Below are positions 1-64,000 of a stretch of 64,000 nucleotides of DNA, piece by piece; position 1 is the first letter of the stretch; the number at the start of each line of letters is the position of its first letter. Under the pieces are notes generated by a model. It did not search any database and was not told where the DNA came from. It saw only the letters and a list, made by a program, of their open reading frames with translations. Where the stretch lies: NCBI GenBank assembly GCA_001725415.1, contig MEGH01000006.1, positions 87,022 through 151,021 of the forward strand, in the 5' to 3' direction. A program made the translations under genes and the position numbers. This DNA comes from Pseudonocardia sp. SCN 73-27. GTDB taxonomy: Bacteria > Actinomycetota > Actinomycetes > Mycobacteriales > Pseudonocardiaceae.

Positions 1-899
1 TCGAGCTGGCCGGCGTTGCGACGCTCGGACTCGTTGTTGGCGCGCACGACGAGCTCGGTGACGGCGGCGGTGTCGGGGCGGTCGGCCAGCGCCGACTCGA
101 GCGCACCCAGCTTGCTGTCGACGCCGCTGCTCAGCGCGGTGACCGCGCCGGTCAGCCCGTCCTCGACGGTGTCGATCCGGGTGGCGACGGCCTCGAGGCG
201 CTCCGCGAGGGTCTCCAGGCGCGCGGTGAGCCCGTCGAGCGCCGGGGTGTGGTCGACCTGCGGCCGCGAGGCCAGGTCCTCCAGGCGGCGGTGCAGGCCG
301 ACGCTGGTGTCGCCCAGCAGGTTGCGGACGCCCTCGTTGTTCTCCTCCACCGAGCGCAGGGCCCCGTCGAGCTGCTCGCGCACCATGCGCTCGACGCCGT
401 CGACGCGCTCCTTGATCGGGGTGGCGACGGCGTTGGGCATCGCGTCGAGGCGCATCTCGTGCCGGTCGAGCCGGTTGTCGAGGTCGTCGAGGCGCTTGTG
501 GAGGCCGCCGAGGCGGTCGTCGAGGCCGTCCATCCGGCCCGAGACGCCCTCGAGGCGGCCTGCCATCCCGTCGAGTCGGCCGTCGAGCTGGGCGAACGGC
601 TTGGCCAGCTTGTCGGGCAGGGACTCGATCGCCCGGACCAGGGTGGCGAGAGCGGCGTCCTGCGCGTCGAGCTTGGCGACGGTCTCGTCGAGCCGCTCGG
701 CCAGCACGCTGACCTCGGTGCGGTCCGGCAGCTCGGTGAGCCGCTTGCGGACGGTGCCGATCGCGTCGAGCGCGGTGAGGCGGGCGTGGATCTCGTCGAG
801 GGAGTCGAAGATCTGCTGCTGCTCGCTGTCGCGGATCTCGGCAGCACGCATGAGCATGCCGCGCATCCGGTCGAACGACAGGGTGGAGTTATCGCTCAT
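1..899 (-). CDS. Coiled-coil protein, C-terminus outside window
   Basis: Reading from the ATG at 899 gives an open frame that runs off the left edge (about 299 residues seen). After a short N-terminus ([14 protein letters not shown]) the chain is dominated by heptad-like blocks such as [18 protein letters not shown] and [19 protein letters not shown], so it is predicted to be a long alpha-helical coiled coil. There is no signal peptide or membrane segment in the visible part. A scaffold or structural role is only inference. The other long frames over this region are shadows: they are Arg/Ser rich and have no such heptads. Confidence 0.75.
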
Positions 900-1034
900 C
901 GATGGTGCTTCCTCTGAGCCGGATGGGGGAGCTGAACAGAGCGTAGCGACTGGCCCATTTCGCTCGACAGGGAGTCACCGTTGGGCCGTTCGGGCGTCTC
1001 CTCGCGCCCGTCCCGGGGAGCGGACCGTCGGGTA

Positions 1035-1040
1035 TAGCGT
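1035..1040 (+). promoter_or_regulatory. -10 box for add, leaderless type
   Basis: TAGCGT lies 7 bases before the GTG at 1048, the spacing expected when transcription starts at the start codon. Confidence 0.5.
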
Positions 1041-1047
1041 GGCCGAC

Positions 1048-2136
1048 GTGCCCGCGCCCCTGAGCCCGGAGAACATCCGCAACGCACCGAAGGTCCTGCT
1101 CCACGATCACCTGGATGGCGGTTTGCGGCCATCCTCGATCGTCGAGCTGTCCGATGCCGTCGGCTACCGGTCACTGCCGACGCGCGATCCCGGTGAGCTC
1201 GCCGAGTGGTTCCTCGGTGCCGCTCACAGCGGCTCGCTGGAGCGGTACCTGGAGACGTTCGGCCACACGGTCGCGGTGATGCAGACGGCCGAGGCGCTGT
1301 ACCGCGTCGCGGCCGAGTGCGCCGAGGACCTGGCGGCCGACGGAGTCGTCTACGCCGAGGTCCGGTTCGCCCCGGAGCTGCACACCGAGCGGGGCCTCGA
1401 CCTCGACCAGGTCGTCACCGCGGTGCTGGAGGGCTTCGCCGCCGGCGCCGCGCGCGCGGCGCAGAACGGCCGGTCGACGAGGATCGGCTGCCTGCTCACC
1501 GCCATGCGCCACGCCGCCCGCTCGCGGGAGATCGCCGAGCTCGCGGTGCGCCACCGGGACGCGGGCGTCGTCGGGTTCGACATCGCCGGTGCGGAGAAGG
1601 GCTTCCCGCCCACCCGCCACCTCGACGCGTTCGAGTACGTCCGCCAGCAGAACGCACACGTCACGATCCACGCCGGTGAGGCGTTCGGCCTGCCGTCGAT
1701 CTGGGAGGCCATCCAGTGGTGCGGGGCGCACCGCCTCGGGCACGGGGTGCGCATCGTCGACGACATCTCGCTGGGCAACGACGGCCTGCCCGCGCTGGGC
1801 CGGCTGGCCGCGTTCGTCCGCGACACCCGCATCCCGCTGGAGATGTGCCCGACGTCGAACATCCAGACCGGCGCCGCGGAGTCGATCGCCGAGCACCCGA
1901 TCGGCCTGCTCACCAAGCTGCGGTTCCGGGTCACCGTCAACACCGACAACCGGCTGATGTCGGGCTGCACGATGACCTCGGAGCTGGCCGCGCTCGTCGA
2001 GACCTTCGGCTACGACTGGGCCGACCTGCAGTGGTTCACCGTCAACGCCATGAAGTCGGCGTTCATCGGGTTCGACGAACGGCTCGCCCTGATCAACGAC
2101 GTCATCAAGCCGGCCTACGCCGCGCTGCAGGCCTGA
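1048..2136 (+). CDS. add: Adenosine deaminase
   Basis: Cytosolic purine-salvage enzyme that hydrolyses adenosine or deoxyadenosine to inosine plus ammonia. The start of the mature frame, [15 protein letters not shown], holds the metal-binding HxH motif; [10 protein letters not shown] carries the catalytic Glu and a zinc His; HRLGHGVRI and [10 protein letters not shown] supply the further His and Asp ligands. The 362-residue length is normal for bacterial Add. The frame stays open upstream to base 16, but that extension is Arg/Ser-rich shadow sequence. The GTG at 1048 is chosen because it fits the family N-terminus and a -10 box sits 7 bases before it; GTG 1039 is an alternative. Purine nucleoside phosphorylase at 10123 acts on its product. 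Confidence 0.95.
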
Positions 2137-2140
2137 CCCG

Positions 2141-3457
2141 TCAGACTGCGCGCAGCCGCGCCCGCACCCGCTCGACCAGCGCCGCGAACTTCGCCGCCTC
2201 GGTGTCGAACGGCGGGCTCGGCGCGAGGCGCGTCGGGTCGGGGCGGATCACGAACGACACCAGCCAGCCCAGGCTCTCCGACTCCGCGAACTCCTCGCGC
2301 GGCACCTCGTCGCCCGCCCAGTCGCCGATGTCGATCATCAGCTCGACGGCCAGGTCGAGCTGGGTGGGGTCGACGGTGAGGGTGCCGTCGGCGATGTCGT
2401 CGGCGATCCCCGCGAGGACGTAGGTGTTGAGCTCGTCGACGGTCACCTCGAGCTCGCCGACGGACGCCTTGTCGAGCACCTCGTCCCACGTCGACGCGGC
2501 GGTGAGGTCGTTGTCGTCGTCGGAGCGGTCGGCGTCGGCCAGGTGGCGGGCCAGCGCGCGCTCGCTGCTGAAGACGTCGATCTTGCCCCCGGACCCGAGG
2601 AACACCGGGTCGTCACCGAGGTAGCAGCGCAGCGTCACGTACTCGACGTCGGCCAGGACGATGCGGATCGGGTCGATGCCGACGCTCTCCCAGAAGGTCG
2701 GCTCCCGTTCCTCCTCCTGTTCGGCCTCGTCCTCGACGACCTGCTCCTCGACCGCCTCCTCGACTGCGTCGTCCTCGAGCTCGCGCTCCTCCTCGTCGTC
2801 CTCGGACGCGTCGGGGTGCTTCGAGCGGACGCTCGCGACCGCCGCGGCCTCGCGCTCGGCGAGCCGCTCGGCCTCGACGGTCGCCGCGGCGAGCGCCTTC
2901 TCGTCGACGTCCGGGGTGGCGACGACGGCGTCGAGCGCGTCGATCACCTCGTCCCAGCGCTCCGCGACGGTCGACACGAGCCGCGACCACAGCCGGTCGC
3001 CCTCGCGGCCGGTGAACGGCAGCGTGCCCTGCTGCAGCATCGCGAAGCCGGGGGTGGAGTCGAGGACCGCGGTGACCTTGTCGAGGCCGCACACGTCGGC
3101 CAGCGAGGTGACCATCGTGATCGTCTCGGCGAGCTCGCCGATCGTCCACGTGTCGGGCTCCTGCGCCACCACCCCGGGCACGCCGACGATGTCGTAGACG
3201 TGGGTGTCCTCCGGCGTCAGCTCGGCCACACTGAGCTCGGGGACGACACCCCACGCCGGGTGGTCGACGAGGTCGTGCCCCTCGGCGGTCCGCACGAAGG
3301 CGGCGAGCTGTGCGACGTCCGGGAACGCGAAGAGGTTGTCGTCGTCGCCGAGGAACGCCTCCCACTCCTCGCCGTCCTCGCGCCATTGCGGGGCCCACAG
3401 CGTGACGAGGTCACCCGCGGTCAGGGACAGCCGGATCGGGACGATGTCACTTGCCAC
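2141..3457 (-). CDS. Conserved actinobacterial protein with acidic linker (often labelled primosomal protein)
   Basis: A 438-residue protein without membrane segments. The N-terminal half (VPIRLSLTAGDLVTLWAPQW) and the C-terminal half (PIRIVLADVEYVTLRCYLG) are separated at about residues 190-240 by a highly acidic, Glu-rich linker. Similar actinobacterial proteins are often annotated as primosomal proteins, but I see no helicase, OB-fold or zinc motif supporting that name; function is unknown. The GTG at 3457 follows a TATCCT box by 7 bases. The frame remains open upstream into the next gene, but without family-like sequence. Confidence 0.8.
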   Translation of the reverse strand: MASDIVPIRLSLTAGDLVTLWAPQWREDGEEWEAFLGDDDNLFAFPDVAQLAAFVRTAEGHDLVDHPAWGVVPELSVAELTPEDTHVYDIVGVPGVVAQEPDTWTIGELAETITMVTSLADVCGLDKVTAVLDSTPGFAMLQQGTLPFTGREGDRLWSRLVSTVAERWDEVIDALDAVVATPDVDEKALAAATVEAERLAEREAAAVASVRSKHPDASEDDEEERELEDDAVEEAVEEQVVEDEAEQEEEREPTFWESVGIDPIRIVLADVEYVTLRCYLGDDPVFLGSGGKIDVFSSERALARHLADADRSDDDNDLTAASTWDEVLDKASVGELEVTVDELNTYVLAGIADDIADGTLTVDPTQLDLAVELMIDIGDWAGDEVPREEFAESESLGWLVSFVIRPDPTRLAPSPPFDTEAAKFAALVERVRARLRAV

Positions 3458-3464
3458 GCGCCGG

Positions 3465-3470
3465 AGGATA
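3465..3470 (-). promoter_or_regulatory. -10 box for the 2141-3457 gene
   Basis: TATCCT on the minus strand, 7 bases before the GTG at 3457; leaderless spacing. Confidence 0.5.
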
Positions 3471-3509
3471 GCCGCGACGGCTGAGACGTTCCTGATCAGA
3501 GCCGTGTCG

Positions 3510-4478
3510 TTATGAGAGCGCCGCGAGCGTCGCCGCGACGATGCGCTCCTGGGCCTGCGCGTGGTCGATCCCGGGGGCGCCGTCGCCGGGCTGCGGGCCG
3601 TAGTCGCCGAAGTCGGCGTGGACGGCGCCGGGCACCGCCACGAACCGTGTCGAGGACGGCAGCGACGCCCGCGACGCCTCGACGTCGGCGGGTGTGGTGA
3701 GACCGTCGGCGGTCCCCGACACCGAGGTGACGGCCAGGTTCGTCCGTGCCGAGAGGTTCCCCGAGGGGTACGCCGCCCACAGCACGAGCCCGGCCGCGCG
3801 TGACCCGGCAGCCGCGGCGTAGCTCGCCGCCGCCACCCCACCCATGGAGTGGCCGCCGACCACCCAGCGCCCGACCTCGGGATGGGCCGCCACGACCGCC
3901 GCGGCCTGCGACGACTCCAGCAGCGCCAGCCCCAGCGGTGGCTTCACGATCACGACGAGGTGCCCCGCGGCCGCGACCGGCCGCAGGATCGCCACGTACG
4001 CGCGCGGATCGACGCGGGCACCCGGGTAGAAGACGAACCCCGTCCCCGACGCCTGCCCCGGCGGGCGCAGCTCGATCGTCGACGTCAGGTCGACGACGGT
4101 CAGGTCGGCGACACCGGCGCCCGCGACGGCGTCCGGCGTCGTCGCCGGGAACGGACGCAACCAGCCGGCCGCAACCGCCGCGACGACGAGCACGATCGCC
4201 GGCACCGCCCGCACCGCACGGTTCCACCCGCCCCGGTCACGGCGCTTCCGGGCACGCGTCGACCAGGCCAGCATCACGACGCCGGCGACGGCGAGCGCGA
4301 CGAGCAGCCAGGTATAGGCGGGGTTGCCCGCCGCGACGGTCGTCCAGCGCGTCACCGCCACCCAGGCGGCGACGCCGACGGCGCCGAGTCCCGCCACGAC
4401 CGCGCCGAGCCGCCGTGGAACGGGTGGTCGGCGACGGGCCCGTGGCGTCGCAGTGGTCGTGGGCTCCTCGGCGCGCAC
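3510..4478 (-). CDS. Membrane-anchored alpha/beta hydrolase
   Basis: 322 residues. Three hydrophobic helices occupy about residues 24-45, 55-75 and 90-108, after a basic proline-rich N-terminus; the hydrolase domain then probably faces the outside. It has the nucleophile elbow GGHSMGG (Ser) and a late catalytic His in PGAVHADFG, as in the Abhydrolase_5-like group. Substrate unknown; esterase or lipase activity is inferred only. GTG start at 4478; no strong ribosome binding site is seen. The downstream gene on the same strand begins 52 bases after its stop. Confidence 0.8.
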   Translation of the reverse strand: MRAEEPTTTATPRARRRPPVPRRLGAVVAGLGAVGVAAWVAVTRWTTVAAGNPAYTWLLVALAVAGVVMLAWSTRARKRRDRGGWNRAVRAVPAIVLVVAAVAAGWLRPFPATTPDAVAGAGVADLTVVDLTSTIELRPPGQASGTGFVFYPGARVDPRAYVAILRPVAAAGHLVVIVKPPLGLALLESSQAAAVVAAHPEVGRWVVGGHSMGGVAAASYAAAAGSRAAGLVLWAAYPSGNLSARTNLAVTSVSGTADGLTTPADVEASRASLPSSTRFVAVPGAVHADFGDYGPQPGDGAPGIDHAQAQERIVAATLAALS

Positions 4479-4729
4479 GAGGTCACCGCCTGCAGACCGG
4501 TGGTGCGGCGTCGCGCGAGGGGAGACGGGGCACGGACCGCGGGAGTGGCGGCGGGACCGAGGCCCGCACGCCGATCCGATCGGGGCAGTCCGTGCTGGTC
4601 ACACAGCGAGTCTAGGACGGTCCGGCCCGATGGGCCGGTGGTCCGCCGCCCGGCGCGTCTCTGGTGCGCCGAGCGGCCCGCGTGTGCGGATCCGGTGGTG
4701 GAGCAGGGTGGAGCAGCCGTGGGGGCGGC

Positions 4730-4966
4730 TCAGGTCGAGCTGTGCAGACGCACGACGCCCACGGTCACGTCCTCGAGCCCACCGCGGTCGAAGTCGCGGC
4801 GGAGCTGGTCGGCCTTGATCGTGGCGGTCAGCCCGTCGAACGGGCCGTGCGCGTCGACCTCGCCGGTCTGGGGGTCGACGGCGAGCACAACGTATCCGTC
4901 GCACTGCGTGAGCTTCTCCGCCGCAGCGACCAGCGTCGCCTCGTCAGAAGTCGTGTTCTCCGGCAC
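4730..4966 (-). CDS. Small conserved hypothetical protein
   Basis: 78 residues, soluble, acidic, with no recognised domain. The sequence VVLAVDPQTGEVDAHGPFDG looks like a compact alpha/beta fold. The start is well supported: an almost perfect Shine-Dalgarno (AGGAGGTGA) lies 5 bases before the GTG at 4966. It stands alone between longer non-coding stretches. No function can be assigned. Confidence 0.65.
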   Translation of the reverse strand: MPENTTSDEATLVAAAEKLTQCDGYVVLAVDPQTGEVDAHGPFDGLTATIKADQLRRDFDRGGLEDVTVGVVRLHSST

Positions 4967-5505
4967 CGGATCACCTCCTAGTCATCTAGTACAGCGTCGG
5001 CGGAGGCTCGGACGTGACACCGTTCCGGGCTTACCACCCGTTCGGGTCAGGTGATTCCTCGACTCGGACACGGATCGTGCAGATGTCGGGACGCAGTGCT
5101 CACGAACCGGAATCGACGGTGGATCCCGCTGAAATCCGCGGCACGGTCGGTCACGGTGCGCGTCGGTGGCGCCGGTCACGCCCCGCTCGTGCCGGACCGC
5201 GACGGAGCGTGTCCCCCACACACCTCCCGCCCTGCCGCCGCTGGGACGGCCGAGACCGCGCCGCCACCCACGCGAGGCCGACCCGATCACCCCACGTGGT
5301 TGCCTGCGCGCGCACGACGGCGACGGCCGCCGACCGCGGTCGGGCCCCGGCGGCGCCCCGGGGCCGGCCCCCGCCCGCGCGCAGCCTCATTCCTGTCGTC
5401 GGGCCCTCGGGATGACCATGAGGTTGCGCGCGACGATCGGGCCGCAACCTCACTGTCGTCCGACGCTGTGCCCCTCGTCGGCCTCCGTGGGTGCAGGATC
5501 GGGGC
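4967..5505. other. Gene-free region with one inverted repeat
   Basis: 539 bases between a minus-strand gene and a plus-strand gene. It contains the strong ribosome binding site of the small gene, and the inverted repeat at 5419-5452 described separately. Several overlapping open frames cross it, but none has credible start signals or family-like sequence. Confidence 0.5.
5419..5452. repeat. Inverted repeat of the GCAACCTCA family
   Basis: TGAGGTTGCG (5419-5428) pairs perfectly with CGCAACCTCA (5443-5452) across a 14-base loop. Related hairpins with the same core occur at 25125-25182 and 30751-30798. Confidence 0.6.
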
Positions 5506-6429
5506 ATGCGCGTCCTCCGCACCCCCGACGACCGCTTCGCCGACCTCCCCGGCTTCCCGTACGAACCGCGCTTCGCCGACGTCCCGTCCGGCGACGGCGG
5601 CACCCTGCGGATGGCCTGGGTCGAGGACGGTCCCGCCGACGGCCCCGTCGTCCTGCTCCTGCACGGCGAGCCCAGCTGGTCGTTCCTGTACCGGACGATG
5701 ATCCCGGTGCTGGCGGGCGCGGGCCTGCGGGCGGTCGCGCCCGACCTCGTCGGGTTCGGCCGCTCCGACAAGCCCGCGGAGATCGCCGACCACTCCTTCG
5801 CCCGGCACGTCGAGTGGGTGCGGGCGTTGGCTTTCGACGTACTCGACCTGCGCGCGGTGACGCTCGTCGGCCAGGACTGGGGCGGGCTGATCGGGCTACG
5901 CCTGCTGGCGGAGCACCCGGACCGGTTCGCGGGTGTCGTCGCCGCCAACACCGGCCTGCCGACGGGAGACCACGACATGCCGGAGGTCTGGTGGCAGTTC
6001 CGCCGCGCCGTCGAGAAGGCGGGCGCGGCGGGGCGCCTCGACGTCGCACGGCTCGTGCAGTCGGGCTGCCGCACCTCGTTCACCGACGACGTCCGCGCCG
6101 CCTACGACGCCCCGTTCCCCGACCAGGACCTCGTGGCCGGGCCGCGGGCGATGCCGCTGATCGTCCCCACCCGGCCCGACGACCCGGCGACGGAGGCCAA
6201 CCGCGCCGCATGGGCCACGTTGCGGACCCTCGACGTGCCGTTCGTCTGCGCGTTCAGCGACGGCGACCCGATCACGGCGTCGATGGAACCGGTACTGCGC
6301 GCGACCATGCCGGGCGCCGCGGGCCGGCAGCATCCGACGATCACCGGTGCCGGGCACTTCCTGCAGGAGGACGCCGGTCCGGCGCTGGCGGAGGTCGTCG
6401 TCGATCTCGTACGGTCGCGCGACCGCTAA
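5506..6429 (+). CDS. dhmA: Haloalkane dehalogenase-like alpha/beta hydrolase
   Basis: 307 residues. Haloalkane dehalogenases split carbon-halogen bonds of alkyl halides, giving alcohol and halide. Family marks are the oxyanion motif [14 protein letters not shown], the nucleophile elbow VGQDWGG with Asp as nucleophile followed by the halide-binding Trp, and a late catalytic His in [10 protein letters not shown]. This pattern fits subfamily I (DhmA/DhlA-like). The ATG at 5506 is preferred over an upstream in-frame ATG (5491) because the family starts [11 protein letters not shown]. The stop codon lies inside the -10 box of upp. The natural substrate is unknown; an epoxide hydrolase or other Asp-nucleophile hydrolase is possible but less likely. 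Confidence 0.88.
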
Positions 6430-6432
6430 CCT
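6427..6432 (+). promoter_or_regulatory. -10 box for upp
   Basis: TAACCT, 8 bases before the upp ATG; its TAA is also the stop codon of the dehalogenase gene. Confidence 0.4.
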
Positions 6433-6440
6433 CCGCGGTC

Positions 6441-7064
6441 ATGGACGTCCGGGTCGTCGATCATCCGTTGGCCGCCGCGCGGCTGACCGTGCTGCGTGAC
6501 CGCGACACCGGCGACGCCGCGTTCCGCGCGGCGCTGCACGAGCTCGCGCTGATCCTCGTCTACGAGGCCACCCGGGAGCTCCCGTTGCTCGCGGGCCCCG
6601 TTCGGACGCCGCTCACCGAGACCACCGGCTACACCGTCGCGGCCCCGCCGTTGATCGTGCCGGTGCTGCGCGCGGGCCTGGGCATGACGGAGGCCGCGCG
6701 GACGCTGCTTCCGGAGTCGGCCACCGGCTACGTCGGTGTCGCCCGCGACGAGAAGACCCACCAGCCGGTGCCGTACCTGACGTCGCTGCCCGACTCGCTC
6801 GTCGACACACCGGTCCTGGTGCTCGACCCGATGCTGGCGACGGGCGGCTCGCTCGTCCACGTCCTCGGCCTGCTCGCCGACCGCGGCGCCACCGACGTCA
6901 CGGTCGTCTGCGTGCTGGCCGCGCCGGAAGGCGTCGGCAGGCTCGAGGCGGAGGCGCCGTCGATCCGGCTGGTCATCGGGTCGGTCGACGAGCGGCTGAA
7001 CGACGACGCATTCATCGTCCCCGGCCTCGGTGACGCCGGGGACCGCCAGTTCGGGACGGGCTGA
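6441..7064 (+). CDS. upp: Uracil phosphoribosyltransferase
   Basis: 207 residues, the normal length. It makes UMP from uracil and PRPP in pyrimidine salvage. The PRPP-binding segment is [18 protein letters not shown], the family signature [10 protein letters not shown] lies near residue 75, and the C-terminal uracil-binding segment [16 protein letters not shown] is complete. ATG at 6441 is only 11 bases after the preceding stop, so it may be read from its own promoter or through from the dehalogenase gene. Confidence 0.95.
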
Positions 7065-7076
7065 GGGCGCTCGGGG

Positions 7077-7655
7077 TCAGGCGACCCAGGCGGCGACGGT
7101 CGCGCGCAGCACCGTCTCGAAGACGACCTTCACGTCGTCGGCGCAGCCCGGTCCGACGCCGCGCAGCTCGGCCGCGGTGAGGCCGTGAAGGGTGGCCCAG
7201 ACGGCGAGCGTGACGGTCTCGGGCTGCACGCCGGGGCGCAGCCGGCCGTCGGCGGCTGCCCGGTCGGCGGCGCGGCGCAGCGGTGCGAACGCCGACGCCG
7301 ACGGCCGGTCGCCCTCACGGGCCGGGCCGCCGAACATGACGTCGTAGAGGTGCGGGTCGGCCAGGGCACTGTCGCGGTAGGCCAGGCCGAGAGCGACGAG
7401 GTCGTCGACGGGGTCGTCGGTCGTGCGCACCCGCTCCAGGTGGGCGGCGAGGCGGCGGAACGCCTCGTCGACCAGCGCCGCGAGCAACGCGGGTTTCCCG
7501 CCGAACAGCGAGTAGACGGCTGTGGTCGAGGTGTCCGCGTCGGCGGCGAGCCTGCGCAGGCTCAGCGCGTCGAGGCCCTGCGTGGACAGGGTCTCGCCGG
7601 CCTGTTCGAGCAGCCGGGCGCGGAGCGCCTCGTCGTGCACCTTCGGACGCGGCAT
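7077..7655 (-). CDS. TetR-family transcriptional regulator
   Basis: 192 residues. The N-terminal helix-turn-helix is at about residues 22-45 (LSLRRLAADADTSTTAVYSLFGGK), followed by a ligand-binding region of the WHG/TetR_C type (AVWATLHGLTAAEL). It probably represses a nearby or its own promoter, but no palindromic operator was recognised. It lies convergent to upp and divergent from the SGNH hydrolase gene, with 137 bases between their starts, so that gene is the likeliest target. ATG at 7655 lies 6 bases after a TAGCCT box. Confidence 0.9.
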   Translation of the reverse strand: MPRPKVHDEALRARLLEQAGETLSTQGLDALSLRRLAADADTSTTAVYSLFGGKPALLAALVDEAFRRLAAHLERVRTTDDPVDDLVALGLAYRDSALADPHLYDVMFGGPAREGDRPSASAFAPLRRAADRAAADGRLRPGVQPETVTLAVWATLHGLTAAELRGVGPGCADDVKVVFETVLRATVAAWVA

Positions 7656-7661
7656 CCCGGC

Positions 7662-7667
7662 AGGCTA
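7662..7667 (-). promoter_or_regulatory. -10 box for the tetR at 7077-7655
   Basis: TAGCCT on the minus strand, 6 bases before ATG 7655; leaderless spacing. Confidence 0.55.
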
Positions 7668-7792
7668 CGCAACGCCGTTTCGCGCCGCTCGTCCTGGCCA
7701 TGGACCCCACCCGTGACCTGCACGTAACGTGCAGGCGTCGGGCTGCGAGATCCGGCGGGAGCCGCACGACGGCTGCCGCGATCGGGGGAGCG

Positions 7793-8539
7793 GTGGAGGT
7801 CAGGAACAGGGTGCGGCTCGTGCTCGGGCTCATCGCGGTCCTGGTGGTGGGGATCCTGCTGCCCGCGGACCGCTCCGGCGACGAGCCCGCCGAGGTCCGG
7901 ATCGCCGCGTCCAAGCCGGTCGTGGCGCTGCGCATCATGCCGCTGGGGGCGTCGAGCACCGAGGGGATCGGCAGCCCGTCGACAGCCGGCTACCGCGGCC
8001 CGCTGTACCGGATGCTGCAGCGCGACGCGATCAACGTCGACTACGTGGGCTCGCTGCGGTCGGGTCCGTCGTGGCTGGCCGACAAGGACAACGAGGGCCA
8101 CTCCGGCTGGACGCTGGCCACGCTCGCCCCGAAGATCGACGGTTGGGTCCGTGCCGCGCGCCCCGACGTCGTGATCCTGCACGCGGGCACCAACGACCTC
8201 GGCCAGGGCGTGCCCGGCGACGTCACCGCGCGTCGCCTCGACGACGTCCTCGGCAAGGTCCTCGCGGCCGCCCCGCGGGCGCACGTCGTCGTCGCCGGGG
8301 TGTGGGCACCGCTGCCCAAGGCCCGCGCCGCGCGGGACGAGCTGGCCGCGCTGACGCCGGTGATCGTCGGCAAGTACCGGATGCAGGGCTACTCGGTCGA
8401 CTTCCTCGACACCTCGACGCTGCTCGCCCCGGGCCAGCTCTACGACGGCCTGCACCCCAACACCTCGGGCTACGTGAAGATCGCCTCGATGTTCGATGGC
8501 GAGATCCGGCAGTGGCTCGACACCCGCGCGGTGGCCTGA
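7793..8539 (+). CDS. Exported SGNH/GDSL-family hydrolase
   Basis: 248 residues. An N-terminal hydrophobic helix (VRLVLGLIAVLVVGILLPA) acts as signal or anchor. The SGNH blocks are present: IMPLGASST (Ser), GHSGWT (Gly), HAGTNDLG (Asn) and DGLHPN (Asp-His). Such enzymes are esterases or acyl hydrolases of lipids or cell-wall sugars, acting outside the membrane. GTG 7793 is chosen because GGGGGA lies just before it and it begins immediately ahead of the signal helix; the ATG at 7700 would add an Arg-rich non-family stretch. Confidence 0.87.
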   Translation: MEVRNRVRLVLGLIAVLVVGILLPADRSGDEPAEVRIAASKPVVALRIMPLGASSTEGIGSPSTAGYRGPLYRMLQRDAINVDYVGSLRSGPSWLADKDNEGHSGWTLATLAPKIDGWVRAARPDVVILHAGTNDLGQGVPGDVTARRLDDVLGKVLAAAPRAHVVVAGVWAPLPKARAARDELAALTPVIVGKYRMQGYSVDFLDTSTLLAPGQLYDGLHPNTSGYVKIASMFDGEIRQWLDTRAVA

Positions 8540-8545
8540 CCCGGG

Positions 8546-10126
8546 TCACACCCAGCCGCGCGCCTCGGTGGCCAGCGTGTCGATCCGCGCGGCCGCCCGA
8601 GCCCGCGCCGCCGCGACGTCGGCATCCGGGGGTTCGACGACCTCCAGGTACGTCTTCAGGATCGGCTCGGTCCCCGAGGGTCGGACGACGACCCGCTCGG
8701 TCCCGCGGCGCAGCACCAGCACGTCGGGTGCCGGATGGTCGACGTCCCAGCCCGCCGGCGGCGCGGTGAACAGCGGCGGGAGCCCGCCGCCGGCGAACGG
8801 CACCCTGACCTGCGCGGTCGCGTGCACGCCGTGGGCGGCGGCCAGCTCGTCGAGCCGGGCGGGCAGCGACGAGCCGGCGGCGCGCAGCGTCGCGGCCAGG
8901 TCGGCGGCGACGACGGCGGCGGCGATGCCGTCCTTGTCGCGCACCGCCTGCGGGTCGACGCAGTGGCCCAGCGCCTCCTCGTAGCCGTAGACGAGGCCCT
9001 CACCGGCCCGCACGATCCACTTGAACCCGGTCAGGGTCTCGGCGAACCGGGCGCCGTGGGCGGCCGCGACGGCTCGCAGCATCGACGACGACACGACGGT
9101 GGTGGCGACGAGCGGGTCCGGGTCCGTGCCGCTCCGGAGCAGATGGTCGCCCAGCAGGACACCCGTCTCGTCGCCGGTGAGCATCCGCCACCCGTCGGGT
9201 CCGGGGACGCCGAGCGCGCACCGGTCGGCGTCCGGATCGAGGGCGACCGCGAGGTCGGCGTCGACGGACGCGGCCAGCGCGAGGAGCGCATCGGTCGTGC
9301 CGGGGTGCTCCGGGTTGGGGGAGGTGACCGTCGGGAAGTCGGGATCGGGCACGGCCTGGGACGCGACGACGTGCACGTCGGTGAACCCCGCGAGCGCCAA
9401 CGCCTGCACCGCCGCGGCGCCGCCGACGCCGTGCAGCGGGGTGAGCGCGATCCGCAGCGTCCGGGCCGTGCCGCGGGGCAGCGCGGCGACCCGCTCCAGG
9501 TAGGACTGCAGAGGATCGGCTTCGCGGACGCGCCCGTCGGCCGGGACGGCGACGGCCGCGCCGACCTGCTCGGTCAGCGCCTCGATCTCGGCGTCCACGG
9601 GCGGCACGAGCTGGGCGCCGTCACCCAGGTAGACCTTGTAGCCGTTGTCCGACGCCGGGTTGTGCGACGCCGTCACCTGCACCCCGGCCACCGCGCCGAG
9701 GTGCCGGACCGCGAACGCCAGCAGCGGCGTCGGGCTCGCCCCCGGCAGCGCGACGGCATCGAAACCGGCCGCACCGAGCACCCCGGCCGCGGCGGCCGCG
9801 AAATCCGCCGACCCGTGCCGCGCGTCCCGCCCGACGACGACCGTCGCCCCGGTGTGCCCGTTGCGCCGCAACCACTCCGCCAGCGCGGCCGTGGTCCGGC
9901 GGACGACCGCCACGTTCATCCCCGCGGGCCCCGCCCGGACGGGCCCGCGCAGCCCGGCCGTGCCGAACCGCAGCGGCGCCCGCATCAGGTCGGCCAGCTC
10001 GTCGTCGGCACCGGGAGTGCCGGCCATCGCCGCGGCGACCACCTTCTGCAGCGACGCGCGGGTGGTCGGGTCGGGATCGTCGGCGATCCAGCGCATCGCC
10101 GCGTCACGCACCACCCGCGGCGTCAC
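8546..10126 (-). CDS. Phospho-sugar mutase (phosphoglucomutase/phosphomannomutase family)
   Basis: 526 residues; interconverts hexose-1- and hexose-6-phosphates (or pentose phosphates). The four landmarks are present: phosphoserine loop [11 protein letters not shown], metal loop LDPDADR, sugar loop YGYEEALG and phosphate loop RPSGTEP. The N-terminus ([11 protein letters not shown]) is complete. Its GTG start overlaps the stop of purine nucleoside phosphorylase by 4 bases (GTGA), so the two are translationally coupled. Coupling to PNP suggests pentose-1-phosphate conversion in nucleoside salvage, which is inference; PGM or PMM activity is equally possible from sequence. Confidence 0.92.
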
Positions 10127-10926
10127 GAGCGGGCGATCAGCTCACGGAGCAACGGGCCCGTGCGCAACGCCGCGGCGGCACCGGCGGCGAGGACCTCCTC
10201 GTGGTTCAGCGGCTCCCCGGACATCCCCGCCGCCAGGTTCGTGACCAGCGACAGCGCGAACACCTCCGCACCCTCCGCCGCCGCGGCGACGGCCTCGAGC
10301 ACCGTCGACATCCCGACGAGGTCGGCCCCGATCGTGCGGAGCATCCGGATCTCGGCCGGCGTCTCGAAGTGCGGGCCCGGCAGCCCGGCGTAGACGCCCT
10401 CGCTCACCCCCGGCGCCACCGCCCGGGCCAGCGCGCGCAGCCGCGGCGAGTACAACGTCGTCAGATCGACGAAACGCGCCCCGACCAGTGGAGACCGGGC
10501 CGTCATGTTGACGTGGTCGGACACGATCACAGGGTCGCCGACCGCCATGCCCTCGCGGATGCCGCCCGCCGCGTTGGTGAGCAGCACCGTGCGGCAGCCC
10601 GCCGCGACCGCCGTACGCACCCCGTGCACGGCGGCGTCGACACCGTGGCCCTCGTAGAGATGCGTGCGCCCCAGCATCACCAGTGCCCGCCGCCCGTCGA
10701 CGTCGACCGACCGGATCGTGCCCGCGTGCCCGTCCGCCGTCGGCGGCACGAAACCCGGCAGGTCGGCCATCGGGATCTCGGCGTCGGCGGTACCGATCAG
10801 ATCGGCCGCCGGGCGCCAGCCCGACCCGAGGACGAGCACGACGTCGTGGCGCTCGACGCCGGTCGCCTGCCGCAGCGCCGCCGCCGCCGTGTCGGCCAGG
10901 GCGGCGGGGTCGGCGGGGGTGCTCAT
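10123..10926 (-). CDS. punA: Purine nucleoside phosphorylase
   Basis: 267 residues; cleaves inosine and guanosine with phosphate to free base and (deoxy)ribose-1-phosphate. It belongs to the trimeric class II group: VLVLGSGW phosphate loop, [10 protein letters not shown], and [14 protein letters not shown], followed by [13 protein letters not shown] and the base-binding region [11 protein letters not shown] and [12 protein letters not shown] 10926 is favoured over ATG 10944 because a TACCCT box sits 6 bases before it. It precedes the phospho-sugar mutase in one operon, which could use the sugar phosphate it releases. Confidence 0.95.
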
Positions 10927-10932
10927 GCGGGC

Positions 10933-10938
10933 AGGGTA
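10933..10938 (-). promoter_or_regulatory. -10 box for punA
   Basis: TACCCT on the minus strand, 6 bases before ATG 10926. Confidence 0.55.
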
Positions 10939-10962
10939 GATCAACGCGGCGGCGACGCCGGG

Positions 10963-12732
10963 TCAGGCGCCGGTGACGGTGAACCCGCGCGCGATCGCCG
11001 TGAACAGATCGGCCGACGTCGCCTCCGCCGTGTCGCCCGGTACCGTCAGCCGCAGCTCCCACACACCCTCGCCGCCCGGCACGATCCGCAGCCAGGTCGT
11101 GCGGTCCTGCGAGCCCGACGTCGTGCGGTACACCGTCTGCTGCACCCCCGCCGTCGTCCCGGCGACCGGTGCCGCCGGGTCGGCGCTCACGGTGTCGACG
11201 CCCAGCCCGTCGGCGGTGAGCCCGCCGAGCACCGCGTCGGCCGACGCGCCCCGCTGCACCGACAGCTCTTCCGAGCCGTCGGGGCTGACGAAACGCACCC
11301 CGGTCTTCCCGGCCGCGTCGTAGCGGTACTGCGCCCACGTCTCCGGGACATCGACGGAGAAGCCCAGCGGATCGGCGTGTGCGACCATCGGCGCCCGGTC
11401 CGTCGTGACCGTCACCGTCGACATCGGGGACTGGCCCGCGATCGCCCGCGTCGCCGCCCAGCCACCCGCCGCGCCCAGCAGCACGACGATCGCGCCGGCA
11501 ACCACCAGCGGCGCCGCCCACCAGCTCGGCATCTCACGGGTCGCGGCGACCGCAGCCGCCTGGCGACGCGACGTCTGCACCCCACCCGTCGCGACCGCGA
11601 CCGGTCGCGGCGGCTGAGGGGCCTGCCCGGTCCCTTCGACGGCACCGTGGCGCGTGAACGTGCCGGACTCCTGCGGCGCCCGCAGCCCCGGGAAGCTCCC
11701 GGGCGCCGCGGCCAACGGCGCGGAACCGCCCGCCGGGATCGGGCCCGACGCCGACACCCGCGGGCGCGGCAACGGCACCCCCGCCGACGGTGCAGGGTCC
11801 GGCGCGGGCGCCGGCACCACCGGCTCCGGCGGACGGATGTGTGCGGGCGACGCCGCCACCGTCGGCGAGTCCGGCGAACCCGGGTACAGCGGGTCGTCCG
11901 GGTCGGGGATGAGCGGGCGCAGCCGGTTGCGGACCTCGTCGAGCGGCATGCGCTGCAACGGGTCCTTCACCATCAGGGCCGCGATGACCTCCGACACCGG
12001 GCCCGCGTCACGCGGACGCGGCACGTCCCCGTCGACGACCTCGGTGATCGTCGAGACGGGATCGCCCCGCACGTCGTAGGGCGGGCGACCCTCGATCGCG
12101 GCGAACAACGTCGCGCCCAGGCCCCACAGGTCGGCCGCCGGCGTGACGGCCGCCCCCGCGGCCACCTCCGGCGCGATGTAGGCGGGAGAGCCCAGCACCA
12201 GCCCGGCCGTGGTCATCGGGGCGTCCGCGGAGTTGCGGGCGATGCCGAAGTCGGTGAGTTTGACCCGACCGTCGTCGGCCACCAGGACGTTGCCCGGCTT
12301 CACGTCGCGGTGCGTGATGCCCGCCCGGTGCGCTGCCCGCAGCGCGCCCGCCGTCGCATAGCCGACGACCGCGGCCTGCTGCGAGTTCAGCCGGCCCTGG
12401 TCGCCGATCATCGTCGCCAGGTTGCGCGACGGCAGCATCTCCAGGACGACGAGCGGGGCTCCGTCGACGTCGACCACGTCGTAGACGGTGATGATGTGCG
12501 GGTTCGACAGGCCACCCAGGGCGCGCGCCTCGCGCAGCATCCGCTCGCGCATCGCGAGCGCCTCCCGCTCCGGGATGCCCAGCGGGACCTTGAGCTCCTT
12601 GATGGCGACGGCACGACGCAGCACCTCGTCCCAGCCGCGCCACACGGTGCCCATCGCGCCGCTGCCGAGCTGCGCGGACAAGGTGTAGCGGCCGCCTACG
12701 CGACGCTCGCCGTCGTCTCGGGGGCTCGACAC
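10963..12732 (-). CDS. Membrane Ser/Thr protein kinase
   Basis: 589 residues. The Hanks-type kinase domain spans about residues 10-265: LGSGAMGTVWRG (P-loop), AIKELK (Lys), HRDVKPGN (catalytic loop), DFGIA, and APEVA. A proline/alanine-rich linker follows, then a single membrane helix (about 405-425, APLVVAGAIVVLLGAAGGWA) and an extracellular domain of about 160 residues with no recognised PASTA repeats. It thus has PknB-like topology with an unknown sensor domain. GTG 12732 follows a GACAAT box by 6 bases; ATG 12762 is the longest alternative. Targets unknown. Confidence 0.93.
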   Translation of the reverse strand: MSSPRDDGERRVGGRYTLSAQLGSGAMGTVWRGWDEVLRRAVAIKELKVPLGIPEREALAMRERMLREARALGGLSNPHIITVYDVVDVDGAPLVVLEMLPSRNLATMIGDQGRLNSQQAAVVGYATAGALRAAHRAGITHRDVKPGNVLVADDGRVKLTDFGIARNSADAPMTTAGLVLGSPAYIAPEVAAGAAVTPAADLWGLGATLFAAIEGRPPYDVRGDPVSTITEVVDGDVPRPRDAGPVSEVIAALMVKDPLQRMPLDEVRNRLRPLIPDPDDPLYPGSPDSPTVAASPAHIRPPEPVVPAPAPDPAPSAGVPLPRPRVSASGPIPAGGSAPLAAAPGSFPGLRAPQESGTFTRHGAVEGTGQAPQPPRPVAVATGGVQTSRRQAAAVAATREMPSWWAAPLVVAGAIVVLLGAAGGWAATRAIAGQSPMSTVTVTTDRAPMVAHADPLGFSVDVPETWAQYRYDAAGKTGVRFVSPDGSEELSVQRGASADAVLGGLTADGLGVDTVSADPAAPVAGTTAGVQQTVYRTTSGSQDRTTWLRIVPGGEGVWELRLTVPGDTAEATSADLFTAIARGFTVTGA

Positions 12733-12738
12733 CCGCCC

Positions 12739-12744
12739 ATTGTC
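12739..12744 (-). promoter_or_regulatory. -10 box for the Ser/Thr kinase gene
   Basis: GACAAT on the minus strand, 6 bases before GTG 12732. Confidence 0.45.
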
Positions 12745-13151
12745 GCCGCACCCCGCCGACACCGGACGGGCAACCCCCGATCGGTCCTGCGGGTGATGAC
12801 GGACAGTGACGGCCGTCTGACGGTACGCGAGAGATCCATCCGGCCCACCGGTCGTCGGACAGGCGGCCGGTCATTGTGGTGCGACGAACTGTCGACGCGG
12901 CCGTCGCGGCGCGGTGAGCGGCCCGAACGCTGTGGTGGGTGAGGGGGACCACCCGGGACCGGGGCCTCCGGCTCGCCGAACGGCGACCCTTCGCCCGCCC
13001 GCAGCAGACCGACGACCCCTCGCCGCGCATTTCCGCATCGTGCCGACTTCCGGTTGGAGAACCGCCGACCGGGTGAGGACTATGAGTCGATGGTTCACAC
13101 GGCTGCCGCCCCGCACTGGGCGCACACGGACCCGAGGGACGGTGATGAGGC
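12745..13151. other. Divergent intergenic region
   Basis: About 400 bases between the kinase gene (minus) and the amidohydrolase gene (plus). A short GGTGG/CCACC inverted pair occurs near 12938-12957. No gene, tRNA or known riboswitch consensus was recognised here. Confidence 0.4.
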
Positions 13152-14399
13152 GTGACCCTGCTGGAGGCGGACGCCGGACTCGCGGCGCTCGGTGACCTCC
13201 CGGTGACCGACCTCGGAGCCGGTACCGGACCGGACTGGCTCGACGCGTGGCTCGACACGCGCCGTGGCGACGTCGTCGCCTGGCGCCGATCCCTGCACTC
13301 CCTGCCGGAGCTCGGGCGCGCGGAGCGCCGCTCCACCGAGATGGTCGCCCGCCGGCTCATGGCCGCCGGGCTCGAGCCGCGCACGCTCCCCGGCGGCACG
13401 GGCCTGGTCTGCGACATCGGCTACGGCGAGCGCTGCGTCGCCCTGCGCGCCGACCTCGACGCGCTGCCGCTCCAGGAGGACACCGGACTGCCCTTCGCGT
13501 CGACCGTCCCGGGCGTCATGCACGCCTGCGGACACGACGCGCACACCGCAATGGTGCTCGGCGCCGGGCTCGCGCTCGCGTCCGCACCCTCGTTGCCCGG
13601 GCGGGTGCGACTGATCTTCCAGCACGCCGAGGAGGTCCAGCCCGGAGGCGCACTCGACATGGTCGCCGACGGCGCCATGGAGGGCGTCGAACGCATCTTC
13701 GCGCTGCACTGCGACCCGCGGCTCGAGGTCGGCAAGGTCGGCACCCGCGTCGGGCCCATCACCTCGGCGTGCGACCTCATCGAGATCCGGCTGACCTCAC
13801 CCGGCGGCCACACCGCCCGGCCCCACCTCACGGCCGACCTGGTGCAGGCCATGGGCCTGCTCATCACTCAGCTCCCCCTGCTGTTGACCCGCCAGGTCGA
13901 CCCGCGTTCCGGAACCGTGCTCGTGTGGGGCGCCGTCGAAGCCGGCCACGCCGCCAACGCCATCCCGCGCAGCGGCGTCCTCCGCGGCACCCTGCGCACC
14001 GCCGACCACGCGACGTGGAACGAGGTCGAGGCCAAGCTGCGCTCGCTCGTCGCGTCCGTGCTCGCGCCCACCGGCGTCGGATACGTCCTCGACCACGTGC
14101 GCGGCGTCCCGCCGGTGGTGAACGAGGCCGTCAGCGCCGGCATCCTGCGCGAGGCCGCGATCGCGGCCGTCGGCCCCGAGGCGGCCGCCATCACCGAGCA
14201 GTCCTCCGGTGGCGAGGACTTCGCCTGGTACCTCGAGGAAGCGGCGGGCTCGATGGCACGCCTCGGCGTGTGGTCGGGCCACGGCCCCATGCGCGACATC
14301 CACCAGCCCACCTTCGACCTCGACGAGCGCGCCCTGCCCGTCGGCGTCCGGGTCCTGGTGCAGTCGGCGCTCGCGGCCTTCGGGGTTCCGCCCGCCTGA
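13152..14399 (+). CDS. M20 family amidohydrolase
   Basis: 415 residues, like N-acyl-amino-acid amidohydrolases (hippurate hydrolase/ AmhX type), which release amino acids or indole-type acids from their amides. HACGHDAHTAM contains metal ligands, IFQHAEEVQPGGA the catalytic Glu pair, and ALHCDPR and SGGEDFAWY later His and Glu positions. The dimerisation lid domain sits in the middle (about residues 205-310). The first ~40 residues (AGTGPDWLDAWLD) are longer than usual. GTG start at 13152. Substrate not predictable. Confidence 0.9.
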   Translation: MTLLEADAGLAALGDLPVTDLGAGTGPDWLDAWLDTRRGDVVAWRRSLHSLPELGRAERRSTEMVARRLMAAGLEPRTLPGGTGLVCDIGYGERCVALRADLDALPLQEDTGLPFASTVPGVMHACGHDAHTAMVLGAGLALASAPSLPGRVRLIFQHAEEVQPGGALDMVADGAMEGVERIFALHCDPRLEVGKVGTRVGPITSACDLIEIRLTSPGGHTARPHLTADLVQAMGLLITQLPLLLTRQVDPRSGTVLVWGAVEAGHAANAIPRSGVLRGTLRTADHATWNEVEAKLRSLVASVLAPTGVGYVLDHVRGVPPVVNEAVSAGILREAAIAAVGPEAAAITEQSSGGEDFAWYLEEAAGSMARLGVWSGHGPMRDIHQPTFDLDERALPVGVRVLVQSALAAFGVPPA

Positions 14400-14441
14400 C
14401 CGTCCGAACCACAGAGGGCCGGCCCCCGACGGCCCCGCACC

Positions 14442-14478
14442 GCCGCCCGGCGGCTCCTTCACAGGAACCCCGGGCGGC
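14442..14478. terminator. Hairpin between convergent genes
   Basis: GCCGCCCGG (14442-14450) pairs with CCGGGCGGC (14470-14478). It lies between the stops of the convergent genes at 14399 and 14503, where a bidirectional terminator is expected. No T-tract. Confidence 0.5.
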
Positions 14479-14502
14479 TTCATGTGGCCCGGGTTCCCGG
14501 GA

Positions 14503-15321
14503 CTAGAGCGTCCCGACGAAGGCCGCGAGCTCGGTGTTGAACCGATCGGGTTCCTCCCAGAACGGCGAGTGCCCGCTGTTCTCGAAGATCACGGTCGACG
14601 TCGTCGGGATCGCCGCGGCAAGCGCTTCCCAGACCTTGGTCGGGTAGATCTGGCTGCGGGCGCCGTGTGCGAGCAGCACGGGGACGTCGATGCGTGGCAG
14701 CAGGGGCCGCCAGTCCTGGCTGGAGAACGAGACCCACAATGCGAGCGCGGTGAGATCGGGGACCGTCGTCGACTCGTCCTTCCACCACTGCAACGTCGCG
14801 GGGTCGATCTCGGCGCCGTCGGCGAACATCGCGGGGATCAGCGTCTCGCACAGGCCGATGCGGTCCTTGACCATCTGCCGCTGCACGGCGAGCGACGCGG
14901 CGGGGTCGAGGTTGCCGAAGACCCCGTGTTCCCAGTCGGCCTCGGCGAAGAGGTACGGCGTCATGTCGATGTCGACGACCGCGGAGAGCCGGGCCGTCCC
15001 GAACAGATCGAGATAGTTGTAGACCACGGCCATCCCCATGGACCAGCCGCCGAGGACGACGTCGCGCAGGTCCAGGTGGTCCATGACGGTCTCGACGTCC
15101 TGGCCGAGCTGCTCCATCGTCAGGTGGACCAGGTCGCGGCCCGACCGCCCGTGGCCGCGCATGTCGATCGTGACCACGCGGTGGTCGCGCGCGAGGTACG
15201 CGACGTTGCGGTCGAAGAACCGGCCGTTCATCGTCCATCCGTGGATCAGGACGATCGGGCGGCCGGTGCCCGTGCTGTCGTAGTGCAGCAGGACTCCGTC
15301 TGAGGCGGGGACGAACGGCAT
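14503..15321 (-). CDS. Alpha/beta hydrolase (esterase/haloperoxidase-like)
   Basis: 272 residues, soluble. Features are VLIHGWTMNGRFF (oxyanion hole), GGWSMGMAV (nucleophile Ser) and ENSGHSPFWEEP (His). The Asp is expected in the strand before LLAHGARSQIYP. ATG 15321 is preceded by AGGAG at 9 bases; upstream frame extension is not family-like. A copy of the 20-base palindrome at 15473-15492 lies about 150 bases upstream, so this gene is probably under the TetR at 15518 together with the catabolic operon. Possible lactone or ester hydrolase for the same substrate. Confidence 0.87.
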   Translation of the reverse strand: MPFVPASDGVLLHYDSTGTGRPIVLIHGWTMNGRFFDRNVAYLARDHRVVTIDMRGHGRSGRDLVHLTMEQLGQDVETVMDHLDLRDVVLGGWSMGMAVVYNYLDLFGTARLSAVVDIDMTPYLFAEADWEHGVFGNLDPAASLAVQRQMVKDRIGLCETLIPAMFADGAEIDPATLQWWKDESTTVPDLTALALWVSFSSQDWRPLLPRIDVPVLLAHGARSQIYPTKVWEALAAAIPTTSTVIFENSGHSPFWEEPDRFNTELAAFVGTL

Positions 15322-15472
15322 GTGGGTGCTCCTACGGGCCGACGGCGGTGGAGGGTGCGTGCTGTCGGCGAGGCAAGCGGGCGGCGTACCCGTTGCAGGC
15401 CGGCGGAGCGCCCGGCGAGGGCGTCCGGAGGGCGAGCGTGCCCGCCGTCGATCACGGCAGCGCACCTCGCGG

Positions 15473-15492
15473 CTGAATAACCGTTAATTCAG
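15473..15492. promoter_or_regulatory. Probable TetR operator, copy 1
   Basis: CTGAATAACCGTTAATTCAG is a near-perfect palindrome (CTGAAT/ATTCAG arms). A second copy at 16148-16167 differs in two central bases. It lies between the TetR stop and the upstream side of the hydrolase gene. Confidence 0.75.
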
Positions 15493-15517
15493 ACGAACGA
15501 CGCTACAGTGGCGGTCG

Positions 15518-16126
15518 TCACACGTCAACGGCGGCCCCGCTGCCGGACCCGACGATCCGGAGTGCGTACTCGGCGTACTGGTCGGCGACCTGGCGGGCGG
15601 TGTACGTGCCGGCGGGGCGGAACCAGGCCTTCGCGCTGTTGCCCATCTCGAGGATGAGGTAGCTGGCGGTGCGGGGGTCGGCGACGTGGAATCGGCCCTC
15701 GGCGCAGCCGCGTTCGACGATGCCGCGGATGCGGGCGCCGTAGGCGTCGCGTTTGCCGATGATCGTTGTGCGGTAGGGCTCGACCAGGCTGCGGATCTCG
15801 GTGTTGCAGACGGTGACCTCGGCCGGGTTCTCCAAGAAGTCCAGCACGGTGGCTGCGGCCGCGGCGCGGAGCTGCTCGGCGACGTCGGTGACGCCGGTGA
15901 GGGCGGCGGCGAGGGCGTCGAGGGCGCGGTCCATGGCGACGTCCATGATCGAGAACAGCAGGTCCTGCTTGGACGGGACGTGGTTGTAGAGGTTGGGCGC
16001 GGAGACGCCGAGGACCTGGGCGATGTCCTTCATGGACGTGCCCCGGTACCCCTGGGCGGCGAAGAGGTCGCGCGCCGCGTGTTGGACCGTCTGCGACGAG
16101 ACGGGCGTTGACCGCGTCACGGGCAT
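15518..16126 (-). CDS. TetR/AcrR regulator of the acyl-CoA catabolic operon
   Basis: 202 residues. The HTH is at about residues 24-50 (GTSMKDIAQVLGVSAPNLYNHVPSKQDLL), with a TetR C-terminal domain like those of fatty-acid regulators. It is flanked by two copies of a 20-base palindrome, one downstream of its stop and one between it and the divergent transporter gene. The simplest reading is repression of itself, the operon 16329-25121 and the hydrolase at 14503, relieved by an acyl-CoA intermediate. ATG 16126 is chosen from family length; longer upstream frames are shadows. Confidence 0.93.
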   Translation of the reverse strand: MPVTRSTPVSSQTVQHAARDLFAAQGYRGTSMKDIAQVLGVSAPNLYNHVPSKQDLLFSIMDVAMDRALDALAAALTGVTDVAEQLRAAAAATVLDFLENPAEVTVCNTEIRSLVEPYRTTIIGKRDAYGARIRGIVERGCAEGRFHVADPRTASYLILEMGNSAKAWFRPAGTYTARQVADQYAEYALRIVGSGSGAAVDV

Positions 16127-16147
16127 CACATTATCGTGGATCCGGCG

Positions 16148-16167
16148 CTGAATGAACGTTAATTCAG
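16148..16167. promoter_or_regulatory. Probable TetR operator, copy 2
   Basis: CTGAATGAACGTTAATTCAG, in the divergent region between the tetR start (16126) and the transporter start (16329). Same arms as copy 1 at 15473-15492. Confidence 0.8.
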
Positions 16168-16328
16168 AACCAGAACGCACGAGGCTCTGCGACGAGGCCA
16201 GTCGCCGGGCCCGCGAGGGGCCGCTCCTGCCACGCGACCCCCGCGCCGGTCCCGAACCGAGGACGACGACGACGAAGTCCGCGGCCCGCCCCGCGGGGGC
16301 GGGCCGCGAGGTCCGACGAGGAGACGAC

Positions 16329-17687
16329 ATGGCGACGCCTGCAGAGCCGACAACAGCAGGGACACAGGAACGGCCACCGATGCGCCGCGTCGCGGCGTCG
16401 GTGCTCATCGGTACGACGATCGAGTGGTACGACTTCCAGCTCTACGGCGCGGCGGCGGCCCTGGTGTTCGCGCCGCTGTACTTCCCGAACGTCGACCCGC
16501 TCGCGGGCACGCTGCTCGCGTTCTCGACGTTCGCGATCGGGTTCGGGGCGCGGCCGTTGGGCGGCATCGTCTTCGGGCACTTCGGCGACCGGATCGGCCG
16601 CAAGAAGGTGCTGGTCATGTCGTTGACGATGATGGGTGTCGCGACGTTCCTGATCGGCCTGCTGCCGACATACGCGTCGATCGGCATCTGGGCGCCGATC
16701 CTGCTGGTGGTGCTGCGGCTGTTCCAGGGCTTCGGCGTCGGCGGGGAGTGGGGCGGTGCGGTGCTCACGGCCGTCGAGTACTCGTCGAAGGGCAAACGCG
16801 GGCTGTACGGGAGCCTGCCGCAGATCGGCGTGCCGGCCGGCCTGTTGTTGTCGACGCTCGCGTTCCTCGCGGTCAGTGGGCTGCCGGACGACCAGTTCCG
16901 TAGCTGGGGCTGGCGCATCCCGTTCCTGATCAGCATCGTGCTCGTCGGCATCGGGCTGTTCATCCGGCTGAAGCTCACCGAGACGCCGGTGTTCGAGAAG
17001 GTCCGTGAGACGCGGACCGAGGCGCGGGTGCCGCTGTGGCTCGCGATCCGGACCTACCCGCTGCAGATCCTGCTGGCCATCGGCTCGATCGTCAGCACGG
17101 GTTCGTACTTCTACATCGTCAACACGTACGCGTTGAGCTACGGGCCGTCGGCGAAGACGTTCTCGCGCAACGAGATGCTGGTCGCGATCCTGATCTCGGC
17201 GGCGGTCGCGGCGGCGGCGTTGCCGGTGTTCGGGGCGATGTCGGAACGCTTCGGCCGCAAACGCATGATCCTGGCCGGCCTGGCGGCGATGGCGATCTGG
17301 ATCTACCCGACGATGCTCGCCGTCGACAGCGGCAACCTGGGGCTGCTGATCGCGGCGTACCTGGTGGGCGCGATCTTCTTCAGCATCTCCTACGGCCCGC
17401 AGGCCACCTACATCGTCGAGATGTTCGACGCGCGGGTCCGCTTCAGCGCGGCATCGACGAGCTTCCAGATCGGCGTGCTGCTGGGTGGCGCGCTGGCCCC
17501 GATCATCGCCGCGGCGCTGGTGAAGGCGACGGGGACGGTGCTCTCGGTGGCCGTCTACGTGTGCGTGATGTCGCTGATCTCGCTGGTGTGCGTGTGGGCG
17601 ATCAGCGCGAAGACGATCGCGCGCGGCAGCGCCGACCTGGACGACCCGTCGGTCGCCACGACCGACCTCGAGAAGCAGCAGGGATGA
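16329..17687 (+). CDS. MFS transporter, metabolite:H+ symporter type
   Basis: 452 residues with about 12 predicted membrane helices. GHFGDRIGRKKVL is the loop 2-3 MFS signature and FGVGGEWGGAVL is typical of the MHS (ProP/KgtP/ShiA-like) group, which imports carboxylates and other small acids with protons. ATG 16329 is preceded by GAGGAG at 5-6 bases. First gene of the plus-strand operon, so it probably imports the acid activated by the CoA ligase two genes downstream. Specificity unknown. Confidence 0.92.
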   Translation: MATPAEPTTAGTQERPPMRRVAASVLIGTTIEWYDFQLYGAAAALVFAPLYFPNVDPLAGTLLAFSTFAIGFGARPLGGIVFGHFGDRIGRKKVLVMSLTMMGVATFLIGLLPTYASIGIWAPILLVVLRLFQGFGVGGEWGGAVLTAVEYSSKGKRGLYGSLPQIGVPAGLLLSTLAFLAVSGLPDDQFRSWGWRIPFLISIVLVGIGLFIRLKLTETPVFEKVRETRTEARVPLWLAIRTYPLQILLAIGSIVSTGSYFYIVNTYALSYGPSAKTFSRNEMLVAILISAAVAAAALPVFGAMSERFGRKRMILAGLAAMAIWIYPTMLAVDSGNLGLLIAAYLVGAIFFSISYGPQATYIVEMFDARVRFSAASTSFQIGVLLGGALAPIIAAALVKATGTVLSVAVYVCVMSLISLVCVWAISAKTIARGSADLDDPSVATTDLEKQQG

Positions 17688-17694
17688 GCATCGC

Positions 17695-18138
17695 GTGATC
17701 ACGACCTACCTGGACGACATCCGCGTCGGCGACACCTCGGTGTCGCGGGCCAGGACGATCACCGAGACCGATCTCGTGCAGTTCGCGATGATCACCGGTG
17801 ACTGGCACCCGATCCACACCGACAAGGAGTACGCCGCCGCGGATCCACGGTTCGGCCGGCGCATCGCGCACGGCGCGCTGGTGATCTCGTTCGGGCTGGG
17901 TCTGGTCGAGTTCTGGCCGCCGGCGATGAAGGCCTTCTACGGGCTGGACAAGCTGCGGTTCGTGGCGCCGACCGTCATCGGGGACACCGTCCGCGTCGAG
18001 ACCGAGGTGCTCGACGTGGCGGAGCGCCCTGATGGCGACGGCGTCGTCACGTACCGGTTCGTGGTGCTCAACCATCGCGACGAGCCGCGGTGCGTCGCCG
18101 ACCTGAAGGCCCTGGTGGCCCGGAAGCCGGAGGGCTGA
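17695..18138 (+). CDS. MaoC-like hot-dog hydratase
   Basis: 147 residues; a single hot-dog domain of the MaoC (R)-specific enoyl-CoA hydratase type. The catalytic pattern is FAMITGDWHPIHTDKEYA (Asp/His) followed by GRRIAHGALV. It would add water to an enoyl-CoA intermediate. GTG 17695 lies 7 bases after the transporter stop, so it is in the same transcript. A second MaoC-like protein occurs at 20598; the two are probably heterologous rather than copies, as their sequences differ considerably. Confidence 0.9.
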   Translation: MITTYLDDIRVGDTSVSRARTITETDLVQFAMITGDWHPIHTDKEYAAADPRFGRRIAHGALVISFGLGLVEFWPPAMKAFYGLDKLRFVAPTVIGDTVRVETEVLDVAERPDGDGVVTYRFVVLNHRDEPRCVADLKALVARKPEG

Positions 18139-18143
18139 GCGGG

Positions 18144-19739
18144 ATGCACGTCTACGCACGCGAGGAACGCACGATCGGGCAGGTGCTGGCGGAGAAGGCG
18201 CAGCGCGTCGGCGACCGTCCGTTCCTGCGGGTCCGTGGCGACGACGGCGAGTGGGCCGACGTCAGCTACGCCGACATGCACCGCCTCACCGACGACTACG
18301 CGCGCGGGTTCGCCGCGTTGGGCGTCGGCAAGGGGACGACGGTGGCGGTGATGCTCGGCAACTGCCCGGAGTTCCTGTACACGTGCTGGGGGCTGGGCAA
18401 GCTGGGCGCGGTCGCGGTGCCGCTCAACACCGCGGCGAAGGGCGACCAGCTGGAGTACTACCTGCGGCAGTCGGGCTCGGAGTGGGTCGTCGCCGAGGCC
18501 GGTTTCCTGCCGACGCTCGAACGCGCACTGAAGGAGACCGGGGCGCGGACGATCGTGCACGGGGAGGGCGGGGACCACGCGCTCGCGGACGTCGCCGCCA
18601 CGAGGGGGGAGACGCCGCAGGTGGACGTCAAGCCCTCTGACCCCATGTTGATCATGTACACCTCGGGGACGACGGGCCCGTCGAAAGGCGTGGTCTCGCC
18701 GCACTCGCAGGGCCACGCCGTCGGCGAGGTGATGGCCCGGCACTGCGAGTACGGCCCCGACGACGTGCTCTACACGTGTCTGCCGCTCTTCCACGGCAAC
18801 GCGATCTGGTACTCGGTGTACGCGGCGCTGTGGGGCGACTCGTGCATCGCGCTGGCCCCACGGTTCTCGGCGCGTTCGTTCTGGCGCGACATCCGGGAGT
18901 CGGGCGCGACGGAGTTCAACGCGTTGGGCGCCATGGCCAACATCATCTGGCAGCTGCCCGAGGACCCGGCCGACCGCGATCACCAGGTCCGCAGCGCGAT
19001 GGTGGTGCCGACGACGCGCCCGCTCGTCGACGGGTTCAAGGAGCGCTACGGCATCACCGTCACGTCGGTGTTCGCGATGACGGAGAACTGCGCGGTGACG
19101 GTGCTGGGCCCGCACGACCCGCCGGAGAAGGCGGCGTCGGCGGGGCGGGTCCGCGACCACGTGGCCGTCCAGATCGCCGACGACGACGGGATGCCGCTGC
19201 CCACGGGCGAGGTCGGCGAGATCTGCATCCGCCCCAACGGCCCCGGCATGATCATGCTCGGCTACCACGACATGCCGGAGGCGACGGTCGGCGCGATCCG
19301 CGACCTGTGGTTCCTCACCGGCGACCGGGGTTGGCTCGACGACGACGGCTACCTGTACTTCTCGGAGCGCAAGAAGGAGGTCATCCGCCGGCGCGGGGAG
19401 AACATCTCCGCTTACGAGCTGGAGACCATCCTCTGCAAGCACCCCGACGTGCACGAGGTCGCGGCCGTCGCGGTGCCGTCGGACCTGTCCGAGGACGACG
19501 TCATGGTCTACGTCGTCCCCGCCGACGGGGCGTCGCCCGACTTCGCCGAGCTCGTCGCGTACAGCGTCGACAACATGGCGTACTTCATGGTGCCCCGGTA
19601 CTGGCAGCTGATCGACGAGCTGCCCAAGACCCCGAGCCAGAAGGTGGAGAAGTTCAAGTTGAAGGCGGCGGCGGTGGACGGCAGGGACGAGTTGTGGGAC
19701 CGCGAGAAGGCGGGCATCACGGTGCGGAGGGACTCGTGA
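18144..19739 (+). CDS. AMP-forming acyl-CoA synthetase
   Basis: 531 residues. It activates a carboxylic acid with ATP and CoA. The P-loop-like motif MYTSGTTGPSKGVV, the adenylate-binding FAMTENCAV, the hinge TGDRGWLDDDGYLYFSERKKEVIRR region and the C-terminal catalytic Lys context PKTPSQKVEKFKL are all present. It sits 5 bases after the first maoC. Similar enzymes (FadD35/crotonobetaine-CoA ligase-like CaiC) occur beside accA1/accD1 in mycobacteria. The exact acid is unknown. Confidence 0.92.
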   Translation: MHVYAREERTIGQVLAEKAQRVGDRPFLRVRGDDGEWADVSYADMHRLTDDYARGFAALGVGKGTTVAVMLGNCPEFLYTCWGLGKLGAVAVPLNTAAKGDQLEYYLRQSGSEWVVAEAGFLPTLERALKETGARTIVHGEGGDHALADVAATRGETPQVDVKPSDPMLIMYTSGTTGPSKGVVSPHSQGHAVGEVMARHCEYGPDDVLYTCLPLFHGNAIWYSVYAALWGDSCIALAPRFSARSFWRDIRESGATEFNALGAMANIIWQLPEDPADRDHQVRSAMVVPTTRPLVDGFKERYGITVTSVFAMTENCAVTVLGPHDPPEKAASAGRVRDHVAVQIADDDGMPLPTGEVGEICIRPNGPGMIMLGYHDMPEATVGAIRDLWFLTGDRGWLDDDGYLYFSERKKEVIRRRGENISAYELETILCKHPDVHEVAAVAVPSDLSEDDVMVYVVPADGASPDFAELVAYSVDNMAYFMVPRYWQLIDELPKTPSQKVEKFKLKAAAVDGRDELWDREKAGITVRRDS

Positions 19740-19812
19740 GCGAACTTGTGAGCGCACCGTCGGACACAGCAGTGCCGCGAACGCGGTCGACGAGTGTCAG
19801 CGAGGAGACCTC

Positions 19813-20601
19813 GTGAGTGCGCCGGTGGAGGTGGTGATCGACGGTGGCGCCGCCGCGATCACGCTGACGCGGGAGAAGGCGCACAACGCGATGAGCCCCG
19901 ACCTGTTGGAGGGGCTGCACGCCGCCGTGGAGAAGGTGACCGAGGCGGGCTGCCGGGTCGCGACGGTCCGCGGCCGCGGCAAGGCCCTCTCCGCCGGGGC
20001 CGACCTGCCCCACCTGCTCGGACTGGGCGACGACCGCGACGCCGTCGCGGCCTACATCGCGCAGATCGGCGCCGCGCTCGACGCCGTCGAGGCCGCGCCG
20101 TTCGTGTCGATCTGCATCGTCGACGGCTACGGCGTCGCGGGCGGGTGCGAGCTGATGCTGGCGTGCGATCTCGTCGTCGCCTCCACCGAGGCCAAGCTCG
20201 GCGACCGGCACATGGAGTACGGGATGATCCCGGGCGCGGGCGGCTCGGTGCGGTTGCCGCGCGCGCTCCCGGCGGCGCTGGCGCGCCGGTTGCTCTACAC
20301 GGGCGAGATCGTCGACGGCGCGACGGCGGCCGCGATGGGGCTCGTCGGCTGGTGCGTGGCGCCGGAGGAGCTGGAGCAGACCGTCGGCGGGATCGTCGCG
20401 AGGCTGTTGCGGCACAGCCCGTCCGCGCTCGCGGGCCTGAAGCGCATGTACTTCGACGGCCTGGCGGTGCCCTACCGCGACGCGCTCGCGGCCGAGCAGC
20501 GGACCGTCGTCGAGCACCTGACCGGCAACCCCGACGCGCGAGAGGGTCTCGCGGCGTTCGCCGGGAAGCGTGCGCCGAACTTCCAGGGAGTCCGATCGTG
20601 A
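19813..20601 (+). CDS. Enoyl-CoA hydratase/isomerase
   Basis: 262 residues, crotonase fold. The oxyanion-hole segments are [14 protein letters not shown] and [13 protein letters not shown]; the second acid position falls in [17 protein letters not shown], with both the 117-type (EL of GGCEL) and the later Glu region near GAGG. In this operon it could hydrate a methylglutaconyl-CoA or similar enoyl-CoA formed by the carboxylase. GTG 19813 follows GAGGAG by 6 bases. A 73-base gap separates it from the CoA ligase. Confidence 0.9.
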
Positions 20602-21098
20602 CATTCCAGCAGAAGCGCGACACCGAGGGCCGCGTCGTCTCCGGCCTGTGGTTCGAGGAACTCACCGAGGGGCTCGTCGTCGAGCACGCGATCCGGCGCA
20701 CGGTCACCGAGACCGACAACGTCCTCTTCACGACGATGACGATGAACCCGGCCGCCGCCCACCTCGACGCCGACTACAGCAAAGGCACCGAGTTCGGGCA
20801 GGTGCTGGTCAACAGCATGTTCACGGTCGCGCTGGTCGTCGGGCTGTCGGTGCCCGAGCTGACGCACGGCACGATCCTCGCCCAGCTCGGCATGGACGAC
20901 GTCACGTTCCCGAAGCCGGTGTTCGTCGGCGACACGATCCGGGTCGAGTCAGAGGTGGTGTCCGCGCGGGCGTCGAAGTCCCGGCCGACTCAGGGGATCG
21001 TGGTGTTCGAGCACCGCGCCCGCAACCAGCGCGACGAGATGGTGTGCAAGGCACGTCGGACGGGCCTGATCCGCCGGGCTCCGGGAGGGGCGGCATGA
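20598..21098 (+). CDS. MaoC-like hydratase (itaconyl/mesaconyl-CoA hydratase-like)
   Basis: 166 residues. Its start GTG overlaps the stop of the enoyl-CoA hydratase by 4 bases. The hot-dog domain has the variant motif [28 protein letters not shown], where the usual Asp-x4-His is replaced by Asn-x4-His, as in the family of Rv2499c and mesaconyl-CoA hydratases. Immediately followed by carboxyltransferase and CitE-like lyase, a combination that in Mycobacterium tuberculosis surrounds leucine and itaconate breakdown. Itaconyl-CoA hydratase activity is therefore a reasonable guess. Confidence 0.88.
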
Positions 21099-22615
21099 CG
21101 GCGCTCCAGACCGACGACGTCGCCGTCGCCAAGGAGACCGCGCTCGCCGGGCTCGACACCTCCCGCTGGCCCGCGAAGCTCCCCGTCCGCGACCGGCTGA
21201 CGCTGCTGTTCGATCCCGGCACGTTCGTCGAGGACGGGCTGCTCGCCAACGCGCGCAGCGAGGGCCTGCCCGCCGACGGCGTCATCACCGGGGTGGGCCG
21301 GATCGAGGGGCGGCTCGTCGCCGTCATCGCCCACGACTTCACCGTCAAGGCCGGCTCGTGGGGCGAGCTGGGCTGCGAGAAGCAGATCCGCATCCTCGAA
21401 CGCGCCGACCGCGACCTGCTCCCCGTCGTCTACCTCGTCGACTCCGCGGGCGGACGGCTCAACGACCAGATGGGCTTCTTCCCTGGCCGCCGGGGGGCGT
21501 CGCGCATCTTCCACCTGCAGGTCAGGCTCTCGGGGAGGGTGCCGCAGGTGTGCTGCCTGCTCGGGCCGTCGGCCGCCGGTGGGGCGTACATGCCGGCGTT
21601 CACCGACTGGGTCGGGATGGTCGAGGGCAACGCGTCGATGTACCTGGCGTCGCCGCGGGTGGCGGAGAAGGTCACCGGCGAGATCACGACGCTCGACGAG
21701 ATGGGCGGCGCGCGCATGCACGCCACCGTCTCCGGATGTGGCGACGAGGTGTTCGGCAGCGACGGCGAGGCGATCGCCGCGGCCCGGCTGCTGCTGACGT
21801 ACCTGCCGTCGTCGTTCGAGCAGCGCCCACCGGTCGTCGAGGCGCGCCCACCCGGGACGAGCCACTGGCCCACCGACCTCGTGCCCACCGACCCCAACCG
21901 CCCCTACGACGTCAACGACGTCATCGACCGCATCGTCGACGCCGGCTCGTTCTTCGAGATCAAGTCGGGCTGGGCGACGGAGATGGTGTGCGGGTTGGGG
22001 CGCCTCGACGGGAAGGTCGTCGGGATCGTCGCCAACCAGCCGTCGGTGCGCAGCGGCGCGATCTTCGTCGACTCCGCCGACAAGGCCGCCCGCTTCATCT
22101 CGCTGTGCGACGCCTTCAACGTGCCGATCGTGTTCCTGCAGGACGTTCCGGGCTTCATGGTCGGGGTGGCCGTGGAGCGGCAGGGGATCATCCGGCACGG
22201 CGCGAAGATGCTGGTGGCCATGGCATCCGCGGAGGTGCCGCGCTTCACCGTGGTGCTGCGCAAGGCCTACGCGGCGGGCTACTACGCGATGTGCGCGCCC
22301 GGCTTCGAGCCCCGCGCCACCCTCGCCCTGCCGACGGCGACGATCGGCACGATGGCGCCCGAGGCGTCGGCGAACGCCATGTACGCCAACAGGATCGCCC
22401 AGATCGAGGACGAGGACGAACGGGCCGCGTTCGTCGCGCGCCGCGTCGCCGAGCAGGAGGCCGAGGTGAACCTGCTGCGGATGGGCAGCGACCTGGTCGT
22501 CGACGCCGTCGTCGACCCCGAGGAGCTGCGCGCCGAGCTGATCGCGCGCGTCGCGGCGGCCGACGGCTGGCAGCGCTCGACGGGCATGCGTCACCACGTG
22601 GTGAGCCCGGTATGA
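21095..22615 (+). CDS. accD1: Acyl-CoA carboxylase carboxyltransferase (beta) subunit
   Basis: 506 residues. Transfers the carboxyl group from biotin to an acyl-CoA such as methylcrotonyl-CoA. It has both crotonase-like halves: [12 protein letters not shown] and [13 protein letters not shown] in the N-half, and [15 protein letters not shown] and [11 protein letters not shown] in the C-half. Overlaps the previous gene by 4 bases (ATGA). The partner biotin carboxylase is two genes downstream. Methylcrotonyl-, geranyl- or propionyl-type specificity cannot be told from sequence; the operon argues for a branched acyl-CoA. Confidence 0.92.
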
Positions 22616-23403
22616 GGAGCATGCTGTTCGTCCCGGCCGACAAGCTCGACCTGCTCGCCAAGGTCCCGCGCTGGCAGCCCGACGCCGTCGCCGTCGACCT
22701 CGAGGACGCCGTCGCCGTGCCGGGTAAGGCCGCCGCCCGCGCCGGCCTGGCGAACCATCCGCTCGATGCCGGCGGCGCCGCCGTCCTCGTGCGGGTCAAC
22801 GCCCCGGGAACCCCGTGGTTCGACGACGACCTCGACGCCGCCCTGAGCAGCGGCGCCGCCGGGGTGATCGTCCCCAAGGCCGAGGACCCGGCCGTGCTCG
22901 CGGCCGTCCGGGAGCGCACGCAGGGCCGGACCCTGATGGCGGGCATCGAGTCCGCGCTCGGCGTCGTCAACGCCCGCGAGCTGTTCGCCCACGCCGACAC
23001 CGGGTTCTTCGGCGCCGAGGACTTCATCGCCGACATGGGCGGCCGCCGCAGCCCCGGCAGCCTCGAGGTCCTCTACGCGCGCAGCCAGACGATGCTCGCG
23101 GCGCGGCTCGCCGGCATCCCGCTGCTCGACCAGGTCGTCACCGCGATCGGCGACGCCGAGGCGTTTCGCGCCGACGCCGTCGAGGGTCGCAACCTGGGCT
23201 TCACCGGGAAGATCTGCATCCACCCGTCGCAGGTGGCGTTGGCGCACGAGGTGTTCACGCCGTCCGCTCCGGAGATCGAACGCGCGAAACGGGTGCTGGA
23301 GGCCGAGTCGTCGGGGGTGGCCGTCGTCGACGGGGAGATGGTCGACGCCGTGCACCTGAAGCTGGCTCGCCAGGTGCTGGCGCGAGCGGGGGAGAACGCA
23401 TGA
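22612..23403 (+). CDS. CitE-like CoA-ester lyase
   Basis: 263 residues, HpcH/HpaI-CitE TIM barrel. Landmarks are MLFVPADK at the N-terminus, VDLEDAVA (metal region), [24 protein letters not shown], and the C-terminal [13 protein letters not shown]. Family members split malyl-CoA, citramalyl-CoA or related hydroxyacyl-CoA. Beside a mesaconyl/itaconyl-CoA hydratase-like protein, (S)-citramalyl-CoA lyase is the natural candidate. ATG overlaps the previous stop by 4 bases, and its own stop overlaps the next start. Confidence 0.9.
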
Positions 23404-25121
23404 GGACAGTGCTCGTCGCCAACCGCGGGGAGATCGCCGTCCGCATCGTGCGGGCGTGCCACGACGCCGGTCTGCGCGCCGTCGCCGTGCACTCCGAGCA
23501 GGATTCCGGTGCGCCGCACACACTTCTTGCCGACGAGGCCGTCGCGTTGTCGGAGGGCGGCTACCTGTCCTCGGATGCTCTGCTGGAGGCGGCGCGGGCG
23601 ACGGGGGCCGACGCCGTGCACCCCGGCTACGGCTTCCTCTCCGAGGACGCGGGCTTCGCGCAGGCAGTGATCGACTCCGGGCTGACGTGGGTCGGGCCGT
23701 CGCCCGCAGCGATGCGGGCGTTGGGGGACAAGGTGTCCGCCCGCGCCATCGCACGTCGCGTGGGCGCCCCGATGGCGCCGGGAACGACGGCGCCGGTGTC
23801 CGGCGCGGCCGAGGTCGAGGCCTTCGCCGCCGAGCACGGCTTCCCGATCGCGATCAAGGCGGCGTTCGGGGGTGGGGGGCGCGGCCTCAAGGTCGTCCAC
23901 GAACCCGGCGAGATCGCGGGCGCCTTCGAGTCCGCCGTCCGCGAGGCCACCGCCGCGTTCGGGCGCGGCGAGTGCTTCGTCGAACGCTTCCTGCCGCAGG
24001 CCCGCCACGTCGAGGTCCAGGTCCTCGCCGACACCCACGGCACCGTCGCCGTCCTCGGCACCCGCGACTGCACCGTCCAGCGGCGCAACCAGAAGCTCGT
24101 CGAGGAGGCGCCCGCCCCGTTCCTGCCCGACGCGCTGCGCGCCACCCTCCACGAGGCCGCCACCGCGATCTGCCGCGAGGCCGGCTACACCAGCGCGGGG
24201 ACCGTCGAATTCCTCGTCGGGGCCGACGGCACGACCACGTTCCTGGAGGTCAACACCCGGCTGCAGGTCGAGCACCCCGTCACCGAGGAGGTCACGGGTG
24301 TCGACGTCGTCGGCGCCCAGTTCCGCATCGCCGCCGGGGAACCGCTCGACCTGCCCGCCGACGTGCCCGTCCACGGGCACGCCATCGAGTTCCGGATCAA
24401 CGCCGAGGACGCCTCCCGCGGTTTCGCCCCCGCACCGGGCACGGTGACCCGGTTCGAGGTGCCGAGCGGGCCGGGGGTGCGCGTCGACGCGGGCATCGCT
24501 GCCGGTGGGCGCGTCGGCGCGGAGTACGACTCGTTGCTGGCCAAGGTCATCGTCACCGGTGCGACCCGGTCCGAGGCCCTCGCCCGCGCTCGCCGGGTGC
24601 TCGCCGAGACTCGCGTCGACGGCGTCCCGACGGTCCTCGACGTCCACCGCGACCTGCTCGCCGACCCCGCCTTCACCTCGCCCGAGAACTTCGCCGTCCA
24701 CACCCGTTGGGTCGAGGAGGAGTACCTGCCGCGGCGGGGACCGGCCGAGGCCGATCCGACCGTCGGCGTGCTGCGGCTGGGCCGTCGCACGCTGCGGGTG
24801 TCGTTGCCGGGCATGGCCGAGCTGACCGGGGCGGCTGCCGAGTCCGTCCGGGCGGGGCTGCTCGCCGGCGCCGACCGTGGGGCCGCCGCCGCCGCCTCAC
24901 CCGACGCGCTCGTCTCGCCGATGCAGGGCACCGTCGTCCAGCTCGCCGTGGACGAGGGGGCGCGCGTCGCGGCCGGTGACGTGGTCGCGGTCGTCGAGGC
25001 CATGAAGATGGAGAACGCGGTGCGCGCCATCGCGTCGGGCACCGTGGTCGAGCTGCCGGTCAAGGTCGGCGACAGCGTCGCCCAGGACGCCCTGCTCTGC
25101 CGCCTGGAGCTGGTCGACTGA
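23400..25121 (+). CDS. accA1: Acyl-CoA carboxylase alpha subunit (biotin carboxylase plus biotin carrier)
   Basis: 573 residues. The biotin carboxylase domain (about 1-445) has [14 protein letters not shown] (ATP grasp), [15 protein letters not shown] and EFRINAEDA. The C-terminal biotinyl domain carries the biotinylation site EAMKMEN. It is the partner of the carboxyltransferase at 21095. AccA3 at 32415 is a clear paralogue and probably serves lipid synthesis, while this copy serves catabolism. ATG overlaps the CitE-like stop by 4 bases. A strong hairpin follows 3 bases after the stop. Confidence 0.95.
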
Positions 25122-25124
25122 CCT

Positions 25125-25182
25125 CCGCGCGCAACCTCACTGCTGCCGGCGGGTCGATTTACAGCAGTGGGGTTGCGCGCGG
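25125..25182. repeat. Long hairpin after the catabolic operon, GCAACCTCA family
   Basis: A 21-base arm (25125-25145) is complementary to 25162-25182 with one T/G exception that still pairs in RNA as G-U. The loop is 16 bases. It begins just after the accA1 stop, so it probably ends the operon transcript, although no T-tract follows. The core CGCAACCTCACTG recurs at 5443-5455. Confidence 0.7.
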
Positions 25183-25221
25183 TTCGGGGCCGGTTGCTGC
25201 AGGCGTCGGCCGGGTTGCGCC

Positions 25222-25227
25222 TACACT
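25222..25227 (+). promoter_or_regulatory. -10 box for gntR
   Basis: TACACT, 26 bases before the GTG at 25254; a GAGGAG ribosome binding site lies between them, so this is a leadered transcript. Confidence 0.5.
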
Positions 25228-25253
25228 GCGGCTCCGCCGACGCGAGGAGTCCT

Positions 25254-25976
25254 GTGCAGACGAGTGGTCCGCCGCAACGGCATCTCGGGAGCTCGAGCGT
25301 CGTCGCGCGGGTCGAGAACGCCCTGCGGGACGACCTCGCCTACGGCCGATGGGCGCCGGGCGAGAAGCTGCCTGCGGAGCCGGCGTTGGCCCGCGAACTG
25401 GGTGTAGGTCGGTCGTCGCTGCGTGAGGCGATCAAGCTCCTGACCCGCGAGGGCCTGCTCGTCGTGCAGCACGGCAACGGCACTTTCGTCGCCGATGCGC
25501 TGCCGGTCCCGCCCACCGCCGGGCTGACCGCCGACACGGGCGCGGGTACCCCGCAGCTGCTGCGCCGGGCCCGGATTCTCGAGGTCTACCAGGTACGACG
25601 GGCACTGGAGGTCGAGGCGGCGCGGATCGCGGCGGAGGTCGCCTCGCCCGACGACGTCGACGCGCTCGAGGAGGTCCTGGCCCGCCGGCAGTCGCTGGTC
25701 GGGGGTGACACGGCTGCGTTCGTGGAGGCCGACACCGCCTTCCACCGTGGGGTGGTCGCGTTGACCGGTAACGGGCTGCTTCTCGACCTGTTCGACCGGT
25801 TCCGGGAGTCGCTCGCGCACGCGCTGGCCGCCCTCGTCGATCAGGAGCCGCTGCCCGACACCGCCGACGAGCACGCCGCACTGCTCGATGCGATCCGGGC
25901 GGGGGACCCGGCGGCGGCAATCGCGGCGACCGTCGCCAACTTCGACGTGATCTTCGAGATGTTCCGGACGACCTGA
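25254..25976 (+). CDS. GntR-family regulator, FadR subfamily
   Basis: 240 residues. The winged HTH is at about 10-75 (WAPGEKLPAEPALARELGVGRSSLREAIKLLTREGLL, typical of GntR), followed by an FCD ligand-binding domain with metal-type residues (EADTAFHRGVV and ADEHAALLDAI). FCD proteins sense organic acids. GTG 25254 is preceded by GAGGAG at 6 bases; the longer frame from 25167 is not family-like. It precedes the GMC dehydrogenase operon, whose upstream region holds the palindrome TCAGATGTCTGA, so it is the natural candidate to bind that site. Confidence 0.92.
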   Translation: MQTSGPPQRHLGSSSVVARVENALRDDLAYGRWAPGEKLPAEPALARELGVGRSSLREAIKLLTREGLLVVQHGNGTFVADALPVPPTAGLTADTGAGTPQLLRRARILEVYQVRRALEVEAARIAAEVASPDDVDALEEVLARRQSLVGGDTAAFVEADTAFHRGVVALTGNGLLLDLFDRFRESLAHALAALVDQEPLPDTADEHAALLDAIRAGDPAAAIAATVANFDVIFEMFRTT

Positions 25977-26292
25977 GCCTGTCCCGGTCCGGCGCGGCTG
26001 CGCTGATCGGGTGAAAGTTCAGGCATCAGATGTCTGAACTCTCCGCGTGAGCCGATGGGTGACAGGCGTGGAGGAGACGGTCCGTCGACGGTCGGGTCAC
26101 GCCGGGCGCACGCGCGATGAACTGCGGCGACATGCATTTCGCGAGCGGAAGGCGTGTTCCCTGATCGCCGACCCGAGTATTGCCCGATATGCCTGTTTTC
26201 TCATTCAGTGAGAGCAGCTGGGGGCTTGTGACCGGAGCCACCGGGACGGTGTGATCCGAGCCCGACCCCCTTCCCGACGCGGAGAGGTACCC
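25977..26292. other. Long upstream region of the GMC dehydrogenase operon
   Basis: 316 bases without a supported gene. It contains the palindrome at 26026-26037 and, near 26175-26200, a less GC-rich stretch (GAGTATTGCCCGATATGCC) that could hold a promoter. No ribosome binding site and start pair for another gene was found. Confidence 0.4.
26026..26037. promoter_or_regulatory. Probable GntR operator upstream of GMC operon
   Basis: TCAGATGTCTGA, with outer matching bases GTTCAG/CTGAAC around it. An identical 12-mer occurs at 28717-28728 before the paralogous small-subunit gene. Confidence 0.6.
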
Positions 26293-26733
26293 ATGTCCCT
26301 TGTCGCTCCCGCGGACCAGGCCACCCTGGTCCGGATGCTCCGGGTGATGTTCCCGCACCCGGCCTTCCCGGACGGTCCCTACGAACGGACCGCCGACGCC
26401 GTCGTCGGCGGTGACGCCCGATCACGCGCGCAGGTGTGCCAGGGCCTCACCGACCTCGACCGGCTCCGCGACCGGCCCTTCGCCGACCTCGACGACGCGG
26501 ACGCCCTCGCCGTCCTGCGCGAGATCGACGGCACCGCCTTCTTCGGGGCGGTCAAGACGATCGCACTCGTGGCCTTCTACGACGACCACGAGGTGTGGGA
26601 CCTGCTCGGCTACGAGGGGCCGTCGGTCGAGAAGGGCGGCTACGTCGGCCGCGGCTTCGACGACCTCGACTGGCTCCCCGACCCCGCCGTCACCTACGAC
26701 GGCATCGACCGGTACGAGGAGACGACGGCATGA
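26293..26733 (+). CDS. Gluconate 2-dehydrogenase subunit 3-like small subunit
   Basis: 146 residues. Similar small proteins are partners of GMC flavoprotein dehydrogenases, in which they may help export or electron transfer; here no Tat signal is evident. Its N-terminal half (LVRMLRVMFPHPAFPDGPYERTADAVV) resembles the protein at 28396, indicating a duplicated family. Start ATG 26293 lies after GGAGAGG at 6 bases. Its stop overlaps the GMC oxidoreductase start by 4 bases, so the two products are made together. Confidence 0.85.
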   Translation: MSLVAPADQATLVRMLRVMFPHPAFPDGPYERTADAVVGGDARSRAQVCQGLTDLDRLRDRPFADLDDADALAVLREIDGTAFFGAVKTIALVAFYDDHEVWDLLGYEGPSVEKGGYVGRGFDDLDWLPDPAVTYDGIDRYEETTA

Positions 26734-28298
26734 GCCGCTTCGACCACGACGACTCCGACGTCGTCGTCATCGTCGGATCCGGGGCCGGTGGCGGCACGCT
26801 CGCCAACGAGCTGTGCCAGAAGGGGATCCGGACCGTCGTCCTCGAGGCCGGGCCGCACCTCACCGGCGCCGACTACCACAACGACGAGTGGCAGGCCTTT
26901 GCGCAGATGGCCTGGACCGACCCGCGCACGGCCTCGGGCAGCTGGCAGGTCGCCCGCGACTTCCCGAACCTCCCGGCGTGGATCGTCAAGGCCGTCGGCG
27001 GCACCAGCACCCACTGGGCCGGTGCGTGCCCACGGTTCAAACCGCACGAGTTCACCACCCGGTCGGTCTACGGCGACCTCGACGGCGCAACCCTCCTGGA
27101 CTGGCCGATCGGACCCGCCGACCTCGCGCCCTACTACGACCGCGCCGAGATCAAGATGGGCGTCACCCACGTCCAGGGACGGCCGCCGTTGCCCGCCAAC
27201 AACAACTACAAGGTGTTCGCCAACGGTGCCCGCAAGGTCGGCTACACCCGCGTCGCCACCGGTCCGTACGCCACCAACGCCGAGCCCTACGACGGGCGGC
27301 CCGCGTCGATCCAGGACGGGTTCAACTTCCAGGGCGACAAGAACGGTTCCAAGTGGTCGACGCTCGTCGCCGAACTGCCCAAGGCCGAGCGCACGGGCAA
27401 CCTGGACCTGCGTCCCGACAGCCACGTCGTCCAGATCCTCCACGACGGTCGCGGCCGCGCCGACGGCGTGCTCTACGTCGACGGGGAGGGCGTCCTGCGC
27501 CGCCAGCGGGCATCGGTGGTGTGCGTCGCCGGGAACTCGATCGAGACGCCGAGGCTGCTCCTGCTGTCGGCGTCGGCGCTGTTCCCCGACGGGCTCGCCA
27601 ACTCCTCGGGCCAGGTGGGCCGCAACTACATGCGCCACACCACCGCCACGGTGTGGGGGCAGTACGACAAGCCGGTCAACATGCACCGCGGCGAGACGAT
27701 GGCCGGGGTGATCGCCGACGAGTCACGGCTCGACACCGACCGCGGGTTCGTCGGCGGGTACTACATGGAGACGATCTCGCTCGGACCGGCGTTCTTCTCC
27801 TCGTTCGTCGCACCCGGGTCGTGGGGTCCCGATCTCGCGATGTACCTCGAGGACTACCGCAACACCGCCGGGATGTGGGTGATCGGCGAGGACATGCCGC
27901 AGGAAGGCAACCGCATCACGCTCAACACCTCGGTCACCGACGCCCACGGCCTGCCCGTCGCCGACGTGCACTTCGACGACCATCCGAACGACATCGCCAT
28001 GCGCGAGCACGGCAAGGCGGCGGGCGCGGCGGTGTACGAAGCAGTGGGGGCCAAGCGGATCATCCAGACCCCGCCCTACCCCTCGACCCACAACCTCGGC
28101 ACGTCGCGGATGAGCGAACGCCCGGAGGACGGCGTCGTCGACCGGTTCGGGCGGGCCCACGACGTCCCGAACCTGTTCGTCTCCGACGGCAGCCAGTTCA
28201 CGACGGGCGCGGGCGCCAACCCGACGCTGACCATCGTCGCGCTGGCGATCCGGCAGGCCGAGTACATCGCGGGGGAGTACCGCGCGTCGGTGGCCTGA
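26730..28298 (+). CDS. GMC-family flavoprotein oxidoreductase
   Basis: 522 residues. The FAD-binding Rossmann motif is VVIVGSGAGGGTLANEL at residues 12-28; AVGGTSTHWAGACPR is the flavin-binding loop; the catalytic GMC C-terminus is STHNLGTSRMSERPEDGVVDRFGRAHDVPNLFVSDGS-like, including His and Asn (GAGANPTLT). Such dehydrogenases oxidise sugars, polyols or alcohols, passing electrons to a membrane carrier or cytochrome. Substrate unknown. Followed by a perfect hairpin at 28321. Confidence 0.92.
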   Translation: MSRFDHDDSDVVVIVGSGAGGGTLANELCQKGIRTVVLEAGPHLTGADYHNDEWQAFAQMAWTDPRTASGSWQVARDFPNLPAWIVKAVGGTSTHWAGACPRFKPHEFTTRSVYGDLDGATLLDWPIGPADLAPYYDRAEIKMGVTHVQGRPPLPANNNYKVFANGARKVGYTRVATGPYATNAEPYDGRPASIQDGFNFQGDKNGSKWSTLVAELPKAERTGNLDLRPDSHVVQILHDGRGRADGVLYVDGEGVLRRQRASVVCVAGNSIETPRLLLLSASALFPDGLANSSGQVGRNYMRHTTATVWGQYDKPVNMHRGETMAGVIADESRLDTDRGFVGGYYMETISLGPAFFSSFVAPGSWGPDLAMYLEDYRNTAGMWVIGEDMPQEGNRITLNTSVTDAHGLPVADVHFDDHPNDIAMREHGKAAGAAVYEAVGAKRIIQTPPYPSTHNLGTSRMSERPEDGVVDRFGRAHDVPNLFVSDGSQFTTGAGANPTLTIVALAIRQAEYIAGEYRASVA

Positions 28299-28320
28299 TC
28301 CCCGGGCGGCCCGGATTGGT

Positions 28321-28367
28321 CAGGAACGGCACTTCCCGCAAGCCGGTTGCGGGAAGTGCCGTTCCTG
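28321..28367. terminator. Perfect 21-bp hairpin after the GMC operon
   Basis: Positions 28321-28341 are exactly complementary to 28347-28367, with a 5-base GCCGG loop. It lies between convergent genes (stops at 28298 and 28396) and could stop both transcripts. No T-tract follows. Confidence 0.75.
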
Positions 28368-28395
28368 CAGTTCAGGGGGTCTCAGTCCGGGGGTC

Positions 28396-28695
28396 TCAGG
28401 CCGGGCGGGCGAACGAACCCGCGGCGACGCGTTCGGACCTGGCCGCGTCGAGGGCGGCGCGTACGGCGGCGTCGGAGACGACCTCCAGCAGGGCGGGCCC
28501 GTCGGCCGACTCGGCCAGTCGCGCGAAGGGGTCCGGCGCCGTGTCGGCCGCCTCGCGGTGCAGGACCTGGCACACCCAGCTGTCGTGGGCCACCTCGTCG
28601 GCGGCCCTTGAGTAGACGATCTCGGGGAAGCTACCCGGCGGGAACAGGGAGCGGACGAGTCGTTCGAGCAGCGGGCGGTCGCGGGGGGTGCCCAT
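28396..28695 (-). CDS. Orphan paralogue of the GMC-associated small subunit
   Basis: 99 residues. The segment SLFPPGSFPEIVYSRAADEVAHDSWVCQVL resembles the N-terminal part of the 26293 protein (VMFPHPAFPDGPYERTADAV...QVCQGL), then PFARLAESADGPALLEVV matches PFADLDDADALAVLREI. It lacks the C-terminal 50 residues of that protein, which contain the Trp/Tyr-rich part. No GMC partner is adjacent. ATG 28695 lies 6 bases after a TACGCT box, and the same palindrome found upstream of the GMC operon lies 22 bases upstream. Probably co-regulated. Confidence 0.8.
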   Translation of the reverse strand: MGTPRDRPLLERLVRSLFPPGSFPEIVYSRAADEVAHDSWVCQVLHREAADTAPDPFARLAESADGPALLEVVSDAAVRAALDAARSERVAAGSFARPA

Positions 28696-28701
28696 CCTGG
28701 G

Positions 28702-28707
28702 AGCGTA
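28702..28707 (-). promoter_or_regulatory. -10 box for the orphan small-subunit gene
   Basis: TACGCT on the minus strand, 6 bases before ATG 28695. Confidence 0.6.
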
Positions 28708-28716
28708 GGCGAGCAG

Positions 28717-28728
28717 TCAGATGTCTGA
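28717..28728. promoter_or_regulatory. Probable GntR operator at the orphan gene promoter
   Basis: TCAGATGTCTGA, identical to 26026-26037 and extended here to GTCAGATGTCTGAC. It sits immediately upstream of the -10 box at 28702-28707, overlapping where the -35 region would be, which suits a repressor. Confidence 0.65.
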
Positions 28729-28769
28729 CAACTGTCGCCGTGGTCACAGGCGAGGGAGCCCGCGACCCG

Positions 28770-29219
28770 TCAGAGCGACTTGCGCGACGGCCGGCTGCGC
28801 AGCGCGGCGACGTAGTCGTCCGGGGCGCCGGCCAGCTCCGCCGCGTCGGCGATCACACCGAGGTAGCGGGCCGAGGGCATGCCACCCTCGTAGGCGTCGA
28901 GCACGTAGATCCAGGCGAGCACGTCGCCCTCGAGGGTGTGCACCCGCAGCCGCAGCTTCTTGTGCAGCCCGAGCTCACCACCCTCCCACCGGTCGAGTGT
29001 GGCGGCGTCCTGGTCGGGCACGTCGTAGAGCACGACGAAGACCTGCGACATCGGATGCTCGACGACCGTTGCGAGCGCACCCTCCCAGGCGAAGTCCTCG
29101 CCACCGAAGGTGAGGCGCCAACCCTGGAGCCACCCCGTGCCCGCCATGGGGGAGTACGGGGCACGCTCCTTCATCTGGGCGGGGTCCATGTTCGACCCGT
29201 ACGCGGCGTAGAGCGGCAC
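28770..29219 (-). CDS. Gamma-glutamylcyclotransferase-like protein
   Basis: 149 residues, GGCT-like fold (AIG2-like). The substrate loop YAAYGSNMDP is at the N-terminus, and the domain continues with ALATVVEHPMSQVFVVLYDV and a later acid region LDRWEGGELGLHKK where the catalytic Glu would be. Family members cyclise gamma-glutamyl peptides to 5-oxoproline. Activity not certain. GTG 29219 follows a TAGTCT box by 6 bases. Confidence 0.85.
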   Translation of the reverse strand: MPLYAAYGSNMDPAQMKERAPYSPMAGTGWLQGWRLTFGGEDFAWEGALATVVEHPMSQVFVVLYDVPDQDAATLDRWEGGELGLHKKLRLRVHTLEGDVLAWIYVLDAYEGGMPSARYLGVIADAAELAGAPDDYVAALRSRPSRKSL

Positions 29220-29225
29220 TCGGAC

Positions 29226-29231
29226 AGACTA
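29226..29231 (-). promoter_or_regulatory. -10 box for the GGCT gene
   Basis: TAGTCT on the minus strand, 6 bases before GTG 29219. Confidence 0.55.
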
Positions 29232-29343
29232 GTCATGTGCCGCGCCGGACCGGGCGGAGACCTCACCTGCGCGTCGAGCCCCGTTCACAGGACGGGCGTA
29301 CTGTCTGCGTCGTCCCGATCGACTCGGAGGAGGGCGAACCGGC

Positions 29344-30747
29344 GTGACCCGGATCGTGATCATGGGCGGCGGACCCGCCGGCTACGAGGCGGCGCTCGTC
29401 GCCGCACAGCACGGGAGCGAGGTCACCGTCGTCGAACGCGACGGCATGGGCGGCGCCTGTGTCCTCGACGACTGCGTGCCGTCCAAGACGTTCATCTCCA
29501 GCGCCGCCGTCCGCGTCGACCTCCACCGGGCCGAGGACCTCGGCGTCCTGCTCGACCGCAACACCGCCGGCATCGACCTGCCCAAGGTCCACGGCCGCGT
29601 GCTCAGCCTGGCCCGCGCCCAGTCCGCCGACATCCGCGACCGGGTCGCCGGTGAGGGCGTCCGGATCGTCGACGGCACCGCCTGCTTCGGGGAGCCCGCC
29701 CCCGGCCGGGCTCCGCAGGTCGTCGACGTCACCACCGCCGACGGCACCGAGGAAGAGCTCCCCGCCGACATCGTCCTGGTCGCGACGGGCGCCACCCCGC
29801 GCATCCTCGACTCGGCCCGCCCCGACGGCGAACGCATTCTCACCTGGCGCCAGCTCTACGACCTGCCCGCGCTGCCCGAGCACCTGATCGTCGTCGGATC
29901 GGGAGTGACCGGCGCGGAGTTCGTGTCGGCCTACGTCGAGCTGGGCTGCCGCGTCACCCTCGTCTCCAGCCGCGACCGCGTGCTCCCCGGCGAGGACGCC
30001 GACGCCGCCGCCGTGCTGCAGGAGGTCTTCACCGAGCGCGGCGTCGAGATCCTGGCCAACGCCCGCGCCGAGTCGGTCACCCGCGAGGGCGACGGCGTGG
30101 TCGTGACGCTGACCGACGGCACGCAGGTCCGCGGTTCGCACGCCCTGATGACCGTCGGGTCGGTCCCCAACACCGCGGGCATCGGGCTGGAGAAGATCGG
30201 CGTCCACACCGACGGCGGCGGGTTCATCACCGTCGACCGCGTCTCCCGCACCTCGGTCCCCGGCGTCTACGCGGCGGGCGACTGCACCGGCGTGCTCATG
30301 CTCGCCTCCGTCGCGGCGATGCAGGGGCGGATCGCGATGTGGCACGCCCTCGGCGAGGGCGTGGCCCCGATCAAGCTGCGCACCGTCGCCGCCAACGTGT
30401 TCACCCGCCCCGAGATCGCGACGGTCGGCATCAGCCAGCGCGTCATCGACGCCGGCGAGGTCCCCGCCCGCACCGTCATGCTGCCGCTGGCCACCAACCC
30501 GCGCGCCAAGATGCGCGGCCTGCGCCGCGGCTTCGTGAAGCTGTTCTGCCGGCCCGCGACGGGTGCGGTCATCGGCGGGGTGGTCGTGGCGCCGGTGGCG
30601 AGCGAGCTGATCCTGCCCATCGCGCTGGCGGTGCAGAACGGCCTCACCGTCGACGACCTCGCCCACACCTTCTCGGTCTACCCCTCGCTGTCGGGGTCGA
30701 TCACCGAGGCGGGCCGCCAGCTCATGCAGCACGACGACCTCGACTGA
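29344..30747 (+). CDS. lpdA: NAD(P)H-quinone dehydrogenase, LpdA-like flavoprotein
   Basis: 467 residues of the flavoprotein disulfide reductase fold: FAD motif VIMGGGPAGYEAAL, NAD motif VVGSGVTGAEFVSA, second FAD motif PGVYAAGDCTG, and a C-terminal dimer domain. The redox-loop Cys pair is present in GGACVLDDCVPSK, but the C-terminal His-Glu dyad of true lipoamide dehydrogenases is replaced (FSVYPSLSGS). This matches Mycobacterium LpdA (Rv3303c), a quinone reductase, not an E3 enzyme. GTG 29344 lies after GGAGGAGGG. Orphan gene. Confidence 0.92.
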   Translation: MTRIVIMGGGPAGYEAALVAAQHGSEVTVVERDGMGGACVLDDCVPSKTFISSAAVRVDLHRAEDLGVLLDRNTAGIDLPKVHGRVLSLARAQSADIRDRVAGEGVRIVDGTACFGEPAPGRAPQVVDVTTADGTEEELPADIVLVATGATPRILDSARPDGERILTWRQLYDLPALPEHLIVVGSGVTGAEFVSAYVELGCRVTLVSSRDRVLPGEDADAAAVLQEVFTERGVEILANARAESVTREGDGVVVTLTDGTQVRGSHALMTVGSVPNTAGIGLEKIGVHTDGGGFITVDRVSRTSVPGVYAAGDCTGVLMLASVAAMQGRIAMWHALGEGVAPIKLRTVAANVFTRPEIATVGISQRVIDAGEVPARTVMLPLATNPRAKMRGLRRGFVKLFCRPATGAVIGGVVVAPVASELILPIALAVQNGLTVDDLAHTFSVYPSLSGSITEAGRQLMQHDDLD

Positions 30748-30750
30748 CCC

Positions 30751-30798
30751 GCGACCTCACTACTGCGGATCGGCTCGTCGACAGCGCTGAGGTTGCGC
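30751..30798. repeat. Imperfect hairpin of the GCAACCTCA family after lpdA
   Basis: GCGACCTCACTACTG (30751-30765) opposes CAGCGCTGAGGTTGCGC (30782-30798) with mismatches. It begins 3 bases after the lpdA stop, as the 25125 copy does after accA1, so it may end that transcript. Confidence 0.5.
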
Positions 30799-30878
30799 CC
30801 GGTCTGTCGGCGGATCCCGGGGGTCGGGTCCGGGGGAACCCCGATTTCCGGAGGCCGGCGCAGGGCGATGCTCGATGC

Positions 30879-31238
30879 ATGACCACACTGCAGAACGCCA
30901 CGACCCGGGTGCCGGTCGTCCCCGTCGTGGCCGCGGCCGTCGCGTCGCAGTTCGTCGACGACCTCGCCTACTTCGTCCTTCCACCCGTCGCGGTCATCGC
31001 GCCGATCTCGGCGTTCCTCGCCGTGCTGCTCACAGCGGTCGGCGCGCGGCTCGTCACCCGGAAGCTGTCGGGGCCGTCGGTGGCGCGCACCGGGCTGGCG
31101 GTGGGCGCGGTGTCGGCGGGCATCGGGCTGCTGGTCGGCGGCTTCGGCTGGCTGGGCATGATCCTGGCGACGTTGACGCTGGTCGCGGGCGTGGCGGGCG
31201 CGGTCGTCGGCCGCAAGAACGAAGCCCTCGAGGACTGA
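30879..31238 (+). CDS. Small membrane protein, unknown
   Basis: 119 residues with three hydrophobic helices (about 13-33, 37-60 and 75-110), short loops and a charged C-terminal tail (RKNEALED). No recognised domain; many actinobacterial phage-shock-like or hypothetical membrane proteins look like this. The start ATG 30879 follows a GATGCT sequence by 6 bases, similar to the leaderless pattern. Convergent with the next gene; a 17-bp hairpin lies between. Confidence 0.65.
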   Translation: MTTLQNATTRVPVVPVVAAAVASQFVDDLAYFVLPPVAVIAPISAFLAVLLTAVGARLVTRKLSGPSVARTGLAVGAVSAGIGLLVGGFGWLGMILATLTLVAGVAGAVVGRKNEALED

Positions 31239-31246
31239 GCCCCGCG

Positions 31247-31293
31247 AACGACGAGACCCCCGCACCGGCGAACCGGGCGGGGGTCTCGTCGTT
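31247..31293. terminator. Bidirectional hairpin terminator
   Basis: Positions 31247-31263 are fully complementary to 31277-31293 (17 bp), loop 13 bases. It begins 9 bases after the stop at 31238 and its last base is the first base of the minus-strand stop codon at 31293. Confidence 0.75.
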
Positions 31294-31763
31294 CATGCAG
31301 TGCGGGCGACGCCGTCGCGGCAGCCCGGCAGCGGGCAGACGGTGGCGTCGGGCAACGCGTCCCTGACCTGCGGGTCGGTGCTGGTGGCGGCGAACGGCCA
31401 GTGGCCGGCGAAGCGCTGCACGTACCAGTAGAGGAACACGTGGTCCTGCGCCTCCGGGTCGGCGACGAAGGTCGCCGGGCCCGGGAGCGCGTCGACCCAG
31501 CGCACGTAGGCGCTGGTCGCTGCGGCCGGCGGGCGGGGTGCCCGCCGGGTCGTGAGCCAGTCGTCGGCCCGGCCGCGCCAGGATCTCAGCGCGATCGGGT
31601 GGATCGTGGCCCCAGGGAGTTCTCGCAGGTTGACGGTGAACGTCGAGACCAGGGTGCCGTCCGCGCGGTGCGCGGCCGACGCCACGGTGAGCAGCGAGTA
31701 CGGGCCGGGGATGGGACCGTCGACGTGGATGTGGTTGCTGACGAACACGTTGTCGTGGGGCAT
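31293..31763 (-). CDS. Exonuclease-fold protein with lost catalytic residues
   Basis: 156 residues. The segment VDGPIPGPYSLLTVASAAHRADG is characteristic of a group of actinobacterial 3'-5' exonuclease-like (DEDD) proteins. In active members this follows a DxExDG metal motif; here it reads NHIHVDG, so the first Asp and Glu are replaced. The later DEDD motifs are also missing, because the protein ends with a Cys-containing tail (CPLPGCRDG). Probably inactive as a nuclease, or with a new role. ATG 31763 lies after AGGAT at 7 bases. Confidence 0.7.
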   Translation of the reverse strand: MPHDNVFVSNHIHVDGPIPGPYSLLTVASAAHRADGTLVSTFTVNLRELPGATIHPIALRSWRGRADDWLTTRRAPRPPAAATSAYVRWVDALPGPATFVADPEAQDHVFLYWYVQRFAGHWPFAATSTDPQVRDALPDATVCPLPGCRDGVARTA

Positions 31764-31994
31764 GACGGATCCTGGAAGTCCGGAGTGGTGATGGACGCGT
31801 TCGTGGCGTGGCTCGGCCGACGCGGTGAACGGGATCCGCGGCGCGGTGACTCCGCGTGGCGGAAGTACCGGCCCCGTGGATGGTCACACGGGTGTGGAGT
31901 TGTCAGGCGCGCTGCCGTCCGGCGGGACGCCCGGCCGCCGTCACCTGCGTGGCGGTCGACCTGCGGGAACGCTAGCCGCCGGTCGATCTTGTGG

Positions 31995-32411
31995 TCAAGA
32001 AGTGACGACGAGTGACGACGACGCGCCGGTCGCGAGCCCGAAGTCGGAGGCGGGCGCGGTGTTGTCGGTCGACCACCGGACCTCGGTGACGCCGAGGGCG
32101 CCCGCGGCGAAGCGCAGCACCGGGGGCAGCGAGTCGGCGACGGCACCCGGCCACGCGGAGCGGCTGCGGACGCGGAGGTCGGCAGCCGGGCCGGCGAGCG
32201 CCCCGACTAGGGCGATCTCGCCCACCATCTCGCCGGTGGTCGGCTCGCAGACCGCCCACGTGCAGGTGACGTCGTCGGCCCAGCCCGCGTCGGCGGAGGT
32301 GACGCCCCCGCCGACACCCAGGTCGGCGTAGGCGGGTTCGTCGTCGACGCGGTCGTCGGAACGCGGCGCCCGCAGGTACCAGGCGCCGGCGTTGATCTCG
32401 ACGGGCTCCAG
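31995..32411 (-). CDS. GNAT-like protein with apparent CTG start
   Basis: 138 residues if translated from CTG 32411. It begins LEPVEINAGAWYLRAPRSDDRVDD, the typical N-terminus of a GNAT acetyltransferase placed after acyl-CoA carboxylase genes. The frame lies in phase with accA3, 3 bases after its TGA stop, and there is no ATG or GTG before residue 60. AAGGA lies 7 bases before the CTG. The acetyl-CoA binding motif is not recognisable, so enzyme activity is doubtful. A start at ATG 32228 would lose the family part. Confidence 0.6.
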   Translation of the reverse strand: MEPVEINAGAWYLRAPRSDDRVDDEPAYADLGVGGGVTSADAGWADDVTCTWAVCEPTTGEMVGEIALVGALAGPAADLRVRSRSAWPGAVADSLPPVLRFAAGALGVTEVRWSTDNTAPASDFGLATGASSSLVVTS

Positions 32412-32414
32412 GGG

Positions 32415-34187
32415 TCAGTCCTTGATCTCGCAGATGACCGAGCCCTGGGTGATCGACGAGCCGGGCTCGGCGGACAGGCCGGTGACGGTGCCGTCCTTGT
32501 GGGCGGTGACGGGGTTCTCCATCTTCATCGCCTCGAGGACGACGACGAGGTCGCCCGCGGAGACGGTGTCGCCGTCGGACACCGCGACCTTGATGATGGT
32601 GCCCTGCATGGGCGCGGTGACGGAGTCGCCGGAGGCCTTGGCGCCGCCGCCACCGGACTTGCCGCGCTTGCGCGGGGCTGCCTTCGCCGCGCCACCACCG
32701 CCGGTGCCGATGGCGAGGTCGCCGGGCAGCGACACCTCGAGGCGCCGGCCGCCGACCTCGACGACGACCGACTGCCGCGGTGCCTCGTCGGACTCCTCGT
32801 CGCCCGCGCCGGTGAAGGGCTCGACGGTGTTGTCCCACTCGGTCTCGATCCACCGGGTGTGCACGGTGAACGCGTCCTCGGTGTCGGCGGTGAACGCCGG
32901 GTCGGTGACGACGAGCCGGTGGAACGGCAGGACCGTCGCCATGCCGTCGACCTGGAACTCGGCCAGGGCGCGCCGGGATCGCTCGAGCGCCTGCGCGCGG
33001 TCGGAACCGGTGACGATCAGCTTGGCCAGCAGCGAGTCGAAGTTGCCGCCGACGACGGAGCCCGCCTCGACGCCCGCGTCGACACGGACGCCGGGTCCCG
33101 CCGGGTAGCTGATCGACGACACGGTGCCGGGGGCGGGGAGGAAGCCGCGGCCGGCGTCCTCGCCGTTGATGCGGAACTCGATGGAGTGCCCGCGCGGTGT
33201 CGGGTCCTCGTCGAGGTTGAGCTCCTTGCCCTCGGCGATGCGGAACATCTCGCGGACGAGGTCGAGCCCGGAGGTCTCCTCGGAGACGGGGTGCTCGACC
33301 TGCAGCCGGGTGTTGACCTCGAGGAACGTGATGAGACCGTCCTGGCCGATGAGGAACTCGACGGTGCCGGCGCCGTAGTAGCCGGCCTCCTTGCAGATTG
33401 CCTTGGAGGCGTCGTAGAGGGTCTTGCGCTGCTCGTCGGTGAGGAACGGCGCGGGGGCCTCCTCGACGAGCTTCTGGAAGCGGCGCTGGAGCGAGCAGTC
33501 GCGGGTGCCGACGACGACGACGTTCCCGTGCTGGTCGGCGACGACCTGGGTCTCGACGTGGCGCGGCTTGTCGAGATAGCGCTCGACGAAGCACTCGCCA
33601 CGGCCGAACGCCGCGGTGGCCTCGCGGACCGCCGACTCGTAGAGCTCGGCGATCTCCTTCTCCTCGCGGGCGACCTTCATGCCGCGACCGCCGCCGCCGA
33701 ACGCCGCCTTGATGGCGACGGGCAGACCGTGTTCCTTCACGAACTCGAGGACCTCGTCGGCACCGGACACGGGGTCGGCGGTGCCGGGGACGAGCGGGGC
33801 ACCGGCGCGCATGGCGATGTGGCGGGCGGTGACCTTGTCGCCGAGGTCGCGGATCGACTGGGGCGACGGCCCGATCCAGGTGATCCCGGCGTCGATGACG
33901 GCCTGGGCGAAGTCGGCGTTCTCGGAGAGGAAGCCGTAGCCGGGGTGGATGCCGTCGGCACCGGCCTGCTTCGCGGCTGCGATGACCTTCTCGATGTCGA
34001 GGTAGGTCTCGCCCGCGGTGCTGCCGCCGAGGGCGAACGCCTCGTCGGCGAGCCGCACGAACGGGGCGTCACGGTCGGGGTCGGCGTAGACGGCCACGGA
34101 GGCCAGACCCGCGTCCTTGGCGGCGCGGATGACGCGGACCGCGATCTCCCCCCGGTTGGCGACGAGGACCTTGGTCAGCTCGGGCAC
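32415..34187 (-). CDS. accA3: Acetyl/propionyl-CoA carboxylase alpha chain (biotin carboxylase plus carrier)
   Basis: 590 residues. ATP-grasp biotin carboxylase domain with [14 protein letters not shown] and [15 protein letters not shown], then a BT-like linker, an unusual Gly/Lys-rich stretch (about 497-515, [20 protein letters not shown]), and a biotinyl domain with EAMKMEN. It is the housekeeping alpha chain that pairs with the AccD5 and epsilon proteins at 38879-40779 to make malonyl- and methylmalonyl-CoA for fatty acid synthesis. GTG 34187 lies after GGAGGAG. Confidence 0.96.
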
Positions 34188-34239
34188 GTCCGCTCCTCCA
34201 TGGTCGGCCGGCCCGTTGCGCCGGCGCAGTGGTCCCGCG

Positions 34240-34245
34240 AGTGTA
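34240..34245 (-). promoter_or_regulatory. Candidate -10 box for accA3
   Basis: TACACT on the minus strand, about 52 bases before GTG 34187; leadered, consistent with the strong ribosome binding site. No good -35 match. Confidence 0.35.
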
Positions 34246-34371
34246 TGAGGATCAGCGGCCTCGGCCGGGTGCGGAATCCTGTGGCATTTGCGACTCTGCG
34301 GGCCACGTCACGGCGCCTCACGTCGCCTTGATCGTGTCAGCGGTGTGGCGGAGGTCGCAATTCGTGGCGCG

Positions 34372-34818
34372 TCAGCCGGCGAGGCCGCGCAGCCGGAGGG
34401 TGCGACCGCCCACGTACACGAACAGCGCCCCGCCTCCGCGGCGGACCGCGGGCATCCTGCGACGGGTCGGCGCGGAGGCGCCGTCGTAGCGCCGTCCGGC
34501 CTCGCGCGACGCCAGCTCCTCGGCCGCCGGCGACGGCAGCGTCCCGGCGGCGCGCAGGGCGCGGGCGACGTCCCAGCCGTCGCGCAGCGACCCCTTGGGT
34601 GCGACGCCGTCGAGGTGTGCGGCGACGATTGCCGACCAGTCGTGCCCGTGGGCGGCGGCGAGCAGCGGCCAGGTCCGGGCGATCTCGCCGGACCGCTTGC
34701 GCAGCAGCGCACGCCGAACGGTCGCGAGGCGGACGTCGTCGAACCCGGCGGGCACGGCGGCACCGGCGACGAGGGAGTCGACGAGGGCGGCCTGCGCGGC
34801 GGCGAAGGCGTCGTTCAT
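34372..34818 (-). CDS. SCO6045-like partner of DUF692 protein
   Basis: 148 residues, soluble, Ala/Arg rich. It overlaps the DUF692 gene by 4 bases and belongs to the family of short proteins found next to DUF692 genes in Streptomyces (SCO6044-6046 type). The middle (RTWPLLAAAHGHDWSAIVAAH) fits DUF692-partner proteins that bind the substrate peptide. The C-terminus is basic (APTRRRMPAVRRGGGALFVYVGGRTLRLRG). It may present the Gly/Cys-tailed protein to the enzyme; this is inference from arrangement. Confidence 0.75.
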   Translation of the reverse strand: MNDAFAAAQAALVDSLVAGAAVPAGFDDVRLATVRRALLRKRSGEIARTWPLLAAAHGHDWSAIVAAHLDGVAPKGSLRDGWDVARALRAAGTLPSPAAEELASREAGRRYDGASAPTRRRMPAVRRGGGALFVYVGGRTLRLRGLAG

Positions 34819-35657
34819 CGCGGGGCCCTGGCGAGGCGGGCGGTGCGCGCGATCGTCGTGAACTCATCCGCGAGCTCGGCGGCGGGCGGGTAGTGGCCGT
34901 CGCGTTCGAGCATCACCGCGCGTGGCCGGGACCGGTCGCACAGCTCTTCGAGCAGTGCGAGGACCTCGGCGGGCACCGCGTCGGTGTGGGTGTCGTGGTA
35001 GACGCCGGGGTCGCCGTGGGCGGCGTCACCCGCGTGCTCGGACCCGCCCGCGACGTGCACGTACGCGACCCGGTCGAGCGGCAGGGCGTCGAGCACGGCG
35101 CGCGGGTCGGCACCCCGGTTGAGGGCGTTGGCGTGGACGTTCGCGACGTCGAGCAGAAGCAGCGCGCCGGTGCGATCGAGCAGCCGCGTCAGGAACTCGG
35201 CCTCGGTGAACTCCTCGCCCGGCCAGTCGAACAGCGCCGCGATCGGTTCCAGGGCCAGCGGCACGTCGAGCAGTCCTTGCGTCGCGGTGACGTTGGCGAC
35301 GAGGACGTCGAGCGCCTGCCGGGTGCGCGGCACCGGGAGCAGATGCCCGGCGTCGCGGCCCGCGACCCGGGTGAAGGAGACGTGCTCGCTGACCAGCGGC
35401 GCGCCGAGCGCGGCGGCGCACGCCGCGAGGTGCTCGGCGCGGTCCCGGTCGAGGCCGTCGGCGCTGCCCAGCGACAGCCGCACACCGTGCGGGACCACCG
35501 GGACACCGCGATCCCGCAGCTCCACCACCCCTCGAGGTGGAGCTGCGGGATCGACCGACTCTGCGATGACCTCGCAGAAGCCGAGTTCCGGCAGGTCGGC
35601 GACCACACCGGCGATCTCGGGGCGCCAGCCGACGCCCGTTCCGTACAGGTCAGCCAC
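34815..35657 (-). CDS. DUF692 (MNIO) multinuclear iron oxygenase-like enzyme
   Basis: 280 residues, TIM-barrel family of MbnB/TglH/BufB. These proteins bind two or three irons and modify cysteines or other residues of ribosomal peptides. Likely ligand motifs are VPHGVRLSLGS, SEHVSFTR, ALEPIAALF, LLLDVANVHANALN, VHVAGGSEHAG and ERDGHYPP. GTG 35657 is used because it gives the family start ADLYGTGVGWRPEI; it overlaps the previous gene by 8 bases. The neighbouring Gly/Cys tail is the probable substrate. Confidence 0.88.
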   Translation of the reverse strand: MADLYGTGVGWRPEIAGVVADLPELGFCEVIAESVDPAAPPRGVVELRDRGVPVVPHGVRLSLGSADGLDRDRAEHLAACAAALGAPLVSEHVSFTRVAGRDAGHLLPVPRTRQALDVLVANVTATQGLLDVPLALEPIAALFDWPGEEFTEAEFLTRLLDRTGALLLLDVANVHANALNRGADPRAVLDALPLDRVAYVHVAGGSEHAGDAAHGDPGVYHDTHTDAVPAEVLALLEELCDRSRPRAVMLERDGHYPPAAELADEFTTIARTARLARAPR

Positions 35658-36573
35658 CGCAGCCGCCCCCGCCGCCGCAGCCGCCACCCCCTCCGCAACT
35701 GCTTCCCCCGCCACCACAGCTGCTGCTGCCGGAGTCGCCCCCGCCGGAGCCGCCACCACCCGCGGCCGCCGCGCGCTGCGCCTCGAGCTCGCTGGCGAAC
35801 GCCGGGTCGGACGCCCACAGGGCGCTCGTCCCGAAGACGCCGACGCCCAGGGCGGCCCCCGCCGCCCCGTAGGTCACCCAATCCGGGCGGTTGGACGGGG
35901 AGAGCCGGTGGTGCAGGCCCCGCAGCATGGAGACGGTGTCGTCGCCCAGCGGGGTGCGCCGCGGCACGTGCGCGGTGAGCACGATGCCGATCACGCTCAC
36001 CACCAGGAACGCGGCGATCATGAAGCCGACGGACTTGCCGTTGGCGATTCCGGCGATGACCCGGACGAGCCCCAGCGCGGCGACGGCCAGCATCCACGCC
36101 CCCGCGGTGCGGGCGGCGCGCTGCTCCTCGGCGTCCAGGAGCAGCCCGTCGGCGACGAGGCGCTTCTCGATCCGGCCGAGCGCGTCGAGCACCGGCCCGT
36201 GCAGCCGCAGCCGGGTCCGCGCGACCGGCGACGACGCGGTCTGGTGGATCGCCCTCTCCAGGTCGTCGGCGTCCGGGCGCAGGGTGCCCGCGGCGACGAC
36301 GTTGCCGCGTCCGGCCGTCGCCACCGTCTTGTCGACGCGCATCGACGACAGTGCGGCGAACACGGCCAGGTCGGCGCCCCCGTTGAGGAACGCGACGTCG
36401 TACGGCGCGCTGGTGAGGTCGACGGACGGCCGGTCCCCCCGGCGGCGCCCGACGACGGCCTTGCGCGTGCGGACCGCGGCGATCCACACGACGACGGCGA
36501 GGAGCAGGTAGAACAGGATGAACGTCTGGCTGCTGATGCCCCAGGTGTCTCCTGCGGCGGCGAGTGGCCTCAT
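35650..36573 (-). CDS. TIGR04222-type membrane protein with Gly/Cys-rich tail
   Basis: 307 residues. Four membrane helices lie at about 17-34, 155-175, 180-200 and 235-255, and the region VAFLNGGADLAVFAALSSMRVD is the TIGR04222 signature region. The C-terminal ~40 residues are almost only Gly, Ser and Cys, with four Cys in repeats such as SSCGGGGGCGGGGGCGG. Start ATG 36573 has GGGGGTG upstream. Its 3' end overlaps the DUF692 gene, coupling synthesis. I infer that the tail is a peptide-like modification substrate. Confidence 0.85.
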   Translation of the reverse strand: MRPLAAAGDTWGISSQTFILFYLLLAVVVWIAAVRTRKAVVGRRRGDRPSVDLTSAPYDVAFLNGGADLAVFAALSSMRVDKTVATAGRGNVVAAGTLRPDADDLERAIHQTASSPVARTRLRLHGPVLDALGRIEKRLVADGLLLDAEEQRAARTAGAWMLAVAALGLVRVIAGIANGKSVGFMIAAFLVVSVIGIVLTAHVPRRTPLGDDTVSMLRGLHHRLSPSNRPDWVTYGAAGAALGVGVFGTSALWASDPAFASELEAQRAAAAGGGGSGGGDSGSSSCGGGGSSCGGGGGCGGGGGCGG

Positions 36574-36682
36574 GTGAACACCCCCTGTGACTCGTCCTCG
36601 TGGGACGACCCACAGTGTGTCGGGCGTCATGGACCGGACGGAACGTTCCTCACCAAGACTTGAGGTTCGAGATCCGCTCCGG

Positions 36683-37114
36683 TCAGGCCGTCAGCGCACG
36701 CACCTGCTTCTTGATCCGCGACAGCATCGCCGCCATCCCGCGCAGCCGCAGCGGGCTCACCGCCTCGCCGAGCCCGAGCGCGATGTAGAAGTCGTCGGGC
36801 ACGGCCAGCACGTCGGCGGCGGACTCACCGTCGAGACCCGTGTGCATGATCGACGCGAAGCCTCGCGTCGTGGGCGCCTCGGGAGGGGCGGAGAAGAAGA
36901 GCCGGACCTTCTCCGAGGCGTCGACCTCGACGGCCAGGAACAGCGGCGACTGGCACTCGTGCACCTGTTCCATCGAGTCCGCGGCGTCGGCGTAGCGCGC
37001 GGGCAGCTCGGGGAGCTCCTGCGACAGCTCGAGGAGCAGCTGCAGCCGGTCCTTGGGCCCGACGGCGGAGAAGTCGTCGACGAGCTCCGCCAGCTGGGGA
37101 GGCAGGTCAGCCAC
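36683..37114 (-). CDS. sufE: SufE-like Fe-S assembly/sulfur acceptor protein
   Basis: 143 residues. Accepts persulfide sulfur from a cysteine desulfurase. The active Cys is in [16 protein letters not shown], and the C-terminal part has [21 protein letters not shown], typical of the family. Its GTG start (37114) overlaps the rhodanese stop by 8 bases, so both are expressed together, which fits a sulfur transfer function. Confidence 0.92.
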
Positions 37115-38009
37115 GCTCGGACCCTTGCACGACCGGGACCCGCACCGCGTTGCCCCACTCGGTCCAGCTGCCGTCGTAGTTGCGGACCTTGCCGAACCCG
37201 AGCAGGTGGGTGAGGACGAACCAGGTGTGGCTGGAGCGCTCGCCGATGCGGCAGTAGGCGACGACGTCGTCGTCGGCCGACAGGCCCTGCTCGGTGAGGT
37301 AGATGGCCTCCAGGTCGGCGCGGGACTTGAACGTGGCGTCCTCGGCGGCCGCGCGCGCCCACGGCACGCTCGCCGCGCCGGGGATGTGGCCGCCACGGAC
37401 CGCGCCCTCCTGCGGGTAGTCGGGCATGTGCAGCAGCTCGCCGGAGTACTCGCCGGGCGAGCGCACGTCGACCAGGGCGCCGCTGCCGGCCTTCACCTTG
37501 TCGAGGTGGGAGAGGACGTCGTCCTTGAAGGCACGCAGCGTCACGTCGTCACGCTCGACGACCGGGTACTCGACGGTCGTCGGCTTGGGCTGCTCGGTGG
37601 TCATCTCGCGGCCCTCGGCGACCCACTTGGCGCGGCCGCCGTCGAGGATGCGCACGTCGGCGTGGCCGAACAGGGCGAACACCCACAGCGCGTAGGTGGC
37701 CCACCAGTTGTTGCGGTCGCCGTAGAACACGACGGTGGTGTCGCGGCCGATGCCGCGCTCGCCGCAGATCTCGGCGAAGCGGGCGCCGTCGACGTAGTCG
37801 CGGGTCACCGGGTCGTTCAGCTCGGTGTGCCAGTCGACCTTCACCGCGCCCGGGATGTGGCCGGTGTCGTAGAGCAGCACGTCCTCGTCGGATTCGACGA
37901 CGACGAGGCCGTCGGTGCCGAGGTTCGCGGCGAGCCACTCGGTGGTGACGAGGCGCTCGGGGTGGGCGTAGTCGGCGAGCTTCGGGTCGGTGTCAGCGGG
38001 CAGAGCCAT
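37107..38009 (-). CDS. sseA: Thiosulfate/3-mercaptopyruvate sulfurtransferase
   Basis: 300 residues with two rhodanese domains. The N-terminal domain (residues ~20-130) is inactive; the C-terminal one has the active loop [16 protein letters not shown] with the catalytic Cys. Transfers sulfane sulfur to thiol acceptors or cyanide. Start ATG 38009 lies 7 bases after TATCGT. Operon with sufE. In mycobacteria this is the sseA/Rv3283-type gene, near accA3-accD5 and maf as here. Confidence 0.95.
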
Positions 38010-38016
38010 GCGCCCG

Positions 38017-38022
38017 ACGATA
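38017..38022 (-). promoter_or_regulatory. -10 box for sseA-sufE
   Basis: TATCGT on the minus strand, 7 bases before ATG 38009. Confidence 0.55.
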
Positions 38023-38050
38023 GTCCCCGGCACCGACACCGGCCGGTCAG

Positions 38051-38680
38051 TCACCCGGACCGGTCGGCCCACAGCTCGACCGGCGAGAGACCCACCGCGC
38101 CGAACAGGCGCCGCACCAGCGGCAGGCTGATCCCGATGACGTTGGACGGGTCGCCGTCGATGCCCTCGACGAACCAGGCGCCGAGCCCGTCGAGTGTGAA
38201 CGCCCCCGCCACGGCGAGCGGCTCGCCCGTCGCCAGGTAGGCCTCCAGCTCGGCGTCGGTGGGCTCGGCGAAGCGGACGGTCGTGGTCGCGTGGCCCTCC
38301 GCGACGCGGTCGATGTCGCCGTCGTCGAGGCGCAGCACGGCGTGGCCGGTGACGAGCTCGCCGGTGCGCCCGGCCATCGCCTTCCAACGGGCGCGCGCGA
38401 CCTCGACGTCGTGGGGCTTGCCGACGAGCTCGTCGTCGATCGAGAGCATCGAGTCGCAGCCGACGACGACCGCGTCCGGGTGGGCGCCGGCGACGCGGCG
38501 GGCGATCGTGGTGGCCTTGGCGCTCGCCAGCGCGGTGACCTTCTCCGCGGGCGAGGTGTCCGGGATCGTGGCGAGGAGGGCGTCCTCGTCGACGTCGGAG
38601 ACCTCGACGAGGGGGTCGAGCCCGGCGGCGCGCAGGACGGAGAGCCGGGCGGGGGAGGCGGAGGCGAGGACGAGACGCAC
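38051..38680 (-). CDS. maf: Maf-like nucleotide pyrophosphatase
   Basis: 209 residues. Maf proteins hydrolyse non-canonical or UTP/dTTP nucleotides to monophosphates. Visible motifs are [16 protein letters not shown] (P-loop-like), [30 protein letters not shown], and [27 protein letters not shown] with the Asp-Pro-x-Asn C-terminal signature. GTG 38680 follows a TAGGCT box by 6 bases. It commonly lies beside accD5-accE in actinobacteria, as here. Confidence 0.93.
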
Positions 38681-38686
38681 CCCGCG

Positions 38687-38692
38687 AGCCTA
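38687..38692 (-). promoter_or_regulatory. -10 box for maf
   Basis: TAGGCT on the minus strand, 6 bases before GTG 38680. Confidence 0.55.
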
Positions 38693-38834
38693 CGGAGGTC
38701 ACTTCCGTCGCACCGTGCACTCACCGAGGGGACGATCGATCCGCACTTGCACGAGCAGCGTCCCCGCCCCGGGCTGAGTGTCCTGCGGTTCGGGAGGTCG
38801 GGTCGCCGCTCGTGGAGGACAGGCCTCCGGCCCT

Positions 38835-38876
38835 CGTGAGTGGCATTACTGGCCATGGCCAGTAATGCCACTCACG
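38835..38876. terminator. Perfect 42-base palindrome after accE
   Basis: The two halves, 38835-38855 and 38856-38876, are exact complements (21 bp, no loop bases) centred on CCATGG. It lies 2 bases from the stop codon of accE (minus strand), so it probably ends the accD5-accE transcript. Confidence 0.75.
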
Positions 38877-38878
38877 GG

Positions 38879-39121
38879 TCAGCGGGGGAGGGCGGAGGCG
38901 CGCCAGGCGCCGGGGCCCGGGCGCAGGGGGCCGCGCATCCGGCGGACCGGGTCGGACCAGCGGTCCCGCTGCGCCGGGGCGCTGTCCGTCCCCGCCGACG
39001 AGGCTGCTGCGAGCAGGACCGCCGTCAGCGCGGCGACCTCCTCGTCGGACGGCTCCCCGCGCACGACCCGGAACAGGGCCCGCCGCTGCTCCGGGGTCTG
39101 CTCTTCCGAAGGGGAGCTCAC
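38879..39121 (-). CDS. accE: Acyl-CoA carboxylase epsilon subunit
   Basis: 80 residues; small subunit that stabilises the AccA3-AccD5 complex in actinomycetes. [20 protein letters not shown] is the conserved epsilon motif, followed by a flexible part and the basic [26 protein letters not shown] end. GTG 39121 overlaps the accD5 stop by 4 bases. Confidence 0.93.
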
Positions 39122-40779
39122 AGCGGGATGTTCCCGTGCTTGCGCGTCGGCACCTCTTCGCGCTTGGTCGAGAGCATCCGCAGGGCCCGGCCCACGTAGC
39201 CGCGGGTGTGCGAGGGCGGAACGACCGCGTCGATGTAGCCGCGGTCGGCGGCGATGTAGGGGTTGGCGAGGGTGTCCTCGTACTCGGTCTGCAGCTCGGC
39301 GCGCTTGGCGGCGAGCTCGTCGCCCTCCAGGCCGTTGAGCTGCTTGCGATACAGGATGCCCACCGCGCCCGACGCCCCGGTGACGGCGATCTGGGCCGTC
39401 GGCCAGGCGATGTTGACGTCGGCACCGAGGTGCTTGGAGCCCATGACGTCGTAGGCGCCGCCGTAGGCCTTGCGCGTGATCACCGTGACCTTGGGGACGG
39501 TGGCCTCGGCGTAGGCGTAGATCAGCTTGGCGCCGCGGCGGATGATCCCGTTCCACTCCTGCTCGGTGCCGGGCAGGAAGCCGGGGACGTCGACGAACGT
39601 CACGACGGGCACGTTGAACGCGTCGCAGGTCCGCACGAAGCGGGCGGCCTTCTCGGAGGCGTGGATGTCGAGGCAGCCCGCGAACTGGGTGGGCTGGTTG
39701 GCGACGATCCCGACGCTGTTGCCCTCGATGCGGGCGAAGCCGCACACGATGTTGGGCGCGAACAGCTCCTGGACCTCGAGGAACTCGCCGTCGTCGACGA
39801 CCCGGGACACGACCTCGCGGATGTCGTAGGGCGTGTTGGGAGAGTCGGGGACGAGGGTGTCGAGCTCGCGGTCGGTGTCGGTGACCGAGTCCTCGATGGA
39901 TCCGGCGACGGGCTCGGGTGCCGGGAAGCTCGGCGGCTCGGACAGGTTGTTCGACGGCAGGTAGCTGAGCAGGTCCCGCACGTAGGACAGGGCGTCGGCC
40001 TCGTCGGAGGCGAGGTAGTGGGCAACGCCGGAGCGGGTGTTGTGGGCGCGGCCGCCGCCGAGCTCCTCCATGTCGACGTTCTCGCCGGTGACGGTCTTGA
40101 TGACGTCGGGGCCGGTGATGAACATGTGGCTGGTCTCGTCGGCCATGACGACGAAGTCGGTCAGCGCGGGGGAGTACACCGCGCCGCCGGCCGACGGGCC
40201 GAGGATCAGCGAGATCTGCGGGATGACCCCGGAGCTGCGGACGTTGCGCAGGAAGATCTCGCCGTACAGGCCGAGCGCGACGACGCCTTCCTGGATGCGC
40301 GCGCCGCCACCGTCGTTGATGCCGATGACGGGGCAGCCGACCTTGGCGGCGACGTCCATGACCTTGACGATCTTCTCGCCGTAGACCTCGCCGAGGGACC
40401 CGCCGAACACGGTGGCGTCCTGGCTGAACACCGCGACGGGCCGGCCGTCGATGGTGCCGGTGCCGGTGACGACCCCGTCGCCGAACGGTCGCTTCTCCTG
40501 CAGCCCGAAGTTCGTGGAGCGGTGCCGGACCAGGGCGTCGAGCTCGACGAACGAGCCCGGGTCGAGCAGCTGCTCGACGCGCTCGCGGGCCGTCTGGCGG
40601 CCCTTCGCGTGCTGCCGCTCGGCGGCCGCCCCGGCACCCGCGTGCACCGCCTCGTCGTACCGTCGGTGCAGGTCGGCCAGCTTGCCGGCCGTGGTGTGGA
40701 TGTCGATGTCGTTTCCGGGGGCTTCGTCGCCGACCTCGGCGTGCGGCGCAACCCCCGTCGGTTCGCTCGCGGCGCTCAT
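39118..40779 (-). CDS. accD5: Acyl-CoA carboxylase beta subunit
   Basis: 553 residues. Carboxyltransferase of acetyl/propionyl-CoA carboxylase; GGARIQEGV and [16 protein letters not shown] (N-half) and [14 protein letters not shown] with [11 protein letters not shown] (C-half) form the active sites. Conserved start after an N-terminal 30-residue flexible extension. ATG 40779 lies 8 bases after TAGAGT; longer frames upstream overlap the birA promoter. Works with AccA3 (32415) and accE. Confidence 0.95.
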
Positions 40780-40787
40780 GGGCTCGG

Positions 40788-40793
40788 ACTCTA
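40788..40793 (-). promoter_or_regulatory. -10 box for accD5-accE
   Basis: TAGAGT on the minus strand, 8 bases before ATG 40779. Confidence 0.45.
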
Positions 40794-40945
40794 ACCCGGC
40801 GATTACCCCGTCAGGGCGGTGTCGGGGAGCGGTATCCGTCACGCCGGTCGCACGTCGTGGCGGGTCGTGTGCGCGCCGGGCGACGCCTGCGCACCGTCCG
40901 CCGCGAACCCGCCCGTGACGGGGCGGCACGCCGGTGGGGAGCGGT

Positions 40946-40951
40946 TAGTTT
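40946..40951 (+). promoter_or_regulatory. -10 box for birA
   Basis: TAGTTT, 6 bases before ATG 40958; leaderless spacing. Confidence 0.6.
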
Positions 40952-40957
40952 CCGGCC

Positions 40958-41785
40958 ATGACAAGGCAGGCCGCGCCGCTCGACATCGACATGCTGCGCC
41001 CCGCGCTCGTGGCGCCTGTCGGGCCGTGGACCAGGGTCGACCTGGTGGCCGAGACCGGGTCGACGAATGCCGACCTGTTGGCAGCCGCCGCTGCGGGTGC
41101 GCCCGACCGGTCGGTCCTCGTCGCGGAACGGCAGACGTCGGGCCGTGGCCGGTTGACGCGCAGCTGGGAGTCCCCGCCCGGCGCCGGGCTCACGGTGAGC
41201 GTGCTGTGGCGGCCCGAGAGCGTCCCGGCCGACCGGTTCGGCTGGCTGCCGATGCTCGCGGGCCTGGCGCTGCTCGACACGGTGAAAGAGGTGTGCTCCG
41301 CACCGGCAGGTCTCAAGTGGCCCAACGACCTGCTGCTCGGCTCCGAGGGCCGCAAGGCGGCGGGCATCCTCGCCGAGATGACCGCGGTGACCGGCGGCGG
41401 CCCGGGCGTGGTGCTGGGCATCGGGCTGAACGTCGACGCGACGATCCCGCAGCTGCCTGCGGGGGCGACGTCGTTGGCCGAGGAGGGTGCCGCCGGGGTC
41501 GACCGGGCGGAGCTTCTCGTGGCGCTGCTGCGGCGCCTGGCCGAGCGGGAGGCGCGCTGGCGCGACGCGCGGGGCGACGCCGAGGCCGTCGGGCTGCGGT
41601 CGGACTACCGGGCGGGCTGCCTGAGCCTGGGCGCGCAGGTGCGCGTCGAGCTGCCGGGTGGTGACGCGATCGTCGGCATGGCCGAGGACGTCGATGCGCA
41701 CGGCCGCCTGCTGGTCCTGGGGGCCGACGGGGCGCGCCGGCCGGTGGCGGCGGGCGACGTGGTGCACCTGCGTCCCGTCACCTGA
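40958..41785 (+). CDS. birA: Biotin-protein ligase
   Basis: 275 residues. Attaches biotin to AccA1/AccA3 carrier domains using ATP. Motifs: GSTNADLL, biotin/AMP-binding ERQTSGRGRLTRSW, and LKWPNDLLLGSEGRKAAGIL. A C-terminal SH3-like domain follows (VRVELPGGDAIVGMAEDVDAHGRLLVL). No N-terminal DNA-binding domain, so it is a ligase only. Divergent from accD5, whose product's partner it modifies. Confidence 0.94.
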   Translation: MTRQAAPLDIDMLRPALVAPVGPWTRVDLVAETGSTNADLLAAAAAGAPDRSVLVAERQTSGRGRLTRSWESPPGAGLTVSVLWRPESVPADRFGWLPMLAGLALLDTVKEVCSAPAGLKWPNDLLLGSEGRKAAGILAEMTAVTGGGPGVVLGIGLNVDATIPQLPAGATSLAEEGAAGVDRAELLVALLRRLAEREARWRDARGDAEAVGLRSDYRAGCLSLGAQVRVELPGGDAIVGMAEDVDAHGRLLVLGADGARRPVAAGDVVHLRPVT

Positions 41786-41808
41786 CCGGTACTCGACCGC
41801 CGCACCGT

Positions 41809-41814
41809 TAGATT
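41809..41814 (+). promoter_or_regulatory. -10 box for the PH-domain gene
   Basis: TAGATT, 6 bases before ATG 41821. Confidence 0.6.
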
Positions 41815-41820
41815 GGCCCG

Positions 41821-42363
41821 ATGGCCTACCCCGACGAGCTCCTCGTCGAGGACGAGCGGGTCCTCGTCCACAAGCATCCGCACCCGAAGATGCTGGCGCT
41901 GCCGGTGCTCGTCTTCCTGGTGACGGTCGGTCTCGCGGCCTACCTGGCGGCGTTGGCGCGCGACCTGAGCTGGGCGTCGATCGCCTGGATCGTGATCGCG
42001 GTCGTGGCGGTCGTGGTCGTCGGATGGTTCACGCTGGTGCCGTTGATCCGCTGGCGGACGACGCACTTCGTCGTCACCGACCGGCGCGTCCTGGTGCGGG
42101 AGGGCGTCCTGTCGCGCCAGGGCATCGACATCCCCATGGGGCGCATCAACAGCGTGCAGTTCCGGCACACGATCGTGGAGCGGATGCTGGGCTGCGGCAC
42201 GCTGGTGATCGAGTCGGCGTCCGACGAGCCGCTGGAGTTCGACGACGTGCCCGGCGTCGAGGAGGTGCACTCGTTGCTGTACACGCAGATGGCCGACGTC
42301 GACGAGCGCCGGGAACGCCGGTCCTACGACAGGTACGACCGTGGCGAGGGGGATCGCTGGTGA
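41821..42363 (+). CDS. PH domain (bPH2/DUF304) membrane protein
   Basis: 180 residues. Two adjacent hydrophobic helices (about 25-45 and 50-75) precede a bacterial PH domain (TTHFVVTDRRVLVREGVLSRQGIDIPMGRINSVQ). A charged tail ends it (DERRERRSYDRYDRGEGDRW). Function unknown; related actinobacterial proteins occur after birA. Its stop overlaps the next gene's start by 4 bases (GTGA). Confidence 0.88.
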   Translation: MAYPDELLVEDERVLVHKHPHPKMLALPVLVFLVTVGLAAYLAALARDLSWASIAWIVIAVVAVVVVGWFTLVPLIRWRTTHFVVTDRRVLVREGVLSRQGIDIPMGRINSVQFRHTIVERMLGCGTLVIESASDEPLEFDDVPGVEEVHSLLYTQMADVDERRERRSYDRYDRGEGDRW

Positions 42364-43295
42364 CCGCGAACGGACTGCCGCAGCGGGTGCCGGCGCCCGG
42401 GCTCCCGGAGCGGGTGACGATCTACGAGGTCGGGCCGCGCGACGGGCTGCAGAACGAGTCGGGGATCGTGCCCGTCGAGGTCAAGGCGGAGTTCGTCGAA
42501 CGCCTCGCCGACGCGGGCCTGACCACGCTGGAGACGACGAGCTTCGTCCACCCGAAGTGGGTGCCTCAGCTCGCCGATGCCGCCGACCTGCTGGAGCGCG
42601 TGGAGCGGCGCGCAGGCGTCGACTACCCGGTCCTGGTGCCCAACGAGCGCGGCCTCGACCGGGCGCTGCAGGCCGGGGTGGAGCACGTCGCGATCTTCGC
42701 CTCCGCCACGGAGACGTTCGCGGGCAAGAATCTCAACCGGACCCTCGACGAGCAGTTCGGCATGTTCGAGCCCGTCGTCACCCGGGCTCGGGCGGAGGGG
42801 CTGCGGGTCCGCGGGTACGTCAGCATGGCGTTCGGCGACCCGTGGGAGGGCGCGGTCGACCCGGCGCAGGTGGCCGGGGTCGGGCGTCGGCTCGTCGACA
42901 TGGGGTGCGGGCAGCTGTCGCTGGGCGACACCATCGGCACCGGCACCGCGGGCCATGTCGATGCGGTCGTCGACGCCTGTGTCGCGGCGGGCGTCGGCGT
43001 CGACACCCTCGCCGTGCACTTCCACGACACCTACGGCCAGGCGCTCGCCAACACGCTCGCGGCGCTGCGTCGCGGGGTCACGACGGTCGACGCCAGCGCC
43101 GGCGGGCTCGGCGGCTGCCCGTACGCCGAGTCGGCGACGGGCAACCTGGCCACCGAGGACCTCGTCTGGATGCTCGACGGCCTCGGCATCGCCCACGGCG
43201 CCGACCTGGCGAGACTCGTCGACACCAGTGTGTGGATGGCGGCGGCCCTGGGCCGGCCGTCACCGTCGCGGGTCGTGCGCGCCCTCAGCGGCTGA
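42360..43295 (+). CDS. Hydroxymethylglutaryl-CoA lyase
   Basis: 311 residues. Cleaves 3-hydroxy-3-methylglutaryl-CoA to acetyl-CoA and acetoacetate, the last specific step of leucine degradation. The N-terminal EVGPRDGLQNE carries the catalytic Arg and Asp, AVHFHDTYGQAL the metal His pair, and GGLGGCPYAESATGNLATEDL the signature Cys. GTG 42360 overlaps the PH-domain stop by 4 bases. Convergent with the next gene, ends overlapping by 11 bases. Functionally linked to the carboxylase operon at 16-25 kb. Confidence 0.93.
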   Translation: MTANGLPQRVPAPGLPERVTIYEVGPRDGLQNESGIVPVEVKAEFVERLADAGLTTLETTSFVHPKWVPQLADAADLLERVERRAGVDYPVLVPNERGLDRALQAGVEHVAIFASATETFAGKNLNRTLDEQFGMFEPVVTRARAEGLRVRGYVSMAFGDPWEGAVDPAQVAGVGRRLVDMGCGQLSLGDTIGTGTAGHVDAVVDACVAAGVGVDTLAVHFHDTYGQALANTLAALRRGVTTVDASAGGLGGCPYAESATGNLATEDLVWMLDGLGIAHGADLARLVDTSVWMAAALGRPSPSRVVRALSG

Positions 43296-44817
43296 CGGCC
43301 GCCTCCGACCCGTACGTGCCGCGCAGGGTCCGCTTGAGGATCTTGCCGGTCGCGTTGCGGGGGATCTCGTCGACGATCTCGACGGCGCGCGGGCATTTGT
43401 AGGCGGCCAGCCGTTCCCGGCAGAACGCGACGACCTGCTCGGGGTCCACGGTGCCCACGACGACCGCGGTGACGCGCTCGCCCCACTTCTCGTCGGGCAC
43501 CCCGATCACGGCGGCGTCGGCGACCCCGGGCATCTGCGTCAGGATGCGCTCGACCTCGACCGGGTACACGTTCTCCCCGCCCGTGATCACCATGTCCTTC
43601 TTGCGGTCGACGATCGTCACGTAGCCCTCGGTGTCGCGGACGGCGACGTCGCCGGTGTGGAACCAGCCGTCGACCAGCACCTCCGCCGACGCCTCCGGCA
43701 GCTTCCAGTAGCCGGTGAAGATGTTCGGGCCGCGGACCGTCAGCTCGCCCGGGGTGCCGTCGGGGACGGGGGTGCCGTCCTCGGCGACGATCCGGCAGTC
43801 GACGTGGCGCAGCGCCCGGCCGACCGAACCGGCCTTGTCGGGCAACGCCGTCGCGTCCATGACCGTGCACGTCGGGCTGGTCTCGGTGAGCCCGAAGCCC
43901 TCCAGGAACGCCCAGCCGCGGTCGGCGAAGAACCGGATCACCGGCAACGGGCAGGGTGCGCCGCCGGACAGCACCCACCGGATGCGGGAGTCGTCGACGC
44001 GGTCGAGGTCGTCGCAGCGCATCAGCATCGTCCACATGGCCGGGACGAGGAACTGCACGGTGACGCGCTCGCGGGCCATCAGGGCGGCGGTCTGCGCGGG
44101 ATCGAACTTCGACACCGTCACGACGGTCCCGCCCAGGTAGAGCAGCGGGAACGTGAAGATGCCCAGCGCGCCGATGTGGAACAGCGGCGCCACCGACAGC
44201 GTGACGTCGCTGCGCAGCAGGCCTTCGCCCGCCGACAGCATGTTGACGGCGTTCCACGTGATGTTGCCGTGCGTCAGCATGGCGCCCTTGGGCCGGCCCG
44301 TGGTGCCGGAGGTGTACATGATCAGTGCGAGGTCGTCGGCCGTCGCCGGCTCGGGCCGGGTGAGGGGCGCGACGCCGGTGACGAACGTGTCGAGCGAGTC
44401 CGGTGCCCCCGGGTCCCCGCCGAGCACGACGGTCCGCCCGATCGCGGCGACCCGGCCGGCGACGTCGTGCCCGGTCCCGGCGAGGTCGGCCGACACGACG
44501 AGCAGCGACGCGCCGGCGTCGTCGAACACGAACGCGAGCTCCTCGGCGGTGAGCCGGAAGTTCGCCGGCACGCACACCCCGCCCGCGGCCGCCACCGCGA
44601 AGATCACGACGAGCATGTCCGGATGGTTGGTCGACAGCAGCGCGACCCGGTCGCCCCGGCCCACCCCGGCCGCCCGAAGCGCGGCGGCGACCCGCATGAC
44701 CCGGTCGTCGAGCTCCCGGTAGGTCGTGCGGGCGCCGCCGTCGCCGTCGACGAGCGCGGTGCGGTGCGGGTTGCGGTGTGCCTGGGCGCCGGGCCAGGCG
44801 CCGATGTTCATGTCCAT
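43285..44817 (-). CDS. AMP-forming acyl-CoA synthetase (FadD-like)
   Basis: 510 residues. Motifs: IMYTSGTTGRPKGAML, GLTETSPTC, GDVAVRDTEGYVTIVDRKKDM, and C-terminal PRNATGKILKRTLRG with the catalytic Lys. ATG 44817 follows GGAAAG by 6 bases; the ATG at 44811 is an alternative. Last gene of a minus-strand run led by the AhpD-like gene at 47410. Could activate the acid made from the alcohol oxidised by the ADH. Confidence 0.92.
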   Translation of the reverse strand: MDMNIGAWPGAQAHRNPHRTALVDGDGGARTTYRELDDRVMRVAAALRAAGVGRGDRVALLSTNHPDMLVVIFAVAAAGGVCVPANFRLTAEELAFVFDDAGASLLVVSADLAGTGHDVAGRVAAIGRTVVLGGDPGAPDSLDTFVTGVAPLTRPEPATADDLALIMYTSGTTGRPKGAMLTHGNITWNAVNMLSAGEGLLRSDVTLSVAPLFHIGALGIFTFPLLYLGGTVVTVSKFDPAQTAALMARERVTVQFLVPAMWTMLMRCDDLDRVDDSRIRWVLSGGAPCPLPVIRFFADRGWAFLEGFGLTETSPTCTVMDATALPDKAGSVGRALRHVDCRIVAEDGTPVPDGTPGELTVRGPNIFTGYWKLPEASAEVLVDGWFHTGDVAVRDTEGYVTIVDRKKDMVITGGENVYPVEVERILTQMPGVADAAVIGVPDEKWGERVTAVVVGTVDPEQVVAFCRERLAAYKCPRAVEIVDEIPRNATGKILKRTLRGTYGSEAAVSR

Positions 44818-44851
44818 GCTCGTCTTTCCGGTGTCCGCTGGGAGCGCGTTG

Positions 44852-45592
44852 CTACGGCAGCAGGGCGCAGGCCTTGCGCGCCAACGTGAGCAGCTCGTCG
44901 GCCTCCGAGGCGGTGAGCACCTCGCCGATGACCCGGCCGCACGCCTCGTCGACCTCGCGGTGGACGGCGGCCATCTGCTCGGCATGCGAGCCCTCGGCCG
45001 GCCAGGGCTTCGGCCAGCCGAACGCCCCGGCGTAGAACTCGCCACCGTCGGACATGATCGCCTCGAGCGGGCGCAGCCCGGCCGCGGCGACCGCCGCGAC
45101 GTGGACGCCGCCGCGCCACTCGCGCAACAGGTTCAGCTGGTGCGCGGCGCGGGCCCGGGGGCTCGTGGGGCGCGGGTGCGCCCGCCACGCGGCGAACAGC
45201 GCCGTCGCGGGCGCGTCGTCGACGACCTTCTCGGCGAGGTCGGCCAGCCGGGTCGCGTCCTCCTCGGACAGCGATGCCAGCTTGTCCTCGCCGTACTCCG
45301 CGCACGCCTCGGCGAACACGCGTGTCGCCGTCTCACGGCTGCACACCTTGGCGACGCCGGGCCACGCCTCGGCCGCCGCCTCGGGGGACAGGAATCCGTG
45401 CGCGGCCGCCGCGACCTCGGGCGTGGTGTCGCCCAGGACGCCGAGCCGGCCCGCGACGTAGAGCTGCAACGGGTCCGGGAAGCCCAGCTCGGTCGCCTTC
45501 GCCGCCGTCGGCGGCGCCAGCATGAACGCGGCGGCCGTGTCGTAGATCGCGGCGCCCAGCTCGTGGGCCGTGGGTGTTCCGTGGGTGGTCAT
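44852..45592 (-). CDS. SCO6745-family protein
   Basis: 246 residues, predominantly helical, without catalytic motif that I recognise. The family name refers to Streptomyces SCO6745. Segments: LGAAIYDTAAAFMLAPPTAAKATELGFPDPLQLYVAGRLGVLGD and ALFAAWRAHPRPTSPRARAAHQLNLLREWRGG. An ATG 45592 with AGGAGA 4 bases before it sets the start. It often neighbours acyl-CoA synthetases. Unknown function. Confidence 0.8.
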   Translation of the reverse strand: MTTHGTPTAHELGAAIYDTAAAFMLAPPTAAKATELGFPDPLQLYVAGRLGVLGDTTPEVAAAAHGFLSPEAAAEAWPGVAKVCSRETATRVFAEACAEYGEDKLASLSEEDATRLADLAEKVVDDAPATALFAAWRAHPRPTSPRARAAHQLNLLREWRGGVHVAAVAAAGLRPLEAIMSDGGEFYAGAFGWPKPWPAEGSHAEQMAAVHREVDEACGRVIGEVLTASEADELLTLARKACALLP

Positions 45593-45621
45593 GGTTCTCC
45601 TCGCCGGCTGCTGTCGGGGGC

Positions 45622-46215
45622 TCAGGAACGCTGGAAGTCGTAGAGCGCCGAGTCGGGCAGGATCGCCAGCGGCGTCGCCAGCCGGTTCGAGAACGAGAAG
45701 AACGCCGCGACCTCGAGGACCTCGAAGATCTCCTCGTCGGTCAGCCCGGCGGTGCGCAGCTCCTCGAAGTCGCTGTCGTGCATGCGGTCCGGTGCCTCGG
45801 TGACCTTGACCGAGAAGTCGCAGATCGCGCGCTCGCGGTCGGAGAGCTGGACCTCGCGGTAGTTGTGCGCGATCCGCTGCGCCCGCTCGCTGCTGCCCAG
45901 GTGCCCGGCCATACCGCCGGTGTGGTGCATCGTGCAGTAGGTGCAGCCGTTGATGTTGGAGACGACGGCCGCGATCATCTCGCGCTCGAGCATCGGGATG
46001 ACGCCGTTGCTCGGGGTGAACAGGGCCTCGTAGTAGCCGAGGAAGCGGCGCAGGACCTCGGGGTGCACGGCGAGGGCCTTGATCCAGTTCGGCACGCCGC
46101 CCGGCGCGTCGGCGAACGCCTTGTAGAGGGCCGCGACCCGCGGCGGGAGGTTGTCCTCGTCGGCGATGCCCAGGCGGGAGATGCGCTCGGTGGTACGCAC
46201 TGCGGTCTCGGTCAT
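45622..46215 (-). CDS. AhpD-like peroxidase-related protein, copy 1
   Basis: 197 residues, carboxymuconolactone decarboxylase (AhpD) fold. The CxxC-type motif is NINGCTYCTMHHTGGM; this is the pair that gives peroxidase or thiol-disulfide activity. ATG 46215 has GGAG 6 bases before it; ATG 46221 possible. Its relative at 47410 flanks the alcohol dehydrogenase on the other side. Probably protects or participates in oxidative catabolism; not established. Confidence 0.87.
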   Translation of the reverse strand: MTETAVRTTERISRLGIADEDNLPPRVAALYKAFADAPGGVPNWIKALAVHPEVLRRFLGYYEALFTPSNGVIPMLEREMIAAVVSNINGCTYCTMHHTGGMAGHLGSSERAQRIAHNYREVQLSDRERAICDFSVKVTEAPDRMHDSDFEELRTAGLTDEEIFEVLEVAAFFSFSNRLATPLAILPDSALYDFQRS

Positions 46216-46282
46216 GATCAACTCCGTTGTCGTCGTTGCGGGTGGTTCGCCGTACTGGGGTGCCGGGTTCCCCGGGTGGTGC

Positions 46283-47398
46283 TCAGGGGAACTCGACGAT
46301 CGCCTTCACGCTCTCGCCGGCGTGCATGCCCGCGAAGCCGTCGTTGACACGGTCGAGCGGGTAGCGGCGGGTGATGAACTCGTCGATCTTGAGCCGGCCC
46401 TGGTCGTAGAGGTCCAGCAGCATCGGGATGTCCCACGTCGGGACGCACGAGCCGTACAGCGAGCCGAGCAGCTTCTTCTCGAACAGCGCCAGCTCCACCG
46501 GCGACACCGGGATGCCGACGGTCGAGCCCTTGCCCAGGCCCGTCACGACCGCGGTGCCGCCCTTGCGGATCGCGGCGAACGCCGACGCGATGTGGTCGGG
46601 TGTCGTGACGCCGACGCACACGATCGCGACGTCGGCACCCTGCCCGTTGGTCAGCTCCTTCGCGGCCGCCGTGGCCTCGGCGATGTCGGCGTACGTCGCG
46701 GTCGCGCCCGCCGTGACGGCCGCCTCGCGCCGCAGCGCGACCGGGTCGACCGCCAGCACGTGCGCCGCACCCGCCATCGCGGCACCCTGCACCGCGTGGA
46801 TGCCGACGCCGCCCACGCCCATCACGATCGCCACCTGACCGGCGGAGACCTTGCCGACCTTCACCGCCGACCCCCACCCCGTGCCGACGCTGCACGCCGC
46901 CAGGCACGCCGCGTCCAACGGGATGTGCTTCGGGATGCGGATCGCCGAGCTCGTCGACACCAGGGTGTACTCGGAGAACGTCGACACACCCGCGGTCTGC
47001 GCCAGGTTCTCCCCGTTCAGTCGCAACCGGTAGCTGTCCGGATCGTCCGCACGGGCGCCGGCGAGGGTCTGCGCACCGAGGTCGCACAGGTTCTGCTTGC
47101 CCTGCGCGCACCAGCGGCACCGCCCGCACGACGGGATCCACGCCAGTACCACGTGGTCGCCGACCTCGTACCCACGCGTGTTCGGGCCGACCTCCATCAC
47201 GATCCCGGCACCCTCGTGACCACCCGCCATCGGCAGGTTGACCTCGAGGTCCCCGACCGCGATGTGGTCGTCGGAATGACAGATCCCCGACGCCACCATC
47301 TTGACGACGAGCTCGTCCTGACGTGGGGTGTCGAGCTCGATCTCCGTCATCTCGAACTTGCCGGGTGCGGAGAAGAGCACCGCCGACCGTGTCTTCAC
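46283..47398 (-). CDS. NDMA-dependent-type alcohol dehydrogenase
   Basis: 371 residues, zinc-dependent medium-chain class III-like group. Catalytic zinc ligands are in GICHSDDH and AGGHEGAGIV; structural zinc Cys are in IPSCGRCRWCAQGKQNLCD. The cofactor motif is GVGGVGIHAVQGA. Actinomycete members of this kind (nicotinoproteins) keep NAD bound and use an artificial acceptor. GTG 47398 follows GGAGG. Substrate unknown. Sits between two AhpD-like genes. Confidence 0.92.
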   Translation of the reverse strand: MKTRSAVLFSAPGKFEMTEIELDTPRQDELVVKMVASGICHSDDHIAVGDLEVNLPMAGGHEGAGIVMEVGPNTRGYEVGDHVVLAWIPSCGRCRWCAQGKQNLCDLGAQTLAGARADDPDSYRLRLNGENLAQTAGVSTFSEYTLVSTSSAIRIPKHIPLDAACLAACSVGTGWGSAVKVGKVSAGQVAIVMGVGGVGIHAVQGAAMAGAAHVLAVDPVALRREAAVTAGATATYADIAEATAAAKELTNGQGADVAIVCVGVTTPDHIASAFAAIRKGGTAVVTGLGKGSTVGIPVSPVELALFEKKLLGSLYGSCVPTWDIPMLLDLYDQGRLKIDEFITRRYPLDRVNDGFAGMHAGESVKAIVEFP

Positions 47399-47409
47399 GA
47401 CGACCTCCC

Positions 47410-48027
47410 TCAGCTCGCGACGACGTCGGCGGCGTCGGCCGGGGCCGTGCGCGCCAGGTGGTGGTACTCGGTGTTCGGGACGAACCCCATCGCCAGCGCG
47501 AGCCGGTTCGTGAACGAGTACATCGCCGTCAGCTCCGCGACGTCCCACACCTCGTCCTCGGACAACCCGACCTTCGCCAGCGTGTCGAGGTCCTCGCGGG
47601 AGATCGTCGCCGGTTCCCGGGTCAGCTTGTCCGCGTAACGGCAGATCGCCAGCTCGCGCTCGTCGAGACCCGCGTGGCGCCAGTTGTGCATGATCAGGTC
47701 GGCCTTGACCGCGTCGCCCAGCTCCTCGCGCAGCGCGTAGAGGTGCGAGGTCAGGCAGTAGGTGCAACTGTGGATCGCCGACACCACCACCGCGATCATC
47801 TCGCGGTCGGCGGCCGAAAGATTGTCCGTCGGGACGTGCAGCTGCGAGTAGTGCGCGAACCAGGCGGAGAACCGCTGGGGCCGGTGCGAGTAGCCGCGGA
47901 ACACGTTCGGGACGAACCCGAGCTGCTCCTCGGCCTTGCCGCACAACGACTGCAGCGACGCGGGCAGGTCGGACAACGCCGGCACCGGGAACCAGCTCGT
48001 CTCGCGGCCGTGTCCGTCGTCGCTCAT
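47410..48027 (-). CDS. AhpD-like peroxidase-related protein, copy 2
   Basis: 205 residues, same AhpD-type family as the 45622 protein (HSCTYCLTSHLYAL carries the Cys-x2-Cys motif). Sequence identity between the two is only moderate, so they are diverged paralogues. ATG 48027 is preceded by GGAGG at 8 bases. It is the first gene of the minus-strand operon. The probable promoter overlaps the inverted repeat at 48052-48078. Confidence 0.87.
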   Translation of the reverse strand: MSDDGHGRETSWFPVPALSDLPASLQSLCGKAEEQLGFVPNVFRGYSHRPQRFSAWFAHYSQLHVPTDNLSAADREMIAVVVSAIHSCTYCLTSHLYALREELGDAVKADLIMHNWRHAGLDERELAICRYADKLTREPATISREDLDTLAKVGLSEDEVWDVAELTAMYSFTNRLALAMGFVPNTEYHHLARTAPADAADVVAS

Positions 48028-48051
48028 CGTCGAGCCCTCCACATGGTCGTT

Positions 48052-48078
48052 TTACTGAACGTGCGGTCGGTACAGTAA
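48052..48078. promoter_or_regulatory. Inverted repeat between divergent genes, probable operator
   Basis: TTACTG (48052-48057) and CAGTAA (48073-48078) form an inverted repeat 15 bases apart. The right half overlaps the -10 box of the XRE-cupin gene; the site also lies upstream of the 48027 gene. Confidence 0.55.
48071..48076 (+). promoter_or_regulatory. -10 box for the XRE-cupin gene
   Basis: TACAGT, 7 bases before ATG 48084; leaderless spacing. Confidence 0.5.
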
Positions 48079-48083
48079 CCGCC

Positions 48084-48746
48084 ATGACGTCGACGAAGCA
48101 AGGCCGCCGCGGTGCGTCCGCCACTCCCGTGCGGTGTGGACCTGCGACGATGAGCGCCATGTCCACCGCGAACGCCGTCGTCGGCCGCAACGTCGGCGGT
48201 CTGCGGATCGACCGCAAGATGTCCGCCTCCGAGCTCGCCCGCAAAGCAGGCATCTCCAAGGCCACCGTGCTGTCGATCGAACTGGGCAAGGCCAACCCCA
48301 CCGTCGACACCCTCCAGGCCCTCGCCACCGCCCTCGGCGTCACCATCACCGACCTCCTCACCGACGCCAGCAGCGGCGTCGCCACCACCGTGCGCCGGCA
48401 GGTCGACGCCGAGTGGCATCCCCTGGGCACCTTGCGGATCCGTCCCCTCGGCACCATGTACGGGGCCGACCTCGTCTACGTCTTCGTCGCGATCATCAGC
48501 GAGGAGGGCTACTCCGACGACGGGCACGAGGCCAATGCCGTCGAGAGCCTCTACGTCCTCTCCGGGACCATCCTCGCCGGGCCCACCGCCGACCCCGTCA
48601 CCCTTCACGCCGGCGACTACATCCGCTTCACCGCCGACGGCCCGCACATGTACCGCGCCCAGAACGGCACCGCCGAGGCGCTCCTCGTGATCAGCCGTGC
48701 ACAGATCCCCGACGTCGGCAGGCTGACGGTGGTCGACGAGACGTAG
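48084..48746 (+). CDS. XRE-family regulator with C-terminal cupin
   Basis: 220 residues. The HTH_XRE is at about 32-85 (LRIDRKMSASELARKAGISKATVLSIELGKANPTVDTLQALATALGV), the cupin sensor at 125-215 (VESLYVLSGTILAGPT...HAGDYIRF). Such proteins control adjacent catabolic genes. Divergent from the 47410-43285 operon; the inverted repeat between them is its probable site. ATG 48084 is favoured by the TACAGT box; ATGs at 48150 and 48159 are shorter alternatives. Confidence 0.9.
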   Translation: MTSTKQGRRGASATPVRCGPATMSAMSTANAVVGRNVGGLRIDRKMSASELARKAGISKATVLSIELGKANPTVDTLQALATALGVTITDLLTDASSGVATTVRRQVDAEWHPLGTLRIRPLGTMYGADLVYVFVAIISEEGYSDDGHEANAVESLYVLSGTILAGPTADPVTLHAGDYIRFTADGPHMYRAQNGTAEALLVISRAQIPDVGRLTVVDET

Positions 48747-48884
48747 CCCGTCTCGGCCCGGGTCCGGCCGTCGGTCGACCTCCCGTTCCGTTGTGATCGT
48801 TGTTCGTGCCGGAAGGACGACGGATTCGTCGCGGTGATCGGCTCGGCGTGCGCAGGCGGCTCCCGGGCGTCGCCGGACGGCGCG

Positions 48885-49331
48885 TCAGGGCTCGCGAACG
48901 CCGAACATGCCGGTGAAGTCGGCGCTGTAGACGAGGGTGTCGCCGCGGTGCATCCGCGCCCCGAGGGTCACCAGTCCCATCTCGGGGCGGCTGCGGGAGC
49001 GGCGCGCATCCAGAATTTCGAGCGTCGGGGTGAGCACGTCGCCGCCGAAGACCGGCGCGGGCCAGCGGATCCGCTCACCGCCGGGCGACGCGAGGCTGGT
49101 CGAGCGCAGGAGGACCGCGTCGGCGTAGGCGCGCATCCACAGTGAGGCGGTGAACCAGCCCGAGGCCGCGAGGTCGCCGAACACCGACTGCTTGCCGGCC
49201 TCGTCGTCGAGATGGAACGGCTGGGGGTCGAACCGACGGGCGAAGGCGATCATCTCGTCGCGGTCGACGGTGATGGTTCCGAGGTCGAACGTGCGGCCCG
49301 GGGTGAGGTCCTCGAAGGCGAGCTCCGGCAT
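48885..49331 (-). CDS. MaoC-like dehydratase domain protein
   Basis: 148 residues. Single hot-dog domain, with AFARRFDPQPFHLDDEAGKQSVFGDLAASGW showing the MaoC catalytic Asp and His. Probably an (R)-enoyl-CoA hydratase. Start ATG 49331, 6 bases after TAGGGT. Not obviously in an operon. Confidence 0.9.
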   Translation of the reverse strand: MPELAFEDLTPGRTFDLGTITVDRDEMIAFARRFDPQPFHLDDEAGKQSVFGDLAASGWFTASLWMRAYADAVLLRSTSLASPGGERIRWPAPVFGGDVLTPTLEILDARRSRSRPEMGLVTLGARMHRGDTLVYSADFTGMFGVREP

Positions 49332-49337
49332 GGTCGG

Positions 49338-49343
49338 ACCCTA
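49338..49343 (-). promoter_or_regulatory. -10 box for the MaoC gene
   Basis: TAGGGT on the minus strand, 6 bases before ATG 49331. Confidence 0.6.
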
Positions 49344-49381
49344 CGACGCGGAGCGGGCGGCGTCGGCCGGGACGACCGATG

Positions 49382-50176
49382 TCACGGGAAGCAGGCCAAC
49401 GCGGCGTCGTGCAGGGCGCCGTTGGAGGTGACGGAGTTGCCGCCGGCGAAGGTGGCGACGCCGCCGAGGTCCGTCAGCTTCCCGCCGGCCTCCTCGACGA
49501 GGATCTGCACGGCGGCGAGGTCCCAGGTGTTGGCCTCCGGCTCGACGGCCAGGTCGATCGTCCCCTCGGCGACGAGGCAGTGCTGCCAGAAGTCGCCGAA
49601 GGCGCGGGTCTCCCAGCAGCGGTCCGTCAGGGTCAGCCAGTTGTCGAGGATGTCGTGCTCGCGGAAGGTGTTGAGGTTGGTGGTGGACACGTAGCAGTCG
49701 CCCAGCTCGGCGACCCCGGACACCGTGATGCGTCGCGGGGTCGCGCCGGGGGCGTCGGAGGTCCAGGCGCCCGCACCCGTTGCGGCCCACCAGCGCCGGC
49801 CCAGCGCCGGGGCGCTGACGACGCCGACGACCGGCACGCCGTGCACGGTCAGCGCGATGAGCGACGCCCAGACGGGCATGCCGCGGGAGAAGTTCTTGGT
49901 GCCGTCGATGGGGTCGAGCACCCAGCCGCGGCCGCTCGCGGGCACCTCACCGCCGCGCTCCTCGCCGAGTACGGCATCGCCGGGGACGGCGGACCCCAGC
50001 TCCTTCCGCAGTGCGTCCTCGGCGGCGGTGTCGGCGTCGGTCACCGGGGTGCGGTCGGGCTTGCGTTCGACCCGCAGGTCCGCGGCACGGAACCGGGGGA
50101 GCGTGATCGCGTCGGCGACGTCGGCCAGGCGGAGTGCGAGCGTGAGATCGCCGTCGGAGGTCAGGGACTCGTCCAC
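49382..50176 (-). CDS. hisN: Histidinol-phosphatase / inositol-monophosphatase family
   Basis: 264 residues. Metal-binding motifs: GEERGGE, DPIDGTKNFSRGMPVWASLIAL, and TWDLAAVQILVEEAGG. This form is typical of actinobacterial HisN, which removes phosphate from L-histidinol phosphate. An inositol- or PAP-phosphatase cannot be ruled out. GTG 50176 gives the family start; upstream frame continues into Arg/Pro-rich shadow. Confidence 0.9.
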   Translation of the reverse strand: MDESLTSDGDLTLALRLADVADAITLPRFRAADLRVERKPDRTPVTDADTAAEDALRKELGSAVPGDAVLGEERGGEVPASGRGWVLDPIDGTKNFSRGMPVWASLIALTVHGVPVVGVVSAPALGRRWWAATGAGAWTSDAPGATPRRITVSGVAELGDCYVSTTNLNTFREHDILDNWLTLTDRCWETRAFGDFWQHCLVAEGTIDLAVEPEANTWDLAAVQILVEEAGGKLTDLGGVATFAGGNSVTSNGALHDAALACFP

Positions 50177-50595
50177 GGGAGACGACTCTGCCAGCCGCGG
50201 CACCCGTCCGGACCGGCAGGGCGCCGTGCGGTCCACGGACCCCGGACGGTCGGACCGCCGGGACCGGGAACTCTGTCGGTTCCTGGGCATGTTCGGCCGG
50301 CCGCTGCTCGGCGCGACGACCGCGCCGGTACCGGGCCTCTCGGTGCGCAACCACGCTCGCGTCGTCCACGAGGCGCCTGCACAGCGGCCGCTGTCGCCGC
50401 CGGCTGGACGGCCCCGTGGCCGGGGGGCAGCGGCGCCCACCGATATCCCCTGTGCGGGGGGTGCGGTGCGGTGCGGATTGCGACGACCATGTCGGCGCTG
50501 CCTCGTCGTGCGTCGACGTCGTGCGAACACTGACGTTCGCGACCCTGGCTGCAGCTCCGCGTTGTCGGTCCAGGGGCAGAAGTGCGCTCAAACAG

Positions 50596-50611
50596 TTAAG
50601 TCACAAGTGAA
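50596..50611. promoter_or_regulatory. Candidate CbbR box 1
   Basis: TTAAGTCACAAGTGAA contains inverted TCAC/GTGA arms and fits the T-N11-A pattern of LysR proteins. About 45 bases upstream of the -10 candidate. Confidence 0.5.
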
Positions 50612-50627
50612 GCGTTAGCACTGAAGA

Positions 50628-50641
50628 TTCACTGTTCGTGA
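50628..50641. promoter_or_regulatory. Candidate CbbR box 2
   Basis: TTCACTGTTCGTGA: TCAC and GTGA arms with 5-base spacer, just upstream of the -10 candidate, the usual position of an activation subsite. Confidence 0.45.
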
Positions 50642-50655
50642 GGGTCTGCGAACCC

Positions 50656-50661
50656 TACTGT
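50656..50661 (+). promoter_or_regulatory. Candidate -10 box of the cbb-cso operon
   Basis: TACTGT, about 95 bases before the cbbL start. No convincing -35, as expected for an activator-dependent promoter. Confidence 0.4.
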
Positions 50662-50755
50662 GATGATCAGGTGGTTGAGACAGTCCAGCGTGCCGGCCCC
50701 GCAGCGGGAAGCAAGGGACCGTCCCCAGCAGCGGGCGTAAGCCGAGGAGAGAAGC

Positions 50756-52168
50756 GTGTCAAACAAGACCTACCAGGCCGGCGTGAAGGACTACGCCGCG
50801 ACTTACTGGACGCCGGACTACGAGCCGTTGGACACGGATCTGCTCGCGGTGTTCAAGGTCGTTGCGCAGGAGGGCGTGCCTCGCGAGGAGGCCGCGGCGG
50901 CGGTGGCGGCGGAGTCCTCCACCGGAACGTGGACCACGGTGTGGACCGACCTTCTGACCGACCTGGACTACTACAAGGGTCGGTGCTACCGGATCGAGAA
51001 CGTTCCGGGCGACGACACCGCGTTCTTCGCGTTCATCGCCTACCCGATCGACCTCTTCGAGGAGGGGTCGGTCGTCAACGTGCTGACCTCGCTGGTCGGC
51101 AACGTGTTCGGGTTCAAGGCGATCCGCAGTCTGCGGCTCGAGGACATCCGGTTCCCCCTGGCCTTCGTGAAGACCTGTGGTGGTCCGCCGCAGGGAATCC
51201 AGGTCGAGCGCGACCGGCTGAACAAGTACGGGCGTCCGCTGCTGGGCTGCACGATCAAGCCCAAGCTCGGTCTGTCGGCCAAGAACTACGGCCGGGCGGT
51301 CTACGAGTGCCTGCGTGGTGGTCTCGACTTCACCAAGGACGACGAGAACATCAACAGCCAGCCGTTCATGCGCTGGAACCACCGGTTCGAGTTCGTGATG
51401 GAGGCCGTTCACAAGGCCACCGAGGAGACCGGTGAGATCAAGGGCCACTACCTGAACGTCACGGCGTCGACGCCGGAAGAGATGTACAAGCGGGCCGAGT
51501 TCGCGAAGTCGCTCGGCGCGCCGATCATCATGCACGACTTCTTCACCGCAGGCTTCACGGCCAACACCGGCCTGGCGAACTGGTGCCGCGAGAACGGCAT
51601 GCTGCTGCACATCCACCGGGCGATGCACGCGGTCGTCGACCGCAACCCGATGCACGGCATCCACTTCCGCGTCCTCACCAAGTGCCTGCGGCTGTCCGGC
51701 GGCGACCACTTCCACTCGGGCACCGTCGTCGGCAAGCTCGAGGGTGACCGGCAGGCCACGCTGGGGTGGATCGACCTCATGCGTGAGTCGTTCGTGCCCG
51801 AGAACCGCAAGCGCGGCATCTTCTTCGACCAGGACTGGGGCTCGATGCCGGGCACGATGCCGGTCGCCTCGGGCGGTATCCACGTCTGGCACATGCCCGC
51901 CCTCGTCGCGATCTTCGGCGACGACTCCTGCCTGCAGTTCGGTGGCGGCACGCTGGGTCACCCGTGGGGCAACGCGGCGGGAGCGCACGCCAACCGGGTC
52001 GCGCTCGAGGCCTGCGTCGAGGCGCGCAACCAGGGCCGTGACCTGGAGCGGGAGGGTCGGGAGATCCTCACCGAGGCCGCCCGGCACAGCCCGGAGCTGG
52101 CCATCGCTCTGGACACCTGGAAGGAAATCAAGTTCGAGTTCGACACGGTGGACAAGCTCGACGCCTGA
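50756..52168 (+). CDS. cbbL: RuBisCO large subunit, form IA
   Basis: 470 residues, normal length. Fixes CO2 on ribulose-1,5-bisphosphate in the Calvin cycle, inside the carboxysome. Residues: [38 protein letters not shown] (carbamylated Lys and metal acids), and [18 protein letters not shown], all intact. The N-terminus ([17 protein letters not shown]) is of the form IA carboxysomal type. GTG 50756 has GAGGAGA 5 bases before it. The first gene of the operon; the candidate CbbR boxes are upstream. Confidence 0.98.
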
Positions 52169-52218
52169 TGTGACCCGGCTGCCAGACCCGGCCCTCGAGC
52201 CCCCACAGAGAGATGGAC

Positions 52219-52551
52219 ATGACCATGGAAGCCTACGGGCCCACACGGACGCGCGTCGAAACGTTCTCCTACCTCCCGCCGATGACCCCCGACCGCCTGC
52301 GTGCGCAGATCACCTACGCGATCCAGCAGGGATGGAACCCGGCGGTCGAGCACACCGAGCCCGAGAAGGCCGGCTCGAACTTCTGGTACCTCTGGAAGCT
52401 GCCGCTGTTCGGTGAGAAGTCGGTGGACCGGGTCCTGAGCGAACTCGAGGCGTGCCACCGGGCGAACCCCGGTCACCTCGTGCGCCTGATCGCTTACGAC
52501 AACTTCACGCAGTCGCAGGGCACGGCGTTCGTCGTCTACGGGGCTCGCTGA
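52219..52551 (+). CDS. cbbS: RuBisCO small subunit
   Basis: 110 residues from ATG 52219. Caps the octamer of large subunits. Family signatures: [37 protein letters not shown], and [19 protein letters not shown]. Three in-frame ATGs (52213, 52219, 52225) are possible; 52219 has the best spacing from the weak AGAGAG ribosome binding site. Located 50 bases after cbbL. Confidence 0.97.
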
Positions 52552-52554
52552 CCC

Positions 52555-54819
52555 ATGGGCATGTACGCGGTGCAGACCGCAGACCCCGAGGAGTTGGCCG
52601 CCGTGAGCGGTGCGGCATCCGGTGGCCGCGAGGCATCCAGGGCGCGGCGTCGTGCGTTGTCGGCGGGTCGTGCCGCCTTGGGGCGGGCGCGCACCGGCGT
52701 ACAGCAGGCCCAGGTGTCCTCGCCCCGCTCGGCACCGGCCGGGCCGGGTCCGGCAGCCGGTGGCCGCACGTCGGCCAAGGCGCGGCGGCATGTCGTGTCG
52801 TCGGGTCGTTCCGCGACGCGGCACCACCCGTTGTCGGCCGGTTCGGCGCCGATTCCGGCCGGCTCGGATGCGGCAGCCGGTGGTTCCACGTCGGCCAAGG
52901 CGCAGCGTCATGTGGTGTCCTCGGTTCGCCCCGCGGCGCGACCGGAGCGCACCCCCGTGCCCTCGCCCACCTCTGGGCCGGTTCCGGCCCGGTCGGCTGC
53001 GGTGACGGACGCGCACGTGGGCCGGGCCTCGTCGATCCAGCGGCGTCGTCAGCTGTCGCAGGGCAAGCGTGGTCTGAACGGTGCCGTCGCGGCGTCGGTG
53101 GCTGCGCCTGGTGCGGGTGCCTCGGCGTCCGGTGCGGTGGCTGACGCGCACCAGGGCCGGGCCTCGTCGGTCCAGCGGCGCCGTCAGCTGTCGCAGGGCA
53201 AGCGTGGCCTGGTCGGTGGCGTCGTGGCGCCGGCGGCCGCACCCGCGGTCGTCGCGCCGGTCCCGGCGGCGACGGACGCGGTGGCCGACGCGCATCAGGG
53301 TCGGCTGTCGTCGATGCAGCGGCGCAAGCAGCTGGCGGAGGGCAAGCGTGGCCTGGCCGGTGCCGTCGGCCGGGTCCGTCCGCAGCGTGAGGGCCAGGTC
53401 GTCAACCCGCCGAAGGTGCTGGAGTCGCCGACCCAGGGCGGGCTCCACGTGACCGGCGTGCGGATCGGTCCGGGGGTCCGGGTCACCGGGGACGAGCCCG
53501 GGCGTGGGATGCCGGTGTCGGGATCGCAGTACGTCCCCGACGGCTCTGCGGAGTCGGTGTCCGGCAAGCCGAAGGTCGGCCTGGTGCGCACGGCGAAGGG
53601 CCTGGTCGTCTCGGGTACGGCGGTGCGCAGCCAGGTGGCGATCACCGGCGACGAGTTCGGCGAGCACATCGCCATCACCGGGGAGGCGGACCAGAAGCTC
53701 GACGACGACCTCACGCCGCGCAGCGGATCCGCGCAGACCTCGGGCCAGTTCCCGCGGAAGTCGCAGTACCCGCGGAAGGTGAACGCGCGACGTCCGTCGG
53801 AGGCGAGCCCTCGTTCCGGCTCGGCGTTGGAGACCTCCGACGGTGGTCGGGATGTGACCGGTACAGCAGTGGGGCGCAGCGGGCGCGTCACCGGTAACGA
53901 GGCCGGCGAATCACGTGCGCTGACCGGCGATCAGTACCAGCGGCCGTCGACTGCCACCGAGTGGTCCGGGACCGACGGCGTCACCGCCCCGGCCGTCGGT
54001 GACGGCTCGCGGCACGATCCTGTGACCGGCGGGAAGGTGACGGAGTCGCTGACGTGGCGTGGGCAGCGTGTGACCGGCCCCGACGTCGAGCACCGCGCGA
54101 ACGTCACCGGGGACGAGCCCGGGGTGTGCCGGCCCGTGACCGGGACCCCCTACCAGGGTCCGGGAACCACTTTCGGCTGGTGCGAGACCGCAGAGGGCGA
54201 CGCGGCCGGGCAACGTCTGGACGCGCGGGTCGGAGGTGTGGCCGTGACCGGCAACGTGCCGATGCACGCCGAGGCCGTGACCGGGACCGAGCGTGGTCGT
54301 TCGCAAGCGGTGACCGGATCGGCATACCACCACGACATGCGGCCCGCCGAGTCGGTGCCGGGGCCGTGGTCGGCCGACTCCTCGTTCCCGGTCGCGTTGG
54401 CCCGTCGCGGCGGGTTCGGCCATGTCGGCGACGGGCCGAGCGTGTCGGAGCAGGGCCGCATCACCGGTTCGTTCGCGGTCGCCCAGGGCAAGGTCACCGG
54501 AAACAACGAGTTCCTCCACCGGACCCGGCGGCGTCGCGAGGCCGAGCCGCTGCCGATCACCGGCGAGGGAAGCACCGAAGGTCGCGAGGTGACCGGGTCG
54601 GCGTGGACCGCGAACAGCCGGGTCACCGGTACTGCGGGCTACATCTCGGCCGGGCGCAACCCGAGCGAGGCAGCCGGCGGCTCTCACGCCTGGGCCGGCG
54701 CGACCCGCTTCCGAGACCAGGCCGCGCCGTCGGACCGGCGTCAGAACGTCACCGGGCAGTCGGGGCAGACCAACAACACGACCAGCAGGATCACGCTCTC
54801 CGGCGGTGCGTCGGCATGA
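52555..54819 (+). CDS. csoS2: Carboxysome assembly protein CsoS2
   Basis: 754 residues, intrinsically disordered scaffold joining RuBisCO to the shell. N-terminal region (to ~275) has six basic repeats that would bind RuBisCO, the last three nearly identical (RRRQLSQGKRGL). Middle region (~295-590) has about five repeats built from VTG-x(n)-VTGDE-x(n)-VTGxxY, which bind shell hexamers. The C-terminal part (~610-754) is conserved and ends ITLSGGASA, resembling the end-peptide of known CsoS2. Only a couple of Cys are in the middle repeats. Starts 4 bases after cbbS. Odd: no csoSCA follows. Confidence 0.95.
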   Translation: MGMYAVQTADPEELAAVSGAASGGREASRARRRALSAGRAALGRARTGVQQAQVSSPRSAPAGPGPAAGGRTSAKARRHVVSSGRSATRHHPLSAGSAPIPAGSDAAAGGSTSAKAQRHVVSSVRPAARPERTPVPSPTSGPVPARSAAVTDAHVGRASSIQRRRQLSQGKRGLNGAVAASVAAPGAGASASGAVADAHQGRASSVQRRRQLSQGKRGLVGGVVAPAAAPAVVAPVPAATDAVADAHQGRLSSMQRRKQLAEGKRGLAGAVGRVRPQREGQVVNPPKVLESPTQGGLHVTGVRIGPGVRVTGDEPGRGMPVSGSQYVPDGSAESVSGKPKVGLVRTAKGLVVSGTAVRSQVAITGDEFGEHIAITGEADQKLDDDLTPRSGSAQTSGQFPRKSQYPRKVNARRPSEASPRSGSALETSDGGRDVTGTAVGRSGRVTGNEAGESRALTGDQYQRPSTATEWSGTDGVTAPAVGDGSRHDPVTGGKVTESLTWRGQRVTGPDVEHRANVTGDEPGVCRPVTGTPYQGPGTTFGWCETAEGDAAGQRLDARVGGVAVTGNVPMHAEAVTGTERGRSQAVTGSAYHHDMRPAESVPGPWSADSSFPVALARRGGFGHVGDGPSVSEQGRITGSFAVAQGKVTGNNEFLHRTRRRREAEPLPITGEGSTEGREVTGSAWTANSRVTGTAGYISAGRNPSEAAGGSHAWAGATRFRDQAAPSDRRQNVTGQSGQTNNTTSRITLSGGASA

Positions 54820-54880
54820 CGTCCGTCGAAGCGGCGACCGGCACCCCGATCTGCGGACGACCGAAGGAGGCAGTGCACGG

Positions 54881-55183
54881 ATGAAGGTCTTCAAGGTCGA
54901 AGGGACGCTCGTCGCGACCGCCCGCATCGGCAACCTCGACCGGCACCGGCTGCTCGTGGTGCAGGAGCGCGGGACGAGCAGCAAGCAGGTCGCGGTCGAT
55001 CCGGTGGGGTGCAAGCCGGGCGACTGGGTGATCGCGGTCGGGAGCTCGGCGGCGCGTGATGCCGCGGGGAGCAAGGAGTACCCCAGCGACCTGACGATCG
55101 TCGGCATCATCGACTACTGGGACGACGAACATCCCTCCGGCCAGGCGTCGGCCCCAGGGCCGGGCGGCGGAGCCAAGGGATGA
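54881..55183 (+). CDS. csoS4A: Carboxysome pentamer shell protein CsoS4A
   Basis: 100 residues, CcmL/EutN-type pentamer that caps shell vertices. MKVFKVEGTLVATARIGNLDRHRLLVVQE is the N-terminal family pattern, and DPVGCKPGDWVIAVGSSAARDAAGSKEYPSD the pore/central region. Start ATG 54881 has GAAGGAGG 10 bases ahead. In canonical loci csoSCA lies between csoS2 and this gene; here only 61 bases separate them. C-terminal extension is Gly/Pro rich. Confidence 0.95.
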   Translation: MKVFKVEGTLVATARIGNLDRHRLLVVQERGTSSKQVAVDPVGCKPGDWVIAVGSSAARDAAGSKEYPSDLTIVGIIDYWDDEHPSGQASAPGPGGGAKG

Positions 55184-55440
55184 AGATCCAACGGGTCGCC
55201 CGCGACCTCGTCTCCACCGAGCAGGTCACGGGACTGGGCTTCATGTCGTTGCAGGTGGTCGAGGACGACCGCGGCAATGTCGAGGTGGCCACCGACCCGG
55301 TCGGAACCAAGCCCGGAGATTTCGTCTTCACCATCTCGACGTCGGCGGCGCGATACGCAGCCGGCGATGCAACGGTCACGACCGATCTGACGATCGGCGG
55401 AATCATCGACCACTGGACCGAGGAGCGTTGGCGCTCCTGA
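55180..55440 (+). CDS. csoS4B: Carboxysome pentamer shell protein CsoS4B
   Basis: 86 residues, second vertex pentamer. MKIQRVARDLVSTEQVTGLGFMSLQVVED and DPVGTKPGDFVFTISTSAARYAAGD follow the family. Start ATG overlaps the csoS4A stop by 4 bases, so the two pentamers are coupled. Confidence 0.95.
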   Translation: MKIQRVARDLVSTEQVTGLGFMSLQVVEDDRGNVEVATDPVGTKPGDFVFTISTSAARYAAGDATVTTDLTIGGIIDHWTEERWRS

Positions 55441-55510
55441 GTATCGGCTCCACTCCGCACGACCAGCACCACAATTCACACCTCGAATGTCCCTAGGAAG
55501 GAAAGCAGCA

Positions 55511-55843
55511 ATGACTCGAAGCGACGAGAGGTTCGGCATCGCACTCGGGATGATCGAGACCCGAGGGCTCGTGCCGGCCATCGAGGCGGCCGACGCCATG
55601 ACCAAGGCCTCCGAGGTTCGGCTCGTCGGGCGCCAGTTCGTCGGTGGCGGGTACGTCACCGTCCTGGTCCGCGGCGAGACCGGCGCGGTCAACGCTGCGG
55701 TCCGCGCCGGCGCCGACGCGTGCGAGCGGGTTGGTGACGGCCTCGCTGCCGCGCACATCATCGCTCGCCCGCACAGCGAGGTGGAGCAGATCCTGCCCGC
55801 CGGCGAGAACGACCCCGCCGCCGGTCAGACCCCGGCGCGGTAA
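55511..55843 (+). CDS. csoS1: Carboxysome hexamer shell protein CsoS1
   Basis: 110 residues, BMC domain. The pore-loop region FVGGGYVTVLVRGETGAV and the RAGADACERVGDGL segment are almost the same as in proteobacterial CsoS1A/C, indicating horizontal origin. Main facet protein of the shell. ATG 55511 has GGAAGGA at 9 bases. It is the only hexamer gene in the locus; usual clusters have two or three plus csoS1D. Confidence 0.95.
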   Translation: MTRSDERFGIALGMIETRGLVPAIEAADAMTKASEVRLVGRQFVGGGYVTVLVRGETGAVNAAVRAGADACERVGDGLAAAHIIARPHSEVEQILPAGENDPAAGQTPAR

Positions 55844-55908
55844 GTCTCGCCGCCCGGTGCCGAACCAGCCCAGCGCTCCCGTCGGCTGAGTAGAGGCTCC
55901 TATTGCGC

Positions 55909-55940
55909 CCGGCGCCAGCCGAATCATCGGCTGGCGCCGG
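55909..55940. terminator. Strong hairpin after csoS1
   Basis: CCGGCGCCAGCCG (55909-55921) pairs perfectly with CGGCTGGCGCCGG (55928-55940), 6-base loop AATCAT. Between csoS1 and acRAF; may act as partial terminator or protect the shell mRNA, setting stoichiometry. No T-tract. Confidence 0.65.
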
Positions 55941-55970
55941 CGACCATTTCACCCAACAGAGAGGGACCTG

Positions 55971-56246
55971 ATGACGACGGAGTCCCCGGTGCCCGCGGGC
56001 TGGACAGAGTCCGAACGGCCATCGTTGCTGCACCGCCGTTTCGAGTTCGACGACTACGACGAGACGCGTCGGTTTCTCGCGTTTCTCGAGAGCCTGTCGA
56101 AGGAGTTGGGGCTGTACCCGGACCTCAGTTTTGCCCGCACCCATGTCCGGGTGACGGTGCACGGGCCCGACGGCGGGGCCGTCGGTGCGGAGGAGCGGGA
56201 GTTCGCCGCCCGCGCCGGTGCCTTCTCCTCGAAAGAGGTCGTCTGA
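55971..56246 (+). CDS. Carboxysomal RuBisCO assembly factor acRAF (PCD-like)
   Basis: 91 residues. Pterin-4a-carbinolamine dehydratase-like fold: RRFEFDDYDETRRFLAFLESLSKELGLYPDLSFARTHVRVTVHG. acRAF members of alpha-carboxysome operons assist form IA RuBisCO folding and lack dehydratase activity. The PCD active motif (EKRNHHP-type) is absent here, in agreement. Follows GAGAGGGA ribosome binding site. Confidence 0.9.
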   Translation: MTTESPVPAGWTESERPSLLHRRFEFDDYDETRRFLAFLESLSKELGLYPDLSFARTHVRVTVHGPDGGAVGAEEREFAARAGAFSSKEVV

Positions 56247-56247
56247 G

Positions 56248-56505
56248 ATGCCACCCACTGCGCGTTCGGCGGGAGGTACCGCCGGCCGGCCGAGACGACG
56301 CCGAACCACTGCCGCGGCCGCCGACACCACGTCGACCGGTTCGACGCCGGCAGACGACACCGCGCCGACGGACTCCGCCTCCGACGAGGCCGTAGCAGAG
56401 GCCGCGGCGCCTGAAGCTGTGGCACCCGAGGCCGAGGTGACCGAGCACGTCGCGTCGCCACGTCGTTCCGCGGCGGCACAGCACGAGCGCGTGTGGCCGG
56501 ACTGA
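56248..56505 (+). CDS. Unknown disordered protein of the carboxysome operon
   Basis: 85 residues. Starts one base after the acRAF stop and ends inside the next gene. The N-terminus is basic (RPRRRRTT), the middle is Ala/Glu/Thr/Asp-rich and acidic (SDEAVAEAAAPEAVAPEAEV), and the C-terminus is basic again (SPRRSAAAQHERVWPD). No domain is recognised; composition suggests an intrinsically disordered linker or RuBisCO/shell-binding peptide. RBS-like AGAGG precedes it. Could be spurious, but gene spacing supports it. Confidence 0.55.
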   Translation: MPPTARSAGGTAGRPRRRRTTAAAADTTSTGSTPADDTAPTDSASDEAVAEAAAPEAVAPEAEVTEHVASPRRSAAAQHERVWPD

Positions 56506-57497
56506 CGCGGCCCGGTCGTCGTCGCGCCCTCGTCGGGCGTCCCGAGATCGGCGTCGCGGTCGGGGTTCTCCGCTCTTCCGACGGCCGGGTCCTGGTCGCG
56601 GAACGCCGGCCCGGCGTGGACGGCGCCGGCTACTGGGAACTGCCCGGCGGGAAGATCGATGCCGGGGAGACGCCGGCTCAGGCCGCGGCGCGAGAGCTCC
56701 GGGAGGAGCTCGGCGTCCGTGTCGACGAGCTCGAACCCTGGCGGACCTACACGCACGACTTCTCGACCGGGCGGGTGCGCCTCCACTTCTTCCGCGTGCG
56801 CTCCTGGAACGGCGAACCGACCGGTCGCGAGGGGCAGCGGCTGGCCTGGGTGGATCCGCAGCACCCTGCCGTGGGTCCGCTACTGCCCAGCAACGAACCG
56901 GCCATGACAGCCCTGGGCCTGCCCGAGCTGATCGCCGTCGCCCGCGTGGATCGCGGCCCCGGCCGCCCCGGGAACCTCGTGGATCGGGTCCGCGTCCTCG
57001 CGACCCAGGGTGTGCGGCTCCTGATCGTGCGCGCGCCTGATCTCACTCCGCCCCAGCGGGTACAGCTCGGTCGCCGGCTGATGGGGGTGAGCCGAGGTAC
57101 GGGACTGAGGCTCGTGCTCTCGGGAACGCCCCTGGAGGCGCTGCAAGCCGGGGTCGACGGGGTGCACTCCTGCGGGACGACCCTCTCGGCTGCGACGCAG
57201 CGTCCCCGCACCACGCTGTGGGTGGTCTCGGCCCACGACTCCCGCGACCTCGCTCGGGCCGGGGCGCTGGGTGCCGACGCGGCGCTGGTCTCACCGGTGC
57301 TGCCGACTCCTGCACAGCCTGCTCGGGAGCCGCTGGGCTGGGACGGTCTGCGAAGGCTCGTCGCGGGCAGCCCGTTGCAGGTCTTCGCTCGAGGTGGCCT
57401 GGCGCCCGACGATCTCGCGTCCGCGACCGCGGCGGGTGCTGCGGGAGTGGCGGTCGACATCGGGCGCCTCTCGATCCCGGCAGCCGCACGCACCTGA
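56493..57497 (+). CDS. Nudix hydrolase fused to thiamine-phosphate-synthase-like domain
   Basis: 334 residues. Nudix domain at about 18-135: GYWELPGGKIDAGETPAQAAARELREELGV is the Nudix box. The C-terminal half (about 165-330) follows the ThiE/TenI barrel: RLLIVRAPDLTPPQRVQLGR, GVHSCGTTL, and PLQVFARGGLAPDDLASATAAGAAGVAVD. Similar fusions exist in proteobacteria (MutT-ThiE). Its role in this operon is unknown; cleaning of nucleotide or sugar phosphates is possible. GTG 56493 overlaps the preceding frame by 13 bases. Confidence 0.88.
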   Translation: MAGLTRPGRRRALVGRPEIGVAVGVLRSSDGRVLVAERRPGVDGAGYWELPGGKIDAGETPAQAAARELREELGVRVDELEPWRTYTHDFSTGRVRLHFFRVRSWNGEPTGREGQRLAWVDPQHPAVGPLLPSNEPAMTALGLPELIAVARVDRGPGRPGNLVDRVRVLATQGVRLLIVRAPDLTPPQRVQLGRRLMGVSRGTGLRLVLSGTPLEALQAGVDGVHSCGTTLSAATQRPRTTLWVVSAHDSRDLARAGALGADAALVSPVLPTPAQPAREPLGWDGLRRLVAGSPLQVFARGGLAPDDLASATAAGAAGVAVDIGRLSIPAAART

Positions 57498-57577
57498 ACG
57501 GCGCCTCCCGGGGCGGGCCGGCGGCTCGACGGTGAACCTCACGCTGAACGATCCGGCCGTACTCTCCATGTGTCGGT

Positions 57578-57583
57578 TATCCT
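57578..57583 (+). promoter_or_regulatory. -10 box for cbbR
   Basis: TATCCT, 6 bases before ATG 57590. Indicates that cbbR has its own leaderless promoter. Confidence 0.6.
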
Positions 57584-57589
57584 CCACTC

Positions 57590-58483
57590 ATGAACCAGCC
57601 GGTCACCTGGTCACGGATGCGGACGTTCCTGGCCGTGGCGGACGCGGGCAGCGTCAGGGCGGCAGCCGCGCAGCTGCACGTGTCCGAGCCGGCGGTCTCG
57701 GCCGCGATCACGAGCATGGAGCGACAGCTCCACACCCAGCTCACCGCGAAGTCCGGACGTGGGATCGTCATGACCGAAGCGGGCCGGGTGTACGTCGACT
57801 ACTGCCGCCAGATCCTGGGCCTGCTCGAGGAGTCGGCGATGGCGGTGCGGCGGGCCGGGCTGGGCCAGCTGCGTCTCGGAGCGGTCGGCACCGCGAGCGA
57901 GTACCTGGTCCCGACCCTGCTGGGCCGCTTCCGCGAGCATTACCCGGACGTGCAGGTGTCGCTCGCCGTCAGTCCCCGCGACGACCTCTTCACCGCCATC
58001 CGTAGCCACGAACTGGACGTCGTGTTCGCCGGGCGCCCGCCACGCGGCTCCGGACTGTTGATCGGAGCCACCCGCGAGAACCGGCTGATCGTCGTCGCCG
58101 CGCCCGGCCACGAGGGTGCCCCGTTCCAGTCCACCTGGTTGCTGCGTGGACCGGGTTCGGGAACGCTCGAGACCACGTTGTCCTTGTTCGACCAGGACAA
58201 CGCCAACCCCCACACCCTGACCCTGGGGTCGTTGGGTGCGGTCATCGCCGGCGCCAAGGCGGGTCTCGGCCTGACCCTCGTGCACGCCGACGCGGTCGCC
58301 GACGACCTCGCCGAGGGGCGGCTCGTCCAGGTCCGCGTTCCGCGGACACCCATCGCCCGACCCTGGCACCTGGTGACCGGATCGAGGCCGACCGCTGTGG
58401 CGGCGCTGTTCATCTCCAGCTGCACGAGCGACGATCTCGAAGGTGCCGCGTTCACCCTCCAGCGGCGGACAGCGGGCCACTGA
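57590..58483 (+). CDS. cbbR: LysR-family regulator, probable CbbR
   Basis: 297 residues. Winged HTH at residues 1-65 (MRTFLAVADAGSVRAAAAQLHVSEPAVSAAITSMERQL), then the LysR substrate-binding domain (about 95-290) with GAVGTASEYLVPTLL typical of CbbR. It is at the end of the cbb/cso operon on the same strand, not divergent upstream of cbbL as usual. Probable activator of cbbL using the TCAC/GTGA boxes at 50596-50641. Confidence 0.88.
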   Translation: MNQPVTWSRMRTFLAVADAGSVRAAAAQLHVSEPAVSAAITSMERQLHTQLTAKSGRGIVMTEAGRVYVDYCRQILGLLEESAMAVRRAGLGQLRLGAVGTASEYLVPTLLGRFREHYPDVQVSLAVSPRDDLFTAIRSHELDVVFAGRPPRGSGLLIGATRENRLIVVAAPGHEGAPFQSTWLLRGPGSGTLETTLSLFDQDNANPHTLTLGSLGAVIAGAKAGLGLTLVHADAVADDLAEGRLVQVRVPRTPIARPWHLVTGSRPTAVAALFISSCTSDDLEGAAFTLQRRTAGH

Positions 58484-58550
58484 CAGCTCGGCGCGGGTCC
58501 GCCCGGGCAGGTCGCCCTGCGGCTCCACGCGCCCGAGCGGCCGACGGGCA

Positions 58551-58556
58551 TAAGCT
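58551..58556 (+). promoter_or_regulatory. -10 box for the response regulator
   Basis: TAAGCT, 6 bases before GTG 58563. Confidence 0.55.
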
Positions 58557-58562
58557 GCGTCG

Positions 58563-59219
58563 GTGACGACCGTCCTGCTGGCCGAGGACGACACGGCGAT
58601 CGCCGAGCCGCTGTCCCGGGCCTTGCAACGCGAGGGATACCACGTCGATGTCGCCGGTGACGGCACGACGGCGTTGGAACATGTCCGTGAGGGCGGGGTC
58701 GACCTGCTCGTCCTCGACCTCGGGCTGCCGGGGATGGACGGTCTGGAGGTCTGCAGGCGGCTGCGTCTCGACTTCCCCGACCTGCCGGTCCTGATGCTCA
58801 CCGCCCGCACCGACGAGGTCGACTTCGTCGTGGGGCTCGACGCGGGGGCGGACGACTACGTCGGCAAGCCCTTCCGGCTTGCCGAGCTGCTGGCCCGCGT
58901 CCGGGCGCTGCTGCGGCGGCTCACCCCGGAGACCGTCGAGGTCGGCGGGGTGCGGATGGAGCTGTCGGGGCGGCGGGTGCTGGTCGACGGTGTCGAGGTG
59001 GGCCTGGCCAACAAGGAGTTCGAGCTGCTGCGGGTGCTGTTGCTGCGCGCCGGGCAGGTCGTCACCCGCGAGGAGATCCTGCGCGAGGTGTGGAACGACC
59101 CCGACCTGAAGACGTCGAAGACGCTCGACATGCACATGTCGTGGCTGCGCCGGAAGATCGGCGGGGAGCAGCGCATCGCGACGGTGCGTGGCGTCGGCTT
59201 CCGCTTCAACCACGATTAA
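58563..59219 (+). CDS. OmpR-type response regulator
   Basis: 218 residues. Receiver domain with the phospho-acceptor Asp52 (LVLDLGLPGMDG), acidic pair ED9-10 and Lys in DDYVGKPF; C-terminal winged-helix DNA-binding domain (LANKEFELLRVLLLRAGQVVTREEILREVW). The C-terminus appears normal (GVGFRFNHD). Expected sensor kinase directly downstream is absent; a phage-type repressor in the opposite orientation overlaps its last 14 bases. GTG 58563 with leaderless spacing. Confidence 0.93.
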   Translation: MTTVLLAEDDTAIAEPLSRALQREGYHVDVAGDGTTALEHVREGGVDLLVLDLGLPGMDGLEVCRRLRLDFPDLPVLMLTARTDEVDFVVGLDAGADDYVGKPFRLAELLARVRALLRRLTPETVEVGGVRMELSGRRVLVDGVEVGLANKEFELLRVLLLRAGQVVTREEILREVWNDPDLKTSKTLDMHMSWLRRKIGGEQRIATVRGVGFRFNHD

Positions 59220-59499
59220 CTCGGAAAGCCTCCGCGTCTGTCGGGGCAGGGGTGTCGACGCCGAGCAGCCACGAGGCCGGCACTCCTGAGAGCAGCTCGA
59301 CCCTGCGGGCGATAGCGATCAGGTCGCGCGGCTGCGTGCGGCCGGACTCCCAGGCGGCGTAGGCCGCCTTCGTGACGCCGAGCTTCTCGGCGAGTTCGGC
59401 CTGGTGCAGTTCGAGGACGTCGAAGCGGACCTTGCGCATGCGGTCGGCGAAGGTCCACCTGGGGACGACCGGCTTGGTCCCGGCCGCTGGCGTGGTCAT
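59206..59499 (-). CDS. Phage-type XRE repressor
   Basis: 97 residues. HTH_XRE: ELHQAELAEKLGVTKAAYAAWESGRTQPRDLIAIARRVELLSGV, with the usual Trp/Leu tail (PASWLLGVDTPA). Divergent from the HTH gene at 59613, in the lambda-like layout of a lysogeny switch. ATG 59499 lies 6 bases after TACACT; longer upstream starts overlap the switch region. Ends inside the last codons of the response regulator. Confidence 0.87.
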   Translation of the reverse strand: MTTPAAGTKPVVPRWTFADRMRKVRFDVLELHQAELAEKLGVTKAAYAAWESGRTQPRDLIAIARRVELLSGVPASWLLGVDTPAPTDAEAFRVNRG

Positions 59500-59505
59500 G
59501 CGACG

Positions 59506-59511
59506 AGTGTA
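59506..59511 (-). promoter_or_regulatory. -10 box for the repressor
   Basis: TACACT on the minus strand, 6 bases before ATG 59499; overlapped by the half-site at 59508-59515. Confidence 0.6.
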
Positions 59512-59603
59512 ACCACGTCTCCCACAAACGCACCAGAGTGCACTACGCCGCACCCGGGAGACACGCGGCACGTATTTGTGTGTTGAGAGTAAGTCTGGTT
59601 ACA
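59508..59603. promoter_or_regulatory. Divergent switch with paired half-sites
   Basis: TGTAACCA (59508-59515) and its exact reverse complement TGGTTACA (59596-59603) each overlap one of the two divergent -10 boxes. A further TGGTTAC is at 59647-59653 within the next gene. They are candidate binding sites of the repressor or HTH protein. Confidence 0.55.
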
Positions 59604-59607
59604 TACT
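59602..59607 (+). promoter_or_regulatory. -10 box for the early operon
   Basis: CATACT (or TACATA two bases upstream), 5 bases before ATG 59613; TTGAGA and TTGTGT stretches upstream may serve as -35. Confidence 0.4.
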
Positions 59608-59612
59608 GCCCC

Positions 59613-59822
59613 ATGCCCAGTAACCCCGCTTACAGCGACGAGGACCTGGTTACGGTCGCCGTCGCAGCCGAGCTCCTGGGGGTCCACCGGAACACGCTCC
59701 GCCGCTGGGTCGACGCCGGCGAACTCCCCGAGCGCCGCACCCCCGGCAACCACCGCCTGTTCCGAGTCGGTGACCTCCGCAAGTTGAACGTCCCCACCAT
59801 CACGAAGCCGCAGGCCTCGTGA
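59613..59822 (+). CDS. MerR/excisionase-type HTH protein
   Basis: 69 residues. The HTH_17-type domain is AVAAELLGVHRNTLRRWVDAGELPERRTPGNHRLFRVGDL, common to excisionases (Xis) and Cro-like early regulators of actinobacterial mobile elements. First gene of the rightward early operon, divergent from the repressor. ATG 59613 follows the -10 by 5 bases; longer frame upstream crosses the promoter. Confidence 0.85.
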   Translation: MPSNPAYSDEDLVTVAVAAELLGVHRNTLRRWVDAGELPERRTPGNHRLFRVGDLRKLNVPTITKPQAS

Positions 59823-60124
59823 CCGGCGACAACAAGAGCTGGAACCAGCCGCCCCAGCTCCTCACACCCGTCGTCGAGAACACCCAAGCCGCCCGCGTCG
59901 CCCGACGCCGCGCCTTCCGCACGATGTTCGACTACGCCCCCGAGGCCCGCCGCTACGTGCCGCAGCCCTACAGGAACCGACTGACTCCCGAGCAGGCCGT
60001 CGACCACGACGACCACGCCGAGACGGGGGAGTGGGGCGACGACCTAACCGACTCGCTGCTCGACGTCATCGAGCGCCACTCCAACGGCGAACGGGCCGGC
60101 GCTGCACACGCCGACCCGTCCTGA
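59819..60124 (+). CDS. Phage-type hypothetical protein
   Basis: 101 residues. GTG overlaps the preceding stop by 4 bases. No domain recognised. Basic middle (RRRAFRTMFDYAPEARRYVPQPYRNRL) and an acidic C-terminal half (VDHDDHAETGEWGDDLTDSLLDVIE). Only the operon position supports it. Confidence 0.6.
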   Translation: MTGDNKSWNQPPQLLTPVVENTQAARVARRRAFRTMFDYAPEARRYVPQPYRNRLTPEQAVDHDDHAETGEWGDDLTDSLLDVIERHSNGERAGAAHADPS

Positions 60125-60163
60125 CCCGCATCCATCACCACTGATCACGAGGACAACGCACTC

Positions 60164-60337
60164 ATGACCACCAAGAGCATCGCACACCCGATGCCCATCC
60201 CGACGCCTCCGCGCGGGCTCACGCTGACCCCGATGCCCCCGGCCGCGGTCCGCCGGCCGGGCCGTCACCGCCTCGTCCGCCGCACACGGTGGCAGCGCAC
60301 CGTCGACGCCGTCACCCGCTGGATGGTGTCCTCGTGA
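60164..60337 (+). CDS. Small basic hypothetical protein
   Basis: 57 residues from ATG 60164; Pro-rich first half (MPIPTPPRGLTLTPMPP), then Arg-rich (RRPGRHRLVRRTRWQR). Preceded by GAGGA at 10 bases and its stop overlaps the next GTG by 4 bases. Unknown. Confidence 0.5.
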   Translation: MTTKSIAHPMPIPTPPRGLTLTPMPPAAVRRPGRHRLVRRTRWQRTVDAVTRWMVSS

Positions 60338-60909
60338 AGGCGCTGGCCGACTTCCTCCGCGGGTTCGCCGACGGGATCGACCGCGCCGCCGGCCGCGACG
60401 TCGTCGACCAGGCCGCCGTCGAGGCGGCCGAGCTGCTCGACGACCCGGCCGAGGTGGTCGTCACCGGGCCCGACCTGACCGACAACCAGGCGTTGCAGGT
60501 CGCGATCCACTTCCAGGAGACCCGGCGCGACCTTCGCCGCTTCCAGCAGATGTACGGGAAGGCGTCGGCGACGATCGGGCACCTCCGCGGCCGCAACGCG
60601 TTCCTGGCCGAGGAGCTGCTCGCCGCGCGGACCACGATCCGCCTCGCGCGGGCCGAGCTGGACCTCGCCGCGGGGGAGTCGCTCTCCGACGCGATCGTTC
60701 AGACGCGCGACCGGGCCCGCACGCTGGAGGCGAAGCTCGCCGAGAAGAACGGCACCGGCCGCCCGACCGTGGCGCGCGAGGACCTCGCGAACGAGCTGCT
60801 GCGCGCCTACACCGGCAACGAGGAGTCCAACGCCGGCGTGGCGATCGGCTGGGGCCCGGTCGCCGACCGCGCCGTCACCGTCCTCCTCGGCACCTCGGAT
60901 GCCACGTGA
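60334..60909 (+). CDS. Phage-type hypothetical protein, partly coiled coil
   Basis: 191 residues. Helical heptads in the middle and later parts (FQETRRDLRRFQQMYGKASATIGHL and LAARTTIRLARAELDLAAGESLSDAIVQTRDRARTLEAKLAEKN) suggest a coiled coil. No catalytic motif. GTG overlaps the previous stop and its stop overlaps the next GTG. Unknown role. Confidence 0.65.
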   Translation: MKALADFLRGFADGIDRAAGRDVVDQAAVEAAELLDDPAEVVVTGPDLTDNQALQVAIHFQETRRDLRRFQQMYGKASATIGHLRGRNAFLAEELLAARTTIRLARAELDLAAGESLSDAIVQTRDRARTLEAKLAEKNGTGRPTVAREDLANELLRAYTGNEESNAGVAIGWGPVADRAVTVLLGTSDAT

Positions 60910-61118
60910 CCCGCGCAGCCGTTCTCGCCGCCGTCGCGACCAGCGCGCTCCTGAGGCCCCTCCCCAACCCCATCGAGGCTCCTGCGCCTGGTGCGGCAGC
61001 GATGGCCTGTGGCGCGTGCGGCGAGGTCGTCGACCTCCACCAACTCCGGTGGCGCAACCGGCGCTCGCTGCTCCTCGGCTGCCAGTTCTGCACCCCGAAG
61101 GAGGACCCGTGCCCTTGA
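60906..61118 (+). CDS. Small zinc-ribbon-like protein
   Basis: 70 residues. Two CxxC pairs (ACGAC and GCQFC) 26 residues apart suggest a zinc ribbon. GTG overlaps the previous stop by 4 bases. Its 3' end overlaps the next gene by 10 bases. Function unknown; a DNA- or protein-binding role is possible. Confidence 0.6.
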   Translation: MTRAAVLAAVATSALLRPLPNPIEAPAPGAAAMACGACGEVVDLHQLRWRNRRSLLLGCQFCTPKEDPCP

Positions 61119-61519
61119 CCGCCGACTACCCCGGCCTCTACACCGACGTCGCCAGCTCCGCCCACGCACTGCTCCAGTCCCACTCCTGGATCACCCGCGA
61201 CCCCGACACCCGCGAGCTCCACCTCATCGACCTCGACGCGATGACCCCCAGCCACCGCGCCCACCTCCTCGACTGGTTGCGCCGCAACGCCCACGTCATG
61301 CGCGGCCACGTCCACCGATCCATCAACCAGTCCCAGCGGTGGGGCGCGATCACCTGGGTCGAACGCGCCGAGCTGATTCGCGACCTCGAGGTCCACCCGC
61401 CCGAGGTGTGGATCGAGGACACGCCCCTCGTCCGCCGCCTCGTCCAGCTCGAACCGCCGGCCGCCCCACGGCGGGAACGGCAGCGCTGGCTCCCCCAACG
61501 CCTCCGGAGGAACCGATGA
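61109..61519 (+). CDS. Phage-type hypothetical protein
   Basis: 136 residues. GTG 61109 has AAGGAGGA 4 bases before it. Segments SHRAHLLDWLRRNAHVMRGHVHRS and WIEDTPLVRRLVQLEPP; C-terminus Arg-rich. No known domain recognised. Confidence 0.65.
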   Translation: MPLTADYPGLYTDVASSAHALLQSHSWITRDPDTRELHLIDLDAMTPSHRAHLLDWLRRNAHVMRGHVHRSINQSQRWGAITWVERAELIRDLEVHPPEVWIEDTPLVRRLVQLEPPAAPRRERQRWLPQRLRRNR

Positions 61520-61737
61520 ACCTCACCTACCCCGGCGACGTCCGGCACGTCGCCGTCGGCCGCGTCATGGGCCCCGACCTCCACGGCGGATTCGTCGTCG
61601 CCACCGCCGCCGAGTACGACCCGGGCACCGACAAGACCCGCGTCGCGTTCCGCCCCCTGCAGCCCGCCGAGCGCGAGCACGTCGTCGAGGACACCGACGG
61701 CGCTCCGTGGCTCGGACAGATCGGAGTCGCCTGGTGA
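61516..61737 (+). CDS. Small hypothetical protein
   Basis: 73 residues. ATG overlaps the previous stop by 4 bases and its stop overlaps the exonuclease start. Sequence (TYPGDVRHVAVGRVMGPDLHGGFVVATAAEYDPGTDKTRVAF) suggests a small beta fold. Unknown. Confidence 0.55.
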   Translation: MNLTYPGDVRHVAVGRVMGPDLHGGFVVATAAEYDPGTDKTRVAFRPLQPAEREHVVEDTDGAPWLGQIGVAW

Positions 61738-62645
61738 ACACCTACGTCGGGCCCATCCGCCGCCGCCAGTACGGCCGCAGCGGCCACGGGTACATCGACG
61801 CCAACGGACTCAAGGTCCCCGGCGTCACCACCATCCTCAAGGCGCTCCCCAAGGACGCCCTCATCAACTGGGCCGCCAACGCCACCGCCGACGCCGCCGT
61901 CGACCGCTGGGACGAACTCGCCGCGCTCAAGCCCGCCGCCCGCCTCGCCACCCTCAAGAAGGCCCGCTACGAGGACCGCGACACCGCCGCCAACCGCGGC
62001 ACCGAGGTCCACAACGCCGCGCAGCGCTACCTCCAGGGCGAGGAGATCGAACTCCCCGACGACATCGCCGGCCACGTCGAGTCCTACATCGCGTTCGTCG
62101 AGGACTGGCAGCCCGAACCGCTCCTCGTCGAAGCCGTCGTCATGTCCCACAAGTACGGCTACGCCGGCACCCTCGACCTCGGCGTCACCTTCGACGACCC
62201 CGCGATCATCGCCCGCCTCGCCGAGCAGATGCGCATGCCCGAGCTCGTCGACCTCGACCGGCCCGTCGTCGGCATCGGCGACATCAAGACCAGCCGGTCC
62301 GGCATCTTCCCCGAGACCGCCTGGCAGGTGTGCGCCTACCGCTACGCCGACGTCTACGTCGACGCCCAGGGCGCCGAGCAGCCCATGCCCGCGTTCGACT
62401 TCGCGTTCGCGCTCCACGTCCGCGGCGACGACTACGGCCTGCGGCCCCTCGTCGCCGGGCCCGAGCAGCTCCGCGAGTTCCTCTACATCCGCGAGGTCCA
62501 CCGCGCCGTCGAGGAGACCTCCAAGGCCTACGTCGGCGAGGAACTCACCCCCGGGCGCCGGCTCAAGCGCCGCCGCCTCGAGGTCGTCGAGGAGCCCGCC
62601 CCCACGACCGCGCGCCGCCGCGCGAAGGAAGGGGCACCGGCGTGA
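61734..62645 (+). CDS. Phage-type PD-(D/E)XK exonuclease (RecB/Cas4-like)
   Basis: 303 residues. Nuclease motifs: GTEVHNAAQRYLQGE (His/Glu helix), VEAVVMSHKYGYAGTLDLGV (Glu, then Asp), and GIGDIKTSRSGIFPETAWQVCAYRYA, with the Asp-x-Lys core. Such enzymes work with a RecT/Bet annealing protein in phage recombination; a RecT-like gene follows two genes on. Basic C-terminal tail. GTG overlaps the preceding stop by 4 bases. Confidence 0.87.
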   Translation: MNTYVGPIRRRQYGRSGHGYIDANGLKVPGVTTILKALPKDALINWAANATADAAVDRWDELAALKPAARLATLKKARYEDRDTAANRGTEVHNAAQRYLQGEEIELPDDIAGHVESYIAFVEDWQPEPLLVEAVVMSHKYGYAGTLDLGVTFDDPAIIARLAEQMRMPELVDLDRPVVGIGDIKTSRSGIFPETAWQVCAYRYADVYVDAQGAEQPMPAFDFAFALHVRGDDYGLRPLVAGPEQLREFLYIREVHRAVEETSKAYVGEELTPGRRLKRRRLEVVEEPAPTTARRRAKEGAPA

Positions 62646-63070
62646 AGGGCCCGAAGCCGCGGCCGGCGATCGACCGCCTGCTGGCGAAGGCCGTCGAGGA
62701 GGACGGCTGCTGGCTGGTCAAGAGCGGCCTCGCCCCCAACGGCTACTCGCAGGTCTCGGTCGGCTCTGCTCGGAAGCTGATCGGCCACCGGGTCGCCTAC
62801 GAGTTCTTCATCAGCGACATCCCGCCCGGCCTGGAGATCGACCACATCTGCCTGCGACGGAACTGCGTCAACCCGTGGCACATGGACCCGGTCACCCACG
62901 CCGAGAACATGCGCCGCCAGCACGAGGCGCTCTGGCACGGCCGCAAGACGTGCGCGCGGGGTCACCAGCTCGCCGACGCGGGCGTCATCACGAAACAGAG
63001 CGGCGCCCTGACCGTGCGCATCTGTGCCGCCTGCTACCGCGAGAACAACCGGAAGGACCGCGCAGCATGA
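62642..63070 (+). CDS. HNH endonuclease-like protein
   Basis: 142 residues. HNH_3-type: GYSQVSVGSARKLIGHRVAYEFF, then LEIDHICLRRNCVNPWHMDPVTHAENMRR (DHxC...C-N-P-x-H) and a further CARGH...CAACY zinc pair. GTG overlaps the previous stop. Homing-type or phage-associated nuclease inserted between the exonuclease and RecT genes; may be mobile by itself. Confidence 0.88.
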   Translation: MKGPKPRPAIDRLLAKAVEEDGCWLVKSGLAPNGYSQVSVGSARKLIGHRVAYEFFISDIPPGLEIDHICLRRNCVNPWHMDPVTHAENMRRQHEALWHGRKTCARGHQLADAGVITKQSGALTVRICAACYRENNRKDRAA

Positions 63071-64000
63071 GCGCCGAGATCGAGCAGTACCGCGGCGGGA
63101 CCGTCACCCAGATCACGGGCGGCACGCCCGTCCCCGCGCTCCCGCCGGCCAACGACGTCGACGGCTGGATCCGCGTCGTCGCCGACATCAGCAAGCTCGC
63201 AGCCCAGGTCGCGCACACCGACTTCGTGCCGCGCGCGATGCAGGGCAAGCCGGCGGCCGTCGCCGCCGCGATGCTCGCTGGTCGCGAGATGGGCATTGGC
63301 CCGATGACGTCGCTCCAGAACATCCATGTGATCAGCGGGAAGCCGGGGCAGTCGGCGCTGCTGATGCGCGCGATGGTGCTGGCCAAGGGCCATCAGATCG
63401 AGTACGTGGAGACGACCGACTCGCGCGCCGTGCTGCGTGGGCGGCGCGCGAACGAGGAGGAGTGGACCGAGGTCGAGTTCACCGCCGAGCAGGCGCGGAA
63501 GGCCAAGATCGACCTCGGTGGATACCCTGCCGACAAGCTCGTGGCTCGCGCGTCGGCGCGGTTGTGCCGCAGGAAGTTCGCCGACGTCATCTCCGGCATG
63601 GCCTACACGCTGGAGGAGCTCCAGGACGGCGACGCCCAGCTGATCGAGGCCGGCGAGACACACGCTCCTCCGGGCGACGACACGACGCCCGAGCAGCCGC
63701 CCAGGACCGCGCAGCGCGCCACACGCCGCAAGGCGGCACCGAAGACCCCCGCAGCCGCAGTCGGCGGCGGCACGGCCGCGGGAACGGGCGCGGCGGCCCC
63801 GAGTTCGGCGGGGCCGCCGCTGCCCGGCGAGGACGGCTACGACGCCCCCGGCGACGAGCACGAGGACCGCGACCCGAACCGACCGTCGTCGCCCGAGCAG
63901 AACCGCCTCATGCACGCGATGTTCCGTAAGGCCGAGCTCGGCGGCCAGGACGACCGCGACGACCGGCTGCGCCTCACCGGGCTCCTGCTCAAGCGCCAGC
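63067..64000 (+). CDS. recT: RecT-like single-strand annealing protein, C-terminus outside window
   Basis: 311 codons seen, then the window ends. LAGREMGIGPMTSLQNIHVISGKPGQSALLMRAMVLAKGHQIEYVE and the ARASARLCRRKFADVISGMAYTLEEL region fit the RecT family of actinobacterial phages. A long Pro/Ala linker (about residues 200-265) leads to a second region (PSSPEQNRLMHAMFRKAELGG) that looks like a separate C-terminal domain. Start ATG 63067 overlaps the HNH stop by 4 bases. Pairs with the exonuclease at 61734 in recombination. Confidence 0.85.
   Translation, partial: MSAEIEQYRGGTVTQITGGTPVPALPPANDVDGWIRVVADISKLAAQVAHTDFVPRAMQGKPAAVAAAMLAGREMGIGPMTSLQNIHVISGKPGQSALLMRAMVLAKGHQIEYVETTDSRAVLRGRRANEEEWTEVEFTAEQARKAKIDLGGYPADKLVARASARLCRRKFADVISGMAYTLEELQDGDAQLIEAGETHAPPGDDTTPEQPPRTAQRATRRKAAPKTPAAAVGGGTAAGTGAAAPSSAGPPLPGEDGYDAPGDEHEDRDPNRPSSPEQNRLMHAMFRKAELGGQDDRDDRLRLTGLLLKRQ

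Follow-up and report, generated by a model that had tools for sequence, protein, structure and literature searches.

A csoSCA-Less Alpha-Carboxysome Operon in Pseudonocardia and Its csoSCA-Bearing Actinobacterial Relatives

Introduction

Carboxysome function is held to require carbonic anhydrase activity in the lumen (PMC9164163). Atypical loci that lack csoSCA have nonetheless been described in 'Just Enough Essential Parts', where the 'No csoSCA' type is recognised by the presence of cbbL, cbbS, csoS1, csoS2 and csoS4 with csoSCA neither local nor elsewhere in the genome, and by clustering with csoSCA-bearing loci as a sign of descent from one (PMC9164163). The csoSCA-less locus of Pseudonocardia sp. 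N23, described there in 2022, was the earlier actinobacterial case; it came from one genome and was placed among alpha- and betaproteobacterial loci. The same paper reports that carboxysomes of csoSCA-less Thiomicrospira have been seen by microscopy and states that no carboxysome imaging is published for N23.

The operon described here lies in the window, a 64,000-nucleotide stretch of the Pseudonocardia sp. SCN 73-27 genome that was analysed as a whole. It is of the csoSCA-less type already published for the sister species N23, and not a new kind. What is new are csoSCA-bearing actinobacterial relatives and a scar at the junction, which form a before-and-after pair within one clade and open direct experiments on csoSCA loss. 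Since luminal activity is held necessary, yet the operon is kept without the gene, the locus tests that rule, and it bears on the minimal part count for an engineered carboxysome.

Gene Content of the Operon

Positions 50756-55843 of the window hold a compact alpha-carboxysome operon in the order cbbL-cbbS-csoS2-csoS4A-csoS4B-csoS1, all on the forward strand. This order, proposed in the first-pass annotation, was recovered by a Pfam scan (RuBisCO large and small subunits, CsoS2_M, two EutN/CcmL pentamers and one BMC protein) and by NCBIfam for CsoS4 (csoS4A) and CsoS1. The carboxysome-type form I RuBisCO large subunit (cbbL, 50756..52168, GTG start, 470 aa; PF00016 E 2.7e-139, PF02788) shares 96.6% amino acid identity with that of N23, and its gene matches cbbL from the carboxysome operon on a Nitrobacter hamburgensis plasmid at 80% DNA identity. 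The small subunit follows (cbbS, 52213..52551, 112 aa; PF00101 E 4.9e-35), and grouping with carboxysomal cbbL suggests that this cbbL/cbbS pair beside shell genes is of form IA type. The scaffold gene csoS2 (52555..54819; PF12288 E 2.1e-37) encodes 754 aa, 79% identical to the N23 homologue, in which a motif scan found N-terminal [RK]x5[HKR]R RuBisCO-binding-type motifs, the M region and a C-terminal ITLSGGASA. It had been called otherwise complete, which agrees with a Pfam score of 130 bits against a cut-off of 22, but it scores far below the two NCBIfam thresholds for CsoS2 equivalogs (144.4 against 1100 and 115.5 against 850 bits) and so, judged by these profiles, is a divergent CsoS2.

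Two pentameric vertex proteins are encoded by csoS4A (54881..55183, ATG start, 100 aa; PF03319 E 2.8e-24, from a scan of the longer frame 54806-55183; TIGR02703 above cut-off) and csoS4B (55180..55440, 86 aa; PF03319 E 2.7e-17). NCBIfam names the csoS4A product CsoS4 (142.1 bits, cut-off 120), csoS4A being the pentamer gene covered by that scan. The single hexameric shell protein CsoS1 (55487..55843, 118 aa; PF00936 E 5e-25; NF053791 above cut-off) is named as such by NCBIfam (185.8 bits, cut-off 166), and its pore motif FVGGGY is intact in the alignment. The locus therefore has cbbL/cbbS beside shell genes, CsoS2, both CsoS4 proteins and a CsoS1 with the FVGGGY pore, the features by which an alpha-carboxysome is recognised, except for CsoSCA, which is found neither between csoS2 and csoS4A nor anywhere else.

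Four further genes lie downstream on the same strand. The first (55971..56246; PF01329 26.7 bits, cut-off 26) encodes a pterin-4a-carbinolamine-dehydratase-like protein in the position that acRAF takes in carboxysome loci; its dN/dS is 0.14 between the window and N23, and it holds the same position in loci L019, L062 and L021. The next (56248..56505) encodes a short protein with no family match in NCBIfam or, with a longer frame, in Pfam; it is McdB-like and has the C-terminus ERVWPD. An [IV]WPD C-terminus is common to the counterparts in N23, L019, L062, L061, L021 and L020, and an invariant C-terminal Trp is a described feature of McdB (PMC8262871). A Nudix-TenI/ThiE fusion resembling PRK08999 (56493..57497; PF00293, PF02581; NF006530 282.1 bits, cut-off 245) sits at the same position in the related actinobacterial loci L019 and L062. 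The last gene (57590..58483; PF03466, PF00126) encodes a LysR regulator that is CbbR-like, CbbR being its best NCBIfam match at 144.7 bits, under the cut-off of 450.

Absence of csoSCA and the csoS2-csoS4A Junction

The csoS2 stop (54819) and the csoS4A ATG (54881) are 61 bp apart where csoSCA normally lies, as the first-pass annotation had stated from the coordinates, and the gap in N23 is likewise 61 bp. Its further claim that none of the other genes as far as 57497 has a carbonic anhydrase motif held as well: the ten proteins scanned between 50756 and 58483 gave no match to a carbonic anhydrase family (Pfam, E 0.01), and two CsoSCA proteins searched against the window by tblastn gave weak matches at most (best E 0.21). 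On these two results, the idea that the operon conceals a diverged carbonic anhydrase is rejected. A csoSCA gene elsewhere, which that annotation named as the finding that would overturn it, did not appear. The CsoSCA_C profile returned nothing above cut-off in the 6.95-Mb genome (best E 0.28), while two control records gave E values of 4.3e-51 and 2.4e-32, and the same profile found no CsoSCA in the N23 genome. An assembly gap is likewise rejected, because contig C6, more than 200 kb long, runs through the junction and N23, a separate genome, has the same 61-bp gap.

The junction is spanned by a putative 22-codon ORF, MTSVEAATGTPICGRPKEAVHG (54816..54884, forward strand), that overlaps both the csoS2 stop and the csoS4A start; its counterpart in N23 has equal length and the same two overlaps. 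The full csoSCA genes of L019 (...RPKEARG) and L062 (...RTKEARR) overlap the csoS2 stop and the csoS4A start in the same way. As the bounds of the short ORF in both Pseudonocardia species match those of csoSCA in the relatives, the gene appears to have been removed in a single clean excision. No repeats of at least 8 bp that could explain a deletion were found in 54780-54900. The ORF as a functional peptide is unsupported: at window composition, 71% of randomly drawn 20-codon stretches contain no stop, the chance of in-frame closure is estimated at about one in three, and what is conserved coincides with the csoS4A ribosome-binding site.

The two Pseudonocardia loci are about 87-88% identical in DNA and belong to two species; among 62 genomes of the genus, two match CsoS2, one of them being the present genome. 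The syntenic loci L019 (a 12-kb contig of a metagenome-assembled genome; CsoSCA_cat E 1.8e-88) and L062 (its CsoSCA 66.7% identical to that of L019) retain csoSCA. In a tree built by a quick IQ-TREE search from 819 columns and 71 of 78 loci (SH-aLRT support, no bootstrap), the window and N23 loci group at 100, with L019 at 87 and with L062 at 99; the csoSCA-bearing actinobacterial relatives are closer to the N23 locus than the sampled proteobacterial loci are. Because relatives with full csoSCA are syntenic and fall together with the Pseudonocardia pair in the tree, csoSCA was, on this evidence, lost in the Pseudonocardia line; the locus thus has the composition and, by its clustering, the descent of the 'No csoSCA' type. 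The csoSCA-less proteobacterial loci L020, L104 and L114 fall on the tree as separate losses. In L104 the gap still measures 776 bp and contains a long open frame, and L020, from a Nitrosomonadaceae metagenome-assembled genome, carries a scar of the same kind in a second lineage.

How the Shell Might Work Without CsoSCA

The best explanation, to which we give about an even chance, is a maintained RuBisCO shell that works without a dedicated luminal carbonic anhydrase, csoSCA having been excised and CO2 entering by diffusion. The ancestral locus would have had csoSCA between csoS2 and csoS4A, and about 490-510 of its codons would have been lost before the two Pseudonocardia species diverged, a single internal excision being the simplest route. 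What stayed at the junction is the start that overlaps the csoS2 stop, together with the 3′ end bearing the csoS4A ribosome-binding site, so that translation of the downstream vertex proteins would be preserved. A RuBisCO-filled shell would still be expected to form, as in csoSCA-less Thiomicrospira, and the particle would differ from a classical CO2-concentrating organelle. Ordinary beta or gamma carbonic anhydrases may produce or equilibrate CO2 in the cytosol, from where it would diffuse into the shell; the particle would then be useful mainly at plentiful CO2, with a second, non-carboxysomal RuBisCO serving other conditions. That RuBisCO is encoded on contig C49, near PRK, two aldolases and an AAA protein. 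Entry by diffusion and use at plentiful CO2 are suggested by the lack of both a luminal CsoSCA and a DabA pump.

DabA was found in none of three genomes (G000, G037 and G062), with positive controls detected; DabA was the one transporter that the searches covered. Several observations count against the best explanation. G062 is the genome of the csoSCA-bearing L019, so the absence of DabA does not track csoSCA loss. We know of no carboxysome imaging for the genus Pseudonocardia. The stub resembles CsoSCA over about five codons, and these double as the csoS4A ribosome-binding site. The csoSCA-bearing comparison depends on a 12-kb contig for L019, on a locus truncated within cbbL for L062 and on a quick tree search. 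No obvious change pointing to CO2 leakage is seen in the shell proteins. In an eight-locus comparison, in which Pseudonocardia-only and private changes were counted under slightly different rules, Pseudonocardia-only changes numbered 0 in CsoS1, 1 in CsoS4A, 6 in CbbL, 4 in CbbS and 5 in CsoS4B, against private changes in CbbL, CbbS and CsoS4B of 5, 6 and 4 for L019 and 5, 2 and 2 for L062 (its CbbL partial). Shell changes admitting CO2 were rejected on these counts, those for CbbL, CbbS and CsoS4B being about as high in the csoSCA-bearing relatives.

The carboxysome might instead recruit an ordinary carbonic anhydrase into its lumen in place of CsoSCA, a possibility we regard as unlikely though the foremost of the alternatives. 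The searches for carbonic anhydrases covered the alpha, beta, gamma-like and CsoSCA classes. The genome encodes two Pro_CA (beta) proteins, Mycobacterium Rv1284 being the nearest solved structure for both, and two gamma-CA-like hexapeptide proteins, picked by eye among the frames read for part of 26 hexapeptide matches and nearest to the NCBIfam models gamma-CA, PaaY or CaiE, below their cut-offs. The alpha type was found in neither of two genomes, with the control found in Synechococcus elongatus. In beta-carboxysomes the carbonic anhydrase can come from a gene outside the operon (PMC9164163), and purifying selection on the shell would fit a working CO2-concentrating organelle. However, the four homologues are compact (162, 194, 176 and 177 aa), which leaves no space for an extra domain, and have no recognisable targeting extension; the RuBisCO-binding motif [RK]x5[HKR]R is absent from three and occurs in the fourth as a single match near the C-terminus; and all four are encoded away from the operon contig, on C11, C43, C38 and C23. 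Among these homologues no recruited enzyme is recognisable from sequence.

It is improbable that the operon is a remnant heading to loss, whose particles no longer form or matter. The rarity of CsoS2 in the genus and the second RuBisCO would fit such a fate, as would the dN/dS of csoS2 and csoS4B, which exceeds that of the other core genes (window vs N23: cbbL 0.14, cbbS 0.24, csoS2 0.36, csoS4A 0.07, csoS4B 0.32, csoS1 0.13). However, none of the six core genes is broken in either species and their values lie well below 1, which shows that purifying selection on the RuBisCO and shell genes has continued and that they are still selected as proteins. Path lengths summed from the actinobacterial node of the tree (window 0.13, N23 0.14, L019 0.15, L062 0.12) are no longer in the Pseudonocardia pair than in csoSCA-bearing relatives, so evolution of the locus did not speed up after the loss. 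The earlier view of a natural variant and not decay is borne out by these paths, by dN/dS of 0.07-0.36 and by the gap common to two species. No ParA/McdA-like frame was seen adjoining the McdB-like gene, which is not post-loss decay since the csoSCA-bearing L019 and L062 lack one too. Folding of N23 CsoS1 was doubted on account of E36/D37 (PMC9164163), whereas the residues found at these positions are I36 and G37. A shell with another purpose, such as shielding RuBisCO from O2 or storage without a role in CO2 concentration, would suit the conserved RuBisCO, scaffold and shell and the absence of a dedicated luminal carbonic anhydrase gene and of DabA, but is the least probable reading, as no sequence feature suggests one and CsoS1 has the same pore residues as in ordinary carboxysomes.

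Beyond the maintained, diffusion-fed shell preferred here, a stronger claim can be put forward tentatively and with less than even confidence: that a precise single excision, keeping translational coupling through the 22-codon stub, produced a selected, carbonic-anhydrase-free CO2-fixing shell, and that the scar in L020 marks this as a repeated change. If true, loss of the enzyme with the shell kept would be a repeated, selected change and not damage.

Comparison With Known Systems

The typical alpha-carboxysome locus on plasmid 1 of Nitrobacter hamburgensis X14 has the same core genes as the window and differs in an annotated csoSCA, two BMC genes, ParA and a CbbQ-family gene, with DUF2309, which we take to be DabA, and proton-transporter genes nearby. 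The loci of Nitrosospira and Thiomicrospira (PMC9164163), L020, L104 and L114 resemble the Pseudonocardia locus in retaining the rest of the operon with csoSCA missing or degraded; these proteobacterial losses are separate on the tree. N23 shares the genus, gene order, 61-bp gap and scar ORF; it is another species, and larger remnants of native-type cbbLS lie upstream of its operon, whereas only a 31-codon piece was found in the window. L019 (MAG 0711_bin10) and L062 (G596) are syntenic with the window, including the McdB-like ORF and the Nudix-TenI fusion, with CbbL identities of 92% and 93% (the latter partial, as the contig ends inside cbbL), and differ in carrying a csoSCA of 514 and 528 codons, respectively, between csoS2 and csoS4A.

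Operon Layout and Absence of csoSCA

The window carries a compact α-carboxysome operon on the + strand, consisting of cbbL (50756-52168), cbbS (52213-52551), csoS2 (52555-54819), csoS4A (54881-55183), csoS4B (55180-55440), and csoS1 (55487-55843), followed by a pterin-dehydratase-like gene, a short McdB-like ORF, a Nudix-TenI fusion, and a LysR regulator. The first-pass annotation had remarked on the 61 bases between csoS2 and csoS4A, where the carboxysomal carbonic anhydrase gene csoSCA normally lies, and on the lack of a carbonic anhydrase motif nearby. It was right on both counts: the spacing measures 61 bp, and none of the 10 proteins scanned from 50756 to 58483 matched a carbonic anhydrase family. 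The test named beforehand, a csoSCA gene elsewhere in the genome (6,952,598 bp in 99 contigs; completeness 99.99, contamination 4.16), also came back empty. With E values up to 1 considered, nothing passed the CsoSCA_C cut-off in this genome (best E 0.28) or in that of the sister species Pseudonocardia sp. N23 (best 0.39), and both controls were positive (a Nitrobacter plasmid, 4.3e-51; the MAG bearing locus L019, 2.4e-32).

DNA similarity to N23 ends at window position 59218, N23 having been compared for about 4.4 kb further. Past a response regulator, the window from about 59206 to 64000 holds small regulators and nuclease-like ORFs and has, by eye, the look of an integrated mobile element.

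Probable Loss of csoSCA in the Pseudonocardia Line

Two other actinobacterial loci have the operon as in the window but with csoSCA present. In L019, on a 12,151-bp MAG contig, it lies at 6644-8188, and its product scores over the cut-off for all three CsoSCA Pfam domains; in L062, where the contig end cuts cbbL, it shows 66.7% identity to its L019 counterpart. The McdB-like ORF and the Nudix-TenI fusion of the window recur in both loci. A tree of CbbL, CbbS, CsoS4A, CsoS4B, and CsoS1 from 71 of 78 loci (seven were left out for missing columns), made by a quick search with SH-aLRT support only, joined the window to N23 (100), then to L019 (87), and then to L062 (99). Within the loci sampled, the nearest relatives of the Pseudonocardia pair are thus actinobacterial, although a third actinobacterial locus, the csoSCA-bearing L061, is placed elsewhere. 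The sister group of these four loci is proteobacterial, comprising L105 and L140, which bear csoSCA, and L020 (Nitrosomonadaceae MAG SP263), which does not. Since the pair groups with csoSCA-bearing L019 and L062, loss of csoSCA in the Pseudonocardia line is the simplest reading.

In L019 and L062, csoSCA overlaps both of its neighbors: its start sits on the csoS2 stop (ATGA) and its stop on the csoS4A start (ATGA). Both overlaps persist in the window and N23, bridged by a 22-codon ORF of equal length in the two species, which ends in RPKEAVHG (window) or RPKEAAHA (N23), where csoSCA ends in RPKEARG (L019) or RTKEARR (L062). Such an ORF would be the expected leftover if about 490-510 codons had been cut out, in frame, from within csoSCA. 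No peptide function is claimed for it, because its conserved codons double as the csoS4A ribosome-binding site and, at this base composition, 71% of random draws leave a 20-codon stretch open by chance. The gap in L020, whose genome gave no CsoSCA_C match at E up to 1, holds a 42-codon frame (11245-11373) whose stop overlaps the csoS4A start and whose end, NHTESIQ, resembles the CsoSCA ends of its relatives L105 and L140 (NKSESRQ, NKMESRQ); it appears to be a second, separate scar of the same kind.

Maintenance of the Remaining Genes

The proposal that the locus is a natural variant rather than a decaying one gains support from substitution rates. Between the window and N23, dN/dS (NG86) was 0.144 for cbbL, 0.235 for cbbS, 0.360 for csoS2, 0.071 for csoS4A, 0.317 for csoS4B, and 0.126 for csoS1, with 0.142 for the pterin-dehydratase-like gene and 0.136 for LysR; values were looser, 0.53 in each case, for the Nudix fusion and for the McdB-like ORF, taken here as the longer frame 56185-56505. 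Tree paths from the actinobacterial node are similar for the pair (0.13 and 0.14) and for csoSCA-bearing L019 (0.15) and L062 (0.12), and changes confined to Pseudonocardia number zero in CsoS1 and one in CsoS4A. Together, these comparisons support an operon that is probably maintained.

Directly 5′ of the carboxysomal cbbL, the window holds a decayed native-type cbbL piece (50283-50375; 31 codons, 71% identical), and N23 has, at L018 6843-7808, a cbbS remnant and larger decayed cbbL pieces, the latter 58-76% identical to the CbbL encoded on C49, another contig of the window's genome. These remnants suggest that an older RuBisCO gene, later lost, neighbored the carboxysome operon. The C49 gene belongs to a Calvin-cycle cluster apart from the carboxysome operon (L164 592-11145), with two class I aldolases, PRK, a large GAF-domain histidine kinase, cbbL, a small-subunit frame (by eye), and an AAA protein recalling CbbX; given this cluster, the cell is plausibly autotrophic with two RuBisCOs.

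Supply of CO2 to RuBisCO

No gene for a dedicated carbonic anhydrase was found; RuBisCO, scaffold, hexamer, and pentamers are intact and under selection. Because csoSCA-less Thiomicrospira make particles, as reported in PMC9164163, RuBisCO-containing particles may form in Pseudonocardia as well. We lean toward CO2 diffusing into the shell from a cytosol that would be equilibrated by ordinary carbonic anhydrases, in a CO2-rich setting. Alternatively, an ordinary carbonic anhydrase could be recruited inside the carboxysome and supply CO2 there. The genome encodes two Pro_CA proteins, for both of which the nearest solved structure is Mycobacterium Rv1284, and two γ-CA-like hexapeptide proteins, chosen by eye among hexapeptide matches, which resemble the γ-CA, PaaY, and CaiE models under those models' cut-offs; no α-CA was found (0 of 2 genomes). 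A recognizable targeting extension was absent from every homologue found. This absence, together with that of the DabA pump from the window's genome, N23, and G062, the genome of L019 (controls positive in Bacillus subtilis and Haloferax volcanii), underlies the preference for diffusion, which is weakly held; that G062 bears csoSCA and likewise lacks DabA further weakens the DabA argument.

Comparison With Known Carboxysome Loci

CsoS2 matches came from 2 of 62 genomes of the genus (this one and N23). Sampling the order of G062 gave 1 match in 298 genomes (G062 itself), and sampling the phylum gave 3 in 396 (this one, G440 with L061, and G596 with L062). The 78 loci represent one CsoS2 place per genome for 72 matching genomes, L020 included, plus six others. 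When they were probed by tblastn with three CsoSCA proteins, six gave no match in the available stretch (window, N23, L020, L101, L104, and L114); L101 is uninformative because its contig ends inside csoS2, leaving 5 of 77. In L104 the retained gap measures 776 bp and encloses a long open frame, a putative likeness to the degraded csoSCA of Thiomicrospira as described in PMC9164163.

The McdB-like ORF ends in ERVWPD in the window (56248-56505), N23 (L018 13683-13940), and L019 (9526-9738) and in LPVWPD in L062, flanked each time by the pterin-dehydratase-like gene and the Nudix fusion. No ParA/McdA-like frame was seen beside it in these four loci, inspected by eye, in contrast to L061, L020, and the Nitrobacter plasmid; the ORF resembles the orphan type 2 α-McdB described in PMC8262871. 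The Nudix-TenI fusion (PRK08999-like; window 56493-57497, L019 9726-10715) occupies the equivalent place 3′ of the operon in all four.

PMC9164163 catalogs loci without csoSCA, lists N23 as the sole actinobacterial case, states that its genome has no csoSCA elsewhere, and places its genes among alpha- and betaproteobacterial ones, suggesting horizontal transfer. That paper doubted N23 on account of E36 and D37 in CsoS1; the N23 contig (L018 12924-13274) encodes I36 and G37 under the anchor given there (FVGGGY, 40-45). A full-text literature search on carboxysomes and csoS2 in Pseudonocardia returned no other paper. With N23 in the same genus and its locus about 87-88% identical in DNA, the window is a second member of the published case, and novelty is modest because the phenomenon was already reported for the sister species. 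Relative to the available text of PMC9164163, the additions made here are a second species, actinobacterial relatives that bear csoSCA, the common scar, and the evidence for selection.
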